A stretch of 64,000 nt of DNA from Verrucomicrobiota bacterium (GTDB lineage Bacteria; Verrucomicrobiota; Lentisphaeria; Oligosphaerales; Oligosphaeraceae). The notes beneath the pieces are model-generated. The model was not told the DNA's origin, ran no database searches, and worked only from the letters and a program-made list of their open reading frames with translations. Below, piece after piece: positions 1 to 64,000 of this stretch. The position numbers were made by a program, and so were the translations under genes. Location: contig JAGVUR010000185.1 in the NCBI GenBank assembly GCA_019136135.1, forward strand, positions 1 to 64,000. The letters run 5' to 3'. Each line of letters opens with the position of its first letter. Position 1 is the first letter of the stretch.

Positions 1-359
1 TTCATGTGTCGCCTTTCCAAGGCTTTGATTTCGGGGGGATGCCTTGCCCCAGGTTTCGCTTCGCTCCACCTGGGGTTACTTATGATGCCAGCTCTCCGAG
101 CTTAATACATTGCGTTAGAAGGACTTATGCCTTACAAAAGAGATATGTTTTCCTACAAAAACCGATTAAGGGGCGAAAACAACCTGACGCTTATGGGGCT
201 TCAGCCGAGGGTATGATGCCCCCATGCCGGGCGCCTTGCAAAGGCGCTACAGAAGACCGACGCATTTCAATTCACCAATATGGTGAACGGAATAAAATTT
301 CTAACCATATGATGGTCAATCAATTAGGAACAAAATCCAGTTTCAGCTGCTTTTTTTAG
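1..359 (+). repeat. Dispersed intergenic repeat, copy 1 (left end outside the window)
   Basis: These 359 bases match, in inverted orientation, the stretch 46229-46543, with many shared blocks. A 17-base palindrome with arms TTCACCA and TGGTGAA lies at 271-287. The copy ends at about 342-359 with a run that reads CCTAAAAAAAGCAG on the minus strand, the same end seen at 16516-16531 and 46861-46878. Open frames inside are short, differ between copies and are broken by indels, so I do not call a gene. It may be a miniature mobile element or a structured non-coding repeat; the sequence alone does not decide. Confidence 0.75.
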
Positions 360-392
360 GTAAATAGATGACATGACCGAGCTAGATAACGT

Positions 393-428
393 TTAGCTGG
401 CGATCGATTTGCGGAACCAGTGAAGCGC
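393..428 (-). pseudogene. Tail of a lost ABC-2 permease gene
   Basis: The 36 bases match the last 36 bases of the intact permease gene at 3729-3764 with four differences. On the minus strand they read ALHWFRKSIAS followed by TAA, against ALRRFRKSVAS and TAA in the intact gene. The frame upstream does not continue as a permease. This is what remains of a second copy or of a local rearrangement between the repeat at 1-359 and the dehydrogenase gene. Confidence 0.6.
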
Positions 429-456
429 GAATTGAAAAGAGCATTGGGGATACACC

Positions 457-1563
457 TCAATCTGCAGTAAAGACCGCTTTGATGGCGCGTCCAGACTCGG
501 CATCGGCCATGGCGGCGTTGGCATCGTCAACCCGGAACGTCTTCACTAGGCGGCAGAAGATGTCCTGCAACTCCGGTTTTCCGGCAAGAAAGTCGAGATA
601 GGTTCCGATGTCGGCCATTGTGTACTGGCCGCTGCCGAAGATTTGAAGTGCCTTGAAGGTAACCAGTTGCGGCTCGAAATCGACAGGACCCCGATTCGAA
701 TATTGTCCCGGGACGAAGTAGCGTCCGCGAGTACGCAGGAGTTTGACGCCGAGCGGAAACGCATTCTGCGCGCCGCTGGTTTCGATCACGACATCCGCGC
801 CGTTGCCGCGATTGAACTTCGCCGCCATGTCATTGACGCGCTTGGCGATGTCATCATCAGAGAGTTTGCGGAAGTCCAGAAAATCGTCGGCGCCAAGTTC
901 GCGTGTCAGCTCCACACGTTCGGGGTTGGCCAACGACCCGATTACGATGACGTGGCAGCCGTGCGCTTTTGCATACGCCAACGCAAACAGTCCGAGCGAA
1001 CCATTGCCCTGAATTACGACCAGCTCGCCGAGTTCGAGGCCGCCTCCGTATGCGCATGAGCGGATAACCGTCGGTCCGCCACACGGGAATGCCGCCGCCG
1101 CCAGCGGCTTGACCGCTTCCGGCAACATTACCAGATTTTTCGCCGGGGAGAACAGATATTCCGCAAATCCGCCGTGGAAATGCGGGGCGTCGTTCACATT
1201 TTGGCTGTAAGTCACCTTGAAGGCGAGGCAGCTCGCAGTTTCGCCTCGGCGGCAATTGAAGCATGTTCCGCAGGGGATCGCGACGCAGGCAATCGCTTGG
1301 GCGCCTGGCTTAAGCGCATTGCCGAGCGCATCAGTTGTCGCGCCTTCGCCGAGACGGTCGATGCGTCCGATGAATTCATGTCCGATCACCATCGGGAAGC
1401 TGGGCATGGCGAGAAAACCGCCGTGAATGTGTACATCGGTTCCGCAGATTCCGCTGGAGATGAGTTCGAGCCCGACTTGGCCGGGACCAGGCGCTCCTAC
1501 TTCGAATTCGCGGACTTCAAACGACTTTCCAGGACCAGTGAATACGGCAGCTTTTCGTTTCAT
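457..1563 (-). CDS. Zinc-dependent alcohol/polyol dehydrogenase (MDR family)
   Basis: A cytoplasmic medium-chain dehydrogenase that should oxidise an alcohol or polyol with NAD(P)+. Predicted 368 residues, a normal family length. Catalytic zinc residues are visible as C40 (in ICGTDVH) and H62-E63 (GHEF). The structural zinc site is C98, C101, C104 and C112. The Rossmann loop GNGSLG spans 186-191. I chose the ATG at 1563 because AGGAAG lies 7-8 bases upstream; an open frame runs 12 codons further with no ribosome site. The gene stands alone between repeats, so context does not give the substrate. Threonine or sorbitol dehydrogenase-like proteins are the nearest relatives by eye. Confidence 0.88.
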   Translation of the reverse strand: MKRKAAVFTGPGKSFEVREFEVGAPGPGQVGLELISSGICGTDVHIHGGFLAMPSFPMVIGHEFIGRIDRLGEGATTDALGNALKPGAQAIACVAIPCGTCFNCRRGETASCLAFKVTYSQNVNDAPHFHGGFAEYLFSPAKNLVMLPEAVKPLAAAAFPCGGPTVIRSCAYGGGLELGELVVIQGNGSLGLFALAYAKAHGCHVIVIGSLANPERVELTRELGADDFLDFRKLSDDDIAKRVNDMAAKFNRGNGADVVIETSGAQNAFPLGVKLLRTRGRYFVPGQYSNRGPVDFEPQLVTFKALQIFGSGQYTMADIGTYLDFLAGKPELQDIFCRLVKTFRVDDANAAMADAESGRAIKAVFTAD

Positions 1564-1745
1564 AGCGATCTTCCTTTTTCTGTTGAAGGTTGCGGACACC
1601 GGCCCCGACGGGGATTATGTTGTATTGTGGACGGCAACCTGCCCCGAGTGGCTTGATGTCCTTGAGGGGTACTTGTCCATGTCCAATAATCTAAATGTGC
1701 TTTTGGTTACATCAACTAGATGCTCGCAATTAATGCATCGGTTAA

Positions 1746-1770
1746 GTACGAGCACCCGGGGTGCTCGTGC
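1746..1770. repeat. GTAC-ended palindrome, copy A
   Basis: Near-perfect inverted repeat with arms GTACGAGCACCC and GGGTGCTCGTGC around one G. The same pattern occurs at 1865-1889, 16094-16117, 32943-32968 and, decayed, near 15901-15928. All lie at gene edges or between genes. As RNA it would form a 12-base-pair hairpin without a U run, so it is not a standard terminator. Confidence 0.75.
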
Positions 1771-1864
1771 TCAAGGGATGTCGTCGCTAAAGCGGCTGGA
1801 CATGGCGCTTCCCCAATTGGATGGGCCGGGAAAATCTGCCCTGCCACAGGACAAAACGTCTTAG

Positions 1865-1889
1865 GTACGGGCACCCGGGGTGCTCGTAC
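1865..1889. repeat. GTAC-ended palindrome, copy B
   Basis: Arms GTACGGGCACCC and GGGTGCTCGTAC, with a single G between them and one G/T wobble. It lies 94 bases from copy A in the same orientation and 25 bases beyond the stop of the SWIM-domain gene. Confidence 0.78.
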
Positions 1890-1913
1890 TGTTGTGGTTG
1901 ATCCGTTGGACAT

Positions 1914-3659
1914 CTACAGCTTTGCGGCATTCATCTGTTCCATCAGCAACCTACGTCGCTTGTATTCCTGGCGTATATTTGCGCAGTAGGCGGAAAACTC
2001 AGCCTCGCAGTTGGCCATTTGCAGATACTTGCGGTAAACCTGGAGCAGTTGGATTACATGGCGGTAGGCATTTTCCCCGGTGGGGCGCAATGCGGCGTCC
2101 AGCAGCTGTCTTAGGATCGAGGCGGCTTCTTTCGGAACCTCCTTTGACCGCCAAGCCGCCAGTTTCAGCCACCATTCCTCGGAAAGGCTTGAGCCTTGCG
2201 CCAAATTCCATGCGGTCAGCTGATCCCCATGGGTGAACAGGACTTCCACGCGGCGCTGACGCATGCTGTTGTGGTAAGAGTAGAAAGAGCCTGAAGTGCG
2301 CTTGCTATCCTTTTTGTCCTGTTCCTCCAGAAAATCCAGTGCTTTCTGGTAGTATTCCTTCCAGCATTTCATCTTGCTGGAGACCGTCTGCAAGCGATTC
2401 AGCGCCGTATCGTCCATAGGATCTTTTGTGAACTCCTCCCAGGCCATTGCGAGCGCCTCGTCGTCGTTCCCCGTCTTCTGCAGCTCCTCGGCCAGCAAGT
2501 CAGTTATCGCAGGGGTTCTGCCAAGTTCCTTGTGTGCCTTCTTGAGCAACGGAATGACTTTCGCCTGCATGCCCTGTCGATGGTATTCCCTTGCCAGATC
2601 GACTACATCGCCCGCGCTTTGCATTTTCTTTTCCAAGATTTCCAGCTTAAGGCTGTCGTTCTTTTGTTCGTTCGCCCAGGTCAGCAAGTGCCGTTCGACA
2701 TAACTGCGCTCTTCGTTGTAGGAGTAGTCCCCAAGCTTGCATGGCGGATAGCTACGCCACTCCTCCAATGCGCCAACCACCCATTTTTCCATGATTTCTT
2801 CAGGAAGCCCACTCAGTATGCGGGAGATGACGCCGTAGCCAAAGTTCTGTCCTTTGTCTTCCCATTCCAGGAAAAGGTTGAATATCTCGTCATTGGATTT
2901 GGGTTGCGCACGGGTAGCCTCTAGATAATATCCGGTCAGTCTATCGACAAACTCCTGCACGGAATCCATTTCTGCGTTGGAGGAATCCAAGAATTTCCCG
3001 ATGGCATATGTGGTTATCCCAAAGAGCAGTTTGAATTCCTCCTGTATGGTAAGCCGCTCCAAGACTTTCAGCAGCAAATCGCTTTGCTCATTGAATATTT
3101 CCTCGCTGTCGTCCACTTCATAACCATCCCAATAATCGTCGTAGTATTCCTCCATGTCCTCAGCCAGCCTGAAGAGCTCGTCCACCTTGCTTTTGAGTTC
3201 GCGCAGCTTGACATTGGGGCTGGACGGCAGGTTTGCCATCCGATATCGTTCAACGAGTTGCGCATTGTTCGGCGACATCTCCAGGATGATCTTGATGAGT
3301 TCTTCCTTGTCGCATTTCTGCAGGAACTCCTTCCAGGAGAAGGTTGATTTGTTCTTCTTCTCCAGTGCTTCTTCCTGCTTGTACAGATAGGTCAGCCCCA
3401 GCGCGACCAGGTGTTTGCAGAAGTCGCCGTCACGCCCGACCGGGCAGCTGCATTTGCCGTCAAGGTGTCCGTTGTCATTGGTGATACGTGCCCGATAGAC
3501 TTGCGTCCCGCGCACGTCCGCTGTCAGCTGCTCGCCATCGCAGTATAGATTTTTCACTGCGCCATCCTGGAAATACTCTTCGCCACGCATGTAGGAACGG
3601 CTTCCCGCCATGGAGCGAAGGTTGCTGACAGTCACCACTTCATCGATTTTGTTTTTCAT
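1914..3659 (-). CDS. SWIM zinc-finger protein
   Basis: 581 residues. The N-terminal quarter carries a SWIM zinc finger: C70, C72, C81 and H83 in the order CxC...CxH. SWIM fingers bind DNA or protein partners, and bacterial examples are often found with helicases, but no helicase lies beside this one. The rest is acidic, charged and helical, with repeated Leu/Glu/Lys-rich stretches that look like a TPR-like helical repeat region (my inference). No signal peptide, so cytoplasmic. It lies 69 bases downstream of the efflux permease gene on the same strand and could be the last gene of that transcript. The biological role is unknown. Confidence 0.75.
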   Translation of the reverse strand: MKNKIDEVVTVSNLRSMAGSRSYMRGEEYFQDGAVKNLYCDGEQLTADVRGTQVYRARITNDNGHLDGKCSCPVGRDGDFCKHLVALGLTYLYKQEEALEKKNKSTFSWKEFLQKCDKEELIKIILEMSPNNAQLVERYRMANLPSSPNVKLRELKSKVDELFRLAEDMEEYYDDYWDGYEVDDSEEIFNEQSDLLLKVLERLTIQEEFKLLFGITTYAIGKFLDSSNAEMDSVQEFVDRLTGYYLEATRAQPKSNDEIFNLFLEWEDKGQNFGYGVISRILSGLPEEIMEKWVVGALEEWRSYPPCKLGDYSYNEERSYVERHLLTWANEQKNDSLKLEILEKKMQSAGDVVDLAREYHRQGMQAKVIPLLKKAHKELGRTPAITDLLAEELQKTGNDDEALAMAWEEFTKDPMDDTALNRLQTVSSKMKCWKEYYQKALDFLEEQDKKDSKRTSGSFYSYHNSMRQRRVEVLFTHGDQLTAWNLAQGSSLSEEWWLKLAAWRSKEVPKEAASILRQLLDAALRPTGENAYRHVIQLLQVYRKYLQMANCEAEFSAYCANIRQEYKRRRLLMEQMNAAKL

Positions 3660-3728
3660 GTCAAGATAGAATTTTGGATAATGTGCATGGAACCTTTTTT
3701 GGGGGAATCAACGTCGAATTTTAACTTC

Positions 3729-4853
3729 TTAGCTAGCGACCGATTTGCGGAACCTGCGAAGCGCAATGAAGAAATAGACACCGCCTAGAATGAGCATTTG
3801 CAGGAAGATTTTCCAGACCAGACTGAAATTCGCTCCACGGAAGAGAATCGCCTTGCTGAATTCCACAAAATAGGTCGTTGGCGCAAACCGCATGACGAAT
3901 TGAATGAACGCCGGCATGTTCGCCTGGGAAGTCGTTCCGCCCGAGAGAATTTGCATCGGCATCAGCACCAGGATCAGCAGAATTCCCAACTGCGGCATGT
4001 CACGGGCAAAGCAGGCCAGGAAAATCCCCAGCGAAGTTACCGTGAAAAGATTGATCAATACTCCCAGCATGAACAGCCAGAAGGAGCCGGCAATCGGAAT
4101 GCCTAGAAGCTTGTGGACGATCATAATCAGAGAAAATCCAGTCACCACCAGCACCAGAAGCGACATTGACCAGACCTTGGAGATCATGATTTCCACCGGC
4201 TTGACCGGCGTTACCAGCAGATGCTCCATCGTGCCGCGTTCGCGCTCCCGGATTAGCGCTGCCCCAGTCAGGATGAGGGCGATCATCGTGATGTTGTTGA
4301 TCAATCCATTTACCGCTCGTCCCCAGCTCTTCGTCAGATTCGGGTTGAACCGGTTGCGGATGATTGCACCAGCAGAGTAAATTGGTTTGCCTTGACTCTT
4401 TTCTCCGATAAAACTCTTTACTTCCCGGTTTATGATTTGCTGAATGTAACCGTTCCCCGTGAAGGCCTGGGACATGCGGGTTGCATCGACATTGACCTGA
4501 ACTTCCGGGTTGTCATTGGCCATGACCTTCTCCTGGAAGGATGGAGGGAATACCACGATAAACGTATATCGCCCCTCATCCATCAACCGGTCGATATCCG
4601 CTCGGGAAATCATGTCCGGCTTGAGGAACAGCGGAGGGATAAAGGCATCGCTGATGCGTTTGCTCAAAGGCGAGCCGTCTTCATCTACTATGGCAATGGC
4701 GGCATCGGAAATCGCCTCCGGAGCGGATTTCGCCCCTATGTAGATATTCAGGCTGAACGAGTAGATGATTAAAACGACCAGCAGCGGATCCCGGAACAGG
4801 CCGGCAAGCTCCTTGCAGCCGAGGCTGAAGATATGTCGAAACGACTCTTTCAT
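3729..4853 (-). CDS. ABC-2 type efflux permease (YhhJ-like)
   Basis: 374-residue inner-membrane permease. One membrane segment near the N-terminus is followed by a large periplasmic domain (about residues 45-170) and five hydrophobic segments at the C-terminus, the normal ABC-2 layout. The stretch RERERGTMEHLLVTPVKP near residue 200 is the conserved cytoplasmic motif of this family. It starts 3 bases after the stop of the ATPase/permease fusion, so the two are surely co-transcribed and translationally coupled. It should form the export channel with the membrane half of that fusion, moving drugs or other small molecules through HlyD and the outer-membrane factor. Confidence 0.9.
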   Translation of the reverse strand: MKESFRHIFSLGCKELAGLFRDPLLVVLIIYSFSLNIYIGAKSAPEAISDAAIAIVDEDGSPLSKRISDAFIPPLFLKPDMISRADIDRLMDEGRYTFIVVFPPSFQEKVMANDNPEVQVNVDATRMSQAFTGNGYIQQIINREVKSFIGEKSQGKPIYSAGAIIRNRFNPNLTKSWGRAVNGLINNITMIALILTGAALIRERERGTMEHLLVTPVKPVEIMISKVWSMSLLVLVVTGFSLIMIVHKLLGIPIAGSFWLFMLGVLINLFTVTSLGIFLACFARDMPQLGILLILVLMPMQILSGGTTSQANMPAFIQFVMRFAPTTYFVEFSKAILFRGANFSLVWKIFLQMLILGGVYFFIALRRFRKSVAS

Positions 4854-4856
4854 GGC

Positions 4857-7625
4857 TTAACGCTCCTGTTTTCTTTGCGTAAGGATTCCCAGACCGCAGA
4901 TGGCCACAATTTCCACTGCCAGAATCAGGACTGGAATCGTCAAGTGTGTGAAACGCAACCCCTTGTTGAATACGCCGCGGCTAATGAGCAGCATGTGGGT
5001 CGTCGGATAAATGTTACCGATAATACTGCTGAGACTGCCATCGTTCGGCACTGGGTCAGTCAATCCGCAGAGTTGCACGGCCGGCATCATCGTTGCAATC
5101 AATGCTAGAAAGATCACCGCGATCTGGCTTTTGGTCACTGACGAACATAGCATCCCCATTCCAGTTGAGAGAATACAGTAGATAAACAGCGACCCCATCA
5201 GCAGCAGAACACTTCCCTTGATTGGCACATCGAATAAAAAGACCGCCATTAACACCAGCAGTACCGCACTGGCAAAAGAGAAAAGCACGTATGGCAACTG
5301 CTTGCCGAGCAGAAATTCCGAACGGCGCACCGGGGTGACGTATAAATTGATGATTGATCCAAGTTCCTTCTCCCGAACCACCGAAAGTGCCGCCAGCACG
5401 GCAGGAATCATCATCAGAAGCAGGGGAATCACCGCTGGAACCATGGCCGGCAGACTCAAGACGTCCGGGTTGTACAAGTAACGGTTCTGAACGGATACTC
5501 CCTTCGTGCCGCTATGCTGTTGCCGCTCAGCATATCGCTGTTGCCAGAGCGAATGAACCCCCTGGGCATAGCCGACAGTGGTCTCGGCGGTCGCCGGTTC
5601 GCCTCCGTCGATCCAGTACCCGACATCGGGATTTTTCCCCCGTTGAACATCGCGACCGAACGAGGGGGGAATTTCCACCACCATCTGCAGTTCGCCGCTT
5701 TTCATTCGCATTTCCAGTTCAGAGTGACCCGTCACCGGTTCATGAACGCGGAAATAACGAGGCGACCCGTAGATGCTGAGCAAGTAATCCTGGCTCAATT
5801 CGCTCTGATCCCAATCCAGAACAGCGGTATCAATGTTTTCCACGTCCATGGTGATTCCGTATCCGATCACCACCATCAGGATCATCGCGCCGAAAAGAGC
5901 CAAAGTCGTACGAATTCGATCCCGGCGCAATTCCAGAAGTTCCCGCCAGAAATAGGTATAGAAGCGACCGAAGTCAAAAACATGTTCCTGGAAGAAACTC
6001 TTTTTCTTTTTCGTCCCATCATTGGAACTGGAAACCATTCCGCCTGCTGCTGCTTCTGCCGCATCCGCCGCGCCGCTGTCGGCCTCTTCCAGATAAGCGA
6101 TGAACGCATCTTCCAGTGTCTCTGCGGAGCGGGCCGCAGTCAAAGCCTCTGGGGTATCGCAGGCAAGCGAACGGCCTGCGTGCATCAGCGAAATACGATC
6201 GCAGCGGGTGGCTTCGTTCATGAAGTGCGTCGTGATAAACACCGTGACCTTGTCGCGGCGAGATATCTCGATGATCAGTTCCCAGAAGCTGTCTCGCGCC
6301 ACCGGATCGACTCCGCTTGTCGGTTCGTCTAGGATCAGGATTTGCGGGCTATGGATGACCGCCGCCGCCAGTGACATGCGTTGCTTGATTCCCAGCGGCA
6401 ACTGGGAAGGCAACCGGTTTGCCACGCCGGTCAGGTCGAATCGTTCCAGCATCGCATCCACCCGGGCGGGGATTTCTTCTGGCTCCATGTCGTAGAGCTT
6501 GGCATACAACTCAATGTTCTGGCGTACTGTAAGTTCGTTGTAGAGCGAGAACAACTGGGTCATGTACCCGAGATTTTTCCTTGTTTCGGGCGATTCGCTG
6601 TCGATTGGTTTTCCGAACAGTTTTGCCTCTCCTTCGGTCACGGGCAACAAGCCGGTCAGCATTCGCATCGTGGTGGTTTTTCCACAGCCGTTTGAGCCTA
6701 GGAAGCCGAATATCTCGCCGCGCTGAATTTTGAAGCTCACGTGATCTACCGCAGTGAAATCGCCGAAACGCTTGGTCAAACCCTCTGCCTCGATTGAGAT
6801 TTCGCCATCCGTTTCAAGCGGCGGAACAACCAGCTCACTATGGCCGGAACGTTTTTCCTCCGGCAGCAGCTTGATGAAAGCCTCGTCCAGGTTCGGGCTT
6901 GAGGTTTTTCGCAGCAGCTCCTCCGGCGTGCCGGTGTCGAGGATATGCCCTGCGTCCATGGCGATCAGCCAGTCGAATCGCTGCGCCTCGTCCATGTAGG
7001 CGGTGGCGACAATCACGCTCAACGATGGTTGTTCTTCCTTGATGTTGTCGATGAGATCCCAGAATTGGCGCCGTGCCAGCGGGTCGACGCCGGTGGTGGG
7101 TTCATCCAGCACAAGGAGATCCGGATCGTGAATCAGGGAACAGCACAGCCCGAGTTTCTGCTTCATGCCGCCGGAGAGTTTGCCCGCCGGACGGTTGAGA
7201 AAGCGATAGAGTCCGGTACTTTTGGTCAAACGATCGATTCGCTGACGGCGCTCCTCCGCATCCTGCCCGAATAGACGGGCGAAAAACTGAAGGTTCTCCT
7301 CTACCGTAAGGGTGAAATAGAGATTTTTTCCCAGGCCCTGAGGCATATAGGCGATTCTCGGGCAAGCCCAGTTGCGGTGTTCGACATCCCGCATATCTCC
7401 GCCCAACACGCGAAGATCACCTTTCTGCATCACATGAGCCCCGGTAATCAGCGAAAGCAACGTTGACTTGCCGACGCCGTCCGGACCGATCAGCCCGATC
7501 AGCTGACGCGGCGGAAGAGCCAGAGTCAAGCGGTCAATGCCGACGGTTTTGCCGTAAGAGAGCGAGAGCTCACGGAATTCAACCACCGGTGCATCTCGGC
7601 GATCATCCATTGGTGTTTGTGACAT
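4857..7625 (-). CDS. RbbA/YhiH-type fusion: two ABC ATPase domains plus an ABC-2 permease
   Basis: 922 residues in three parts. ATPase 1 has Walker A GPDGVGKS at 47-54, signature LSGGM at 150-154 and Walker B LLVLDEP at 170-176. ATPase 2 has Walker A GSNGCGKT at 310-317, a weak signature (LPLGIKQRM) and an intact switch His in TTHFMNEA. From about residue 550 it is an ABC-2 permease with one N-terminal and several C-terminal membrane segments. In ATPase 1 the usual switch His is replaced (TAYMDEA), so this site may be degenerate, as in other RbbA-type proteins. It is the motor of the efflux operon. The Escherichia coli name RbbA refers to a ribosome-associated ATPase, but the operon here argues for export. 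Confidence 0.9.
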   Translation of the reverse strand: MSQTPMDDRRDAPVVEFRELSLSYGKTVGIDRLTLALPPRQLIGLIGPDGVGKSTLLSLITGAHVMQKGDLRVLGGDMRDVEHRNWACPRIAYMPQGLGKNLYFTLTVEENLQFFARLFGQDAEERRQRIDRLTKSTGLYRFLNRPAGKLSGGMKQKLGLCCSLIHDPDLLVLDEPTTGVDPLARRQFWDLIDNIKEEQPSLSVIVATAYMDEAQRFDWLIAMDAGHILDTGTPEELLRKTSSPNLDEAFIKLLPEEKRSGHSELVVPPLETDGEISIEAEGLTKRFGDFTAVDHVSFKIQRGEIFGFLGSNGCGKTTTMRMLTGLLPVTEGEAKLFGKPIDSESPETRKNLGYMTQLFSLYNELTVRQNIELYAKLYDMEPEEIPARVDAMLERFDLTGVANRLPSQLPLGIKQRMSLAAAVIHSPQILILDEPTSGVDPVARDSFWELIIEISRRDKVTVFITTHFMNEATRCDRISLMHAGRSLACDTPEALTAARSAETLEDAFIAYLEEADSGAADAAEAAAGGMVSSSNDGTKKKKSFFQEHVFDFGRFYTYFWRELLELRRDRIRTTLALFGAMILMVVIGYGITMDVENIDTAVLDWDQSELSQDYLLSIYGSPRYFRVHEPVTGHSELEMRMKSGELQMVVEIPPSFGRDVQRGKNPDVGYWIDGGEPATAETTVGYAQGVHSLWQQRYAERQQHSGTKGVSVQNRYLYNPDVLSLPAMVPAVIPLLLMMIPAVLAALSVVREKELGSIINLYVTPVRRSEFLLGKQLPYVLFSFASAVLLVLMAVFLFDVPIKGSVLLLMGSLFIYCILSTGMGMLCSSVTKSQIAVIFLALIATMMPAVQLCGLTDPVPNDGSLSSIIGNIYPTTHMLLISRGVFNKGLRFTHLTIPVLILAVEIVAICGLGILTQRKQER

Positions 7626-7673
7626 TTTTCATCTCCGAATGAGTTCCAAGCTAACGCGATGCGGTTTCTGAAA

Positions 7674-8663
7674 TCACTTCGCCGGCTTTGAAACCTTAAC
7701 CGGAGAGCTTTCCCAGTCAGCCTCGGGGTCGAGTTTCACCCAGGCGACTCCCGGTAATCCAGTTTTAACGTTGGAAATATATTCCTGCAATTTTTCCGCA
7801 TTGAGATTGGCCTTGATGCGGAACATCAGTTTTTCCCGTTCTACCTTGGTCTCAACGCTCTTCGGCGTGAACTGGGCGATCGGATCGATGTATGTGACCT
7901 TGGCGTTGAAGGCATGGTTCGGCGCAGCGTCGAAAACCAGCTTCACTTCGGCTCCCATCTGGACTCTTCCGGCGATGCTTGTAGGCAGGAAAAACGTCAT
8001 GTATGTATCGGTGAGGTTGACCAGATTCATCACCCGGCCTCCGGCGGAGAGCACTTCCCCTTCATGGGCGAGCAGATACTGGATGCGTCCGTCATAAGCG
8101 GCGACCAGTACACTGTCGGCGAGATCCGCTTCTATGCGTTGTAGTTCCGCCTTTTGTGCGGCGACTCGTCCCTCCGCTGCGAGGACACTGGCTTTCGCGT
8201 ACTCCAGATCTGCTTTTGAGTTATTGAAGCGCGTTTCGCTTTCATCGTATGCACGTTGGCTAACCGCGTTGGTGGCGATGAGGGCGCTTTGGCGCTTGAA
8301 CTCCTTTTCCGCTCCTGTGAAAGCACTCTCTTTATTCTTTACCGTTGCCTGAGCCATGGCAAGTTCTCCCTCCTGCACTTTGATATTGGCAAGGGTAGCA
8401 GCCTTCTGCGCTTCCAGGGTATTGGTCTGCATCTGCACGAGCTTGTCACCCTTCTTCACCAAATCGCCTTCCTTGACGAAAATTTCCTCAATCCTGCCAG
8501 CTAGTTTGGTAGAGACATAGATCTCAGTCGCCTCAAGCCTGCCGTTTCCGCTATAAAACTTCGGATTAAGCATCTCTTGGTTCTGAAGATAATTTTTATA
8601 GGCATATCCTCCGATGCCCACGACTGCGGCAATCACGATCAGGATAACAATCAACTTTTTCAT
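7674..8663 (-). CDS. HlyD-family periplasmic adaptor protein
   Basis: 329 residues. An N-terminal membrane anchor (residues 4-22) is followed by the split biotinyl-lipoyl domain (first half around VSTKLAGRIEEIFVKEGD), a long alpha-helical hairpin rich in Ala, Gln and Glu (about residues 80-185), the second lipoyl half and a beta-barrel. This is the membrane-fusion layout. It should bridge the ABC permeases in the inner membrane to the outer-membrane factor encoded just upstream. It lies between that gene and the ATPase fusion on the same strand with short gaps (81 and 48 bases). Confidence 0.92.
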   Translation of the reverse strand: MKKLIVILIVIAAVVGIGGYAYKNYLQNQEMLNPKFYSGNGRLEATEIYVSTKLAGRIEEIFVKEGDLVKKGDKLVQMQTNTLEAQKAATLANIKVQEGELAMAQATVKNKESAFTGAEKEFKRQSALIATNAVSQRAYDESETRFNNSKADLEYAKASVLAAEGRVAAQKAELQRIEADLADSVLVAAYDGRIQYLLAHEGEVLSAGGRVMNLVNLTDTYMTFFLPTSIAGRVQMGAEVKLVFDAAPNHAFNAKVTYIDPIAQFTPKSVETKVEREKLMFRIKANLNAEKLQEYISNVKTGLPGVAWVKLDPEADWESSPVKVSKPAK

Positions 8664-8744
8664 GAAATTTGACCCTTTTAAAATGTTTCTTTGGTAATAT
8701 GTGAAACCTTAATGATGAAACTTATAGTTGCCGAAACGCTTGCG

Positions 8745-10127
8745 TTATTTGACTCCGCCGCCAAGGGCTGCATACAGTTGCAGGCGGCTGCTATGCTCGG
8801 TCAGTTTCAGGCTGACTAGTTCAAGCTGGGCACTGAACATGCTGCGTTGCGCATCTAGCACACTTAGGTAATCGTCAACTCCCGTTTCATATCGGGAGCG
8901 TGCCAGGCGATAGGTGGCCTCGGTTGCTTCCACCAGGTCTTTCTGGGCGGTGAGTTGATCGCCGATGTTCTTACACAAGGCTAAGGCATCTGCGGTTTCT
9001 CGGAATGCGTTTTGAATCACTTTTTCGTATTGGGTGATAGCTATTTCGCGCTGCACTTTGCTGACCCGGTATGCAGTCCAGACGCGTGCATCGAAGATGG
9101 GCATCGAGATCTGGGGCCCAAAGTTCCAGGTGCTTGTGCCGCCTTCAAAAAGCCTTTGCAGCTCCGTGCTGGCCGTACCCAGGCTGCCGATCAGAGTGAT
9201 ATTCGGGAAGAAAGCCGCGCGCGCGGCACCGATGGTCGCATAAGCCGCGCGCAATTGATTCTCGGCGGCAAGGATATCAGGACGCTGCAGCAGCACCTGC
9301 GAGGAAAGCCCATTGGCGAAAGTTGCCGGCATGGCGATATCCGCCAGTGAAGCCGGTAGCAACTCTGGCGGCAGTGGACTTCCCACCAGCAATTGCAGGG
9401 CATTTTCCGCAGCCGAGACCCTTTGCTTGTAACGAGCTATGTCACCACGGGCAACTTCGCAGGGAATCTGTGCTCGGCGCACCTCCAGTTCTGCAACATC
9501 CCCCTGATCAAACTGGCGCTTGACAAGTTCATAGGCTTCCCGTTGAGACTTGAAGGTATCTTCCGCCAGCTTCAGGGATTCCCGCTCAGCTGCCAAAGCC
9601 AGATAGCCATTGGCAACCGATGAAATCAGAAGAATTTGCGCGGCGCTCCTTGCCTGTTCAGTGGCAAAATATTCCTGCAAGGCCTTTTCCGACAGGCTGC
9701 GCAGGCGCCCGAAAAAGTCGAGTTCCCAGGAAAGCAGGCTAAGATTGGCATGATAGACTTCAGTAGTCCGGGGTTGATTCGGCATCAGCAAATCACGGGA
9801 TGTGCCTGAACGGGTGCCACTGGCGCCAGCATAGATGCTTGGATACAATTCCTCGCGTTGAATCTTGTAAAGAGCACGGATGTATTCGACGTTCAAAGCC
9901 GCCAGGCGAAGATCGCGATTATTCTCGAGCGACGTCTCGATCAGCTGACGCAACTCGGGATCCTGAATGAATTCTCGCCAAGGCAACTCCGCAGCCGCAC
10001 TCCCGTTGCCCGCTTCCTCTGACGGTAGGTTTTTAGGTATGGGCGCTTCAGGACGCTGGTAATCCGGAATCATCACGCAACCGCTGAACCATATAAGCGC
10101 CAGCACTGAAATGAGTGTTTTTCGCAT
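8745..10127 (-). CDS. Outer-membrane factor lipoprotein of an efflux system (NodT/OprM type)
   Basis: 460 residues with a lipoprotein signal (lipobox FSGC, C17). It has two repeats of the outer-membrane efflux fold: alternating long helices with heptad-like Ala/Leu/Glu content and short strand regions. It should form the trimeric tunnel across periplasm and outer membrane. It is the first gene of the minus-strand operon that continues with the adaptor, the ATPase fusion and the permease. The ATG at 10127 is preceded by GGAGG, 9-13 bases upstream on the minus strand. Confidence 0.92.
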   Translation of the reverse strand: MRKTLISVLALIWFSGCVMIPDYQRPEAPIPKNLPSEEAGNGSAAAELPWREFIQDPELRQLIETSLENNRDLRLAALNVEYIRALYKIQREELYPSIYAGASGTRSGTSRDLLMPNQPRTTEVYHANLSLLSWELDFFGRLRSLSEKALQEYFATEQARSAAQILLISSVANGYLALAAERESLKLAEDTFKSQREAYELVKRQFDQGDVAELEVRRAQIPCEVARGDIARYKQRVSAAENALQLLVGSPLPPELLPASLADIAMPATFANGLSSQVLLQRPDILAAENQLRAAYATIGAARAAFFPNITLIGSLGTASTELQRLFEGGTSTWNFGPQISMPIFDARVWTAYRVSKVQREIAITQYEKVIQNAFRETADALALCKNIGDQLTAQKDLVEATEATYRLARSRYETGVDDYLSVLDAQRSMFSAQLELVSLKLTEHSSRLQLYAALGGGVK

Positions 10128-10480
10128 TTATTAAATGCCTCCTTAAATCCGTGAAATAGTATCAAAAAAAGGTTAAAAAACAACTGTCAACCTGCTGGTT
10201 TGTAATACTTTATGATATTATCAAAAACTTGGCCAAACGAACCAACAAGGTGTCAATTCGTAAATGTATGCAATGTTTTTGAGAAATCAACTTGAAAGGC
10301 GGGGATTCTTATTACTGAATTTAAAAAAACAAGGGAATTGAGTTTTTGTAACAGCTACTTGTTCATTTATATTAAACATTGCGTGGTCGTATTCTGGCTT
10401 TTCAGGTGAAAAAAGCAGCAATTTGATAGAGTCTTGCTTATTGTGAATTTCCCCATCCACTCTCAAATAAGGAACAAGTC
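10128..10480. promoter_or_regulatory. AT-rich divergent promoter region
   Basis: 353 bases between the efflux operon (minus) and the PepSY-like gene (plus). There is no gene. It must hold both promoters. A perfect TTGACA lies on the minus strand at 10185-10190, but no well-spaced -10 hexamer goes with it. An 11-base palindrome, TGATATTATCA, at 10213-10223 is a plausible regulator site. Confidence 0.4.
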
Positions 10481-11038
10481 ATGAGAACACAAATGCATCA
10501 GCAGTGGCAACAATCATGGATTGCGACCGCACTCATCCTGGTCCTGGTATTGGCGGCTACGCCAGCAACCTGGGCGGGAGACGCAGGCGTCAAACTGCCT
10601 GATGCCGCTATGGAAGTGATCGAAACCACTTATCCAGGATGCACAATTCGAGAAGTGAAAGTGGAAGATGAACGGAATATCCGAATTTTCGAAGTGACAA
10701 TCTCCTTGCCGAATCGCATCATCGAGGTCGAGGTCACAGGCGATGGCAACATCGTCGAAACCGAGGAAAAAATTGCACAGGACGCTATCCCAGCGGCGCT
10801 CAAGCCCGAAATAGCCAAGTTGATTGCGGATAGCAACCTGGTGATGGCCATAGAAAAGCACGAAATACTGTCTGTACGGAGCCTTGGAGCTTTTCGACGG
10901 CTTGCGAAGCCTGTTGTTTTCTACGATCTCAAAATACGTGATGAAAATGGCAAAAGACGCTCCGTCCAGTTTGAGCAGGTGGAAACTCGATTCGTACTCA
11001 AAGATCAGGCTGACGATGATGATGACGACGACGATTAA
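10481..11038 (+). CDS. Secreted PepSY-like protein with an eight-aspartate tail
   Basis: 185 residues. A signal peptide (hydrophobic residues about 16-30, cleavage near TWA-GDA) points to the periplasm. The mature part has a PepSY-like layout: a helix (AAMEVIETTYPGC), then strands with the regular charged pattern REVKVEDERNIRIFEVTI and IIEVEVTGDGNIVETEE. The protein ends with eight consecutive Asp residues coded by mixed GAC and GAT codons. Such a tail could bind Ca or another divalent cation. The ribosome site is AAGGA just before the ATG at 10481. It is transcribed away from the efflux operon; a functional link to it is only possible. Confidence 0.75.
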   Translation: MRTQMHQQWQQSWIATALILVLVLAATPATWAGDAGVKLPDAAMEVIETTYPGCTIREVKVEDERNIRIFEVTISLPNRIIEVEVTGDGNIVETEEKIAQDAIPAALKPEIAKLIADSNLVMAIEKHEILSVRSLGAFRRLAKPVVFYDLKIRDENGKRRSVQFEQVETRFVLKDQADDDDDDDD

Positions 11039-11439
11039 TTCAGCTCCCGAAAAAAAGTAAGGAACTGCTGGTCGTCTCCTTCCGTCTCGTTCCCCCCCCC
11101 CACCAAAAGGCATGCTACATGGCTGAATGCTGAATGCTGACCAGTCAGACTTGCCCAGGCCCAAAATCTCCGATTCCCTCCACCAAAAGGCATGTCACAT
11201 AACTTTTAAGTACGAAGTCGCGCAATTTTCGGTTGTGATTTCGGTGCTGGTGATAGCGATGGTGCCTCGCCATTGAGAGTAAAAGTGAAGCCTCGCAGAT
11301 GTCATGGAGAAAAATACTTTTATTCTCTAATTATTTTTAAGACTAACAGTTGAAAAACCTGTTTGAAATGGTATGTTAAATAATTTTCCATCCGTGGCTA
11401 AAAAGAGACTAATATAAACATAAGCAGCGAGGTTTTACG
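11039..11439. other. Intergenic stretch with a short direct repeat and a 10-base C run
   Basis: About 400 bases, no gene. It contains a run of ten C (11092-11101) and a 15-base direct repeat, CCACCAAAAGGCATG, near 11099-11113 and again near 11180-11194. The final 60 bases are AT-rich and presumably hold the promoter of the TolC-type gene. Confidence 0.5.
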
Positions 11440-12831
11440 ATGAAGTTTATTCGTTATTTCAGTGTGATGATATTGGTATTTCTGACGGGTTGCGCGACGG
11501 TTGAGGAAGCCCGTCGCGTTCAATCTGGAGATGAGGTTCCGATAGGTGAGCGCACTCCTACGGCCGCTGAGGTCGGGTTATCTGGCGATAAATCGGTGAC
11601 TTTGTCTGAGTTGGAAGAGATTGCATTGCGTGTGAATCCTTCGGTTCGGCAGGCAGTGAACGCTGTCAACATGTCGTATTTGGCAGTCAAGATGGCCAAG
11701 GCTGATTTCTTGCCGGCAATTGGCGCCGAGTTTGGTCATAGTCGTTCGACTGCGAATAGGAGTCGTCACAACTACGATTACGACACCTATGGGACTTGGT
11801 CGGGTGCAGTTGGCTTCGAGATGATGATTTACGATTTTGGGAAGACTGATGCGTCGGTCAAGGCTGCATTGGAGGATTACAAGGCTACGCTGCAGGCCTT
11901 GCGCAACGCTCAGAATCAGGTTGTATATGCAGTTCGCACGGCATATTTCCACTTGCATCGCGCGATTGAGTTGGACAAGGTTGCGAAGGAGACAGTTGCT
12001 CAGTACAAGCAGCATATGGAACATGTCCAAATCAAGAACGAAGTTGGATCCGGGATTCCGTTTGACTTGACGAAGGCGCAGGTGGACTACAACAACGCGA
12101 TCTTGCGTGAAAATGCCGCTGCGAATAGCATTCAGATAGCGAAGACGTCGTTGATTCACGCGATTGGGTTGGCCGAAGAAGCATCGTTCTCGGTGAAGTC
12201 CGTGAAGTTGAAGGAATACGAACTTGACGCAACGACGCTTATGGCGATGGCTCGTCAATCAGAGCCTGGCTTGGCGTCGTTGATTGCGGCTGAGCAGGCA
12301 GCAAAGCTACGCGTTGACAAGGCCATCAACGATTTGTATCCTACATTTTCACTTGATTTGAGCGGTATTGTGACGGGGAAAAGCCTGTCCTTCCCGTTCC
12401 TTTGGAATGTGACTGGCGCCGCCGGAGTCTCGCAGACGATTTTTGCGGGCGGTCGGCTTGAGAATGCCATTAAGTTGGCGACTTTGGAACTTAAGAATGC
12501 ACGTGGGGCAATCGCATCCTATGAACAATCACTGTACATGCGGTTGCGTGCGGCATCGCTGAATGCCAAGCTGGCGAAGAAGCAGCTCGAGGTTGCGACT
12601 CAGATCGAGAAGCAGGCGTCGGAGTACTTCGGGATTGTTTCGGAGCAGTACAATGTTGGCAAGGCGTCATCGTTGGAGCGTACGGACGCGCAAGTCGCTT
12701 GGATGGGAGCCAAGGCAAGTACAGTTGCGGCGACTTATGATTATCAGGATGCGCTTGCGGTTATCGCGCAATTGACCGGAGATTTCCCGGAATATCATGC
12801 GGAAGATGTGACGAAGCCAGACTTCGAATAA
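11440..12831 (+). CDS. TolC-family outer-membrane lipoprotein
   Basis: 463 residues with a lipoprotein signal (LTGC, C18). Two halves of long amphipathic helices with the efflux-protein pattern are visible, for example KMAKADFLPAIGAEFGHS in the first half and INDLYPTFSLDLSGIV in the second, each leading into a strand. It has no adaptor or pump next to it, so its partner is encoded elsewhere; the minus-strand efflux operon has its own outer-membrane factor. The coding strand is G/T-rich throughout, unlike the neighbouring efflux operon. The ribosome site GCGAGG lies ahead of the ATG at 11440. Confidence 0.88.
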   Translation: MKFIRYFSVMILVFLTGCATVEEARRVQSGDEVPIGERTPTAAEVGLSGDKSVTLSELEEIALRVNPSVRQAVNAVNMSYLAVKMAKADFLPAIGAEFGHSRSTANRSRHNYDYDTYGTWSGAVGFEMMIYDFGKTDASVKAALEDYKATLQALRNAQNQVVYAVRTAYFHLHRAIELDKVAKETVAQYKQHMEHVQIKNEVGSGIPFDLTKAQVDYNNAILRENAAANSIQIAKTSLIHAIGLAEEASFSVKSVKLKEYELDATTLMAMARQSEPGLASLIAAEQAAKLRVDKAINDLYPTFSLDLSGIVTGKSLSFPFLWNVTGAAGVSQTIFAGGRLENAIKLATLELKNARGAIASYEQSLYMRLRAASLNAKLAKKQLEVATQIEKQASEYFGIVSEQYNVGKASSLERTDAQVAWMGAKASTVAATYDYQDALAVIAQLTGDFPEYHAEDVTKPDFE

Positions 12832-12867
12832 AGCTTTGCTTCTAGCACTTCTTGTTCCCCGCAAGAC

Positions 12868-12905
12868 CAAAAAAAGCCGTTCCGCTTATTATTGGCGGAA
12901 CGGCT
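12868..12905 (-). terminator. Rho-independent terminator of purC
   Basis: Arms AGCCGTTCCGC (12875-12885) and GCGGAACGGCT (12895-12905) form an 11-base-pair stem with a 9-base loop. On the minus strand the stem is followed by a run of T. It lies just past the purC stop; the TolC-type gene converges on it from the other side. Confidence 0.9.
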
Positions 12906-12914
12906 CCTAAGCTA

Positions 12915-13595
12915 TTATCCGAGGACGGTTTTTACGACATCGTTTGGCTGTAGCCATTTTCCGTCTTTGAAGCATCTCATGTTACCGGCTGAGATTTCGT
13001 CCATGAGCAGCAATTCACCTTTTTCGTCACGTCCGTATTCGAACTTGATATCATAGAGTTCCAGTCCTGCTTCGGCAAGTTTGTCTCTGATGATTGCGCT
13101 GATCTTGCGTGTCATGTCCACCAGGATGTCATATTCTTCGTTTGACAAGACTCCGAGGATGACGAGCGTGTCCTTGGTGACGAGTGGATCGTTTCTGGCA
13201 TCGTCCTTAAACGTCATTTCAACGAGTCCCGGGAGGTCTTGGCCTTCAGTGCAGTAATCGCCGTAGCGACGGAAGAAGGATCCGACTGCCTTGTATCTGA
13301 GTATGACTTCGAGGCCCTTTCCAAAAGGCTTGCAAGGAACAACGGTCATCGTTGCGTTGTCCAAGTCACTTGAGACGTAGTGGGTTTTGATTCCTTTCGC
13401 AGCCAATGCCTCGAAAAAGTACTTGGTCAAGCGCAAGCAATTTCTTCCGTTTCCTTCGATTTTCGCTCCGACTATGTTGGCGCCTGGATCGAAGACCCCG
13501 TTGGCTCCTGTCACGTCATCCTTGAATTGGAGGAGGAAGTTGCCGTCTGCTTGCTTGTAGACGTCTTTGGTTTTGCCTTTGTAGATCAGTTCCAT
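12915..13595 (-). CDS. purC: Phosphoribosylaminoimidazole-succinocarboxamide synthase
   Basis: SAICAR synthetase of purine synthesis: joins aspartate to CAIR using ATP in the cytoplasm. 226 residues from the ATG at 13595, close to the short bacterial PurC length. The start MELIYKGKTKDVY is the family N-terminus (glycine-rich ATP site), and GGAAA lies upstream; the open frame runs 23 codons further but that part is not PurC-like. Other family signatures are ANGVFDPGANIVGAKIEGNG, LILRYKAVGSF and IKFEYGRDEKGELLLMDEIS. It is a single-gene unit, with no other pur genes nearby. Confidence 0.96.
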   Translation of the reverse strand: MELIYKGKTKDVYKQADGNFLLQFKDDVTGANGVFDPGANIVGAKIEGNGRNCLRLTKYFFEALAAKGIKTHYVSSDLDNATMTVVPCKPFGKGLEVILRYKAVGSFFRRYGDYCTEGQDLPGLVEMTFKDDARNDPLVTKDTLVILGVLSNEEYDILVDMTRKISAIIRDKLAEAGLELYDIKFEYGRDEKGELLLMDEISAGNMRCFKDGKWLQPNDVVKTVLG

Positions 13596-13733
13596 CTTTG
13601 TTTCCTTTTGGTCGCTATGGGGTATGGGCTGAAGCCCCTGGCAAGTATCGTAAATCATAGACAAGACAATATATTAACATAATGTTTTATTGTTGAAATA
13701 CCATGTGTTTTCAGATAAAAAGGGATAGGTTGC

Positions 13734-15176
13734 ATGTGTAGCATAGCCTTAAAGATTGACGGAAGCAGGAGCCATTCGTTGTCTCCGTATTTGTCAATGC
13801 AATTCATGGAGCCATTGGGCACGTCTGACAGTTCTGTTGACGCGGCATGGGATTTCTTGCATGATTGCTGGGATGCTGAGTTTGTGTCATTGATTGAAGA
13901 GTTACGTCCTCCGATGTTGCGCTGGGGAGGTTGCTTCGCGAGTTATTACCATTGGTACGAAGCGGTCGGGCCACAGAGCGGTCGCGTTCCAATGCTGAAT
14001 TACTGGTGGAACGGAATGTACATGAACCAGGTTGGAACCGATGAATTGGCGTGGTTGGCGCGTAGAATCGAGACGGAGTTGCTGCTAGTGGTAAACATGG
14101 AGTCGGAAGGGCGTCATGAATGGGCGTATCCGAAGCCTGGAGTCAATCGATTTGGAACCGCTGAAGAAGCCCGTGATTGGGTTGACTACTGCAACAATCC
14201 CAACAATCCGCTACGCCTCAAGCACGGATTCAAAGAGCCATTCAATGTCAAATGGTGGCAAATCGGAAACGAAACGGGAAGCAAGTACGCAAAAGGATAC
14301 AATGCAGAACAAACGGCTGAGGTGACAGAACGATTCGTCAAGGCCATGCGACAGGCCGATCCAACAATCAAAATCATCGCCTGGGGCGACGATGGGTTCG
14401 GTCCCGCGATGATGGAACGCTTGGGAGACTCCGTTGACCTGTACGCATTTCATAGCGGCTATGGGGTTCCAAAGGGAGGACACGATGCGCTGAAAGGGCA
14501 GAATTGGCGTCGGGATCCCGATGAAACCTGGCAGGATTTGGCGCTGACACTAAAGCCGATCGAGGACAGGATCGCATCGATTCGCTCCGTATATGAGCCG
14601 CACGGGAAGCGTTTGGCGATGACTGAAGGGCACTACTGCCTGCCTGGACGAAATCGGAACGACGTATTGTCGTCGTGGGCAGTTGGCGTCGCCTATGCCC
14701 GGATATTGAATATCATCGCCCGTCATTCTGATATTTTGGACATTGCTACGACGGCGGATTTTTGCGGGACTCGTTGGTTTGTGAATGCGATGATGCTTCA
14801 ATCGCGTCCCCGTGAAGGGAAGCACTACTTGATGCCCGTTGGTCATGTGATGAAATTATTCAGCCATCATCAGGGTGACGAGGCGTTGGCGGTTGATTGC
14901 GATTTGTCCCGCGTTGACGCGACCGCCAGCCGCCGAGGTAATCGATTGTACCTGCATTTGGCGAATCCGTCATGCGTTGATTCAGCAGTTCTGGACTTGT
15001 CGTATTTGCATGGTCAACTGGAGGATCTTGTTGCATACGAGATTGCGTTGCCGTCAACCTTTGAGGTCGATGGATACAATGTCGATGCCCTTGAGCCTTC
15101 GAAGGTGATTTTGCCTAGTCCTCGATATGTCCTTCCCGCTGCGGGTGTTGCAGTAATCGAGGGGACAATTGCGTAA
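13734..15176 (+). CDS. GH51-like alpha-L-arabinofuranosidase
   Basis: 480 residues, no signal peptide, so probably cytoplasmic and acting on imported arabino-oligosaccharides. The family pattern LRWGGCFASYYHW at 62-74 corresponds to the GH51 LRxPGG...YHW block. The likely acid/base is E180 in WWQIGNET; the likely nucleophile is E298 in MTEGHY. A TIM barrel occupies most of the protein and a beta-sandwich the last 120 residues. It is somewhat shorter than classical GH51 enzymes, so substrate specificity is open. Coding-strand composition shifts from G/T-rich to A/C-rich (about 14150-14450) and back. The gene diverges from purC. Confidence 0.82.
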   Translation: MCSIALKIDGSRSHSLSPYLSMQFMEPLGTSDSSVDAAWDFLHDCWDAEFVSLIEELRPPMLRWGGCFASYYHWYEAVGPQSGRVPMLNYWWNGMYMNQVGTDELAWLARRIETELLLVVNMESEGRHEWAYPKPGVNRFGTAEEARDWVDYCNNPNNPLRLKHGFKEPFNVKWWQIGNETGSKYAKGYNAEQTAEVTERFVKAMRQADPTIKIIAWGDDGFGPAMMERLGDSVDLYAFHSGYGVPKGGHDALKGQNWRRDPDETWQDLALTLKPIEDRIASIRSVYEPHGKRLAMTEGHYCLPGRNRNDVLSSWAVGVAYARILNIIARHSDILDIATTADFCGTRWFVNAMMLQSRPREGKHYLMPVGHVMKLFSHHQGDEALAVDCDLSRVDATASRRGNRLYLHLANPSCVDSAVLDLSYLHGQLEDLVAYEIALPSTFEVDGYNVDALEPSKVILPSPRYVLPAAGVAVIEGTIA

Positions 15177-15328
15177 TAAGTTGCCTGTGTAAGAGATTGA
15201 TTAAAACAGTTTTTTGAAAATAATTGCTTTTTAAGTGGGGTGCGCTATATTTTATATTTTGTTAAGCATAGCGTCCAAATATTTGGGGCTCTAGTTTCGT
15301 TCAACTCAGTCTTATCTAAGGTAAGCGT

Positions 15329-15802
15329 ATGTCATTTCTAGATTCAATTAAAGCATTGTTTGGTATTAAGCCCGCTGCTTCAGCTGGTAAGCCGGCGACG
15401 AATAATACAACGGTTTCTCGTCCCAAGAACAAGCAAGTCTATGAAGGTCGTCCTACCGATCCACCTGATTGGGCAGTTGGTCAGAACCAATCTGATTTGA
15501 TTGGTCTCCTGAAGGCCAACACGAAATGCAAGTATGTTCCGTTGTTCGAGATGAAGACAATCATGTCCGCTAAGGTTGGTCCCGACGGCAATTTGATTCC
15601 CGAATACAATGGCATTGCCGGCAGCTGCGGCGCAGTGAAGAGCTTCGGTCTGAAAGTTGCGCAACAGAATGGAATGACGATGGCGTATCGTTACTTTGAT
15701 CTGAACAACGCCTATCGTGCTTGCTGTGACAATCCCCGCAAATGCCCATTCTACCTGAACGCAATGGGCGAAAACGAAACCGTCAACGCCAGAAGACGGT
15801 AA
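15329..15802 (+). CDS. Small conserved-looking cysteine-bearing protein, function unknown
   Basis: 157 residues, no signal peptide or membrane segment. Residues 1-50 are low complexity and Lys/Pro/Thr-rich. The remaining part looks folded and carries five Cys: C67, C100, C132, C133 and C139 (the last three in RACCDNPRKCPFY). This could be a metal or Fe-S site; I do not recognise the family. The ribosome site is AAGG ahead of ATG 15329, and a strong terminator follows, so it is a single-gene unit. An upstream AT-rich stretch (15240-15270) probably holds the promoter. Confidence 0.75.
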   Translation: MSFLDSIKALFGIKPAASAGKPATNNTTVSRPKNKQVYEGRPTDPPDWAVGQNQSDLIGLLKANTKCKYVPLFEMKTIMSAKVGPDGNLIPEYNGIAGSCGAVKSFGLKVAQQNGMTMAYRYFDLNNAYRACCDNPRKCPFYLNAMGENETVNARRR

Positions 15803-15822
15803 AGTCCACAATAAGGCAAATC

Positions 15823-15858
15823 ACTCCGCTACCTATTATGGTTGCGGAGTTTTTTTTG
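15823..15858 (+). terminator. Rho-independent terminator
   Basis: Arms ACTCCGC (15823-15829) and GCGGAGT (15844-15850), followed by a T run. It ends the transcript of the 157-residue protein gene. Confidence 0.88.
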
Positions 15859-16057
15859 CGCATAAGATCAACGGAAAATCGTTTTGCCGAAGAGGGCTGG
15901 GTACAAGCATCCCTGGCGCCCGTACTTGTGATGTCGCGGTATTATTCGGGCGAGAACGGCGCGGTGGAATTCCTCAAGAGGTGCGTCGCCATCATGCTGG
16001 AGGCGGAATACAAGATCCAGGAGCTGTCTGTGCACGTCGATTCTGGGCATGACTCAA
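15859..16057. other. Repeat-flank debris, no supported gene
   Basis: A stretch that is open in two frames but has no ribosome site or recognisable product. Its minus-strand reading ends F-S-P-E-stop beside the repeat at 15901-15953, resembling the Y-S-L-E-stop end of the large glycosidase at 32985. It may be the 3' scrap of a related gene. Confidence 0.4.
15901..15953 (+). repeat. Left copy of an imperfect direct repeat around the phosphate island
   Basis: 15918-15953 matches 32961-32996 in the same orientation with four differences in 36 bases. It includes a decayed GTAC palindrome upstream. The two copies bracket the phosphate island and its repeat debris. Confidence 0.55.
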
Positions 16058-16531
16058 CCTAAAAAAGCAGTTGGCGTCATGACAACAGTTTAGGTACGGC
16101 ACCTGGGGTGCTCGTACTCGGGAGATGTCACCATTCATGCGGCTAAAAAGGTGCGTTCCTAGTCGGACGGGTCGGAAGGGTCGGACCCTGGGACTGGGAC
16201 TATGGGACGTTGGCACTGTTTTTTGTGGAGTTTTAGGTTCTTTGACGGGGAGCTGTTTTCTTCGAAAAAACACCCTGAAACCAACGCAAAAATTCATCGA
16301 CTTCGTACTCAAAATGCATGTTGCATGCCCCTTTTTCGCGGGATTGCAGTCAACCCTTGTATTTAACGGCTCGTTGGGACTAGTGTTCGCAACCCAAAAT
16401 GAAGTTGCTTGTCATGGTATGAAAACCTTTTTTCAATGCATTTCACCAGCATGGTGAACGGAAAAAATTTTATAACCAATTGAAAAGCAATGCATTAGAG
16501 CTGAACAGCTAGTCTCAACTGCTTTTTTTAG
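16058..16531. repeat. Repeat element with inverted ends, copy 3 (474 bases)
   Basis: The left end reads CCTAAAAAAGCAGTTG (16058-16073) and the right end CAACTGCTTTTTTTAG (16516-16531), an inverted pair. About 95 bases at the right end match the end of copy 1 (250-359) and, inverted, copy 2 (46229-46325), including the TTCACCA...TGGTGAA palindrome at 16442-16458. The interior differs between copies and holds a GTAC palindrome at 16094-16117. No gene. Confidence 0.7.
16094..16117. repeat. GTAC-ended palindrome, copy C
   Basis: Arms GTACGGCACCT and GGTGCTCGTAC, with small mismatches, inside the 474-base element. The flanking TCGGGAGATGTC resembles the TCAAGGGATGTC next to copy A. Confidence 0.7.
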
Positions 16532-16549
16532 TCTCAAGCGATTTCATCT

Positions 16550-17095
16550 AGGAGCTCTCGGAGCTTGGAGTCAAATTCCCGGTCAAGCGCAACCCGCGCT
16601 CGGAAAGCCCGGAACAGCTTCTCGACAGTATCCGCCATTACGAGGTTCTCGAGCAGGCACGGCCGGAGAAGACCATCTACCGGAGCGTCAGGAGCGACAA
16701 GTCCCCCGCCAATTTCCCCGGGTACAGGGGGTTCATGATCGTGGATGCGTCCTCGCCAACAGGCAGGTGCTGCTGATGCCCTCCATCGAGCTTGGCAGCT
16801 GGTGGATTAACCTGCCGTATTCCATGCGCCGATGTACCCTGCCAGCCAGGGTGCCCGAATTCTGCTGCAATGTGCTACCAGCCTGTTTGAATAGGCCGCA
16901 CCGAAAGAAGCGATTCAGCACGTCGGTTTTGCGTTGCCCAACTACAATAACCCGGAGCTTCACAGCAGGAAGAATCCCGTCAGCGCTTCCTCTTCCCGGA
17001 ACCGAAAACAGAACATCCCGCAGCTTCCGCCAAGGACGCCTCATTGGGCCAGGCCATAGATCAGCCCCGCTAGAAATTCGGTAGCAATACCTTGA
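16550..17095 (+). pseudogene. Decayed GC-rich gene, product not recognised
   Basis: Three consecutive plus-strand frames read as protein with normal GC-rich codon use but are joined by frameshifts. The first (about 16561-16770) contains NPRSESPEQLLDSIRHYE and FPGYRGFMIVDAS; the second continues with RQVLLMPSIELGSWWINLPY; the third with IQHVGFALPNYNNPELHSR. No start codon or ribosome site is evident and stops interrupt each frame. It is not similar to anything I can name. It sits between the inverted-end repeat and the phosphate island and looks like debris from an earlier insertion. Confidence 0.5.
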
Positions 17096-17104
17096 ACGCG
17101 GTTT

Positions 17105-17158
17105 TGACAAATAAAGCCGACTTCCGGCAAAAATCTTGTGCGGCAAGGTCGGCTTTAC
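17105..17158 (-). terminator. Terminator of the porin-pstS unit
   Basis: Long hairpin: arms TAAAGCCGAC (17112-17121) and GTCGGCTTTA (17148-17157), extended inward with a few mismatches. On the minus strand it is followed by TTTGTC, a moderate T-rich tail. It lies beyond the pstS stop. Confidence 0.6.
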
Positions 17159-17165
17159 GCAATTT

Positions 17166-17201
17166 CATCGGAGGCGATTGTACTTTACATCGCCTCCGAT
17201 G
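17166..17201. terminator. Perfect 13-base-pair stem-loop after pstS
   Basis: Arms CATCGGAGGCGAT (17166-17178) and ATCGCCTCCGATG (17189-17201) with a 10-base loop, 16 bases past the pstS stop. There is no T run on either strand. It may stabilise the 3' end of the pstS mRNA, a common arrangement for highly expressed binding proteins. Confidence 0.55.
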
Positions 17202-17216
17202 ATTGTTCTGAATGAG

Positions 17217-18212
17217 TTATTTGAAGACTTGGTTTGTGATCATGTCGACAACATTTTTCGGCATGGGCACGTAGTTGAGCTTTTGTGCGGCGGTAGCTCC
17301 AGTGGTGAAGCACCAGTTAAAATATTTGATCATCTCTTTGCGCAAGGCAGGGTCAGTGTCTTTGCGCATCAGAATGTAGGTCACGCCAGTGATTGGCCAT
17401 GACTTGGCACCGGGCTGATCGGTCAACACCATGTAGAAGCCGGGAGCATTTTCCCAATCCGCATTGGCGGCACTGGCGCTGAAGGATTCGACATCAGCGG
17501 TGATGAATGAACCGGTCTGGTTCTCGATGGCGGCGCAACTCAGATTCGCTTCCACCGCATAGGTATATTCCGTGTAACCAATACTGCCGCGGATTTTGGC
17601 GACGTTATTGCAAATGCCAGGATTCTTTTGCCCGCCAATACCAACTGGCCAGTTGACGGAGGAACCTGCCCCTACCTTGCTTTCCCATTCCTTGGAAATT
17701 TTGCTCAGGTAGTTGGTGAAGATGAAGCTGGTTCCGCTTGAATCCGCACGCCGTACAACGGTAATATTACTTTTCGGCAGTTTCAGGTCAGGATTGACCT
17801 TGGCGATCTTCGGATCATTCCAGGTAGTGATCTTGCCCAGATAGATTTCGCTGAGCGCTTCCCGGGTCAATTTCAGCTCATTATTCTTGATACCAGGCAG
17901 ATTGACAATGACGACGACGCCGCCAAGCAGCATAGGGAATTGCTGCAAGCCAGTTTCCTTCTGTTCTTCCAGCGTTAGAGGATTGTCGGTGCCGGCAAAA
18001 TGGACAGTGCCGGCTTTGATTTGGTTGAGACCTGCGCCTGAACCTACGCTCTGGTAATTGACTTTGTTCGCGCCAGTTTGGCTGTAGGTATAAGTCCAGC
18101 TTTGGTAAACCGGTGCCGGGAAACTGGCGCCAGCTCCATTGATTGCCGTCTGCGCTATTAATGACGCACCGACAACACTCATCAGAATTGCAATAATCCT
18201 TTTTTTCAACAT
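17217..18212 (-). CDS. pstS: Phosphate ABC transporter substrate-binding protein, set 1
   Basis: 331 residues from the ATG at 18212, which has AGGAG just upstream; an open frame runs 28 codons further without support. A signal peptide covers about residues 1-22, so it is a soluble periplasmic phosphate-binding protein. Family motifs: INGAGASFPAPVYQSW, QSVGSGAGLNQI, FAGTDNPL and RRADSSGTSFIFTNYL, whose Ser, Thr, Asp and Arg residues bind phosphate. It lies 96 bases downstream of the porin gene and apart from pstCAB, separated by phoR and a terminator. It should be made from the porin promoter, and probably at high level under phosphate limitation. Confidence 0.95.
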   Translation of the reverse strand: MLKKRIIAILMSVVGASLIAQTAINGAGASFPAPVYQSWTYTYSQTGANKVNYQSVGSGAGLNQIKAGTVHFAGTDNPLTLEEQKETGLQQFPMLLGGVVVIVNLPGIKNNELKLTREALSEIYLGKITTWNDPKIAKVNPDLKLPKSNITVVRRADSSGTSFIFTNYLSKISKEWESKVGAGSSVNWPVGIGGQKNPGICNNVAKIRGSIGYTEYTYAVEANLSCAAIENQTGSFITADVESFSASAANADWENAPGFYMVLTDQPGAKSWPITGVTYILMRKDTDPALRKEMIKYFNWCFTTGATAAQKLNYVPMPKNVVDMITNQVFK

Positions 18213-18307
18213 GTCGTTTTCTCCTTTTTGTGTTTTGTTCGGAATCTTATTAAAGGACGGGACACGGACAGATTGTCCATCCTTGTCCCCGTCCATTGTC
18301 CATCCCC

Positions 18308-19684
18308 TTAGAATTTATAGTTCATATCGATTTGATAAAGTCTGCCATCAGAGCCGCCGCCATCTCTTGGTTTAATCAGATCGGTCAGCATTAAACTGCC
18401 GCCAATCGAGAAGTTTTTGGTGATGTCACAGGTCAGTCCGAAGATATGCCCCTTGACGTTGACGGAGCGGCTGGCGCACAGGGCGCCGGAGCCGAAATCG
18501 CTGTCGGAGACAAACCATGGCACTGAATCACCCTCGATTCGCGCATACGCATATTTCGCTTTGAAGCGGTTGAACTTCGCCTCCAAGCCGAGCATCCAGG
18601 CCAGGTCGTTGCCTTCCGGGGAATAATCTTCCAGATCAACCGGCGCCCTGCCGTAAGCCGCGCCCTGGCTGAAATCATCATCGGCTCCGAAATTCATCGC
18701 TAACTCGCCAAAGCCTTTCAGAGTAACGTCGCCGATCTTTCCGCTGAGTTCGCCGTAGGCCATGCCGATCTGGTAATTAGCGTCATCGGAACCCATCTGA
18801 TATTCGGAGGTATTGTCGTCATAGGCGAAGAAACCTAGAGCCAGCACTCCTTTGAGATCATCATCTTTCCAGTTCACGCCGAGCTGGCCGCCGTACATAT
18901 TGGCCAGGTCCTGGCTTGACCCCGTACCGGCAACGGAGTTGTCGCCGCGGATGTTATAGGCACCGATATTGGCAAAGAAGAGGTCATCATTCCAGGCCAG
19001 CGTGGCACCGGTCGGGCGCAGATCACCGTCAAAGTTGACCATGCCGCAAGTCCAAGGGTTTTTCTGTTGGCCGATGGTCAGGCTCAAGCCGGTATCGCCG
19101 AAGGTATGCTTGACATAGGCATAATCAAGATAGACATCGCCGGATTCCCAGACGCTGCTCTTGTTCCAGCTGTCATTGGCACTTGTGCCGTCGCTGCTGC
19201 CCGCTTCAAGACCCAGCGCAATCTCCCAATTCTCTGCTGGATTCGTCCAGATGCCGCCCAGGCGTACCCGGTGGCGGAAACGGGACTTGTAGCGCAAGTC
19301 TGATCCAACTTCCGGGTCGGTGTTGATATGCTCGTAACGCAGCCTTACATCACCTTTGATGGCCAATCCATCAATTCCCTTGCCGAGAAGCATGCGTGGC
19401 TGGTCGGATGCGCCTTCCGAGCTTTTTTCGGCTACGGCCTTGCCTTCCTGCTGCCCGTTGGCAGTTGCATTCTGCTGCTGTTCGAGTCTCTTCTGCAGGT
19501 TGTTCAACTGTTCCTGTTGCAGTTGTATCTGCTTCTTCATCGCTTCGATCTGCTGCATAATCGCAGCATTATCCTGACCGTAGCTCGATGTAATCGCAGC
19601 ACATAAGAACAAAACCACCAGCAACTTGCCATGACTGCCATGAGCAAGAGTGCTCAACCATCCTTTTCGTTTCATTGTTAGCAT
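18308..19684 (-). CDS. Outer-membrane porin with an N-terminal coiled coil
   Basis: 458 residues. A signal sequence ends near SSYGQ (residue 36). A Gln-rich coiled coil (about residues 40-75, MKKQIQLQQEQLNNLQKRL) resembles the trimerising or peptidoglycan-binding stalk of PVC and other porins. The rest is a beta-barrel with alternating strands (GDVRLRYEHI, NWEIALGLEAG, GLSLTIGQQKNPW) and ends in a Tyr-x-Phe C-terminus (MNYKF) suited to outer-membrane insertion. It belongs to the putative porin group. Placement directly ahead of pstS suggests a phosphate or polyphosphate pore, an inference from context. GGAG lies before the ATG at 19684; an ATG three codons later is an alternative. Confidence 0.85.
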   Translation of the reverse strand: MLTMKRKGWLSTLAHGSHGKLLVVLFLCAAITSSYGQDNAAIMQQIEAMKKQIQLQQEQLNNLQKRLEQQQNATANGQQEGKAVAEKSSEGASDQPRMLLGKGIDGLAIKGDVRLRYEHINTDPEVGSDLRYKSRFRHRVRLGGIWTNPAENWEIALGLEAGSSDGTSANDSWNKSSVWESGDVYLDYAYVKHTFGDTGLSLTIGQQKNPWTCGMVNFDGDLRPTGATLAWNDDLFFANIGAYNIRGDNSVAGTGSSQDLANMYGGQLGVNWKDDDLKGVLALGFFAYDDNTSEYQMGSDDANYQIGMAYGELSGKIGDVTLKGFGELAMNFGADDDFSQGAAYGRAPVDLEDYSPEGNDLAWMLGLEAKFNRFKAKYAYARIEGDSVPWFVSDSDFGSGALCASRSVNVKGHIFGLTCDITKNFSIGGSLMLTDLIKPRDGGGSDGRLYQIDMNYKF

Positions 19685-19800
19685 TCTTTTCTCCGTTGTT
19701 TGTGTTTGGAATAAAACAGCTTTTCGGCTGCTGATTATACCATAAACCAGAACTATTCAGCCCTGGTTAGACAAATATGAATTTTCGATTAAGAATTAAG
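19685..19800 (-). promoter_or_regulatory. Probable promoter of the porin-pstS unit
   Basis: A perfect TATAAT on the minus strand at 19734-19739 lies about 50 bases ahead of the porin start. There is no good -35 hexamer at 17 bases, which fits an activator-dependent promoter such as a PhoB target. I could not identify a clear Pho box. Confidence 0.45.
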
Positions 19801-19819
19801 AATGATAGTGTTTTTAACC

Positions 19820-19865
19820 TCAAAATAAAAAAAAGGCACGAAAACCTTGTGTTTTTCGTGCCTTT
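19820..19865 (-). terminator. Rho-independent terminator after phoR, set 1
   Basis: Arms AAAGGCACGAAAA (19832-19844) and TTTTTCGTGCCTTT (19852-19865). On the minus strand the stem runs into TTTTTTTATTTT. It separates the pstCAB-phoU-phoBR transcript from the porin-pstS unit. Confidence 0.93.
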
Positions 19866-19881
19866 CATGGTTAAAAAAAGC

Positions 19882-20730
19882 TTATTCCAATGGCAGAACA
19901 ATTCGGAATTCGCATCCTTTGCCTGGTGTGCTTCCCAGTTCCGCATATCCATGATGAAGTTGTGCGACATGCTTGACAATGGCCAGGCCTAATCCTGTAC
20001 CTCCGAGCTGCCGGCTGCGTTCCTTGTGCACACGGTAGAACCGCTCGAAGATGCGTTCTTGGTGTTCTGGAGCGATGCCAATGCCGTAATCGCGCACGGT
20101 GATTACCGAAGAATCATGCTCCCTGGTCAGGGAAACTTCAATCAGCTGGCTGTTGCTGTAAAGAATGGCATTATTGATCAGATTGGCTACGGCCTGCTCG
20201 AGCAGTTGGTAGTCTCCAGCAATCTCGAGCGGAGTCTGCTCGGTGAGCTTCAGGGAAATTCCGCGATTGGCGGCTTTATCCGCACAGAGCTGGATTGCCT
20301 CGGTCAGCATGGTCGGCAATGAAAGCGCTGCAAACTCGCGTCCAGGTGCGAGCTGCTTCTTTTCCAGAGCGGTGAGGCTGAGAATATCCTGCACCAGCAT
20401 ATTAAGACGATTTGACTGCTCGAATATCATCTCGAGCAATTTGCTGTTCTGCTCGGGTGTCAGATTGCTTTCTTCGTGGATCGTCTCGGCAGCTCCGATA
20501 ATGCAGGTCAACGGAGTTTTCAGTTCATGGGAGACATTGGCGATAAAGTCGCTGCGGAAGGATTCTAGTTTGCGTTGGTTGGTCAAATCAATGATAGTCA
20601 GCAGCAAGAAACGTTTGCCTTCCTGAACGATGATCCGTCCTTTGATATACAATGTCTGCGTTGAACGTACACGTTGCAAGGAGAATTCCTTCTCGAAGGC
20701 TTCGCCACTCTGAAATGCACGCTGCGCCAA
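19882..20730 (-). CDS. phoR: PhoR sensor kinase, set 1, C-terminal half (split by an in-frame stop)
   Basis: 282 residues from a possible TTG at 20730. It carries the end of a PAS domain, the dimerisation/phospho-acceptor helix (ANVSHELKTPLT, His 68 of the fragment) and the full ATP-binding domain (N box NLINNAILY, G boxes RDYGIGIAPEHQERIFERFYR and LGGTGLGLAIVKH). It is in the same frame as the gene half at 20752-21636, with only TAA at 20752-20754 and seven codons between. It could be translated by reinitiation or readthrough, or be a remnant of a recently inactivated kinase. No strong ribosome site is visible at its own start. Confidence 0.85.
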   Translation of the reverse strand: MAQRAFQSGEAFEKEFSLQRVRSTQTLYIKGRIIVQEGKRFLLLTIIDLTNQRKLESFRSDFIANVSHELKTPLTCIIGAAETIHEESNLTPEQNSKLLEMIFEQSNRLNMLVQDILSLTALEKKQLAPGREFAALSLPTMLTEAIQLCADKAANRGISLKLTEQTPLEIAGDYQLLEQAVANLINNAILYSNSQLIEVSLTREHDSSVITVRDYGIGIAPEHQERIFERFYRVHKERSRQLGGTGLGLAIVKHVAQLHHGYAELGSTPGKGCEFRIVLPLE

Positions 20731-20751
20731 AGCCAGTAATCCCGGAATTTC

Positions 20752-21636
20752 TTAACGCACCAGATTGAATTTCGCCCTGGATTCCTTCAATTTGAAGAAC
20801 CTGGCGCCTGTCTGGTTAAACTTGACAGCATCCCCGCTTTCGGTAAAAAGCAGCACTGCTTCGCTCATGGAATTCAGGAGCGCTTCTATGGCATTGCGCC
20901 TGGAGGTAACTTCCGTAAGCTGTTGCTTCAGCTGTTCGGTCATGTACGAAACCCCGCTGGCCAACTCGCGGATAACTCCGGAAACTGGTATGTCAATGCG
21001 TATTTCGAGATTGCCAGAAGCAATTTCCGCCACCGCATTCTGTAGATTTTGCAATGGACGACGCACTCGCCGGTGAATATAAAAAGTCAGCAGGAAAACC
21101 ATTCCGGCGCCCAGCAACATGGCTAGCAGCATGTGATTGCGGGCCAATCGCAAAATCCGGTTAGCCTGATCGGCGGTTACAGCCGCACGGATCACATAAT
21201 CGCCTTGTGCGGTCGGCAATTTCAGCGCATGATAAATCATCCATTGGTTCAAACTTTCACTGTATCGCTTCACCGTTGCCGGCTTACCGGCCAGTGCGCT
21301 CCGTACTTCAATGCGGTCGAGATGATTGCCGAGAAAGCCGGGATTCTCCGATGAATCCGCTTCGACGAGACCATCGGCACGGATCAGGCTCAGGCGCAAC
21401 ACATCCTTCTGAACCTCATTGCAGAATCCTCGTGCTTCTTCGATTTTGCCTTGATCCAGCATTGGCTGCAAGATCCGCGCTGCCAGATATGCCTCCTGGG
21501 CAATATTATTCTGCGCATCGAGCATATAAGCCTGCTCGAAGGAACGCCGCTGCCACAAAAAAAGCGCGGCAAACAGGATTACCATCGCAACCGCCGCCAG
21601 CGGCAGACCAAACAAAATTTTGTCGCGGTGTTTCAT
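20752..21636 (-). CDS. phoR: PhoR sensor kinase, set 1, N-terminal half (ends at a premature TAA)
   Basis: 294 residues: a membrane segment (about 8-28), a periplasmic sensor region (about 30-165), a second membrane segment (about 168-188), a HAMP linker (RRVRRPLQNLQNAVAEIASGNLEI) and the first half of a PAS domain (AIEALLNSMSEAVLLFTESGD). The reading ends in TAA at 20752-20754. The same frame then continues straight into EIPGLLALAQRAF and the kinase core, so one base change separates the two halves. The start overlaps the phoB stop as ATGA, so the two are translationally coupled. Confidence 0.88.
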   Translation of the reverse strand: MKHRDKILFGLPLAAVAMVILFAALFLWQRRSFEQAYMLDAQNNIAQEAYLAARILQPMLDQGKIEEARGFCNEVQKDVLRLSLIRADGLVEADSSENPGFLGNHLDRIEVRSALAGKPATVKRYSESLNQWMIYHALKLPTAQGDYVIRAAVTADQANRILRLARNHMLLAMLLGAGMVFLLTFYIHRRVRRPLQNLQNAVAEIASGNLEIRIDIPVSGVIRELASGVSYMTEQLKQQLTEVTSRRNAIEALLNSMSEAVLLFTESGDAVKFNQTGARFFKLKESRAKFNLVR

Positions 21637-22328
21637 TCGGTAGATTCCTGTTTATAGCGGTATCCGACACCTCGTACGGTATCGACATTTACGGCCCAGT
21701 CGCCGAGTTTTCGCCGCAGGTTGAGAATCTGCACATCGATAGCCCGTTCCGTGACCGGATATCCGTCACCTTTGACTCGAGTGATGATTTGATTACGGGT
21801 ATAGACTCGCCCCGGATATGACACCAGCATATGCAGAATGGAAAATTCGCTGGGAGTCAAATCCAGCAATTTTCCATGCAGCCTGACTTCATGCTGATCT
21901 ATTCGGATCATTAACCCGTCCCGCCTGATTTCGTTGCTTTCCTCGACATCGCTAAACTGCCGCAATTGTGCCCGGATACGAGCTATCAGTATTTTCCGGC
22001 TGAAAGGCTTGGTGATATAGTCAACCGCTCCGAGCTCAAGCCCGATGATGACATCGGATTCCTCGCTGCGCGCAGTCAGCATGATGATCGGAATCGCGCG
22101 CGTCTCTTCCTGGCTCTTCAGCTGACGGCAGACACTAAGTCCATCCATGCCTGGCAGCATCAGGTCCAACAGGATCAAGTCCGGCAGGCGCGATTGAGCC
22201 AGGCTCAGGCCATTTTCCCCGTTGGCGGCCATGTAGACACCGGAATAGCCCGCTGATTCCAGGGTCAGTTTGAGCAATTCCCGGATCGGCTCCTCATCCT
22301 CAATCACCAGTATTTTTTCAGTAGCCAT
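21633..22328 (-). CDS. phoB: PhoB response regulator, set 1
   Basis: 231 residues. A receiver domain (phospho-acceptor D55 in LLDLMLPGMDG, acidic pocket E10-D11, conserved K near 105) is followed by an OmpR-type winged helix (LTPSEFSILHMLVSYPGRVYTRNQII and VDVQ-like VQILNLRRKLG). It should activate genes with Pho boxes when phosphorylated by PhoR. It overlaps phoU by one base and phoR by four, so all three are coupled. With its partner kinase split by a stop codon, its phosphorylation may depend on the second system or another kinase. Confidence 0.95.
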   Translation of the reverse strand: MATEKILVIEDEEPIRELLKLTLESAGYSGVYMAANGENGLSLAQSRLPDLILLDLMLPGMDGLSVCRQLKSQEETRAIPIIMLTARSEESDVIIGLELGAVDYITKPFSRKILIARIRAQLRQFSDVEESNEIRRDGLMIRIDQHEVRLHGKLLDLTPSEFSILHMLVSYPGRVYTRNQIITRVKGDGYPVTERAIDVQILNLRRKLGDWAVNVDTVRGVGYRYKQESTE

Positions 22329-22999
22329 TATTTTTGCTCCCTTTCATGCAGGTGTCGGACAATAATGCCCCGCTCCATGTAGATGACATCCTCGCTGATA
22401 TTGGTGGCAATATCGGCTATGCGCTCGAGGCATCGCGAAATGGTCAGGCAATCCAGATAGTATCCCGACTGATTTGGATGTTGCAGCATCTTCTCGCGGG
22501 CAAGAAGATAAGCATCGTGGTGCAATTTATCAACCTCTTCGTCAAGTGAAATCACTTCGGCAGCGGTGACGACCTCGCGAAAGGTCAGCGAATCGATCGA
22601 CTTCTTCAACATCCCGCAAGCCTTGTTCGTCATCTCTTCAAAGTCGAGTTTCTCAACCATGTTTTCGCCATAGGATGCCATATCAAAGACGCGTTCGGCA
22701 ATATTAACAGCCAAGTCACCGACCCGCTCGATTTCGTTGTTGACCTTGAGGATGGTGATGACCTTGCGCAAATCCCTGGCCACTGGCTGATAAAGCGCCA
22801 GAATCTTCAGGCATTCCTCCTCGATCCGGATTTCTGCGACATCGATCTCATCATCCGAATCGATGACCTTCTGGGCAAGGGAAACATCATGCGACAGCAT
22901 AGCCTGTATAGCCAGATGCACCGCATGTTCTGCTTTGCTGGTAACCTCAAGCAAAAGCATGGTCAGATTATCGATTTCTCTGATAAAATGCACTGTCAT
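22328..22999 (-). CDS. phoU: Phosphate signalling protein PhoU, set 1
   Basis: 223 residues, all-helical, with two PhoU repeats of three-helix bundles. Metal-binding motifs of the family are present as E/DxxxD patterns (DDEIDVAEIRIEEEC and LDEEVDKLHHDAY). PhoU links the Pst transporter to PhoR, keeping the kinase off in phosphate-rich cells. The start lies 12 bases after the pstB stop. Confidence 0.94.
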   Translation of the reverse strand: MTVHFIREIDNLTMLLLEVTSKAEHAVHLAIQAMLSHDVSLAQKVIDSDDEIDVAEIRIEEECLKILALYQPVARDLRKVITILKVNNEIERVGDLAVNIAERVFDMASYGENMVEKLDFEEMTNKACGMLKKSIDSLTFREVVTAAEVISLDEEVDKLHHDAYLLAREKMLQHPNQSGYYLDCLTISRCLERIADIATNISEDVIYMERGIIVRHLHEREQK

Positions 23000-23011
23000 A
23001 GCGCCCCCTAT

Positions 23012-23767
23012 TCAGCCAAAACGCCCTGTTATGTATTCTTCTGTCTTGCGGTTCTTCGGATTAGTAAAAATCTGGTTCGTTGCACCATGCTCGATGATGA
23101 CCCCCTTGAAGAAAAAGGCGGTCGCATCGCTGATGCGGGCAGCTTGCTGCATATTGTGTGTCACAACCATGATCGTAAATCGCTTCTTCAACTCGACCAT
23201 CAACTCCTCGATCTTGCCAGTCGCCAGCGGATCCAGGGCACTGGTCGGCTCATCCATCAGCAGCACTTCCGGTTCTGAGGCGATTGCCCTGGCGATGCAG
23301 AGACGCTGTTGCTGCCCGCCGGAGAGTTCAAGCCCGCTGGTTTTCAACTTGTCCTTGACTTCATCCCACAGTGATGCTCCGCGCAAGGCCTGTTCGACCC
23401 GGTCAAACATTTCCCTGCGGCTGAGTTTGAAATGCAGCTTCAAGGGATAGGCCACATTGTCGAAAACCGACATAGGAAACGGAGTCGGCTTCTGAAAGAT
23501 CATGCCGACATTTCGCCGCAGTTCGAGGATATCGACCTCCGGCAAAAGTACATTCACTCCATCGAGCAGGAGTTCTCCTTCCGCCCTCTGATTGCGGTAC
23601 AGTTCGAAGATTCGGTTGCAGACGCGCAGGAAGGTGGATTTGCCGCAGCCCGACGGACCGATAACGGCCGTGATTTTCTTTTCCTCGACAGGCAGGTTGT
23701 TATCGAAAAGAACCTGTTCGCTGCCATAGAAGAAATTCAGGTTTTTTGCTTCGAGTTTAAGAGGCAT
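23012..23767 (-). CDS. pstB: Phosphate transport ATP-binding protein, set 1
   Basis: 251 residues, normal PstB length. Walker [10 protein letters not shown] at 37-45, Q loop [12 protein letters not shown], signature LSGGQQQRL, Walker [14 protein letters not shown], switch His in VVTHNMQQA. It hydrolyses ATP to drive PstCA. The start lies inside the end of pstA (11-base overlap), so translation is coupled. Confidence 0.97.
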
Positions 23768-24614
23768 GTCGTTTCTCCCGAAAAAGAATTCTGGTGCCGA
23801 TATTAAGTGCCAGCACGAGAACGGTGATCACCAGAGCGGCTCCCCAGCCGGCCTGATGCATGGCTTCAAACGGTGAATTAGTCGAGTATTCGGTAATCAG
23901 CACAGGCATATTCGGTGTCGGGCCGCTGAAGTAATGCTTTGGCCAGGCATCCGCAAACAAGGCTGTAAAAAGCAAGGGGGCGGTTTCGCCGCTGACCCTC
24001 GCCAGGGCCAGCAGGATTCCAGTGATCAGGCCCTTTCGGGCGCTGCGGCAGACAATTCTCAGTGTGGTGCGCGTTCTGGTCATGCCGATGGCCAGGGATG
24101 CTTCCCGCAATGCATATGGCACCATGCCCAGCATGTCTTCGGTCGTTCGCATGACTACCGGAAACATGATGATCGCCAGCGCCACGGAACCGGCCAGACC
24201 GGAAAAATGCCCTGAAGGCACTACCACCAAGGTGTAGACAAAGAGTCCAACCAGCACCGATGGCATGCCCATCATGACATTGGCGGAAAAACGCAGGGCG
24301 GCAGTGATTTTCGGGCGGTCTCGAAATTCTGCCAGGTAGATGCCTGCGCAGACTGCCGGTGGGGTGGCTAGCAGCGCGGCACCCAAGGTGATCATGATCG
24401 AACCCAGCAGTGCATTGGCGATTCCGCTGTCAGGCATGCCGTAGGGTTTCGAGGGATTGAGGAAAAATCCCAAACTGAGCGACTTGCTTCCGGTCCGGAT
24501 GACATGGCTGACAATCACCAGCATCGCAGTCGCTGCCAGCAGTACCGCCAGCAATGAAAAAAAACGGAAGATATGGTTGGCGAGCTTTCGCCAGAACAAT
24601 TTCTTTTTCTGCAT
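23757..24614 (-). CDS. pstA: Phosphate transport permease PstA, set 1
   Basis: 285 residues with six membrane segments. The cytoplasmic EAA loop is visible as [22 protein letters not shown] place the start at the ATG at 24614, which shares a base with the pstC stop (TAATG) and has GAGGGG upstream; the longer upstream frame overlaps pstC and has no PstA character. It pairs with PstC in the inner membrane. Confidence 0.95.
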
Positions 24615-25543
24615 TATTCCCCTCGATGTGCAGTAGCCGCACGCAGGTAGGACTGCGCCAGGATTTGGATGAGCAGGCTCATCGCCAGCAGAAGCAGCCC
24701 CAACGCAAACAGGGCGCTGCGCTGCAACCCATCCGCTTCCGGAAAGCTGTTGGCAATCGTTGCGGCAATGGTAGTTGATCCGGAAAAGGCATTCTGAGGC
24801 ATTTCCATCATATTTCCAATCACGAAAAGGACTGCCATCGTTTCGCCGAGGGCGCGCCCGAGTCCGACAAAGACACCTCCGAGGATTCCTCGGATGGCAT
24901 AGGGAATGACAATGTCCTTTCCCGCTTCCAGGCGTGTGCACCCTACCCCGTAGGCGGCTTCTCGCAGCATCGGTGGCGTCATCTGCAGCACATCCCGCAG
25001 AATGGCGCAAATGTACGGGAGGATCATGATCGCCAGGATCAGGCCGCCGGTCAGAATGCCGAACCCATTGTAATAATCCTCCGCCAGAAACCTTCCTACA
25101 ACTGGAATCTTCTGGATTTTCAGGCTTTCTGCGAGGAACGGCTGAATTTTATCCTGCATGAATGGCACCAGGACGAAAAGTCCCCACATGCCGTAAATGA
25201 CACTGGGAATGGCAGCCAGCAAATCGATGGCATGACCAAGCACCGACCGGATTAACGGCGTCGCATTTACCAGGAACATTGCCGCTGCCAGAGCCAGCGG
25301 CAAGGCAATGATCAGAGCAATCAGGGTTGTGCTCAGCGTGCCGACAATGCTCGGTAACGCACCAAATTTCTCTGCAACGGGATCCCATTCAGTGGAAATC
25401 AGAAAACGCCAACCGAAAATGTCCCAGACCTGCTTGGAATTCAACGAAAGCTGAATGAAAAATCCCAGCATCAGCAGACCAATCAGGCTCGCACAGAAAA
25501 AACAGAACCACTTGAAAAAGTTGTCAATCGCAGATTTCTTCAT
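24614..25543 (-). CDS. pstC: Phosphate transport permease PstC, set 1
   Basis: 309 residues, six membrane segments, EAA loop MLREAAYGVGCTRLEAGKDI. The long periplasmic loop after the first segment, with FGWRFLISTEWDP, is typical of PstC. First gene of the operon pstC-pstA-pstB-phoU-phoB-phoR; unusually, no pstS precedes it. Confidence 0.95.
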   Translation of the reverse strand: MKKSAIDNFFKWFCFFCASLIGLLMLGFFIQLSLNSKQVWDIFGWRFLISTEWDPVAEKFGALPSIVGTLSTTLIALIIALPLALAAAMFLVNATPLIRSVLGHAIDLLAAIPSVIYGMWGLFVLVPFMQDKIQPFLAESLKIQKIPVVGRFLAEDYYNGFGILTGGLILAIMILPYICAILRDVLQMTPPMLREAAYGVGCTRLEAGKDIVIPYAIRGILGGVFVGLGRALGETMAVLFVIGNMMEMPQNAFSGSTTIAATIANSFPEADGLQRSALFALGLLLLAMSLLIQILAQSYLRAATAHRGE

Positions 25544-25589
25544 AGAAACACTAATCGGCTCACTAATACTACCCTCAAAATTTTCGTTG

Positions 25590-25625
25590 TGACATTATTA
25601 TACTATCACGCGGTTAATGACTGGT
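25590..25625 (-). promoter_or_regulatory. Probable promoter with a Pho-box-like site ahead of pstC, set 1
   Basis: On the minus strand TATAAT (25597-25602) is preceded, one base away, by GTCATTAACCGCGTGATA (25604-25621), which loosely fits two Pho half-sites spaced by one helical turn. No -35 hexamer is seen, as expected for a PhoB-activated promoter. The Pho box is imperfect. Confidence 0.45.
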
Positions 25626-26241
25626 TTGATTATTGTTAGGATTTGGTTAATTACTTTAAGCCTGGAAAAGGCGGTTGGAGCCTCTGCTTTGACACCAATT
25701 TCCTCGACCGGAAAACTCGGGCAAAAAACTATAAAAAGGGTGAGAAATGAGGGTTTCAACTGCCTCCGCTCCATAGGGCAGGCGGTGCTGGAGATTGCGG
25801 CGGCTCCTGTGGAACAACGGCGAAGAAGAACCAGCCCGGGGGGGGGGCACTATCGCCTCCGCACGGTGCTGCTTGACAACAGCAAGGTCAGTTGCAAGAT
25901 TGTCAGGCATGCCAACCAGCTCTTCCAGAAGTTCGGCAAAAAATGCCATAACTTCCTTGTAATGAAGGAGATTTATGCGAAATATTGAACAGGGGACGCC
26001 AACAGCCATTTCAGTTGGTAGTGTTGCAAGGCGACACGAAAGGGATGCTTGTGCCCATGACATGTGTTCTTCGCACTTAAAAACACCAGGGAGAGGCAAA
26101 ATGAGTCCATAGAAGCGTGTTTTCGAAGCAACATGACCAGACCGCCAATGCGGTCGGTTGAAAAAATCGTCATTTTTTCAAAGTCAGGATTCCTGAATCC
26201 ATAAAAGCGACGATGTATTTTTTACTTCACGGATTCAGGAA
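25626..26241. other. Gene-free stretch between the two phosphate systems
   Basis: About 615 bases. Open frames exist on both strands but lack ribosome sites and recognisable domains. It contains a run of ten G (25838-25847), a small stem (GACCGC CAAT GCGGTC near 26142-26157) and a 12-base inverted repeat, ATTCCTGAATCC (26189-26200) and GGATTCAGGAAT (26231-26242), which touches the stop of the second phoR and may act in its termination or mRNA stability. It may be old gene debris. Confidence 0.5.
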
Positions 26242-27903
26242 TTATTGTTCTTTCGTATCAAACAGAATCGAAATCTTGGTTCCCTTTTTCAGTTTGCTTT
26301 CAACAGAGATTATGCCGTTATGGTACTGTGCGGCGTGTTTCACGATCGACAAGCCAAGGCCTGTGCCGATCGATTGCTTGGAATGGCTCTTATCGACACG
26401 ATAGAAGCGTTCAAATATCTTTTCATGATGTTCGGGGGCAATGCCAATACCAGTGTCCTGGACGCTCAGGCAAACCGATCCTGTTTTTTGGGTAATAGAT
26501 ACTTTGACGCTTCCACCAGGAATGTTGTACTTGATGGCATTGTCGCAGAGGCTATAGATGACCACATACAGCAATCTGCGAACACCATTGACCACACCAT
26601 CATCTCCAATCACTTCCAAAGAAACGTCTTTCAGCTTTGCAGCGTCCGTAAGAACTTCAAAGACTTCTTCGGCAAGGACTTTGAGGGAAACATCTTCGTG
26701 GGGCATTTCCGTACCTTCGTCCAGCTGTGACAGTTGTATGATATCATCAATCAAATACACCAGCCTGGATGCTTCACTGCGGATATGCCGAACAAAACGA
26801 GGAACATCATCCTCTTTAACGATGCCGCTTTCCATCAATTCAGCGGAACCAATGATTGATTGCAGCGGTGTTTTCAATTCATGGGATACGTTGGCGGTAA
26901 ATTCCCGTCGGTTACGCTCTGCGTTTACCTGCTCGGTTACATCGAAAGCGAGGATAACCATGCCGTGATGATTCCCTTCCGAGTCGATGCGGCTCAGGTC
27001 GAATTGATATTCCCTACCTTTTTTTAGGTCACGAAAATCAGCATGTCCCTGTTTTTTGGCTTCTTCTAGGGCAAGGCGCATATTCAGTTTACGTTCAATA
27101 GTCAGGAAATCCTCTCCGATGCAGGTAATTTCCGCATTGAACAGTTTTCTTGCAGCTGGATTAATGCTTAGAATCCTTCCTGTATTATCCAACAAGACCA
27201 GGGCTTCTTTCATGTTGCCCGTAATCTGATCAAATTCATCTTCTTTATATTTAAGTTTCCGCATCTGGCTTTTGATTTCCATTTGCTGTGAATGAAGGCG
27301 GCGAAGCAATGGGGAAAGCTCTTCATAGGCATCGTTTTCCAGGGGCTTCTCCAGATTCAGCTTGTTCAGCGGTTCCACCACACGCTTCGCCATGCCGTGG
27401 GCAAGCCATGCGGAAAGTATGCTGGCGATTAACAGAATCATGGCAATTGGCTGAAGCAAGCCAAGTACAAGAGAAAAAACCGTGTCACGTTTTGCTGACA
27501 TACGGAGAATACTGCCATCCTTAAGAAGAATCGCTTCATAAATGGTCAATTCCGTCATGGTGGGGGATTGGCGGATGCTGCTTCCCGTGCCGGAGGTAAG
27601 GGCTTCCTTGATTTCCTCTCGGTCGGCATGGTTTTCCATGGTTGCCGCATCGGCATGGCTGTCAAAGAGAACTTTGCCGTCAGAACTCACCCATGTCAAA
27701 CGGTATCGGTCATAATTGAGGCTTTCAAGATAGCTTTCGCCCAGCTGCTCCATTGCACGGGAAGCTAGGCTTAACCCGTCTTTAAGCTGAGATATCTGAA
27801 TATCTCCGAAATACCGATAAAGCACGCTGGTGATGATAAGAAGACTCGCGATTTGAACGATGATTGCTACGGTAAGGATTGACCTTAAGATTTTATTTAT
27901 CAT
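26242..27903 (-). CDS. phoR: PhoR sensor kinase, set 2
   Basis: 553 residues from the ATG at 27903, which has GGGAGG six bases upstream. Layout: membrane segment (about 10-28), periplasmic domain, second membrane segment (about 143-168), HAMP, PAS, then the kinase core with the phospho-acceptor H341 (ANVSHELKTPLQSI), N box YSLCDNAIKYN and G boxes VQDTGIGIAPEHHEKIFERFYR and GTGLGLSIVKH. The sequence style (short periplasmic domain, SHADAATMENHADREEI) resembles Firmicutes, particularly clostridial, PhoR. Its start overlaps the phoB stop. Intact, unlike the set 1 kinase. Confidence 0.94.
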   Translation of the reverse strand: MINKILRSILTVAIIVQIASLLIITSVLYRYFGDIQISQLKDGLSLASRAMEQLGESYLESLNYDRYRLTWVSSDGKVLFDSHADAATMENHADREEIKEALTSGTGSSIRQSPTMTELTIYEAILLKDGSILRMSAKRDTVFSLVLGLLQPIAMILLIASILSAWLAHGMAKRVVEPLNKLNLEKPLENDAYEELSPLLRRLHSQQMEIKSQMRKLKYKEDEFDQITGNMKEALVLLDNTGRILSINPAARKLFNAEITCIGEDFLTIERKLNMRLALEEAKKQGHADFRDLKKGREYQFDLSRIDSEGNHHGMVILAFDVTEQVNAERNRREFTANVSHELKTPLQSIIGSAELMESGIVKEDDVPRFVRHIRSEASRLVYLIDDIIQLSQLDEGTEMPHEDVSLKVLAEEVFEVLTDAAKLKDVSLEVIGDDGVVNGVRRLLYVVIYSLCDNAIKYNIPGGSVKVSITQKTGSVCLSVQDTGIGIAPEHHEKIFERFYRVDKSHSKQSIGTGLGLSIVKHAAQYHNGIISVESKLKKGTKISILFDTKEQ

Positions 27904-28573
27904 AGCCAACCTCCCAGCGATAGCCTACATTTCGAACCGTCTCGATCATCTTGCCATAGTTTTCCAGTTTCTGACGCAATGTGCGGATATGGGAATCCAA
28001 GGTGCGGGAATCACCCATATAGTCCAAATTCCATACTTGGGAGAACAGCTGCTCTCTGGTATAAACCATGCCGGGATGAGAAAGAAAAACACGGAGCAGT
28101 TCAAATTCCTTGTAGGTAAGTTGAATTCGTTTGCCATCGATAGAAACAGTGTATTCGTCCAAATTTACAACTAGGCCATCCGCCTTCAACAGCTTGGAGG
28201 CCTGTTGCGGCTGACTTCTCCGAAGCACCGCTTTTACCCTGGACACCATTTCCATTATGCTGAAAGGCTTCACGATGTAGTCGTCAGCGCCAAGGTCCAG
28301 GCCATGGATGCGGTCATATTCCTGTCCTTTGGCAGTTGCCAGAATAACAGGAATGCTGTTGTATTCGATGGATTCCTTGATCTTCTTCAACAGTTCAAGT
28401 CCATCCATTCCCGGAAGCATGATATCCAGAACGATCAGGTTTGGCTTTCCTTTTTTCAACTCTTCCCAACAAGAAAGACCATCCTCAAAGCCTCTGGTTT
28501 CAAACCCAGCGGCATCAAGTGCGTATAGTGCGATATCGCGAATGCTTCCGTCATCCTCCACAAACCAAATCAT
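27893..28573 (-). CDS. phoB: PhoB/PhoP response regulator, set 2
   Basis: 226 residues. Receiver with acidic pair E6-D7-D8 and phospho-acceptor D50 (LDIMLPGMDGLE), then an OmpR-type winged helix (LTYKEFELLRVFLSHPGMVYTREQL, RTLDSHIRTLRQKL). Partner of the intact kinase that follows. It is only partly similar to the set 1 regulator, so the two may read different Pho boxes. The start overlaps phoU by 23 bases. Confidence 0.94.
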   Translation of the reverse strand: MIWFVEDDGSIRDIALYALDAAGFETRGFEDGLSCWEELKKGKPNLIVLDIMLPGMDGLELLKKIKESIEYNSIPVILATAKGQEYDRIHGLDLGADDYIVKPFSIMEMVSRVKAVLRRSQPQQASKLLKADGLVVNLDEYTVSIDGKRIQLTYKEFELLRVFLSHPGMVYTREQLFSQVWNLDYMGDSRTLDSHIRTLRQKLENYGKMIETVRNVGYRWEVGYDK

Positions 28574-29222
28574 TTTTACATCTCCCTGGGTGTGTACCTG
28601 TTACACAATAGATCACCCATTCAGCAATATTGGTAGCATGATCTCCGATGCGTTCCAAATACTTGGCAATCATCAAAAGATCAAGTGCAAATTCACCATC
28701 TGTAGAATTTTCCGCTATCAATGTAATTATACCATGTTTTATCTGGGAAAAGTAGTCATCGACCACATCATCTTGAGCAGTGACTTTTTTAGCAAGTTCC
28801 ACATCCTTCTTGACAAAGGCATCTATGCTGGACGTAACCATTTCGATGGCTTCGTTAGCCATGTCCCCAATCAGTTCAAAGCCATTTGTTGTGCGGCCGC
28901 CCAGGAAAACCACAATTCCGGCAATATCCTCTGCCTGATCGCCAATACGCTCCAGATCCGTAATCATCTTCAATGCGCCGGAAATCAGTCGAAGGTCACG
29001 GGCAACCGGCTGCTGGTGGAGCAGGAGCTTCATGCATCGCCCTTCTATGTCACGTTCCATCTGGTCAATCATATAACCGTTGCTCATGACCTTTTTCGCC
29101 AGGTCCAAATTGCCGGTAATCAACGCTTTGGTAGATGAGGCGATGGCTTCTTCGCACATGGAACCCATTTCGATAATTTCTCTGTTCAGTTCAAAAAGCT
29201 GTTCATCAAATCGGTTCCTCAT
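28551..29222 (-). CDS. phoU: Phosphate signalling protein PhoU, set 2
   Basis: 223 residues, two three-helix PhoU repeats with metal-binding acidic motifs (NGYMIDQMERDIEGR, TAQDDVVDDYFSQIKH). N-terminus MRNRFDEQLFELNREIIEMG is typical of Firmicutes PhoU. It follows pstB by nine bases. Confidence 0.94.
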   Translation of the reverse strand: MRNRFDEQLFELNREIIEMGSMCEEAIASSTKALITGNLDLAKKVMSNGYMIDQMERDIEGRCMKLLLHQQPVARDLRLISGALKMITDLERIGDQAEDIAGIVVFLGGRTTNGFELIGDMANEAIEMVTSSIDAFVKKDVELAKKVTAQDDVVDDYFSQIKHGIITLIAENSTDGEFALDLLMIAKYLERIGDHATNIAEWVIYCVTGTHPGRCKNDLVCGG

Positions 29223-29231
29223 AGAGCCTCC

Positions 29232-29987
29232 TTAGCCAAATCTGCCGGTAATGTAGTCTTCTGTACGTTTATCTTTCGGTTGTGAAAAGATATCGTCAGT
29301 CTTGCCAAATTCAACTAGTTCACCAAGCAGAAAGAAAGCAGTATAGTCGGACACGCGAACAGCCTGTTGCATATTATGAGTAACTATAACGATAGTATAC
29401 TTTTTTTTCAGTTCCATGATCAGGTCCTCGATACGGGAAGTCGAGATCGGGTCAAGCGCGGAAGTCGGCTCGTCCATAAGAAGCACCTTCGGCTGAATGG
29501 CCAGTGCTCGTGCGATGCACAGGCGCTGTTGTTGGCCGCCTGATATGCCAAGTGCGTTTTTCTTCAATCTATCCTTGACCTCGTCCCAGATTGCCGCATC
29601 GCGCAAGGCCTGTTCTACGATTTCATCCAACTGTACCTTTCTTGTGATTCCATGGGTACGAGGACCGTAGGCGACATTGTTATAGATGCTCATGGGAAAT
29701 GGATTCGGATGCTGGAATACCATTCCAATTTCCTTGCGTAGATGGCTTACATCAACGTCATTGGAAAAAATATCCGTGCCTTCATAATAGATGTTTCCGG
29801 TGATCTTCACTCCGGGAATCAGGTCGTTCATACGGTTCAAGGTTTTGAGAAAAGTTGACTTGCCGCAGCCGGAAGGACCAATTAGCGCAGTAATGCTCTT
29901 TTCCGGAATTTCAATATTCAAATCTTTCAGCGCCTGGTAGTCGCCATACCAAAGACACATATCTTTCACTGAGATAATACTGCCCAT
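29232..29987 (-). CDS. pstB: Phosphate transport ATP-binding protein, set 2
   Basis: 251 residues. Walker [10 protein letters not shown] at 37-45, Q loop [12 protein letters not shown], signature ISGGQQQRL, Walker [14 protein letters not shown], switch VTHNMQQA. Same length as the set 1 protein but clearly diverged, so the two are not a recent duplication. It overlaps pstA by one base. Confidence 0.97.
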
Positions 29988-30841
29988 TAACTTCTCCTTG
30001 CGGCGAAGAATTTTTGCACGAATGTTGTTGCAAAGTTGATCGCCACGGTCAAGACCATCAGAATTGCGGCGATGGCGAAGGCCACGCCGAACTCGCCCTG
30101 TTCCTTTGCGTAAACATAAAGAGCAACAGATAACGTTGCGCCTGGCGCTGCCAAACCTTCAATGATCCCGTTTACCGCATGGGCAAAGCCTGCAGTAAAA
30201 AGTAGCGCCGCGGATTCGCCAAGAATACGACCAATCGACAAGATGCACCCGGTAATCACACCATCTAGGCATCCGGGAAGAACAACGGTTCGTACAACGC
30301 GCCACTTGCCTGCGCCCAGGCCAAATGCACCCTCGCGATAGGACTGGGGAACGGTCTTTAAACTTTCCTGGGTGGTACGCATGATGGTTGGGAGGTTCAT
30401 AATCACCAGGGTCAATGCACCCGCCATCAGGCAAGTTCCCATACTGTTCGAGAAAAGCAGCATGCCCACTAGGCCATAGATGATCGAAGGTATGCCGGAA
30501 AGAATCTCGGCGGCATATTCGATAATGCTGACTATCTTTTTGTTGGCAGCATATTCTGTCAAGTAAATGGCAGCGCCCACACCCAACGGCAGTACGATAA
30601 TCAATGTTGCGATGACGATATATATGGTGTTTAGGATGTCGGGCAAAATACCAATTCGTTCTTCCAGATAGCTTGGTGATGTGGACAGCAGTTCCCAAGT
30701 GATATTGGGAATGCCTTTCAATATGGTATATAGCAAAAGGAACAGCACCAATGCCGCAGTCAGGCCGGTGGCTAGCAACATAAGTGCTTTCAACAGTAAT
30801 TCATACCTTTTTCTTTTTTTCGACAGGGGTTGATTCAACAT
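29987..30841 (-). CDS. pstA: Phosphate transport permease PstA, set 2
   Basis: 284 residues with six membrane segments and EAA loop [19 protein letters not shown]. The start ATG at 30841 overlaps the pstC stop (TGATG); a GTG one codon earlier is also possible. Pairs with the set 2 PstC. Confidence 0.95.
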
Positions 30842-31785
30842 CACTTGTTCCCATCTCTTTTGAGGAAGAAGTTCAGGGTGGCATTGATCAACATGATAAA
30901 CATGAACAACACCAATGCGACGGAAAACAACGCCTGCCGCTGCAAACCGCTGGAATAAGCCATCTCGCTGGCTACGGCCGTAGTTAGGAAACGGACACTT
31001 TGGAACAGGGAATCAGGCATGTTCGGCACATTGCCGGCAACCATCATGACGGCCATTGCCTCGCCGATTGCGCGACCGACGCCAAGGACAACTGCCGCCG
31101 CAATGCCACTTTTGGCGGCGGGAACAGAAACCCTGAAATAGGTTTCAATGGGCGTTGCTCCCAAGGCAAGCGACGCATCCTCATATTCTTTCGGGACGGC
31201 ATCCAAAGCAGTGACGGACATTTTGATAATGGACGGCAAAATCATGATTGCCAGAACGATAATTGCCGCAAGCAAGCCGGCGCCGTCAGGTACGTTAAAT
31301 ACTTTCCTGATGCCGGGAACCAGTACAAGCATGCCGACAAGTCCATAGACCACGGAAGGAATGCCGGCAAGCAGGCTGACCGCAGACTGCATCACGGATT
31401 TCACCCTGGGCGATGCAATTTTGGACAGGTACACGGAAGTCATAAAGCCAATCGGAACACCGAGGATGACGGCGCCGGCAGTTCCGTAGATACTGGTCAA
31501 GATAAAGGGCAGGATTCCATATTTCGGGTCAGCGGCGGTGGATGCCCACTCCCTGCCGAACAGAAAATCAACTATGCCTATTTTATGAATGGCAGGAACA
31601 CCGGAAATAAACAAGTACACAGTAATCAGTAAAACGCAGCCGACCGCAATCAGACCAAGCAAAAGGAAAATACCATGGACAATGTTTTCAAGTATCTGCT
31701 TCTTTTTGCTATGATCCAGGTTAATTCCTTGCGGTTCAGTACTGTGAATGACTTGTTCTGTGCTTGTTTTCTTCTTTTTTGCCAT
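30841..31785 (-). CDS. pstC: Phosphate transport permease PstC, set 2
   Basis: 314 residues from the ATG at 31785 (GGGGA upstream); the frame is open 17 codons further without support. A Lys-rich N-terminal tail precedes six membrane segments; EAA loop EYEDASLALGATPIETYFRV. The periplasmic loop contains VDFLFGREWAST, as in Firmicutes PstC. Confidence 0.95.
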   Translation of the reverse strand: MAKKKKTSTEQVIHSTEPQGINLDHSKKKQILENIVHGIFLLLGLIAVGCVLLITVYLFISGVPAIHKIGIVDFLFGREWASTAADPKYGILPFILTSIYGTAGAVILGVPIGFMTSVYLSKIASPRVKSVMQSAVSLLAGIPSVVYGLVGMLVLVPGIRKVFNVPDGAGLLAAIIVLAIMILPSIIKMSVTALDAVPKEYEDASLALGATPIETYFRVSVPAAKSGIAAAVVLGVGRAIGEAMAVMMVAGNVPNMPDSLFQSVRFLTTAVASEMAYSSGLQRQALFSVALVLFMFIMLINATLNFFLKRDGNK

Positions 31786-31847
31786 GATAAAATCCCCGAA
31801 GCAAAATATTGATGGTCGGGAGCAAATCCGTCGCATCTGCTTGTTTC

Positions 31848-32654
31848 CTAGTTTGCAGGAACTACGCCAGCCTTGGAAATGAGCGCATTTGCATCAGGTG
31901 AAGTTATGTAGGCAAAGAAGTTTTGGGCTGCCTCGCTAAGAGGAGTGTCGGTCTTGGTAACGAGAATGAACGGTCGCTGTACGACATAGCTTCCATTCTT
32001 AATCGTTTCTTTCGTAGCAGCTACTCCATCAACGGTCAGGGCCTTTACGCTGTCCTTTACAGCGGCAAGGGAAGCATAGCCGATTGCATTGGGGTTCTGT
32101 GAAACCGTGGTAATAACGTCGCCGGTGGAGGTCAGTTCCTGACGATACTTGCAAGCATCCTTGGTGCCGGTTATCGATTCAAAGCCATCACGGGTTCCGG
32201 AACCCGCCTCACGCCCGATGAGGATGATTTCTCCATTGTTACCGCCAACCTCAGACCAGTTGGTGATTTTGCCAGTGTAAATCTTCGCAACATTTTCCAA
32301 GCTCAGGTCGGAAACGGAGTTTGCGGGATTTACGATAATGACGATGCCGTCGTAAGCCAAAATCGTGCCCTTGAGACCAGACTCAATTTCATCTTTCTTC
32401 AGCTTGCGAGAGGAAAGACCGATGTCGCAGCGACCTTCCTGAACGGCTTTGATGCCGGAACCAGAACCAGTAGGATTGTAAGTAAAGCTGATTCCGGTGT
32501 CATTCTGGAATACCTCGCCAAGAATGCCAATCACCTTCTCCATGGAGGTGGAACCATCCGTGCTGACGGAACGGCTGCTTTTATTTTTGCTGCAACCTGC
32601 TAGCATAGTGAACGACAAAACCACAACCATCATCATAAAAACATTTTTCTTCAT
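31848..32654 (-). CDS. pstS: Phosphate-binding lipoprotein PstS, set 2
   Basis: 268 residues, shorter than the set 1 PstS. The lipobox LAGC puts the mature N-terminus at C21. Phosphate-binding motifs are DGSTSMEKVI, NPTGSGSGIKA, LSSRKLKKDE and REAGSGTRDGFE. As a lipoprotein it is the form typical of Gram-positive bacteria; in this cell it would be anchored to a membrane facing the periplasm. It is the first gene of the set 2 operon, with GAAAGGAG ahead of the ATG. Confidence 0.95.
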   Translation of the reverse strand: MKKNVFMMMVVVLSFTMLAGCSKNKSSRSVSTDGSTSMEKVIGILGEVFQNDTGISFTYNPTGSGSGIKAVQEGRCDIGLSSRKLKKDEIESGLKGTILAYDGIVIIVNPANSVSDLSLENVAKIYTGKITNWSEVGGNNGEIILIGREAGSGTRDGFESITGTKDACKYRQELTSTGDVITTVSQNPNAIGYASLAAVKDSVKALTVDGVAATKETIKNGSYVVQRPFILVTKTDTPLSEAAQNFFAYITSPDANALISKAGVVPAN

Positions 32655-32691
32655 TTTTTTCTTGCTCCTTTCAAGAGGACCTGTAGATTTC

Positions 32692-32747
32692 GGATTTCAC
32701 TGTAATAATTTTCCTTATAGTATAGAGATCGTATGTGAAATCCACAA
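32692..32747 (-). promoter_or_regulatory. Probable promoter of the set 2 pst operon with an inverted repeat
   Basis: On the minus strand TATACT (32719-32724) is preceded 17 bases upstream by TTGTGG (32742-32747). The 9-base inverted repeat GGATTTCAC (32692-32700) and GTGAAATCC (32735-32743) brackets the -10 site, and a third GTGAAATC lies at 32758. It could be the site of PhoB 2 or a repressor. Confidence 0.45.
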
Positions 32748-32901
32748 TGCAAGGAATGTGAAATCGAGGTCAAATCGTAAAAAAAGAGCTGAAAGTGGCT
32801 AAGTCATTTTGACGCAATGAGTACGAAAAGGCGTATTCCTGAACGGACAGGTCGGACGGGTCATTCATCCTCCTTCGCACTTCGTGCTATGGCGGACAGG
32901 T

Positions 32902-32942
32902 CATTCATAATTCAGCATTCATAATTTATAATTCATAATTCA
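32902..32942. repeat. AT-rich short tandem repeat
   Basis: Three to four imperfect units built on ATTCATAATTCAG or ATTTATAATTCA. Low complexity, between the GGTCGG-rich stretch and the palindrome. Confidence 0.6.
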
Positions 32943-32996
32943 GTACGGACACCCCGGGGTGCCCGTACTTGAGGTGTCGCGATATTATTCGAGCGA
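32943..32996 (+). repeat. GTAC-ended palindrome, copy D, and right copy of the direct repeat around the phosphate island
   Basis: 32943-32968 is a near-perfect palindrome with arms GTACGGACACCCC and GGGGTGCCCGTAC. 32961-32996 matches 15918-15953 in the same orientation, 32 of 36 bases. Its right end runs into the last codons of the large glycosidase gene. Confidence 0.65.
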
Positions 32997-35900
32997 ATAG
33001 GTGCCGAATTCAGCGATGTTCTTGTCTTTGCCGATGCCGCCGTGGAATTGCGTGTATGACTTTCGGCCGTTGCCGTCGTTGTCGTTGACCAAGGCTGAGA
33101 GCCTGACGATTCCATCCAGTTTGGGGAGGACGTTCCAGGGGATTTCAACCGTGTAGAGAATCGTGTTCTTGTCAAGATTCTTGCAGTTGAAGGCGATGCC
33201 ATCGTGGGAAACATTGTTCAAAATCTTGTTTTCGACGATTAGCTTGGGCTTGCCCTGTACGGACGCCGCCATTATCGCCAAGTGGTTTTGCGAGCCTTCC
33301 GAGGTTAAGGATACTTGGATTGAATCCCCGGCCCAAAGCGTGTTCTGGTTGGAGTAGGGCTGGAAGAAGTGGTCGTCGAACACCTGGATTTCAAGGATGA
33401 TTCCCTTTTGCGACTGGGAAACGAATGCTTTCGCGTCCAGGTCGTTTTTGTTGTAGGGGAGCGGATTGTTGTCAGGTACGCTGAATGTAGCTGGTTTTAT
33501 TGCGAGCGGGATTTTAGCCGGTGCTTTAGGGATGATCGCGTTTGCGAGTTGGGAGGTAAATGTATGTTGCCAGCCACTGCTGAGTTTTGCGTTCAGGGTC
33601 AAAGTAGGATTGTCCGGGATTGTATTTCCCTCGATGTTCAAGTAAACGACTTGGCATTCATCTCCATTGAGTTCAAATGAAGCCTTTTTGAGGTTTTTGA
33701 TTTGTTCGGAGATGGGTTCGATTTCGATTGTGCCCCTTCGTCGAGCCGTGTTGTTGAAGGTAATCGGGATTTTGAGTTGGTTGTTTTTTCGGATGATTGC
33801 GTTTGCGTTGGCTATGATCGGCATTGAAGGTTGGAAGACGAGCTTAGATTCGGCGGTGATTCCATCGACGTCGCACGTAACGATTAGTTCGACGTTTTTT
33901 CCGTTGAGTTCGGACCAGTTTTGAGCATCCAGCTTTGCTGCGAGCAATGTCGTGAATGTTGCCTTGTTGGGGAGATTGGTTGTCAGGTCCCAGGCAATCG
34001 GCTTGAAGTCCTTGGGCGCCGGGTTGAATGTGTAGGAAGCGGTTGCCTTTTCGGCGGTTTTCCCGATTCTGTTGGTCAGGTTGACTTGGAAGGTAATGAG
34101 ATCTCCGATCAAGGTTTGGCTTGACTTTTGGATGAGTTCCAATCGTGCGTGCTGGCTGATGTTATTCAGGTCAAGCCCGTAGATATAGACTGGGATTTCC
34201 GTCAGGGTGATGGCGAGTTTTCCGTTCTTGATTGTCGGCTTGATTGGATTTCCTTGGAGGTCGATGATTTTCACATCGCCTGCGCATGGGAATTCGAATG
34301 ACTTTTCCCCATTGATCACATATGCTGCGACAAGGTCGCGCTTGTTCTTGTCCTTGAAGTGATACAAGGAGAATTGCCTCGGGTCTTGTGCGAGGTTTTC
34401 GACAAATGTCGCGTCTTCGAGGAGTCTGGTCAAGTGGGCGATAGCCAGGAGCGATGGCTTTGGCGAGTAGTCCTGGTGCACGATTCCGAAGTTATGCTCG
34501 GTGTATGAGCGGTTGTTGCCGTCGTTCTTGAAATCATATTGGCAAGCGTATTCGACTCCTGAGGCGATTGCCGTGAGGTACATTCTGATAAGGTATTGTG
34601 CTTGATGGACATAGGACGATCGGGGATATCCTCCTGCGATCGCCAGGTATTCCATTTCGCCGGAGTAGGTCGTCCAGCCTGCTTCGGTGATGATGAATCG
34701 TTTTGCGCCGCCGTGCTTTTCGCAGAGCTGCCGGATTTTGGCTCCGTTGTCCTTGAGGAACATTTCCCTTTCCGGTCTTGGTTGTCCGTGGCAGTAGGGG
34801 TGGAATGAGATGATATCCCTGGGATCGTCGGCGATGCCCAGTTCGATTTGCATGATCAGTGAGCGTTCAACGTCCTCGGCGCATACGGCAATGTCCGCAT
34901 TGGGATTGACCTTGCGGATCGCACGCTTCGCTTCCAGGGAAAGCTCAACGAACTTGCGAACCCAGTTGGGATAGCCATCCGTAACTCCAGGATAGCGCTT
35001 GCCAAATTGGAAGTTGTAGGCCTCATTCCAAATCTCAAACGTGATGTTCTTGTCCTTGAAAAAATTCCCCATGTATGCGGCGAAGTTGGCGAAGCCATGG
35101 GGATCGCAAGGATTTTCGTAGAGGTTGTTGCCATAGGTCATGCAGTAGTTGAAGCGAATGCCGCGCTCGTTGAGTTTGTTGACGTAGTCGATGCCACGTT
35201 GTGGAACGGTATATTCGCCTTTCTTGGTTTCGACTGATCCCCAATGGATTTCGTCGCGGACATTGCCGATTCCCGCGGCGGAAAGAATATCGACCAACCG
35301 AAGATCGCCGTGCCCCCAACCATGTCCCGGATGTGTGCCGACGCCTATGAACGGGCAGGGCTTGGGATTGGAGCCTTGGAGACGCCCGAACCACAGCGAG
35401 AAGGTTTGCTTGTCATCGGGATTGTCGGGGTTCTGGGCTGTAATCTCAATCTGGAACGATCCGAATTGGTTCTTGAGCTTGTCGGGAGTCAGGACGCACG
35501 TGTACAAGGTTTGTTCGCCAGTCGCCTTCTGGGTTTCCGTGTAGAATGTCTCGCCGAGCCAGTTTTTGACGGTATGGGTCACGTCGAACTTGGTTGACCT
35601 GCCCTTTTCCCTTGTGGCGAGCTTGTACTTGAAGGATGGGTTTTCGTCAGGATAGAACAGCAATCCAAAGCGATCGCTCACATTGTTCAAAATGATATTG
35701 GGGAGCTCCTTGACAGATGCCGTCGTGGTGACTTCCAAGTCCTTGAGTTCAAATGAACCGATTGGCGCCTTGGCTCTGCTGATTTCGATTCCGATGACAA
35801 TCTCGGTAATTGGCCAATGTATTATTTTTTCGTGTTTGCCCCAGGAGGCCTCGAACTTGGACAAATCGGTTTGCAGGGTCGTCCATTGGTTCGGCTTGCT

Positions 35901-36245
35901 GAAGCCAGCGATTCTTCTCATATGCTGCTGTCCCTTGATGTCCATGGTTCTGATGAAGAATCGCGTCTCAGGTACGGTTGGCTTGACCTTGAAGGTCAGG
36001 GTTGTGGTTCCTTTTGGGAGGTTGACTGGCTGGACAAATCCGATGTAGTTGCCCTTGGTCAGGTCGAAATCCAACTTTGCGGCTTCATCGCTGAGCGTCA
36101 ATTCCCCTTTTGCGCCTGGGAATTCCCCGCCGAGCGTCAAGGAACCTCGTGGTCCCGGGGTGTCATTGACTCTGATTTGTCTGACGGTTTGCGCATGAGT
36201 TGATGCCAGAAGCGCAAGGGTCAGGAGTATTGCACAGTGTTTCAT
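32985..36245 (-). CDS. Large secreted glycoside hydrolase with carbohydrate-binding domains
   Basis: 1086 residues with a signal peptide (cleavage near HAQ, residue 19). Residues about 20-175 form a beta-sandwich of binding-module type. The centre (about 290-620) is a TIM-barrel glycosidase of clan GH-A style: E408 in FEIWNEAYNF is the likely acid/base and E521 in FIITEAGWT the likely nucleophile, resembling GH39 or GH5 enzymes. Beta-sandwich linkers follow, and residues about 890-1086 look like a CBM9/DOMON-type module. The substrate is unknown; the neighbouring GH38 mannosidase gene starts close upstream on the same strand, suggesting a glycan-degrading operon. Confidence 0.8.
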   Translation of the reverse strand: MKHCAILLTLALLASTHAQTVRQIRVNDTPGPRGSLTLGGEFPGAKGELTLSDEAAKLDFDLTKGNYIGFVQPVNLPKGTTTLTFKVKPTVPETRFFIRTMDIKGQQHMRRIAGFSKPNQWTTLQTDLSKFEASWGKHEKIIHWPITEIVIGIEISRAKAPIGSFELKDLEVTTTASVKELPNIILNNVSDRFGLLFYPDENPSFKYKLATREKGRSTKFDVTHTVKNWLGETFYTETQKATGEQTLYTCVLTPDKLKNQFGSFQIEITAQNPDNPDDKQTFSLWFGRLQGSNPKPCPFIGVGTHPGHGWGHGDLRLVDILSAAGIGNVRDEIHWGSVETKKGEYTVPQRGIDYVNKLNERGIRFNYCMTYGNNLYENPCDPHGFANFAAYMGNFFKDKNITFEIWNEAYNFQFGKRYPGVTDGYPNWVRKFVELSLEAKRAIRKVNPNADIAVCAEDVERSLIMQIELGIADDPRDIISFHPYCHGQPRPEREMFLKDNGAKIRQLCEKHGGAKRFIITEAGWTTYSGEMEYLAIAGGYPRSSYVHQAQYLIRMYLTAIASGVEYACQYDFKNDGNNRSYTEHNFGIVHQDYSPKPSLLAIAHLTRLLEDATFVENLAQDPRQFSLYHFKDKNKRDLVAAYVINGEKSFEFPCAGDVKIIDLQGNPIKPTIKNGKLAITLTEIPVYIYGLDLNNISQHARLELIQKSSQTLIGDLITFQVNLTNRIGKTAEKATASYTFNPAPKDFKPIAWDLTTNLPNKATFTTLLAAKLDAQNWSELNGKNVELIVTCDVDGITAESKLVFQPSMPIIANANAIIRKNNQLKIPITFNNTARRRGTIEIEPISEQIKNLKKASFELNGDECQVVYLNIEGNTIPDNPTLTLNAKLSSGWQHTFTSQLANAIIPKAPAKIPLAIKPATFSVPDNNPLPYNKNDLDAKAFVSQSQKGIILEIQVFDDHFFQPYSNQNTLWAGDSIQVSLTSEGSQNHLAIMAASVQGKPKLIVENKILNNVSHDGIAFNCKNLDKNTILYTVEIPWNVLPKLDGIVRLSALVNDNDGNGRKSYTQFHGGIGKDKNIAEFGTYSLE

Positions 36246-36269
36246 CGGGTGTCTCCCTTGTTATTTGGT

Positions 36270-38960
36270 TCAATCTAGAATCCTGATGGTGACGATTTTA
36301 TGCGGCGCCGCGCTGATGGTGACGACTTTGTCAGCGGCAGCCAGTGTTTCTCCAAGTGGTTTTTCAGCCAAGTTGACGAGTTGGATGTTGCCGGGTTGCT
36401 TCCAGAGCCTGACCCTTTCCGAGAGTTGCTGATCGGTTGGGTTCCAGAGCCTGAGGATGTATCCGTTTCCATCGTCGGCGGGCTTGAATGTCGAGAATAC
36501 GAGTTTTCCGTCAAGCAGTTGCATGAACGATTGTGTCGTGTCTCCATCGCCGTTGATTGGCGGGTAGCCCGAGGAGGTTTTTCCTGTAAACCTTGAGATG
36601 ATTGGTGCTTGGAGCTTGAGCATTGCCTGCGCCAGGTCGGCGGCGGGAAGTTTACCCTTGTAGGGTTTGAGCGCGAATGTGAATGTCAGGTCTGCGAGTT
36701 CGAGTCCATCCTGTTCGCCTGGGGTATTGACGGTTCTTCGGTATGATCTGAAGAGGGTTGTCTGGATGGTTCTGACCTGGTCGTCAACGACGCCGCCTTC
36801 GTGCATTGCTCCTGCGGAGATAAACGCCAGTCCCTGCTTGTCATCGCCAACAGCCTGAATGTTCAGGAAAGGCTTTTCCGCTTGATCCATTTCGGACCAA
36901 TCTGCGGTCTCGGCACGGATGGCGATGTTTCGCTCCACGAAATCGTAGGGATGGTGGGCAAACCATGTGGTCGCATTCTTGGCGCCGGAGGGGAAGAGAA
37001 CCCTGAGGCGATGATCCTCGATGGTGTTGTGAACCGTGGTCGTGACCTCGACCTGGGTGGCGTTCTTCCTGAGAGTCGCCAACGATACGATGAGCAGATC
37101 CTCGCGGGCCGCCGAGCGATGCTCAGTGTGCCAATTGTAACGCTTGGGCAAATTCATCGAAACCTGAATCCGGAAGGTGACGGACAGGGGACCGTCCTCG
37201 ACAACGGAAATCTGAGCCTGGGCACCGGTGGAAAGCGCAATCTCGTCAGACATCGTGTGACCGTGGAACCAACCATCGCCAATTTCAGAACGATCCTCGA
37301 AGGTCAGCAAGTCGTTGAATTGATTCCCATTGAGCTTGTCGATGATCGTCAACGTCCCATTGGGATTGACGATCAACTTCAGGGCGTCGTTTTCGGCAGC
37401 GTTGGGAGCGACTCTGAGGGAGCCGACGGTGCGCTGGAGCATCGGAGCGGGCTTGACCACGAAGGACGTGAATCCCAGGGCAGGCAGGTCGATGTCCACG
37501 GCGACCTTGTAGCGCGAGCCGCTTTGGGCATTGCCACCCCAGCCCATGCGTGCAAATTGCGTCCTCTCGCCGAATTCCCGTTGGATGTCAAGAATCTGGT
37601 AGTTGATCTTGTTGCCGTTTTCGTCTTCGAGGATAAAGGCATTGTAGGCTTGGGCGCGGAAGGCATCGTGGAATTTCGATGGCCAATCGTGGGGGAAGTC
37701 AATCGTCGTTACAACGGGGCCGCGCCTGGGGTAGGGCAGGGAATTGCCGAGGGTGGTCATGAACTCATGGTTGTTTTTCGCCAGGTTTTTGGCTCGCGTT
37801 GTCAGGTGTCCGAATGCCCTGACCTTCAGTTGGGTTGCCAGCTGGCTGACCTGGTCGAACCGATACATCATATCCCTGTGGACCTGGTCGATTGAGCATC
37901 CGCAGATCGAATCGTGTGCGTGATTGAGCAGGAGTGTTTGCCATGCGACATTGAGCATTAGCTTTGGTGCTGGCTTGAAGCCCAGGTCGTCGGCGATCGC
38001 GAAGAATGGTTCTGCCTGGAGTTCGAGGAGCGCCTGGCATTCGTCGTTGGCTTTTTTCATTCTTGCCCTGGACGAGACGCAATTTGGGATAAGCCATAGA
38101 TATCCGTGCCTGTTTCGTGCCGGATCCCTGAGTTCGCGTTGCCTGACTGGCACGTCACGTGCGGTTTTTACGGCGTCCTTGAAGAATTCAGGCAGGGTAG
38201 AGTGCTTGACCGAGACTCCTGGGCAGGCTGCTTCGGCGGTTTGGATGTACTTGGGTGCGTCTGTTGCCGGCGGGGCATGGTCGATGGCGTCAATCAGGCA
38301 GAGCGTGTCGCCGTTGGTTCTTGAGATTTCGTGGTCGATGTAGCTTTTGAGTGCGGCCTTTGCCTTTTCGATGTCTGCGTCTCCCGCTTCCAGGACTTGC
38401 CTGGCGGCGCAGAATGCCCCGTATCCGATGGCGTCTTGGAGCTTGAAGGTGAACACGTCCGTGCCGTCAGGGGCACGCCAATTGAAGAATGCCGGGGTGT
38501 CGAACTCGTTGGTGCCACGGCCCAATACGCAGTACTCCAAGTCAAAGCCACGATAGATCTGGGGCATTTGAGAGGGATGGCCAAACATGTCGCAGGTGTA
38601 GGCGACGGGCATCGCCTTGGTTCCCCACTCGGTGGCGATCCGCTGACCCATCAACAGATTCCGAACCAACGCCTCCGCGCCAGGGCAGAACAGATCCGGC
38701 ATCGTAAACCAAGGCCCGACCAAAATGCGACCGCATTGAATCAGAGCCGCAAGGCGATCCTTGTTCTCTGGACGCAACTCAAGATAGTCCGGAAGGACGC
38801 AGGTCTGCCCGTCAAAGTGAAAATACTTGAAGTCGGGATTGCTTTCCATCAAATCCAAAAGATCGTCGACGAGTTCGACGAAGAGCAGCCTGAATTCCTG
38901 GAATGTCCTGTACCATTCACGATCCCAGTGCGTACCTGAAATGTAGTGTGCTTTTTTCAT
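36270..38960 (-). CDS. Alpha-mannosidase, glycoside hydrolase family 38
   Basis: 896 residues from the ATG at 38960 (AGGAAA upstream); 13 further open codons lack support. No signal peptide, so cytoplasmic. The zinc and catalytic residues are H11 and D13 (GTHWDREW) and nucleophile D124 (YTCDMFGHPSQMPQ); a further metal His lies in LLNHAHDSICGCSIDQVHRD. The C-terminal 500 residues form the family beta-sandwich domains. It releases alpha-mannose residues from glycans or mannosylglycerate-like compounds. It starts just after the GT2 gene and is followed by the secreted glycosidase. Confidence 0.94.
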   Translation of the reverse strand: MKKAHYISGTHWDREWYRTFQEFRLLFVELVDDLLDLMESNPDFKYFHFDGQTCVLPDYLELRPENKDRLAALIQCGRILVGPWFTMPDLFCPGAEALVRNLLMGQRIATEWGTKAMPVAYTCDMFGHPSQMPQIYRGFDLEYCVLGRGTNEFDTPAFFNWRAPDGTDVFTFKLQDAIGYGAFCAARQVLEAGDADIEKAKAALKSYIDHEISRTNGDTLCLIDAIDHAPPATDAPKYIQTAEAACPGVSVKHSTLPEFFKDAVKTARDVPVRQRELRDPARNRHGYLWLIPNCVSSRARMKKANDECQALLELQAEPFFAIADDLGFKPAPKLMLNVAWQTLLLNHAHDSICGCSIDQVHRDMMYRFDQVSQLATQLKVRAFGHLTTRAKNLAKNNHEFMTTLGNSLPYPRRGPVVTTIDFPHDWPSKFHDAFRAQAYNAFILEDENGNKINYQILDIQREFGERTQFARMGWGGNAQSGSRYKVAVDIDLPALGFTSFVVKPAPMLQRTVGSLRVAPNAAENDALKLIVNPNGTLTIIDKLNGNQFNDLLTFEDRSEIGDGWFHGHTMSDEIALSTGAQAQISVVEDGPLSVTFRIQVSMNLPKRYNWHTEHRSAAREDLLIVSLATLRKNATQVEVTTTVHNTIEDHRLRVLFPSGAKNATTWFAHHPYDFVERNIAIRAETADWSEMDQAEKPFLNIQAVGDDKQGLAFISAGAMHEGGVVDDQVRTIQTTLFRSYRRTVNTPGEQDGLELADLTFTFALKPYKGKLPAADLAQAMLKLQAPIISRFTGKTSSGYPPINGDGDTTQSFMQLLDGKLVFSTFKPADDGNGYILRLWNPTDQQLSERVRLWKQPGNIQLVNLAEKPLGETLAAADKVVTISAAPHKIVTIRILD

Positions 38961-38968
38961 GGCTTTTC

Positions 38969-39712
38969 CTATCGGTTGAGAATTGTTCTTGCAATCCATG
39001 CGACGTAGGGGATTGGGTTGTAGGGCTGGTGTTTTGTTGCGATGTTTCTAGTTTCGTCCCGTGCTGGTTTTCGGTTTGCGTTGGCCAATCCTCCCAGCTC
39101 CATATTGACTTGAGGCGCTTTGATGTATGCGAATTCCACCTTGTTTTTGGCGAGTCTCCAGACGAAATCGTAATCCGCCGAGATCCTGTAGGATGTATCG
39201 TACAGGCCAAGTCGGTCGTAGGTTGACTTCTTGACGAAAAGTCCAGGATGGGGAACCGGCATCAGAATGGGAAGAAGGCAAAGGCACTTGGGAAATGAGG
39301 TCGAGACCACCTTGCCCGCCTGGTCGAGGAAGTTCACCGGTGCCGAAGCAACGCCTGCGTCAGGCGATTGTTGAAAGGCGGTTGCGACGCTTTCCAGCGC
39401 CGTCGGCTCGTACCAGTCATCGCTGTTCAGGAGTGCGATGACGTCGCCTGTCGCGGTTTTGATGCCCTGATTCCAGGCGACTGGTATGCCGGCTTCTCCC
39501 GGGGCGTCCACTTGCTTGAGGCTGATTGCCTTTACTCCCTTGTCGCCAAGGCGAGGCACGTACTCGTCAATGATGTCCTGGGTTCGATCCGTTGAGTTTC
39601 CATCGACGAAGATGTACTCGTCAGGCAAGGTCTTCTGAGCCAGGACGGATTCGATTGTCCGTCCCAGCGTGCGTTGTGAATTCTTGCAGATTGTGACCAG
39701 TGAAAAGCGCAT
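38969..39712 (-). CDS. Family 2 glycosyltransferase
   Basis: 247 residues, GT-A fold. The N-terminus RFSLVTICKNSQRTLGRTIES and the pair YIFVDGNSTDRTQDII form the nucleotide-sugar site, followed by LNSDDWYEPTAL, the DxD-like metal site. No membrane segment until a weakly hydrophobic C-terminus, so peripheral. It resembles the enzymes that add sugars to surface polysaccharides. It ends 8 bases before the alpha-mannosidase start and begins 7 bases after the stop of the 794-residue secreted protein, all on the minus strand. Confidence 0.9.
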   Translation of the reverse strand: MRFSLVTICKNSQRTLGRTIESVLAQKTLPDEYIFVDGNSTDRTQDIIDEYVPRLGDKGVKAISLKQVDAPGEAGIPVAWNQGIKTATGDVIALLNSDDWYEPTALESVATAFQQSPDAGVASAPVNFLDQAGKVVSTSFPKCLCLLPILMPVPHPGLFVKKSTYDRLGLYDTSYRISADYDFVWRLAKNKVEFAYIKAPQVNMELGGLANANRKPARDETRNIATKHQPYNPIPYVAWIARTILNR

Positions 39713-39719
39713 GGTGTCG

Positions 39720-42104
39720 TCACTCGATTGCCTGGAGGAGCATGACGTCCTCGGAGTCGAGGGTTATGGAGATTGATTTGTCTGCCACGGTGTATTCCTT
39801 GCCTGAGACCCGGTCGATCAGCTTGGCGACAGGCTTGTCAAATGAGATGGTCGCCGAAGCGGATTCTTCGGAGCCATTGAAGACGGTGTAGATATTGTCT
39901 CCGTACCGCTCGATCCAGATTTCTTCGGGTTTTGAAGATTTTGCATGGGTTATCGGTTGCCAGCCTGCTTCGCCCGCCAACTTGCAGAGCGGGAGGTACT
40001 TTTTGAAGAGGGGTCTATCGCGATTGTAGAGATCAGGATTTCTGAAGTAGTGATTGCTTGATGCGTCAGCGCTGAAGTAGCTTGGGTAGAATGCATAGAA
40101 GAGGCATCGTTTCATGTAGCGTTCGGAGCATTCGTAGGAAAATTCATCGAAGTTCGTATTTTGGAGGATGCTATAGAGTTTAGGTCCGCACAGGATGCGC
40201 CTGTAGAGCATGGCATGGTCATCTGGCGGACTCCATTTTCCGCCACGGTTCCAGTTCCATTCCGTGCCCATGACATCAAGGAGGGGTGCGAGCCACCAGT
40301 ATTGCCCTGGTGTCGAGTTTGCCATCATCAGCTTGCCCATTTTCCTAACGTCTTGTTCCAGTCTCCTGATGTACTCGAACGAGATCAGACCCTTGTGGAT
40401 GCCGGGCGCTTTGTCTGACGTGTCGAAGGTGAGTGGGGTCTGTGCGACGGCGAAATGCTCCCTGTCGTAATCCATTACCGCAGTGGCATATCCTTCGCTG
40501 GAGTCAACGTATTCGCCATCCAGGTTCCCCTTGGCGTTAGGACCGTAGAGGAAATCGATGATCTTTTCGTTCCATTGTAACTTAAAGTGGCTGATTTCGC
40601 CTGGGAATCCCGGCATTGAATTGATGCTCCAGACTGCTCCGTTGCACCAGGGCGTATCCAACAATTTGTGCGGACGTTCCCCGGTTTTTGTCTTGTGTCC
40701 GCACTTGAGGAAAGCAATCGCCCAGTTGTTTCCTTTTTCGGCGAGTGTTTCGGCGTGCTTGAGCGCCTGTTCGTAGGTTCTTGGGAGTTCCGGGTCCATT
40801 TTCATCCACCAGGTCATCGGCTCGGTATATCTGAAGGTCAGGATGTCGTTCTTGTCATCCCAATCGGTTTCATTGTTCCCTTCCTTGATTCTGAAGCCGA
40901 AGTCTTGCCAATCCTGGACTTCGCTGATCTTGGCGAATGCCATCCAGATTCCCTGCTTCTCGATCCTATTGAGGAAAGCATTGGGGAAAGTCTTGTAGAG
41001 TCCTTCAATCGCGCCGCGGAACCCCCAGGTTCCGTCAAACTCAAATTGAGCCAGCTTGACGAATGCACGGGGCTGCTCCTTGGTCAAGGCAATGTCATAG
41101 ACGACATAGAGTTCGTTGGTGTCGGTATTGTAGCCTGTCCGATGGTGGGCGGGATGGAAAAGGTCAAGCGAAAGACCGATGCCCCGGGAGCCGTCAACGA
41201 CTGCCGCAAAGGGCCATCTGGCAAGACCGCCTCCTGCGCCCTGCAAGCTGGCGTTGTTTGTCGAATACTCGATTTGTTCAATGGGCTTCTGATCTGTTCT
41301 TGAAAGGGAGGTCCAGTTCCAGTTATTTCCTTGCAGCTGAACCGCATAAACTAGTTGCAGGCACAGGTCGCTGGATGTATCGGTCGCCTCAAGCGTCGCC
41401 TCGATGCGTCTAATTCCTTGTGCGTCAACAGTTTCCTTGGGTTGGATCTTGACTCCGAATGGCATTCCTTCGGTTGCTTCGTAGAAGTCGCTTTTGGTTG
41501 ATACGTTTCGGATCTGGAATCCCGGCGATGGTTTCCAGGACTTGATGGGAACCCTGTCGAACCTGGTCACGTCATCCTTGAATTCGCGGAAGATGACGTC
41601 TTTGAATTCGGCTCTTCCTGCGTGGTTTCTGAGCAGGAGGTTAAGGGAGACCAGCTTGATTGGCTTGTCGGGGACATAGAGGACTTCGACGGTTTCCCAG
41701 TCATGTGTTCCTGTTGAGAATGTATTGATGACTCCCCATTGGTGTGATCCGTCCATGTTGGTCAGGTCCATATAGATGGAGTAGCTCGAGTCAGGGGAAC
41801 CTGAGACATTGACTGCCTTGCTTGTGGCTGATGCCCAGATTGGGTATGGCTTGTCCTGATTGAGCTGGATGACGGTCACGGCTCCGGCATGGCGCTTGAC
41901 GTCATCGCCATTATCGCAGACGAAGACATCGCCCTGCTTTGCGAAGCCTTCCTGGTATGCTCTCCAGATTGTGTTTTCGCCGATTAGGTTAGGTGCGTTT
42001 GCTTGGTTTATGTCCAGTGTTTCCTTGACCACGTTTTGTGCTTGCGCGATAATCGACATGGCCAGTGAAAGGGTGATTGCCAGAAGCGATGATTTTGAAG
42101 GCAT
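39720..42104 (-). CDS. Secreted protein of unknown function, tandem paralogue 1
   Basis: 794 residues with a signal peptide (cleavage near AQA, residue 22). Clearly paralogous to the next gene along its whole length, with conserved blocks such as WWMKMDPELPRTYEQAL, DGEYVDSSEGYATAV and SDKAPGIHKGLISFEY. Residues about 30-190 look like a carbohydrate-binding beta-sandwich; the centre (about 370-700) looks like a TIM-barrel hydrolase, with E531 in DGEYVDSSEGY a candidate catalytic acid; the end (VFNGSEESASATISFDKPVAKLIDRV) is a small beta domain. I do not recognise a named glycosidase family. It probably acts on a polysaccharide outside the cytoplasm. Confidence 0.8.
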   Translation of the reverse strand: MPSKSSLLAITLSLAMSIIAQAQNVVKETLDINQANAPNLIGENTIWRAYQEGFAKQGDVFVCDNGDDVKRHAGAVTVIQLNQDKPYPIWASATSKAVNVSGSPDSSYSIYMDLTNMDGSHQWGVINTFSTGTHDWETVEVLYVPDKPIKLVSLNLLLRNHAGRAEFKDVIFREFKDDVTRFDRVPIKSWKPSPGFQIRNVSTKSDFYEATEGMPFGVKIQPKETVDAQGIRRIEATLEATDTSSDLCLQLVYAVQLQGNNWNWTSLSRTDQKPIEQIEYSTNNASLQGAGGGLARWPFAAVVDGSRGIGLSLDLFHPAHHRTGYNTDTNELYVVYDIALTKEQPRAFVKLAQFEFDGTWGFRGAIEGLYKTFPNAFLNRIEKQGIWMAFAKISEVQDWQDFGFRIKEGNNETDWDDKNDILTFRYTEPMTWWMKMDPELPRTYEQALKHAETLAEKGNNWAIAFLKCGHKTKTGERPHKLLDTPWCNGAVWSINSMPGFPGEISHFKLQWNEKIIDFLYGPNAKGNLDGEYVDSSEGYATAVMDYDREHFAVAQTPLTFDTSDKAPGIHKGLISFEYIRRLEQDVRKMGKLMMANSTPGQYWWLAPLLDVMGTEWNWNRGGKWSPPDDHAMLYRRILCGPKLYSILQNTNFDEFSYECSERYMKRCLFYAFYPSYFSADASSNHYFRNPDLYNRDRPLFKKYLPLCKLAGEAGWQPITHAKSSKPEEIWIERYGDNIYTVFNGSEESASATISFDKPVAKLIDRVSGKEYTVADKSISITLDSEDVMLLQAIE

Positions 42105-42124
42105 TTTTGTTCTCCTGTGTTTGA

Positions 42125-44521
42125 TTATTGGATGGCTTCCAGGAGCATCACATCCTCGGAATTGAGGGTAACGGAGATGGATTTGCCTGACACGGTGTAT
42201 TCCTTGCCCGAAACTCGGTCGATCAGCTTGGCTATGGGCTTGTCAAAGGAGATCGTTGCCGAAGCGGTTTCGCTGGATCCATTGAAGACGGTGTAGTACT
42301 TCTCTCCAAATCGTTCCAGCCAAATGGCTTGTGGATTTGAGGAATGCGCCAGCGTGATCGATTCCCAGCCTGCTTCGCCCGCCAGCTTGCAGAGCGGAAC
42401 GTATTTCTTGAACAGGTGGCGGTCGCGGTTGTACAGGGCAGGATTCTTGAAGTAGTGCTTGGTTGAGGCGTCGGCGCTAAAGTAGCTTGGATAGAATCCG
42501 TAGAAGAGGGAACGTTTCATGTAAAGCTCGGATTGCTCCAGCCCGAAATCGTCAAAATTCGAGTTTTGCAGGATGCAATAGGGTTTTGGTCCGCAGATTG
42601 CTCGTCTGTAGAACAGGACGGTATCTGAAGGTGGGCGCCATTTTGCATTGTAGTTCCAGTTCATTTCTGATCCCATCACTTCGAGCCAGGGTGCCAGGAA
42701 CCAGAGCCTTGACGGGGTGGAATTCGCCATCATCAGCTTGCCCAAAGCGTGGACATCCTCGGAAATCTGCCTGACGTACTCGTAGGCAATCAATCCTGTG
42801 AAAATCCCCGGGTTTGCCTGGCGGTCGAAGCAGATTGGCGCCTTGGCGTATTGGAAGCGCGTTCTGTCGTAGTCGATCGTCTGTGTGACATATCCTTCGC
42901 TGGAGTCGATGTATTCGCCATCCAGCTTGTAATTGATATCAGTTCTTGTGTAGGTACTTTTTCTGTCTTCGTTCCACTTGTTCTTGAAGTCGGTGACCTC
43001 TCCTGGGATTCCCGGCATTGAGTTCATGCTCCAGACCGCTCCCGTGCTCCAGGGGGTGTTGGATATGCGTGAAGAGAATTTTCCATCCAGTGTCTTGTGC
43101 CCGCTGGCGAAGAGCGCCATGGCTTGCTTGTTTCCTTTTGCCTCCAGTTCGCGCGCCTTTGCGAGGGCGTCTTCGTACTCCCGCGGCTTAGTCGGATCCA
43201 TGTTCATCCACCAGGTCAAGGGTTCTGTATATCTGAAGGTTAGGATGCCATGGTCGTCATCCCACTTGGGTTCATCGATGCCTTCCTTGATGGCGAAGCC
43301 GAAGTCCTCCCAGCCCTCGACCTTGCTGATGGGAGCGAACGCCATCCAGTTGCCCTGGTTTTCGATCCTGTTGACGAATGCCGCTGGGAACGCCTTGACC
43401 AAAGCGGCGTAGGCGGAACGGAAGCCCCAGGAGGCGTCAAAGTCAAACTGGGCCAGCTTGAGGGTCGCCTTGGGCTGTTCCTTGGTCAAGGCGACGTCAA
43501 AAACAATGTAAAGCTCGTTCAAGGCACTATTGAATCCGCAACGATGATGGGCAGGAGTGAACATGTCAATCGCCAAGGCACGACCACGACCGTCCTTCGC
43601 AACCGCGCCAAAGGGCCAGTAGGACAGGCGACCTGTTCCGCCGTGATTCGTAACCGAGGTCTCCGTGAATTCGTAGCGGCCTGTGGCGGCTTCGCGCTGG
43701 CGGGTGTGCTCAAGCCATTGCCAGCCGGTTCCTTCCAAGGGGAGGGAGTAGGCGATTTGAAGGCAGAGGTCCTTCGAGGTGTCGGTTGCCAGGAAGTCGG
43801 CTTCGATGCGGCGTACTCCGTCTTGGTCCGTGGTTTCTGTCGTCTTCAGCTGGACGCCGTAGGGATCCTGCCCGCCGAAGCCGTAGAAGTCGCTATCTTC
43901 GCCGAAGTTTCTGATATGGAATCCCTTGTAGGGTTTCCAGCTTTTGAGCGGCGAGCCGTCGAATTTCTTGACATTGGCTCCTTCCTTGCTTTCCCTGAGG
44001 GTGATGTCCTTGAAGCTGGCCTTGCCGGCATGGTTCCTGAGCAGGACATAGACGTTTACGTGTTTGATTGGCTTTTCAGGGATGAAATCGACGACGGCTT
44101 CTTTCCAATCATGTGTCCCGGTAGGAAACACGTCGATGACTCCCCATTGTGGCGTGCCGTCCTGGTAGGTTATGTCCAGGTAGAGCGAGTAGTTGCTGTC
44201 AGGGTTTCCGCTGACTTTTTCGCCTTTGGCTTTTGCAGTTGCCCTGATTGATGCCGGTATTGTTTGGTTCAAGACGACGATGGTTCCGGCGCCGCGTATG
44301 TTGCTGGAGTCAGTCCCGTTGTCGCAAACAATCAGATCTCCTTGTTTTTCGAATCCTTGTTCCCAAGGCTTCCATTCGGCGTCCTTGGTGATGAGGTTGG
44401 GTTGTGATTCGACGTTGATTTTCTGGACTTGCTTGACGACTTCCCAGTTGTCCTGGGCGGTCAAGGCGGATGCGAAGAGGAATGCCGTCACTGCGATCAA
44501 TGCAAAGACTTTCGAAGACAT
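42125..44521 (-). CDS. Secreted protein of unknown function, tandem paralogue 2
   Basis: 798 residues, signal peptide ending near residue 22 (ALTAQ). Same layout as paralogue 1, which starts 20 bases after its stop. The equivalent of the candidate catalytic acid is E536 in LDGEYIDSSEGY. The N-terminal and C-terminal parts are the most similar; the middle is more diverged, for example around the TRQREAATGRYEFTET stretch. The pair suggests two related activities on one glycan or duplication for dosage. Confidence 0.8.
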   Translation of the reverse strand: MSSKVFALIAVTAFLFASALTAQDNWEVVKQVQKINVESQPNLITKDAEWKPWEQGFEKQGDLIVCDNGTDSSNIRGAGTIVVLNQTIPASIRATAKAKGEKVSGNPDSNYSLYLDITYQDGTPQWGVIDVFPTGTHDWKEAVVDFIPEKPIKHVNVYVLLRNHAGKASFKDITLRESKEGANVKKFDGSPLKSWKPYKGFHIRNFGEDSDFYGFGGQDPYGVQLKTTETTDQDGVRRIEADFLATDTSKDLCLQIAYSLPLEGTGWQWLEHTRQREAATGRYEFTETSVTNHGGTGRLSYWPFGAVAKDGRGRALAIDMFTPAHHRCGFNSALNELYIVFDVALTKEQPKATLKLAQFDFDASWGFRSAYAALVKAFPAAFVNRIENQGNWMAFAPISKVEGWEDFGFAIKEGIDEPKWDDDHGILTFRYTEPLTWWMNMDPTKPREYEDALAKARELEAKGNKQAMALFASGHKTLDGKFSSRISNTPWSTGAVWSMNSMPGIPGEVTDFKNKWNEDRKSTYTRTDINYKLDGEYIDSSEGYVTQTIDYDRTRFQYAKAPICFDRQANPGIFTGLIAYEYVRQISEDVHALGKLMMANSTPSRLWFLAPWLEVMGSEMNWNYNAKWRPPSDTVLFYRRAICGPKPYCILQNSNFDDFGLEQSELYMKRSLFYGFYPSYFSADASTKHYFKNPALYNRDRHLFKKYVPLCKLAGEAGWESITLAHSSNPQAIWLERFGEKYYTVFNGSSETASATISFDKPIAKLIDRVSGKEYTVSGKSISVTLNSEDVMLLEAIQ

Positions 44522-44538
44522 CTTGTACCTCCTGTGGG

Positions 44539-44868
44539 TTATTTGGGATTGATTTCTGAATCACGTATTGCCAGTTTTCTAATAAGCAAGGTCATGCGCC
44601 TGTCCTGTTGACGGCATTTTGCGACGATGCACAAACCGCCGAAAAAAACAGCGATGATCAATAGGTAAAGAAGCAGATCGGTTCCTCGATTTACGCCGAT
44701 CAGTTGCGCAAGGGCAGTCGTCAGATCGGGCCATACGACAAAAATGATGCCCAACAGGAACATTCCCGTGAAAAACAAGCGGCCAAACAACTTGTTCCGC
44801 AAAACAAGCCCGGCCAAAAAGCCAAGAAGAACAAGCCCGACGATTAATAATAATTGAATCCAACTCAC
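44539..44868 (-). CDS. DUF2304 membrane protein
   Basis: 109 residues from the GTG at 44868, which has GGAG nine bases upstream; the frame is open further, to a TTG, without a good site. Three hydrophobic segments. The family signature is clear: VWPDLTTALAQLIGVNRGTDLLLYLLIIAVFF, then a charged helix (CRQQDRRMTLLIRKLAIRD). DUF2304 proteins usually lie next to a dolichyl-phosphate-mannose-synthase-like GT2, as here, and are thought to help the enzyme or the flipping of its lipid product. Expressed with the GT2 and a small membrane peptide. Confidence 0.85.
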   Translation of the reverse strand: MSWIQLLLIVGLVLLGFLAGLVLRNKLFGRLFFTGMFLLGIIFVVWPDLTTALAQLIGVNRGTDLLLYLLIIAVFFGGLCIVAKCRQQDRRMTLLIRKLAIRDSEINPK

Positions 44869-44890
44869 AAGTATGTCTCCTCTGTTGCGA

Positions 44891-44971
44891 CTATTTTCCA
44901 AACATCATCCAAAGCAAGTAGGTCACCACTGACAATGCAATAACACCTGCTATGAGTAGGACAAATGGCAT
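44891..44971 (-). CDS. 26-residue membrane peptide between GT2 and DUF2304
   Basis: ATG at 44971 with GCGGAAAT upstream (a usable ribosome site), TAG at 44891-44893. Residues 1-22 are one hydrophobic helix (MPFVLLIAGVIALSVVTYLL) followed by WMMFGK. It starts 12 bases after the GT2 stop and ends 22 bases before the DUF2304 start, so it fits the operon exactly. Likely a small membrane subunit of the glycosyltransferase complex. Too short for routine gene finders; comparison with other genomes that carry the pair would decide. Confidence 0.6.
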   Translation of the reverse strand: MPFVLLIAGVIALSVVTYLLWMMFGK

Positions 44972-44983
44972 ATTTCCGCTCCG

Positions 44984-45658
44984 TCAAAAAAGCTTGCTCA
45001 AAATCAGATCAATCAGGATGTTGATTGAATTGGTCCATTTCTGTCCCTTTGCCTGCGAGTATTCCGTGTAGCGAATCGTGACCGGGACCTCCTGGACTTT
45101 CAGTTTCGCAGCTTTGATCAGCGACAGGATTTCAGTCGCATGCGCCATTCTGTTTTCTGTCAAGTCGATGGCTTCCAGCGCCTTTCGATTCAGTGCCCTG
45201 AATCCATTGTGTGCATCGGTCAGCCATATTCCCGTAAAGATTCCATTGATGATTTTTGCTCCTCGCAAGAGAAGCCGTTTTCCTTTCGGAACGTGTTCCA
45301 GGTCGGAAGCCCTAAGGAATCGTGATCCCAGCACGACATCGGCTCCATTTTCGAGGGCATTGAGGAAGGTTGGGATGTCATTGAGGTCATGCTGGCCGTC
45401 TGCATCGAAGTGGATGACCGCGTCAGCGCCTTTTTCCAAGGCATAATCCATTCCGGTTTGGAGAGCTGCGCCCTGGCCGAGATTGAGGGGATGACGCAAA
45501 TAATGAACCCGCAACCCGGCAAGCATCAGGCGGGAATCAACCTTGGAACCGTCGTCGACAACGACTATCTCGTAGGGTAGCGATTGCAAGGACGAAACCG
45601 TGTCACGAAGGACTTCTCCTTCGTTGTAGCTTGGTATGACAATGAAAATGCTGTCCAT
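44984..45658 (-). CDS. Dolichyl-phosphate-mannose-synthase-like glycosyltransferase, family 2
   Basis: 224 residues. The GT-A core shows VIPSYNEGEVLRDTV, IVVVDDGS and the metal motif HFDADGQHD. RAFRALNRKALEAI-type helices and the C-terminus typical of the polyprenyl-phosphate mannose/glucose synthase group are present, without membrane segments. It should transfer a sugar from a nucleotide to undecaprenyl phosphate. First gene of an operon with the 26-residue peptide and DUF2304. Confidence 0.93.
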   Translation of the reverse strand: MDSIFIVIPSYNEGEVLRDTVSSLQSLPYEIVVVDDGSKVDSRLMLAGLRVHYLRHPLNLGQGAALQTGMDYALEKGADAVIHFDADGQHDLNDIPTFLNALENGADVVLGSRFLRASDLEHVPKGKRLLLRGAKIINGIFTGIWLTDAHNGFRALNRKALEAIDLTENRMAHATEILSLIKAAKLKVQEVPVTIRYTEYSQAKGQKWTNSINILIDLILSKLF

Positions 45659-45930
45659 GATACCAAAAACCTCATGCTCTTGCCCAAAATTGTGTAAAAT
45701 AAAACAATCGCATTTTAAGCGGAAAATTCAAGTTTTCAACCCGTAAAGTTTTGTGCGTGAAGGGGAAAGCCTGAATGTCATGATCGCTTGCCACAAGGGA
45801 CCAGTACCAAAAAATCATTGTGAAATGGAAAGGACTAGAAAAATGGAAGGGGTAGACCTATTAATTTTCAGGATTGAGATGAATCATGGGGGCGTGGAAA
45901 AGTCAAGTCAAGCCAAACAGGGGGAAGGCA

Positions 45931-46134
45931 ATGAAAAAAGCATGGTTGTTATCATTAGTTGTTGTTATGTCAGTTTCGTTAGTCGGTTGCCATCATCACC
46001 ATCACTGTCATCATCCTCCTCGCCCCTATGGTCCTCCTCGGGTTGAGCGTCATGCCAGGCCTGCTCATCGTCCGCCGCCACCACCGCATCACAAGGGGCA
46101 TTATCGCGATGGGAGACCTCGTCCGGCAAGGTAG
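45931..46134 (+). CDS. Small His-rich lipoprotein
   Basis: 67 residues from the ATG at 45931, with GGGGAAGG immediately upstream. The lipobox LVGC puts the mature N-terminus at C20, followed directly by HHHHHCHH and then Pro-, Arg- and His-rich low-complexity sequence. The mature peptide is 48 residues, nearly all His, Pro, Arg and Gly, so it is probably surface-anchored and metal-binding (Zn, Ni or Cu). The stop codon begins the left copy of a 104-base direct repeat (46124-46228). No family that I can name. Confidence 0.7.
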   Translation: MKKAWLLSLVVVMSVSLVGCHHHHHCHHPPRPYGPPRVERHARPAHRPPPPPHHKGHYRDGRPRPAR

Positions 46135-46228
46135 GGTTTTACGAATTCTTGATGCCCTTGACGTTTTCGTTTCATTGATTGCAAAGGGGAAATTTGTGGG
46201 TTATGTTAGAAGAAACGAAAGCGTTTAG
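46124..46228 (+). repeat. Left copy of a 104-base direct repeat
   Basis: Nearly identical to 47515-47618 (a few substitutions and one indel); both end in GAAACGAAAGCGTTTAG. The copies flank the 1286-base insertion that holds the inverted-end repeat and the 152-residue gene. The left copy begins inside the last codons of the His-rich lipoprotein gene; the right copy leads straight into dnaE. Confidence 0.9.
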
Positions 46229-46878
46229 CCTAAATAAAGCAGTTGAAACTAGATTTTCAGTTCTAATAGATTGATTTTCAAATAGTTATAAAGTTCGTTC
46301 CGTTCACCATGCTGGTGAATTGAAGTGCGTCGGTCTTCTGTTGCGCCTTTACAAGGCGCCCTGCATGGGGGCATCCTGTCCCCGGGCTGAAGCCCCATAA
46401 GCGTCAGGTTGTTTTCGCCTCTTAATCGGTTTTTGTAGGAAAACATATCTCTTTTATAAGGCATAAGTCCTTCCAGCGCAATGTATTAAGCTCGGAGAGG
46501 CAAGGCATCCCCCGAAATCAAAGCCTTGGAAAGGCGACACATGAACCGGCGTCGACATTGCGGATCAAAAGAAAATCAAAGGCGTTGGCTCAAGTGCCTT
46601 CATTTGCCTCAGCGCATATCGACGGCATGACAGTGCCGCCCCTCCGGGGCTCCGGTCCTGTGGGGGTGGCGAGCCCCAGGTTCCGCTGTGCTCCGCACAG
46701 CTTCACCAGGGGTTAGTCATGATATCGCCTCTCCGAGGCTATTCACGCACTAAAAGCGTGACGTTCTGCGAGTACCTGCACTATGATAATCTCCTTCGGA
46801 TATACTGCAAGCGCCCTGGCTGCTCATGCCTTGTTTAGCCAATTGACGGGCGTCACGATATCAACTGCTTTTTTTAGG
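46229..46878. repeat. Repeat element with inverted ends, copy 2 (650 bases)
   Basis: Left end CCTAAATAAAGCAGTTGA (46229-46246) and right end TCAACTGCTTTTTTTAGG (46861-46878) are inverted. The left half (46229-46543) is the inverted match of copy 1 (1-359). The palindrome with arms TTCACCA and TGGTGAA is at 46303-46319. The right half contains another CCCC-AGG...CCAGGGG palindromic unit (about 46674-46720). No protein-coding gene is supported inside. Confidence 0.75.
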
Positions 46879-46918
46879 ATCATGGGGAAAATGGGTAATC
46901 AATGAAAGGAGAAAAATA

Positions 46919-47377
46919 ATGAAACTGAGATTGGCGGCAGATGATATTATTATCGCACTGCTTGAATTAGCAGAAATTGATGATGATACTTTTACTTCAG
47001 ACCGAGAAACGATCCATCGTGCTTTCTACATGTTGAAAAAAGAAAACCCCAAGGTCATGGCAAAATTCAACTTTAGGGAAAGAGAGCTTTTTCCTGAAAG
47101 TTTTGAATTGGATCAAGCCTTGTCGAACTTGGACAGCTGCGGTCTAATCGAACGATACAATAACATACCTCGTTACTATAAAATAAACCGCAATAAGATT
47201 AAAGCTGTTTTTAGCAAGTTTTCGAAAGGATTAATTCTTGACAATGACATTTCGATCGAAGACGTAGAAAAATTGGCAAAATCTTTCGCAGGGCATCTAG
47301 CGATAAAGGTACTCGGTGAAACTTATGGAATAAAACTCAATGAATCTGCTCATGCCATATCCCGTGTGCCCGTGTAA
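46919..47377 (+). CDS. AT-rich hypothetical protein, possible winged-helix domain
   Basis: 152 residues with GGAG seven bases ahead of the ATG. Strongly AT-rich compared with its neighbours. The predicted layout is alpha-helical with a wing-like segment: DIIIALLELAEIDDDTF, FRERELFPESFELDQALSNLDSCGLIERY and RYYKINRNKI. The last pair resembles the recognition helix and wing of a winged helix, with helices after it. Such proteins occur in toxin-antitoxin and mobile-element contexts, but I do not recognise the family. It lies inside the insertion flanked by the 104-base direct repeat, so it is probably a mobile or foreign gene. Confidence 0.65.
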   Translation: MKLRLAADDIIIALLELAEIDDDTFTSDRETIHRAFYMLKKENPKVMAKFNFRERELFPESFELDQALSNLDSCGLIERYNNIPRYYKINRNKIKAVFSKFSKGLILDNDISIEDVEKLAKSFAGHLAIKVLGETYGIKLNESAHAISRVPV

Positions 47378-47514
47378 CCTTAGTAAATTCAGTGCACGCG
47401 ATGCATGTGCAACAGTTGGTGGACATGTAATAAAAGTTAATGGCAAACGATGGTTGTGTTTTCCGTGGGGGTGCAATCTGAACACGAGCATTGAATTGAG
47501 GAGTATGACAAAGT

Positions 47515-47618
47515 CGGCAAGGTAGTTTTTACGAATTCTTGATGCCCTTGACGTTTTCGTTCCATTCATTGCAAAGGGGAAATTTGTGAGTTATGTTAGA
47601 AGAAACGAAAGCGTTTAG
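47515..47618 (+). repeat. Right copy of the 104-base direct repeat
   Basis: Matches 46124-46228; see the left copy. It is followed by the dnaE leader, with the ribosome site at about 47688-47694. Confidence 0.9.
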
Positions 47619-47701
47619 TGGCGTCCTGTCAGGTTTGTTCTTCGGGCGAATCGGAATTCATTGGACACCAGGAGGAAAAGCCTGTCAGGAGGAAAGTTCG
47701 G

Positions 47702-50700
47702 ATGCCTGTACCGTTTGTTCATTTGCACGTACATAGCGACTATAGCTTGCTGGATGGGACCGCGAAGGTCAGTGGATTGCTTGAGAAGGCAAAAGAGTTT
47801 GGGATGCCTGCCTTGGCCATCACCGACCATGGGAACATGAGCGCCGCGTTTGAGCTTTCGACTCAAGCCAAGAAGTTTGGTATCCGCCCGATCATCGGAT
47901 GCGAATTTTACGTTGCCCCGGGGTCGTATTTGCAGAAGGAAGCAACCCAGCGCTATCACCAGGGATTCCACTTGATCTGCCTGGCGGAAAACTACAAGGG
48001 ATACCAAAACCTATGCCATCTCAATGAAGAAGCTTGGCTGCGTGGATACTACTACCACCCAAGAATCGACAAGGACTTGCTTCGACAGTACAACGAAGGA
48101 ATTATTTGCCTGAGCGCCTGCATCTCCGGCGAAATCCCAAGAAGGTTCCTGGATGGCGACGAACGTGGCGCAATCAAAGCTATTGACGAGTACGCAAGCA
48201 TCTTCGGGGAAAACAGATTTTATATCGAACTGCAACGGCATGGGATTCCCGAGGAGGAAACCGCATCGAAGTTCTTGATCGAGCAGGCGAAACGCAAAGG
48301 GCTCCCAATGGTGGTGACCAACGATTCGCACTACCTGCTCCGCGAACATAAAGAGGCGCACGAGGTCTTTTTGTGCATCGGTACACAGAAGACAATGAAG
48401 GATCCGAACAGGATGCGGTTCGAGGGGGAAGGGTACTATTTTAAGAATTCAGACGAAATGGCGGCGCTCTTCCCGGAGCTGCCGGAGGCAATCTCGAATA
48501 CCGTCGATATCGCCATGCGCTGCGATGTCCATTTGCCGACTGTTGACGACAAGCCCCCCGCAAACCACTATCCCGAGTATCCCGTCCCCGGCGGTGGCGA
48601 CCGCGAGGAATACCTGAGGATGCTCTGCAACGAAGCGCTCCTGGAACGGTATGGAATCGACACCAAGGCGTCGTCGTTCACCCCGGAACAACAAGCCGTG
48701 ATCGACCGGATGAATTACGAGATTGACGTGATCAAGCGCACGAACTTCATCAGCTATTTCCTTGTGGTCTGGGACTTTTTGAACTACGCTCATCGCATTG
48801 GCGTTCCCGTGGGACCCGGTCGTGGATCCGGCGCCGGCTCAATTGTCGCCTACTTGCTTCATATTACGGACATTGAGCCATTACGATACAATTTGCTGTT
48901 CGAGCGATTTTTGAATCCCGATCGCGTCAGCCCTCCTGACTTTGACATTGACTTGTGCGAGCGTCGTCGCTACAAGGTTATCGAATATGTTCGCGAAAAG
49001 TATGGTGCGGCGAACGTTGTTCAGATTGGAACTTTCGGGACACTGAAGGCAAAGGCCGTGATCAAGGACGTGGCTCGCGCCTTGGGGTTGAGTTTCGACG
49101 ATGGAAACCGCTTGACGAAGCTGATTGCGGCGGATCCAAAGATGACGCTGGCGAAGGCATACGAGGACAGCGAGGATTTGCGGACCATCGTCGATAACGA
49201 ACCAGAATATCAGGAACTGTGGAAGTTCGCGCAGATCCTGGAGGGATTGAGCAGAAACATGTCAATCCACGCAGCTGGTGTCATCATTTGCGACATGCCA
49301 GTGGCAGAAATCGTTCCGGTTTCAAAGGGCGCAAGCGATGAGCCGATCACCCAATTTCCGGCGATACCTTGCGAACAGCTCGGATTGCTGAAAATGGACT
49401 TCCTGGGATTGCGCACATTGACAATCATCCAGGATACCTTGGATTTGATTGAAGCCTCCAAGGGAATCAAGCTGAAAAGCTCCGAAATCCCAAATGACGA
49501 TCCGAAAACATATGCGCTGCTGAACCGTGGCGCAACGGTCGCCGTGTTCCAGCTGGAATCGACTGGGATGCAGGATCTATGCAGGAGGTTCGGGGTCGAG
49601 AAGCTGGAGCACATCATTGCGCTGATCGCCCTGTACCGCCCGGGTCCGATGCAGTTCATGCAGTCGTTCATCGACCGGAAGGCTGGTCGCGAGCCTTGCG
49701 ACTACGATGTGCCCGTGATGGAGTCGTTGCTGTCCGAGACCTTTGGCATCATGCTTTACCAGGAACAGATCATGCAGGTCGTCCAGGCCGTGGCAGGATT
49801 CACGCTTGGCCAGGCTGACATTCTTCGCCGGGCAATCGGAAAGAAGCAGATCAAGATCATGGAGAGCATGTACGAAAAGTTTATCGAGGGTGGTGTCGCA
49901 AAAGGGAATGACAAGCAGACGCTGGACAACATCTGGGAGAAGATCAAGGTCTTTGCCGGATACGGATTCAACAAATCCCACAGTGCGGCGTATGGGTTGT
50001 TGTCGTATCGAACGGCGTATTTGAAGGCGAACTACCCTGCGGAATTCATGGCGGCAGTTCTGACGAGCGAACTTGGAAACGCGGAGAAGATGTCGTTCTT
50101 CCTGAAGGAATGCCGTCAAATGGGGATCAACATATTGCCGCCGGACATCAATGTGTGCGACGTTGGATTCTCGGTCTCAGACGACAAGATTTTCTTTGGC
50201 TTGGCTGCGATCCACGGTGTAGGACAGCAAGTCGTCAATGGAATCATCGAGGCTCGCAAGAAGGATGGTCCATTCAAGGACATCAACGATTTTTGCGAGC
50301 GTGTCGAAGGCAATGGCAAGCGCTTGATGGAAAATCTAATCAAGGCTGGTGCGATGGATTGCTTTGGTCTGAAGCGCTCCCAGTTGCTGGCGATGGCCGA
50401 TGATGCGCTGGCGCAGGCACAGCAAACCTTGAAGGACAAGAAATCCGGTCAGCGGTCGCTGTTCGATTTGCTGGAGCCGGAGGATCAACTCGCCACCAAA
50501 ACCCAGGTACCGGATATTCCGGAGTGGCCGCTGAAGGAAAAGCTGGACTACGAAAAGGAATTGCTGGGATTCTATGTGAGCGGGCATCCGATCGGAGAAT
50601 ACCAGAAGGTGATCGATACGTTCCAGTCCGACGACTTGTCGGAGCTCAATGGATTGCCGAATGGCACGATGGTTCGCGTCGGCGCCTATTTGGCAAATGT

Positions 50701-51241
50701 AGATCAGAGGGTATCGAAGAATGACGGCAAGCCCTGGGTAATTTTGACCTTGGAGACTCGCGAGACGACGATGGAGTGCCTGGTTTTCAACGAGGCGTAC
50801 CAACGGATTTTGCAGGAGTATCCCAATGTATTTACGGAATCGACTGCTGTATTTGTTGAGGGCGAGATATCTCGTCGAGACGAAGATGAGCCCATGAAGC
50901 TTTTTGGTCAGCGTTTGATTCCCTTGGAGGTTGCTCCTGATTTGTTTGCGAGTTCGATTCACTTGCGTCTTCGCGAGCAGAGTTTGTGCGACGTTGATTT
51001 GGAATCGTTGAAGCGTTTGGTATCGGAGCATCGCGGTGAGTGCCCGTTGGTGTTTTGCTTGACCTGCTCATGCGGATCTGTGGTATTCACTGGTAGCGAC
51101 GAATTGACGGTTGCGAACACAAAGGCATTCAGGGATGCAGTGCGAGAAACGCTCCCGTTTGATGGAATCCACTTCAAGTCCGATAGGAAGCGTCCCGAAA
51201 GCACACGGAGAAGACGTTGGGTACCGAAGAACGACTCCTAA
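47702..51241 (+). CDS. dnaE: DNA polymerase III alpha subunit
   Basis: 1179 residues, the replicative polymerase. The PHP domain starts at residue 1 (FVHLHVHSDYSLLDG); the catalytic palm carries PGRGSGAGSIVAYLL and PDFDIDLCERRR, where D413 and D415 correspond to the catalytic pair of Escherichia coli DnaE. Thumb, fingers (HSAAYGLLSYRTAYLKANYP), a helix-hairpin-helix region and an OB domain follow. I chose ATG 47702 because AGGAGG lies 9 bases upstream; an open frame to 47618 is shorter of support. Composition flips between G/T- and A/C-rich on a scale of several hundred bases inside the gene. Confidence 0.97.
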   Translation: MPVPFVHLHVHSDYSLLDGTAKVSGLLEKAKEFGMPALAITDHGNMSAAFELSTQAKKFGIRPIIGCEFYVAPGSYLQKEATQRYHQGFHLICLAENYKGYQNLCHLNEEAWLRGYYYHPRIDKDLLRQYNEGIICLSACISGEIPRRFLDGDERGAIKAIDEYASIFGENRFYIELQRHGIPEEETASKFLIEQAKRKGLPMVVTNDSHYLLREHKEAHEVFLCIGTQKTMKDPNRMRFEGEGYYFKNSDEMAALFPELPEAISNTVDIAMRCDVHLPTVDDKPPANHYPEYPVPGGGDREEYLRMLCNEALLERYGIDTKASSFTPEQQAVIDRMNYEIDVIKRTNFISYFLVVWDFLNYAHRIGVPVGPGRGSGAGSIVAYLLHITDIEPLRYNLLFERFLNPDRVSPPDFDIDLCERRRYKVIEYVREKYGAANVVQIGTFGTLKAKAVIKDVARALGLSFDDGNRLTKLIAADPKMTLAKAYEDSEDLRTIVDNEPEYQELWKFAQILEGLSRNMSIHAAGVIICDMPVAEIVPVSKGASDEPITQFPAIPCEQLGLLKMDFLGLRTLTIIQDTLDLIEASKGIKLKSSEIPNDDPKTYALLNRGATVAVFQLESTGMQDLCRRFGVEKLEHIIALIALYRPGPMQFMQSFIDRKAGREPCDYDVPVMESLLSETFGIMLYQEQIMQVVQAVAGFTLGQADILRRAIGKKQIKIMESMYEKFIEGGVAKGNDKQTLDNIWEKIKVFAGYGFNKSHSAAYGLLSYRTAYLKANYPAEFMAAVLTSELGNAEKMSFFLKECRQMGINILPPDINVCDVGFSVSDDKIFFGLAAIHGVGQQVVNGIIEARKKDGPFKDINDFCERVEGNGKRLMENLIKAGAMDCFGLKRSQLLAMADDALAQAQQTLKDKKSGQRSLFDLLEPEDQLATKTQVPDIPEWPLKEKLDYEKELLGFYVSGHPIGEYQKVIDTFQSDDLSELNGLPNGTMVRVGAYLANVDQRVSKNDGKPWVILTLETRETTMECLVFNEAYQRILQEYPNVFTESTAVFVEGEISRRDEDEPMKLFGQRLIPLEVAPDLFASSIHLRLREQSLCDVDLESLKRLVSEHRGECPLVFCLTCSCGSVVFTGSDELTVANTKAFRDAVRETLPFDGIHFKSDRKRPESTRRRRWVPKNDS

Positions 51242-51268
51242 GGCAATTTTTTTAAAGGAGGTATTGAA

Positions 51269-51811
51269 ATGAACATACTGATGATTTCCTCAAGTCCGCG
51301 TAAGGGCGGCAATTCGGATTTGCTTTGCGACCAGTTTGCAAAAGGAGCTTTTGAAGCAGGGCATCAGGTCAATAAGATTCAACTTGCCGGCAAGGCAATC
51401 GGATTCTGCACCGCATGCTATGCTTGCAAGAAAAATGGAAAATGCGTTCAGAACGACGATGTCGCCGGAATCTTGGATGCGATGATGAAATCGGATGTGA
51501 TTGTGCTTGCCACCCCGGTGTATTTCTACGCGATGAGCGCCCAGTTGAAGGCGTTGATCGACCGCACATTCGCCATCTATCCAAATATGAAGAACAAGAA
51601 ATTCTTCTATTTGATCACTTTGGGCGACGGAAAGTCGGAGCAGAGTCTGGCAGGCACGCTAGCGGGATTGCGTGGCTTTTTGGCGTGCTATGAAGGTTCG
51701 AAGGAATTGGGGATGGTCGTCAGCGGGGACACGTACGAGAAAGGCTCTGTGAAGCAGAATCCCGCCTGGGAAGAGGCATATCAGGCTGGGCAAAACCTGA
51801 AATTGAAATAA
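51269..51811 (+). CDS. NADPH-dependent FMN reductase / flavodoxin-fold protein
   Basis: 180 residues. FMN-binding start MISSSPRKGGNSDLLCDQF, the cysteine cluster CTACYACKKNGKC and the second flavin loop ATPVYFYAMSAQLKALIDR. Members of this family reduce quinones, metals or iron-sulfur partners. AAAGGAGG lies ahead of the ATG. It precedes the Gfo/Idh/MocA gene by 11 bases, so the two are co-transcribed. Confidence 0.92.
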   Translation: MNILMISSSPRKGGNSDLLCDQFAKGAFEAGHQVNKIQLAGKAIGFCTACYACKKNGKCVQNDDVAGILDAMMKSDVIVLATPVYFYAMSAQLKALIDRTFAIYPNMKNKKFFYLITLGDGKSEQSLAGTLAGLRGFLACYEGSKELGMVVSGDTYEKGSVKQNPAWEEAYQAGQNLKLK

Positions 51812-51822
51812 GAGATAGTGAA

Positions 51823-52959
51823 ATGAAAACGTACAAAGTTGGCTTGATTGGATGCGGTTTCATCGGAAAGGTACATGCCTATGGCCACAACAATATCCCG
51901 TTGTTCTTTGACCAATCCGATTTTCGTTCGCGAATATCAATCGTCTGCGCGGCACACGAGGAAAGCGCAAGGAAAAATGCGGCAAAAATGGGTGATGATA
52001 TCAAAATCACAACCGATTTCCGCGAAATTACCGAAAATCCAGACATCGATATCGTCGATATTTGTACCCCGAACGACCAGCATTGCCAGGCGCTGCTCTC
52101 GGCAATGGCACATCAAAAACATATTTATTGCGACAAGCCGTTGACGGCAACCCTGGAAGAGGCGCTCCAAATCGAACAGGCATTGCCAAACTACAAGGGA
52201 ATTGCGCAAATGACCTTGCAAAATCGGTTTTATCCGACGTCATTGCGGGCGCGTCAATTGATTGAAGAAGGTGCGATTGGCGAGGTCTTGGAGTTTCGGA
52301 CAGCCTATTTGCATTCGGGCAGCGCCGATCCGAAGGCGCCGTTGAAGTGGAAGCTTTCAAAGCAGGCTGGCGGCGGTGTGATAGCGGATTTGGGAAGCCA
52401 CATCCTGGATTTGACGGAGTATTTGATAGGTCCTTTTGCGTCAATCTTGGGCACGTCCCACATTGCGTATGCCCAGCGTCCGTCTGCCGACGATCCCAGC
52501 GTGATGATTCCTGTTGAAGCCGAGGACAACATGCAGGTTCTGGTCCGTTTGCCTTCCGGAGCATACGGCACAGTGAGCGCCTCGAAGATCGCAACCGGCA
52601 CGGAAGACGAGATTCGGGTCGAGATCCACGGCTCGAAGGGAGCGTTGCGCTTCAATGGAATGTCACCACATAACCTTGAATTTTACGATTTGAGTACATC
52701 TGACAAACCGATTGGTGGGCGCCGAGGCTGGACGAAGATTGACACCGGGCAACGCTATGACAAGCCAGCTGGCTTCCCGGGTCCTAAGTTCGCGATCGGT
52801 TGGATCCGTGGCCACATGCAGTGCCTGTTCAATTTCCTGCAATGCGTTCATGCCGGAAAACCTGCATGCCCCGGATTGGATCAGGGAATCCATATCCAAA
52901 AACTCATGGAGCAGGTGCGACAGTCGATTGCGACACGGCAATGGGTTGATGTGGACTAA
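51823..52959 (+). CDS. Gfo/Idh/MocA-family oxidoreductase
   Basis: 378 residues. Rossmann motif GLIGCGFIGK at 7-16, the conserved lysine K105 in CDKPLT, and a C-terminal beta-sheet domain with AGGGVIADLGSHILDL. It oxidises a sugar or cyclitol with NAD(P). Cytoplasmic. With the flavin reductase it forms a two-gene unit after dnaE; nothing identifies the substrate, though similar proteins serve glycan breakdown in related genomes. Confidence 0.92.
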   Translation: MKTYKVGLIGCGFIGKVHAYGHNNIPLFFDQSDFRSRISIVCAAHEESARKNAAKMGDDIKITTDFREITENPDIDIVDICTPNDQHCQALLSAMAHQKHIYCDKPLTATLEEALQIEQALPNYKGIAQMTLQNRFYPTSLRARQLIEEGAIGEVLEFRTAYLHSGSADPKAPLKWKLSKQAGGGVIADLGSHILDLTEYLIGPFASILGTSHIAYAQRPSADDPSVMIPVEAEDNMQVLVRLPSGAYGTVSASKIATGTEDEIRVEIHGSKGALRFNGMSPHNLEFYDLSTSDKPIGGRRGWTKIDTGQRYDKPAGFPGPKFAIGWIRGHMQCLFNFLQCVHAGKPACPGLDQGIHIQKLMEQVRQSIATRQWVDVD

Positions 52960-53210
52960 AAGCACAAAAATATTAGTGCCTCCCTTCAGTCAGGTTTTTG
53001 ATTGGGGCTGGGGGCTATAGGGTCTTGTTGCGGTGAACGGCTCCTAAATGTGCATGTGTACGATTTTCGGCAACAGAATGCCCTAAAAAATGTACAGGAA
53101 CGCCGATTTTTTCCATAAGCCGATTGGCAAATTTTACAATATACGTTATTTTTAAGATTCTATATTTGTTACTTTGAGTTGTTGTATTCATTAATCAATG
53201 GAGATTAGGA

Positions 53211-53729
53211 ATGAGAAGAGCATTGTTGCTGATTAGCTTGTTGATGGGTGTAGGTACAGCTTGCATGGCATATGACACGACGCCGCTGCAGATTGCAATT
53301 TGGCCTCCGTCCTTGCAGGTCGTTCCACCAGAAATTGACGTTTCGGGTTTGAAGTTGAATCTTCCCTACGGCGGAAACGAAACAATCGTCGGTGTGGATT
53401 TAGGTATAGCTTCGACGAGTAACAATACGTCCGCGTTGCAGATCAACCTTGTGAACTGCGCACACGAACGCTTTAGTGGCTTCCAGGTTGGATTGCTCAA
53501 TCTTTCCGGCGAGAGCCGCGGTCTCCAGATTGGTGTGTTGATGAATTCGACGGACGAAGTCGGAAGCGGTCTTCAGATTGGCATTATCAATTCGACGACT
53601 GAGATGAACGGCGTTCAAATCGGCTTGATCAACTACACACATTTCATGATTGGTTTCCAGGTTGGATTGGTGAACATCATTCGTGAATCGATCGTTCCAT
53701 TCTTCCCAATCGTCAATTTCTGCTTCTGA
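53211..53729 (+). CDS. Surface protein of the LA_2272 repeat type
   Basis: 172 residues with a signal peptide (cleavage near MAYD). From about residue 60 the protein consists of 15-18-residue repeats ending in ...QVGLLN or ...QIGLIN, with Asn at each turn, as in LA_2272 family surface repeat proteins, which probably form a stacked beta-solenoid. Probably exported and surface-exposed; function unknown. Followed by a strong terminator. Confidence 0.75.
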   Translation: MRRALLLISLLMGVGTACMAYDTTPLQIAIWPPSLQVVPPEIDVSGLKLNLPYGGNETIVGVDLGIASTSNNTSALQINLVNCAHERFSGFQVGLLNLSGESRGLQIGVLMNSTDEVGSGLQIGIINSTTEMNGVQIGLINYTHFMIGFQVGLVNIIRESIVPFFPIVNFCF

Positions 53730-53757
53730 TCCAGGCAGAATGACCTGTTGAACAACG

Positions 53758-53803
53758 AGCCTGCGGAAAGCGGAAAGCAAAGACCGTTTTCGCAGGCTTT
53801 TTT
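53758..53803 (+). terminator. Rho-independent terminator
   Basis: Arms AGCCTGCGGAAA (53758-53769) and TTTTCGCAGGCT (53787-53798) followed by a T run. Ends the LA_2272-type transcript. Confidence 0.9.
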
Positions 53804-53887
53804 CATGCAAAACGGAACTGTTTCCTAGCTGTTCTTTTTGCATTATGGAATATGTGAGTGGGTCTCAAACTGGAGGATTCTAGGACG

Positions 53888-56062
53888 ATGAAGCTACCCC
53901 ACAAGTTATTGTTGTTGTGTGTTATATCCGTGATGATTTCAATCATTTCGTTGATTGGGATTCATCACGGGCTTCGCTTGGTTTCGGTATCGGGTCAGAT
54001 TCGCGGTTTGGCCGTTGAGTTTCAGGCGCAGGTTCTGGCACTGGATCAGCTTCGCGATCGCCAGATGATTCAGCGTGACTTGTTGGGTTTGGTTGACACT
54101 CTTGACGAGTTGGGTCGCATGTTGGATAAGGTTGGACCATCGGTTCAGTTTCATCGTTCTGACCTATCTGAATTGCGCGAAGAGATTTCGCGTTTATCCG
54201 AGCAGGGGAAGTCTGCGTTTCGTTCTCAGGATTTGGAGCGTTATGCCAGTTATTCGAGTTTATGGCAAAGTTTGTCTCGGATGTGCGAATGGGAGGGTGA
54301 GCGTGGTTCGTTGTATGTGAAGGTATTTTCGCTGGGATGGATTCTTGGCTTGGTTCTGGTGGGGATTTTTGGATGTTTGATCTATTGGCTTGACTACCAT
54401 CGGAAGCTGAATCAGATCAGTTGTCAGCTTGCGGTATGGTCCGGGGCAGATGATTCAGCGGGGTTTCATCCTCTGGCGAACCTCGGTGACATTGAGAAGT
54501 ACTTGACCCGATTGCACGCCCAGCGCAAAGAGCGTTCTGAAGGCGAAGGGGCATTTTTGGCGGAGATGAGCCACGAAATTCGAACGCCCTTGAACGGAAT
54601 CATCGGTTTTTTGAGCAATTTGGGCGAGACTCAGCTGAATGCGCAGCAGAAGCAGTATTTGAAGATCATCGAATCAAGTGCCCGCAGCTTGTTGCATGTC
54701 ATCAGTGAAATCTTGGATTATTCGAAGATCAATGCGGGTGCGATGGAGCTTGAGATTGTCGCCTTTGACTTGCGTGCATTGGCTGAGGACAGGATTGCAT
54801 TGGCGTCACAGCTAGCCAAGGCAAAGGGCTTGAAAATGAATCTTGTATTTCCTGGGCACGAAGCGGTTATCGTGCGCGGAGATCCAAACCGGCTTAGGCA
54901 GGTCCTGGATAATCTTCTGGGAAATGCCGTGAAATTCACGAATCGCGGTGAGATCTGCTTGGAAATTCAAACCGGGAATGCAGATGACAACCAAGTGGTG
55001 GTCGATATCGCGGTGAAGGATACAGGAATCGGAATCGCACAGGAAAAACTGGCCAATCTGTTCCAACCCTTTACGCAGGCAGATAGCAGCGTCAGCAGAA
55101 AGTACGGAGGAACTGGACTGGGATTGTGCATCTCAAGCAGCCTCGTCAAACTCATGGGAGGTAAATTGGAAGTCTGGAGCCGATTGGGGGAAGGCTCCAG
55201 ATTCTATTTCATGCTCACAATGTGCAGGGCAAGAGCTGAAGAACAAGTCAGGCTGCCGGGAAGCTTCAAAATCAATCTCCCAAGACAAGAACTCAAAAAA
55301 CATTGGGCGCTGCTGGTTGACGATACCCCGACGAATCTCTTCCTCCTCGAAACAGTCTGCCAAAGCGTAGGATTGCCGTATCGTACCGCTAACAATGGAG
55401 CAGAAGCAGTAGAACTGTGCCTGAAACAAAAATTCGACGTGATTTTCATGGATATCCAAATGCCTGTGATGGACGGATATACGGCTATCAGGGAAATCAG
55501 GAAGCTGCCGACTAGCGGGATGACGGCAATCGTCGCGCTGACGGCCTCGGCTTTCCCGGAAGACGTGGAACGAGCGCTCGCGGCAGGGGCAACCGGGTTC
55601 ATCGCAAAGCCTTTCGAACGAAATCAACTCCTCATGTGCATCGCAGATGCCTTGCTGCTGGAACCAGAACGGGAAATGCTGCCTGAGAATGACGTCATTG
55701 AAGACGATGACGAGGCGACGATCAGGCACATGCACGACTTCATGAGGGAACAATACCAAATCTCGCTGGGCGAGATCAAGATGACGCTGGCGCAGACAGT
55801 CTCCGATTGGAGACCGCTCCTGGATAATCTCGGAATCTATGCGAAAAAGGGGAATGTGCCTGATACGAAAGCGATCTTGCATCGCCTGAAAGGGCAGCTG
55901 TCGTCGATTGGCTTGACTCGTCAATCGGAGCAAGCGGCTTTGATTATGGAATGCCTGTCTGGCGACGAGGTGACGGAACAGGCTTTGGCCAGCATCGAGG
56001 AGCTGATTGGTGAACTAGGACGGATCTTCAAGGTTCTGGAACAAGATGTGACTGTGGGCTAG
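53888..56062 (+). CDS. Hybrid sensor histidine kinase with receiver and HPt domains
   Basis: 724 residues from the ATG at 53888 (GGAGG upstream); a GTG ten codons earlier is an alternative. Two membrane segments (about 12-32 and 142-165) enclose a periplasmic helical sensor. Then phospho-acceptor H229 (EMSHEIRTPLNGII), ATP-binding domain (N box DNLLGNAVKFTN, G box KDTGIGIAQEKLANLFQPF), a receiver with D522 (FMDIQMPVMDG) and a C-terminal HPt domain with H665 (ILHRLKGQLSSIGL). A full phosphorelay in one protein, lacking only a final regulator; that partner is not nearby. It precedes the GT-C and ligase genes and may control surface glycan synthesis. Coding composition flips from G/T-rich (54301-54360, 47 of 60 bases) to A/C-rich (about 55240-55800). 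Confidence 0.93.
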   Translation: MKLPHKLLLLCVISVMISIISLIGIHHGLRLVSVSGQIRGLAVEFQAQVLALDQLRDRQMIQRDLLGLVDTLDELGRMLDKVGPSVQFHRSDLSELREEISRLSEQGKSAFRSQDLERYASYSSLWQSLSRMCEWEGERGSLYVKVFSLGWILGLVLVGIFGCLIYWLDYHRKLNQISCQLAVWSGADDSAGFHPLANLGDIEKYLTRLHAQRKERSEGEGAFLAEMSHEIRTPLNGIIGFLSNLGETQLNAQQKQYLKIIESSARSLLHVISEILDYSKINAGAMELEIVAFDLRALAEDRIALASQLAKAKGLKMNLVFPGHEAVIVRGDPNRLRQVLDNLLGNAVKFTNRGEICLEIQTGNADDNQVVVDIAVKDTGIGIAQEKLANLFQPFTQADSSVSRKYGGTGLGLCISSSLVKLMGGKLEVWSRLGEGSRFYFMLTMCRARAEEQVRLPGSFKINLPRQELKKHWALLVDDTPTNLFLLETVCQSVGLPYRTANNGAEAVELCLKQKFDVIFMDIQMPVMDGYTAIREIRKLPTSGMTAIVALTASAFPEDVERALAAGATGFIAKPFERNQLLMCIADALLLEPEREMLPENDVIEDDDEATIRHMHDFMREQYQISLGEIKMTLAQTVSDWRPLLDNLGIYAKKGNVPDTKAILHRLKGQLSSIGLTRQSEQAALIMECLSGDEVTEQALASIEELIGELGRIFKVLEQDVTVG

Positions 56063-56084
56063 GCACGCAAGCGAGTATTAATGG

Positions 56085-57776
56085 ATGGAAAACGGAAGCG
56101 CTCAACAGAAGGGGATCAAGTATGGGGTGTTGGTCGCGCTAGCGTTGTTTGTCCTGTTGGCAGTGTGCCGAATGGGTTTTCCCCTAGGGCAAGATGAAAT
56201 TTCGCATTACTACAAGGTCGCACGGATCTTGTTTTTTGACGGCTATTCGCACCCTGAGGATTTGATTGTTTTTTCGCCTCATTTGTACCCATTGGCCTGT
56301 TGGGGCGTCACCGAATTAGTCGGTGTATTTCGTCCTTGGGCGGTGCAATTGACGGGGATTCTGTGTTGGCTTGGGTGCTTGTTTTCGCTTTGGCGGCTAA
56401 GTTTTGACAGGCGTGATGCATCGATAGCCTGTGCTTTGTGCTTGACGATGCCCGCTGTGCTTCAGGCATCGGTGACGATTGAGATTGACCAGGCGATGTT
56501 GCCTTTATTGGTTTTGCTGTTGTGCTGGTCATTTGATCGTGCATGTTCCGGGAAGTTGGGTTGGCATTGGGTATCGCTGTTGTTTGGCCTGTCCCTTTGG
56601 TGCCGTCCAACGACTCCAGTGGTCTTGGTGCCGGTTTTGCTGGTGTACGCAGGGTTGCGTGTTGGAAGCAGACGTGACGTGATCAAGCCCGCCATCGCTT
56701 TGCTGGCTGGCTTTTTGCTGTTCTTGGGCACCTGGAGTTTGTATGGACTCTTGACGGGAGTGCGTTGGCAAGGCGTGTTCCATTACTTGTGCCGGTCGTT
56801 TACGGAAACGACGGTCGGCGAGCGATCGTCCGGGTTGGGGCGCATTGTGCAAAGCATGATTTATTTAATTTTTTGGGGGTTGAATCCGTTTTTATTGTGT
56901 TGGCTATTGCAGTCATTTGTTTTTGTTGTAAATCGATATCGTCACGCCGGCTATTTGGCTCCTGGGAGTTTGTACGGATTATGTGCGATATGGCTGCTTT
57001 TGGGTTATTCGCTTGTAGGCGGCTCGTTGTTTGGCTTTCCCAAGTACCAAATCAGCGGGATTCCATTGCTTTGCGCCTTTGTGACCATGGTGAATCCGCC
57101 TGATTTTTCATGGCACGATCGCGTGAAGGATCGTGTTGCGGTCTGTTGTTTTATCGTATTGTGTGTTTTGGCTGGATGTTTTGGCTTGGGCGATCCACTT
57201 GAAGTCATGCGCGTGGAGGTGCGTGATTTGGCCTGTCAGGGCGAAGGGATCAAAGGTGTTTTGCTTGGCATGGCGGTGCGGTGCGCGCTGGTTTGGCTTG
57301 CGGTGGCACTGTTCATCCTGTGGTTGGTTTTGAGAAAGAAGATTACGTTGGCGACTGCACTTTTCTTGGCAGCAATTTCGCTCAATGCGGGATTTGCGCT
57401 TCGGCAGACAGCCGGCGGCTATTGCACGGGATATGTATATGGGGATCGGGGCGAGACGAAGCAGGTTGCCAAAATCCTGGCAAAAGCCACGGACAAGCCT
57501 GAACAGGCGATCGCTCCACACGAAGTCCTGTTCTATCTTGATGACTTCAAGCTGGTCAATGATGTCCCCGAAGTCTTCTCGAAAGCTGAAGATTTGCAAG
57601 CGGCATTGCGTGACAGAAAGCCACCCGTGGTCGCTACGTCGCCCCTGGTGTCAACGGTCGCCAATGTCTCGTTGCTGTTGTCAAATCCAGAAATCCGAGA
57701 AATCCTTGATGCGGAATACGAATACCAAAAGGTTGGACGTTACTACGTATGGACGAGAAAAAGCGTTGATCCATAG
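56085..57776 (+). CDS. GT-C membrane glycosyltransferase (PMT/ArnT-like)
   Basis: 563 residues with about eleven membrane segments. The first periplasmic loop carries the catalytic acid pair D37-E38 in FPLGQDEISHYYKVARIL, as in GT39/GT83 enzymes that use polyprenyl-phosphate sugars. A soluble C-terminal part (about 455-563) follows. It could use the undecaprenyl-linked sugar made by a GT2 such as that at 44984-45658. It overlaps no gene but starts 22 bases after the kinase stop and ends 3 bases before the ligase gene, so one transcript is likely. G/T-rich throughout. Confidence 0.8.
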   Translation: MENGSAQQKGIKYGVLVALALFVLLAVCRMGFPLGQDEISHYYKVARILFFDGYSHPEDLIVFSPHLYPLACWGVTELVGVFRPWAVQLTGILCWLGCLFSLWRLSFDRRDASIACALCLTMPAVLQASVTIEIDQAMLPLLVLLLCWSFDRACSGKLGWHWVSLLFGLSLWCRPTTPVVLVPVLLVYAGLRVGSRRDVIKPAIALLAGFLLFLGTWSLYGLLTGVRWQGVFHYLCRSFTETTVGERSSGLGRIVQSMIYLIFWGLNPFLLCWLLQSFVFVVNRYRHAGYLAPGSLYGLCAIWLLLGYSLVGGSLFGFPKYQISGIPLLCAFVTMVNPPDFSWHDRVKDRVAVCCFIVLCVLAGCFGLGDPLEVMRVEVRDLACQGEGIKGVLLGMAVRCALVWLAVALFILWLVLRKKITLATALFLAAISLNAGFALRQTAGGYCTGYVYGDRGETKQVAKILAKATDKPEQAIAPHEVLFYLDDFKLVNDVPEVFSKAEDLQAALRDRKPPVVATSPLVSTVANVSLLLSNPEIREILDAEYEYQKVGRYYVWTRKSVDP

Positions 57777-57779
57777 ATT

Positions 57780-60700
57780 ATGTGTGCGATCTTGATGTAT
57801 TTATTAGGATTTTCCTGCCTGGCTTGGGTAGGGATCGGGAATTTGCCTGCTGCCGTAGGCGATTTGTTTTTGGCGTGCCTGCTGCCGTATGCGGTTGCGG
57901 AGGGGTATCGTCGTCGCCGCGAATTGCTGTCGGTCGTCTCCTCGCTTCCATTTATTTTCTTGAGTTTAAGCCTGTGTTTTTCTCTTTTAGCTTGCGGTAT
58001 TTCTGCCCGTGTTGGCTTTGGTCTATTGAAGGGATGTCAGCTTGTTTGGTACTTGGCTCTTGGTCCTTTGGTGATTTGGAGCTTGGGGAAATTTCGCGAT
58101 TGTCTTCTGAAAGGCTTGGCGATTGGATTTGTGGCGAATTTGGCTGTTGGGTTGGTTCAAGGAGCCTTGAGCCTAGGCGGTCCTTCCGGCGGATTGTTGG
58201 GATCCCGCACGGGTTTTGGGGTTGGGCTTGCTGTGGCGAGTTCGTTGTTGATGGCTCGCGACATGCTGCCGCTTCCGTGGGTAACGGCGCCCTGGGGCAA
58301 TGTGGCGTTGATGGCATATGGGGCGACGGTCAGCGGAATGTCGGGGATTTTCCTGGGATTGGGATCGTTGATGACTCGCTACAGGAATGAATTTGTGATT
58401 CGCGAGCGGCAATTGCAGACAGCTCCCTTTTTGGCATTTGTCCTCGCGGTTATATTGGTGAGTCCGATTCGTCGTGATGCCTTATTGGATAGCGTCACGA
58501 TTCATGATCGCGGGGTTGTTTCGAGTACGGCTGAGGAACTGCCGTTGCGTCGTTGGGCGCAGGAGCGGATTTGCGCATGGCGTGCGATGAGGGCGAAGCC
58601 CTGGTTAGGTACGGGACCTGGAAGTTACCAGTCCACCGTCGGGCAGGCGGAGATTCGGGGGACGTTCAATCGCCCCAGCGAGACGAAGGTCGAGATTCAT
58701 TCTCAGAATGGCTGGCAGGTCTTTGGAGTCGAGTACGGCTTGCCGGCGGCGATCTTGCTGTTGCTGGCGATGCTCGTGCTTGGCATCGATGTAAAGACCC
58801 GATCGATTCGCTGGTCGGTCTTGCTGTTGATCCTTGGGATGATAGTTACTCCGATGCTGGCGAAGGGCTCGGGATTGCTGGTATCGCTGGTGTTGGGGAC
58901 ATGGCTTTCGGGTAGCGAGACCAGGCAGGGTGCTGGTTGGCGATTGATTCCCGTCTGCTTGTTTGGACTGATGCTCCTGTTGTTGCCGGCGATTTGCGCG
59001 AGCGGTTTGTTGCGCGAATCGTCCGAGTCCGCTGAAACTCAAGCCAAGGCAGACTTTGTGCTGGTTATGGAGGCGGAATCGGTTGCGGCGATACGCCCAT
59101 TCCAACAGGAAAATGGATGGATCACCATACCGGACAAGATCCTGGAGAGTGACGAATCCCTGCGCAACGTGGGCCTTGAGTATGACTTCGAGTTGAATGA
59201 AGCCAAGGAATTGGCGCTGTGGCTGAAGGTGAGATGGCAAGACGGATGCGGAAACTCGATTTTCGTCTCCGTTGATGGACAAACCCCTTACTTGGCGGGA
59301 AACGATGGAACGTACAACGCATGGCATTGGATCAGGGCTGGATACCATCGGCTCGACAAAGGAACGCATACCATCAAGTTGCTGCCTAGTGAAGACGGAA
59401 TCCAAATCGATCAAATCCTGCTATGCGACAACCGGGAATTCCATCCGCAAGCCATCCAGGATGACGAGAAAGCCGAGCCAAAACAGGAAGCGTTGAAACA
59501 ATTGCCTGAAATGATCCCGGCGGAACGACAACTCCTGTTCGCAACGGGAGGTCCCTACCGGGGCGGGTACGAAGCCGTGCTGACAACTTTGGGTCTCTCT
59601 TGGATGAAATTGCACGACTACGAACTCGAAAGCGCAGAACTCCTGAAGAAATATACCGTCGTGGCGGCATCGGATCCGTTCAATAAGCCGGCACACCTGG
59701 TGACCTCGGCGCTCAAGGAGTTTGCAGAGGCAGGAGGCAACCTGCTGCTGGAAAACTTCAGGCAAGTGATGGGAGACACAGGAAGGGGAAACCATCATCT
59801 ATGGCCTCCGCTAAGACGACCCTGGTCGCGCAATGGAGGCACCGTAACGGCAGATGATGGCTGGCCATTCCAAGGACTTGAGAAGGGAACAGTGCTCAAA
59901 ATCGCCGACGACATCGCCATGCAAAACCTGCATCAACCAGGCAAGGATTCGCCGTGGAAAGGGTACGGAAGGCAGTTTAGGCACCGCGATGAAGGATACT
60001 CGATCTGGGAACGCGACCTCGGAAAAGGACATGTAATCTATTGCGCGACGCCCTACTGCTTCCAGACGATGTGGCGAAACCGAGACCTGGAACCCGTACT
60101 CAGAAACTTGATCCTCAAGTACGCACAAGACGCAGGGCACCACCCCCTTTGGAATGATTGGACAAGACAAAGCCTCCAACCGAAAGACCCATGCTTCGCA
60201 GATGACTTCATGAGGCAGGAAGACAATCACCCTGGACAACCCTGGATCGTCAAAAGAGGACGCTTCAAATGTACCGGAGACAAACCCGAAAACAGAGAAG
60301 ACGCATTCTCCCTGGTCTGCGCCGAACCAGGCGAAGTCCAAGTCGGAGAAGCCGCTTGGCAAGATGTCGTCATTTCAGCCAGCGTGAAAGGACCGGGACG
60401 AATCGCCGTTCAGGCTGTGACCACCAGCGGCCGTGACCACAAGCTTGAGTATGATGCAGCCACAAGAAAGGTCGAATTGAACGGTGCCAACGCGATCAAT
60501 GTCCGTGGAGCAGAATGGCATCGGCTGTCGCTCCTGGCACGGGCTGGTTGGCTTGAAGCGTATTGCGATGGCAGCCTCGTTGCAAAGATAAAATTGGATA
60601 ATCCAAACGAAACGTTGCATGGAAATCCAGTCTTCGGCTTTTCCGAAATCGGTGGAATGCTCGATGACGTTTCAATCCGTTCCCTGGAGCAAGTCTTGCC

Positions 60701-61538
60701 AGGAACGGATCGGGCGATTGGAGACGAGGGTAGCTGCCTGGCGTTGGCTCGTATAAGCGATGAAGGAATCGAGCGAAACACGATCTTTTCGCCATATGTC
60801 TGGTTCCAGGTTTTGCCTGTTTTCCGCAATGGCGTCAGATTGGCTATGCCGTTGTTTAAGCCTGGTGTTTTGCATACGAACGGGACGGGTTATTTGTTGC
60901 CGGCGAGCAATGAATTGCTGGAGTTTGGCCTGCCGGAGACCGAGGGGTTGGCCGAGATCTACGTCGAAACCCCGTATTGGAAAGACTATGTTTTCAAGAA
61001 GCGGATGACGGATTGGTACGGTTTGGGCGGCAAGTGGGAGCAATTGGAGCGTTGGAGCTGCGATGACAAGTGGAGTTGGCTGGGCGTCGAGACCGAGGAC
61101 CGGGCCGCCTTGTGGAACAAGTTGACCTTGTCGCCGCCCTTTGCGATACGCGCATTTTTGTCATTGGGGGCACGTGATTATTTCAGTAGCGAGTACGATC
61201 ATGGTCAGAATATGAATTTGGTTTTTAACGGGGATGGCGCATCATTGGACAGTGGCTGGCAGGTGCGCGGGATGGATGCCCGTGGTCGTGGGATTGAGTT
61301 GTGGCATGCTGGCCAGCTGGTTGCTTCGAATCGCGAGCTGGGCTTGGGAAGGGGGCATACGTTGCACCACAGCTGGTTCGAGATTGCCGCAGTTGTGCAA
61401 AAAGACAGGATTCGAGTATATTTCGAAGGACGACTTGCAATCAACCATCAATTGCAGGAGCCGATAGGTTCGGGTCAAGTAGGGATTTGGACGGAGAAAA
61501 ACTCGATCCGAGTAGGACGTGTTCAGTTGTCTTGGTGA
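57780..61538 (+). CDS. O-antigen-ligase-like membrane protein fused to a large carbohydrate-binding C-terminus
   Basis: 1252 residues. Residues 1 to about 410: some ten membrane segments with the Wzy/WaaL pattern, including RAMRAKPWLGTGPGSYQST (about 271-289) and the periplasmic H307 in EIHSQNGWQVFGVEYG. Ligase-type enzymes join polyprenyl-linked glycans to lipid A or protein acceptors. The remaining 840 residues lie outside the membrane: a CBM6/malectin-like sandwich (about 427-555), a class I amidotransferase-like domain without clear catalytic residues (about 580-790), a LamG-like sandwich (about 805-970) and a second LamG-like domain (about 1040-1252). Starts 3 bases after the GT-C stop with no good ribosome site, so coupled translation. 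I know of no named family with this architecture. Confidence 0.8.
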   Translation: MCAILMYLLGFSCLAWVGIGNLPAAVGDLFLACLLPYAVAEGYRRRRELLSVVSSLPFIFLSLSLCFSLLACGISARVGFGLLKGCQLVWYLALGPLVIWSLGKFRDCLLKGLAIGFVANLAVGLVQGALSLGGPSGGLLGSRTGFGVGLAVASSLLMARDMLPLPWVTAPWGNVALMAYGATVSGMSGIFLGLGSLMTRYRNEFVIRERQLQTAPFLAFVLAVILVSPIRRDALLDSVTIHDRGVVSSTAEELPLRRWAQERICAWRAMRAKPWLGTGPGSYQSTVGQAEIRGTFNRPSETKVEIHSQNGWQVFGVEYGLPAAILLLLAMLVLGIDVKTRSIRWSVLLLILGMIVTPMLAKGSGLLVSLVLGTWLSGSETRQGAGWRLIPVCLFGLMLLLLPAICASGLLRESSESAETQAKADFVLVMEAESVAAIRPFQQENGWITIPDKILESDESLRNVGLEYDFELNEAKELALWLKVRWQDGCGNSIFVSVDGQTPYLAGNDGTYNAWHWIRAGYHRLDKGTHTIKLLPSEDGIQIDQILLCDNREFHPQAIQDDEKAEPKQEALKQLPEMIPAERQLLFATGGPYRGGYEAVLTTLGLSWMKLHDYELESAELLKKYTVVAASDPFNKPAHLVTSALKEFAEAGGNLLLENFRQVMGDTGRGNHHLWPPLRRPWSRNGGTVTADDGWPFQGLEKGTVLKIADDIAMQNLHQPGKDSPWKGYGRQFRHRDEGYSIWERDLGKGHVIYCATPYCFQTMWRNRDLEPVLRNLILKYAQDAGHHPLWNDWTRQSLQPKDPCFADDFMRQEDNHPGQPWIVKRGRFKCTGDKPENREDAFSLVCAEPGEVQVGEAAWQDVVISASVKGPGRIAVQAVTTSGRDHKLEYDAATRKVELNGANAINVRGAEWHRLSLLARAGWLEAYCDGSLVAKIKLDNPNETLHGNPVFGFSEIGGMLDDVSIRSLEQVLPGTDRAIGDEGSCLALARISDEGIERNTIFSPYVWFQVLPVFRNGVRLAMPLFKPGVLHTNGTGYLLPASNELLEFGLPETEGLAEIYVETPYWKDYVFKKRMTDWYGLGGKWEQLERWSCDDKWSWLGVETEDRAALWNKLTLSPPFAIRAFLSLGARDYFSSEYDHGQNMNLVFNGDGASLDSGWQVRGMDARGRGIELWHAGQLVASNRELGLGRGHTLHHSWFEIAAVVQKDRIRVYFEGRLAINHQLQEPIGSGQVGIWTEKNSIRVGRVQLSW

Positions 61539-61557
61539 TAAAAAACAGGAGCTGGAG

Positions 61558-64000
61558 ATGAAAAATTTAGTCTTGGCATTGAGCTTGACGATGTCGTTGG
61601 GTGCCAGTCAATGTGTGGAAGAACTCGCGATTGACGCCTTTTCAGAGACCAATCAAGGGCAATGGTTCGCCAACTCGAAATTTGCCCAGGATCCCGAGCG
61701 CGGCTGGATCCTGGATGTGGTCGTCCCCCCCAATACACCAGTAGTGGGATACGGGCTGAACATCAAGGACATTTGCCCGAAAATTGCGGAGTGGGACGAT
61801 TTCCTGTTTGACTATTGCGTGACGATGCCTTGCGAATGGTTTGGGATCAAAATTATTGACAAGCCGTTGGCCGATGGTTGGCAGGCAACCTGGAGACTGA
61901 ATCTGCCTGCCAATGCGGATAAGGAGTGGCAAACCGCAGTCGTAAAGGTCCATACACCAATGTGGAGGTGGGGGGATGGTCCGTCAGATAACAGGCAAAT
62001 CTATTTCCGTGCACAAAATCCAGGTGAGACTGCGATGAGAATCCGCATAGCAAACCTTAGGTTGAGGCGGAAAAACTTGTTTTGCACGCTGGACGAGTCG
62101 CTGAAGTGGATCGGAAAAAAGACTGAACTGAACATCAAATTTAATAGTCGTCTTGATCGTGAGGTCAAAGTCGCCGTGACTCCACATCCTGAAGAGGGAG
62201 CGAGCTTTTCGCAAGCTGAGTATAGGGTGTCCATTCCCGCCAAGGGCGAATCGACGTTGCGGATCCCGGTGTCGCTTGCGGAATCCGTGAAGGGGATGCA
62301 ACCGTTGACGCTGAAGGCAAAGGTGGAGGAAATTGAGGAAAACGGTCGCAATGAACTTGACCACCTGGTGATTAACACGGTGACGCCAATACCACCATAC
62401 CCGTCCCCGATGCTGTTTGTTACCCCGGAAGGGTTTAAGCAAATGCAAGAGCGAGTCGATACAATGCCGGGATGTAAAGTTGCTTGGGATGGAATCAAGA
62501 ATAGCGCCGATTCATGGCTGGAACGAAAGCCAAAATATCCAGACCGAGGAGCCCAATGGTGGCACTGGTACTCATGCAAAAAGTGCGGAGTCTCGCTCAA
62601 GACAAAATCGGCAACTCAACATGTCTGCCCAGTGTGCAATGAAGTCTATTCAGGTTGGCCATACGACGATGTCGTGCTGTCCAGGATCCACGATGGCCTG
62701 GCCCGTGACGTCCAACGGCTGGGACTCGCATATCAGATGACAAAGGATCCAAGATATGCCGAAAAAGCACGGGAAATCGCAATGGGATACGCCGAAAGAT
62801 ATCTGGACTATCCCCTTCATGACATTCATGGAAAACCTAGCAAAGGAGGCGGCAGGGTCCACCCGCAAACCCTCGACGAGTCAATCTGGCTTATCCTGAT
62901 GGTCCAAGGACTCGATTGCATCAAGGATACGCTGACGCAAGAAGACATTGATTTCCTCGAAGAAAAAATGCTGCTCCCCGCAGCCCTGATGATCAAGGAC
63001 CACCAGTGGGGCATACATAATATCTGCTGCTGGCAAGCGTCAGCTTACGGATTGGTGGGATTCTTCCTGAATCGTGCCGACCTCATCCATCCCGCAATCT
63101 TCGGACCAAAGGGCTTTATCGCACAATGCGAACAAGGAATCACAGACGATGGACAATGGTATGAACGTGCCTGGGGATATCACTTCTATACCGTCAATGC
63201 CCTGAAACCACTGGCAATCGCAATCCAAAATACAGGTATCGTCAAACTCCCGTATAAACTGAAGGCGATGTACGATGCGCCAATCAAATTTGTGACTCCG
63301 ACAGAGCAGCTGCCCGCGTTCCACGATTCGGGAAGAGTCGCCTTCAGCTTCCGGGGAATGAGTCGAGACTATGAAAACGCATACGCATGGTGGAAAGATC
63401 CAAAGCACGGGTTCATCGTTGCACAGGGAAATAGAAACGACCAAAACGCACTGCTGTTCGGAGTGATGGATCTGGAGATGAACAGACCCGATTTCCGCTC
63501 GGAAAACTATGCCGATACAGGAGTGGTCGTGATGAGAGCGCAATCCGACAAGCTGGAGCCGACCAATATCCCCTCAAACTACATCGCACTGGATTACGGC
63601 GAGCACGGAGGAGGACATGGACATCCCGACAAGCTCAACTTCGTTCTCTATGGGCATAACCAGATCATCGCCGAAGACCCAGGATGCATCGCATACGGAA
63701 ATCCAGCCCATGGAGGATGGTATCGACAAACGCTCAGCCACAATACGCTGGTCGTCAACGGAAAAAGCCAGGCGGCAACAACCGGACAATGCTTGGCATT
63801 CGCGCAAAACGACAATGCGGCAATCTGCGTAACCGAAGCGGGACCGATATATCCAGGAGTCGTCGCATATCGGGCATTGGCGATGGTTGGAGACATCGTC
63901 CTGGATGCGTTGTGGACTACCGCAGACTCAAACCGAGAATTCGAATACCCCTTCCACGCAAGAGGAATACTCGAAACAAATGCAAAGGCCGAAACGACGG
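61558..64000 (+). CDS. Heparinase II/III-like polysaccharide lyase, secreted (cut by the window end)
   Basis: At least 814 residues, continuing past 64000. ATG 61558 has AGGAG seven bases upstream and follows the ligase gene by 19 bases. A signal peptide covers about 1-20 (MKNLVLALSLTMSLGASQC); C20 would suit a lipoprotein, though the lipobox is weak. A beta-sandwich domain is followed by a zinc ribbon (C340, C343, C357, C360), an (alpha/alpha) toroid (about 380-600) and the heparinase beta-sandwich with the active-site motif HGGGHGHPDKLN (H687, H689, D691). It cleaves uronic-acid-containing polysaccharides, alginate, heparin or a bacterial exopolysaccharide. Strongly A/C-rich from about 62400. 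Its place behind the polymerisation genes suggests editing of the same glycan. Confidence 0.9.
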   Translation, partial: MKNLVLALSLTMSLGASQCVEELAIDAFSETNQGQWFANSKFAQDPERGWILDVVVPPNTPVVGYGLNIKDICPKIAEWDDFLFDYCVTMPCEWFGIKIIDKPLADGWQATWRLNLPANADKEWQTAVVKVHTPMWRWGDGPSDNRQIYFRAQNPGETAMRIRIANLRLRRKNLFCTLDESLKWIGKKTELNIKFNSRLDREVKVAVTPHPEEGASFSQAEYRVSIPAKGESTLRIPVSLAESVKGMQPLTLKAKVEEIEENGRNELDHLVINTVTPIPPYPSPMLFVTPEGFKQMQERVDTMPGCKVAWDGIKNSADSWLERKPKYPDRGAQWWHWYSCKKCGVSLKTKSATQHVCPVCNEVYSGWPYDDVVLSRIHDGLARDVQRLGLAYQMTKDPRYAEKAREIAMGYAERYLDYPLHDIHGKPSKGGGRVHPQTLDESIWLILMVQGLDCIKDTLTQEDIDFLEEKMLLPAALMIKDHQWGIHNICCWQASAYGLVGFFLNRADLIHPAIFGPKGFIAQCEQGITDDGQWYERAWGYHFYTVNALKPLAIAIQNTGIVKLPYKLKAMYDAPIKFVTPTEQLPAFHDSGRVAFSFRGMSRDYENAYAWWKDPKHGFIVAQGNRNDQNALLFGVMDLEMNRPDFRSENYADTGVVVMRAQSDKLEPTNIPSNYIALDYGEHGGGHGHPDKLNFVLYGHNQIIAEDPGCIAYGNPAHGGWYRQTLSHNTLVVNGKSQAATTGQCLAFAQNDNAAICVTEAGPIYPGVVAYRALAMVGDIVLDALWTTADSNREFEYPFHARGILETNAKAETT

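Follow-up and report, generated by a model that had tools for sequence, protein, structure and literature searches.

A Wzy_C-type membrane domain fused to a putative glycan-binding tail in Lentisphaeria and its separately encoded counterparts in Verrucomicrobiota

The window (the whole stretch of DNA analysed, 64,000 nucleotides) contains a gene coding for a Wzy_C-type integral membrane domain (WZY) followed by a tail of four domains, here called MAL, GAT, LG1 and LG2. At the level of sequence, the comparison of genomes establishes the fusion, its ancestry and the coupling of MAL with Wzy, which elsewhere in the phylum are encoded by two adjacent genes. We propose, with a probability of roughly 55%, that the product is a Wzy-type polymerase (or terminal transferase) with a glycan-binding periplasmic partner covalently attached.

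A maintained five-part fusion

The fused gene occupies positions 57780-61538 of the plus strand, which also carries all of its parts listed below, and was defined by reading of the open frame, homologues and dN/dS. It is one frame of 1252 codons without stop or frameshift; the break between domains that the initial annotation had raised as a refutation is thus absent. The nearest relative, from the TPA metagenome assembly of Lentisphaeria bacterium UBA1407 (G003, DBPZ01000087.1), is 94% identical from end to end. The dN/dS ratio is 0.16 overall and 0.065-0.18 for each domain, the lowest value being that of GAT, and 0.17 through the junction between WZY and tail (residues 380-430), indicating purifying selection throughout. 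The same fusion, sought in related genomes, is complete in eight (G000-G004, G029, G032 and G047), which represent four families of the order. Every one of the five genomes in the window's genus has it, while the fused genes of G029, G032 and G047, representing three further families, are about 30-33% identical; in a ninth genome (G035) the C-terminal part is seen in a gene truncated at the contig end. Given this selection and the presence of the full architecture in the genus and in members of three further families, the fusion is old, real and maintained. The initial claim of a single polypeptide-coding gene joining a WaaL/Wzy-type domain to glycan-binding-like domains is therefore supported by the eight genomes, by selection and by synteny. 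As to whether the two parts are always separate in relatives, the answer lies in between: the genus and three other families carry them fused, distant relatives have them split, and G005, from the same family, lacks the tail. The idea that the tail is peculiar to a single strain was rejected.

The window genome is a draft in 217 contigs, in which misassembly or an overlooked frameshift might have joined two genes; however, independent genomes with as little as about 30% identity have the same junction and selection runs across it, which makes such an artefact vanishingly improbable, and sequence comparison ruled it out.

MAL (residues 428-566, 59061-59477), delimited by the family profile and alignment, is CBM35/malectin-like and has the signature W..GCGN...GNDGTY..WHW, in which W-x4-W-x3-C-x-N and GND-x-TY-x2-WHW are invariant. 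When 38 members were compared with Pfam, GH115_C was retrieved in 13 (best E 0.004) and CBM_6 in three (best E 0.027), and no known CBM or malectin profile matched above its curated cut-off. GAT (residues 578-792, 59511-60155; alignment and profile) is weakly GH42/amidotransferase-fold-like, with an E value of 0.016 to the GH42 beta-galactosidase domain. The GAT alignment has no invariant Cys that could represent the nucleophile of class I glutamine amidotransferases, thus amidotransferase activity is not expected; GAT as such an enzyme was rejected, and the earlier term "amidotransferase-like" was not confirmed, the similarity being weak and to GH42 beta-galactosidase domains only. LG1 (residues 800-972, 60177-60695; alignment and profile) is weakly LamG/thrombospondin-N-like (E 0.015 to the thrombospondin-1 N-domain), and LG2 (residues 973-1252, 60696-61535) resembles, below cut-off, DUF6250 and 3-keto-disaccharide hydrolases, most clearly in the relative from G061 (E 7e-4 and 1e-3, both sub-threshold). 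The descriptions first given to MAL ("CBM6/malectin-like") and to the last two domains ("LamG-like") are accordingly plausible, with all matches lying below threshold. The tail is probably a chain of binding-type modules, and these similarities suggest that they may bind sugars.

LG1/LG2-like domains are also found in proteins of about 2000-2250 residues in many genomes of the order, namely L130:7541-13849 (contig C138 of the window's genome) and its homologues. In two families, LG2-containing genes (L142:11352-14213 and L112:2-1042) lie directly upstream of WZY-MAL and overlap it, thus LG2 also travels with MAL-linked Wzy as a separate gene.

Separate, fused and tailless forms

The class and the phylum were searched with the family profile, and MAL, Wzy and tail were found in four states. 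In the split state, present in nine families of Verrucomicrobiota (f7, f20, f40, f45, f46, f49, f57, f76 and f78), MAL is a separate protein, mostly of 176-250 residues and with a signal peptide, and Wzy has 400-490 residues. MAL is directly upstream of Wzy and on the same strand at 17 of the 20 loci where a short MAL is encoded separately, a count that includes L154, where Wzy is truncated by the contig end; at nine of these 17 the two genes overlap by 1-4 bp. Three loci depart from this: L150 breaks off with its contig, and the portions read around L111 and L113 contain no Wzy. Searching in the reverse direction with a split-Wzy profile, built from four MAL-adjacent proteins and hence not wholly independent of MAL, identified 15 genomes of the phylum, all 15 of them also MAL genomes. 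Four split loci (L108, L147, L153 and L157) share the order of several GT4 genes, a MurJ/MVIN-type flippase, GT4, MAL and Wzy; L153 and L157 also contain hydrolases related to those of the exosortase-A-associated cluster, all under the equivalog cut-offs. The split loci are thus flippase/GT4 clusters of exopolysaccharide type, which favours a polymerase role for MAL-linked Wzy.

A short WZY-MAL fusion of about 520-810 residues is present almost once per genome across the order, including the window's own genome (contig C108), and is usually followed by a gene, C1, of about 240 residues. C1 has no Pfam match and a faint likeness to an outer-membrane lipoprotein-sorting protein (3bk5, E 0.04). 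The paralogue of the window's genome (L033:6567-9365) and 20 similar loci show the short WZY-MAL gene followed by C1, and the two together look like a second, order-wide envelope module. The long fusion, as in the window, adds three domains to WZY-MAL in a subset of Lentisphaeria, while the four-domain tail alone forms two lipobox-type proteins in G061, with no adjoining Wzy. In the FastTree phylogeny all the fused forms fall in one clade (support 0.995), as do the long fusions (0.945), and the MAL tree has the same groups. A tailless Wzy of 426 residues from G005 nests within the long clade (0.946). It retains a hydrophobic segment at its C-terminus, and its gene still has the GT-C partner seen in the window; the most plausible interpretation is that the tail was lost secondarily. 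The tail is thus dispensable there, as Wzy was kept without it.

Each partnered separate Wzy has three hydrophobic segments after the large loop, and the protein ends about 90-100 residues further on. The fused forms mostly have a fourth post-loop segment, found in none of the separate Wzy and located right before MAL (in the window protein residues 388-408, 58941-59003, from hydropathy); among the fused forms counted with three segments, some have a fourth that falls under the threshold used. This segment, together with the signal peptides of the separate MALs and the lipobox-like signals of the stand-alone four-domain tails, places the tail in the periplasm, a location that is probable on the basis of hydropathy.

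The flippase/GT arrangement holds for the split relatives; the window gene is not in such a locus, its neighbours being a GT-C enzyme, a sensor kinase and a lyase-like protein, and this difference suggests that the system of the window may serve another glycan. The GT-C glycosyltransferase (PMT_2; 56085-57776, plus strand) lies 3 bp ahead of the fused gene, and the pair recurs in each of the five genomes of the genus, as does GT-C with Wzy in G005. Upstream of the pair, and likewise conserved in the genus, are a small LA_2272-type surface repeat protein (53211-53729) and a hybrid histidine kinase with HisKA, HATPase, receiver and Hpt domains (53858-56062), possibly a regulator. On the downstream side, a secreted protein similar to heparinase II/III and alginate lyases (61558-64000, plus strand, extending past the window end) follows the fusion in G000 and G003 only. 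In G001, G002 and G004 a protein of about 1720 residues with MBG repeats replaces it, and G002 and G004 also have a small protein with a PEP-CTERM-like end downstream of the fused gene (L034:14232-19412, L037:2842-3450). Elsewhere in the window, a minus-strand block of large ORFs (32985-44521) comprises an ORF with a GH38 alpha-mannosidase-like start (36270-38999), a GT2-like ORF (38969-39712) and two look-alike ORFs of about 800 amino acids each (39720-44521).

The membrane domain and the canonical histidine

WZY (residues 1-410, 57780-59009) was assigned by PF04932, hhalign and hydropathy, the latter placing a large extramembrane loop at about residues 231-318. The PF04932 (Wzy_C) match has an E value of 1.8e-6 and 28.3 bits for the protein, against a curated cut-off of 31.7 bits, and 32.1 bits when scored in the genome frame; Wzy of the split relative L157 reaches 56.5 bits. 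hhalign of WZY with the split Wzy relatives gave an E value of 9e-18, and the profile-profile comparison with canonical Wzy_C proteins of the same genomes 6e-5. Hydropathy and alignment show multiple transmembrane segments flanking a large hydrophilic loop that carries G-x-G-x-G, and the WLGTGPGS motif noted initially is found at residues 275-282; for the WaaL/Wzy membrane fold claimed with it, the family match of the protein lies slightly under the curated cut-off. Searching the PDB with profiles of WZY, MAL and LG2 produced no meaningful match, scanning IMG/VR yielded no relatives, and AlphaFold models were of low confidence (pLDDT 32 for the tail alone, 37 for WZY 1-414 and one homologue).

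In ligases of the WaaL/PglL/PglS type, an Arg binds pyrophosphate. In the window protein a conserved Arg pair, R257-R258 (58548-58553, from the alignment), precedes G-x-G-x-G, and R258 aligns with the invariant Arg column of canonical Wzy_C; it is kept in the complete long fusions and in the split forms and lost in the short fusions. R258 may thus play here the role of the canonical Arg. Across the long family R257/R258, E262, E301, E305 and the G-x-G-x-G-x-YQ motif are invariant.

WaaL-type enzymes are also thought to use a His within an H-[NSQ]-x9-G motif. In an alignment of 45 MAL-linked Wzy domains and ten canonical Wzy_C proteins, this His is kept in all ten canonical proteins of the same group; the column holds Gln in most MAL-linked Wzy, fused or split (typically "DTQ" or "QN"), and a few other residues in the remaining ones, and family f20 has a His at the position just preceding it. 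In the window protein (H307-S308-Q309, 58698-58706, from the alignment) the column is occupied by Q309, and the catalytic His of the ligase motif is missing. H307, which the initial annotation took for the conserved periplasmic His of WaaL, lies two residues ahead of the column and is replaced by N, G or E in relatives; it was rejected as a catalytic residue, and "O-antigen ligase with periplasmic H307" is no longer an appropriate label, because the His is absent from the MAL-linked Wzy family. For PglS, the mutant of the equivalent His, H324A, served as inactive control (PMC12800693). As the canonical position lacks a His, activity of the window protein is not assured.

Candidate functions and known systems

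In the preferred reading, the membrane domain would polymerise or transfer an undecaprenyl-pyrophosphate-linked exopolysaccharide at the inner membrane, and MAL would be its periplasmic glycan-binding partner, encoded separately upstream in the split state and placed at the C-terminus of Wzy in Lentisphaeria; in the lineage of the window, the tail would have been extended by three more extracytoplasmic domains. Located over the periplasmic face of the active site, the tail might keep the growing glycan or the acceptor near the membrane domain, and such holding could contribute to processivity, to length control or to hand-over to the envelope. The eight-genome architecture, the MAL-Wzy adjacency, the outcome of the reverse search, the flippase/GT4 loci, the tree, the fourth post-loop segment of most fused forms, the signal peptides and lipoboxes of the separate homologues and the conserved Arg argue for this reading; the absence of the canonical His, the position of the window gene outside a flippase/GT4 cluster, the lack of an above-threshold CBM match for MAL, the tailless G005 protein, the low pLDDT values and the G061 tail lipoproteins without adjoining Wzy argue against it. 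We infer a polymerase rather than a ligase, with a role of the tail in processivity or display.

A ligase or O-glycosyltransferase, which would move a completed glycan off undecaprenyl pyrophosphate and onto a lipid or a surface protein, with the tail holding or being the acceptor, would be consistent with a Wzy_C family that includes ligases and O-oligosaccharyltransferases, with the periplasmic C-terminal domain of PglS, with the adjoining GT-C partner gene and with the surface-type neighbours (MBG-repeat and PEP-CTERM-like proteins) in G001, G002 and G004. We consider it unlikely, as the catalytic His of WaaL and PglS is Gln in the window protein and in most MAL-linked Wzy, and the split relatives stand in loci where a Wzy polymerase is expected; given the same two findings, the original designation as an O-antigen ligase is not supported. 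The missing His could also indicate a pseudoenzyme, that is a Wzy-derived anchor or sensor devoid of catalysis, which only presents the tail in the periplasm, for example in a glycan-sensing role coupled to the hybrid histidine kinase. The loss of R258 in the short paralogues, the slow evolution of the tail (most evident in GAT) and the genus-wide conservation of the kinase two genes upstream fit this idea; however, the residues invariant across the long family would not be expected in a mere anchor, and G005 retained the membrane part while losing the tail, making a pseudoenzyme quite unlikely.

Returning to the polymerase with a binding partner, the pairing of MAL and Wzy genes elsewhere in the phylum suggests a polysaccharide machine of two parts that seems not to have been described. 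In a bolder version, which we hold tentatively and with the odds clearly against it, MAL and Wzy would form an obligate two-part polymerase across Verrucomicrobiota, whose lectin-like subunit holds the substrate so that His-dependent chemistry is not needed; in the lineage of the window, synthase, polymer-binding and display modules would then have been united in a single polypeptide able both to make its product and to hold it. It is unsettled how Wzy polymerases and ligases of bacteria set the length of their chains and pass the product on, and Wzz, the well-known helper of Wzy, is not a lectin. A partner that overlaps with or is fused to Wzy across a phylum thus represents a defined and testable pair for studies on polymer length and attachment, and the partnership, if true, would assign a function to a protein family that is found across Verrucomicrobiota and lacks annotation.

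In the open-access papers searched, malectin and Wzy were not found together, nor were Lentisphaer* and O-antigen ligase, and the phylum-wide MAL-Wzy pairing, from overlapping genes to fusion, was not found either; a match for ligase, carbohydrate-binding and fusion concerned another superfamily and was discarded. The initial statement that no equivalent is described agrees with this literature as regards the MAL-Wzy pair, but Wzy_C proteins with other soluble C-terminal parts, namely TPR or, in PglS, a periplasmic domain, are already known. The window protein shares with the Wzy_C family (PF04932, comprising WaaL, Wzy and PglL/PglS/PilO; WaaL structures 7tpg and 7tpj) the multi-transmembrane fold with a large extramembrane loop, the G-x-G-x-G motif and the preceding conserved Arg; it differs by the Gln in place of His, the fourth post-loop segment and the 840-residue tail. 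The O-linking oligosaccharyltransferase PglS, with 13 transmembrane helices, also combines Wzy_C with a soluble periplasmic C-terminal domain (PMC12800693), but this has about 110 residues and the His is essential there. The Wzy_C-TPR proteins of the same genomes (for instance L091, 651 amino acids), whose profile matches WaaL 7tpg, likewise have a soluble C-terminal part, which consists of TPR instead of glycan-binding-like domains, and keep the canonical HN motif. The split loci contain hydrolase and GT4 relatives of the exosortase-A exopolysaccharide clusters (PEP_O_lig_1 TIGR03097, hydr1/hydr2_PEP, stp2 GT4), and Wzy of f20 matches TIGR03097 weakly; however, all matches are far under the equivalog cut-offs and MAL was not found described in those clusters. 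MAL itself is weakly similar to the GH115 C-terminal domain, CBM6, CBM35 and malectin, none at the curated cut-off, and differs from them by its own invariant signature. Thus, judging from the literature searched, a Wzy_C domain with a soluble C-terminal part was already known, and the pairing of MAL with Wzy would be the new element.
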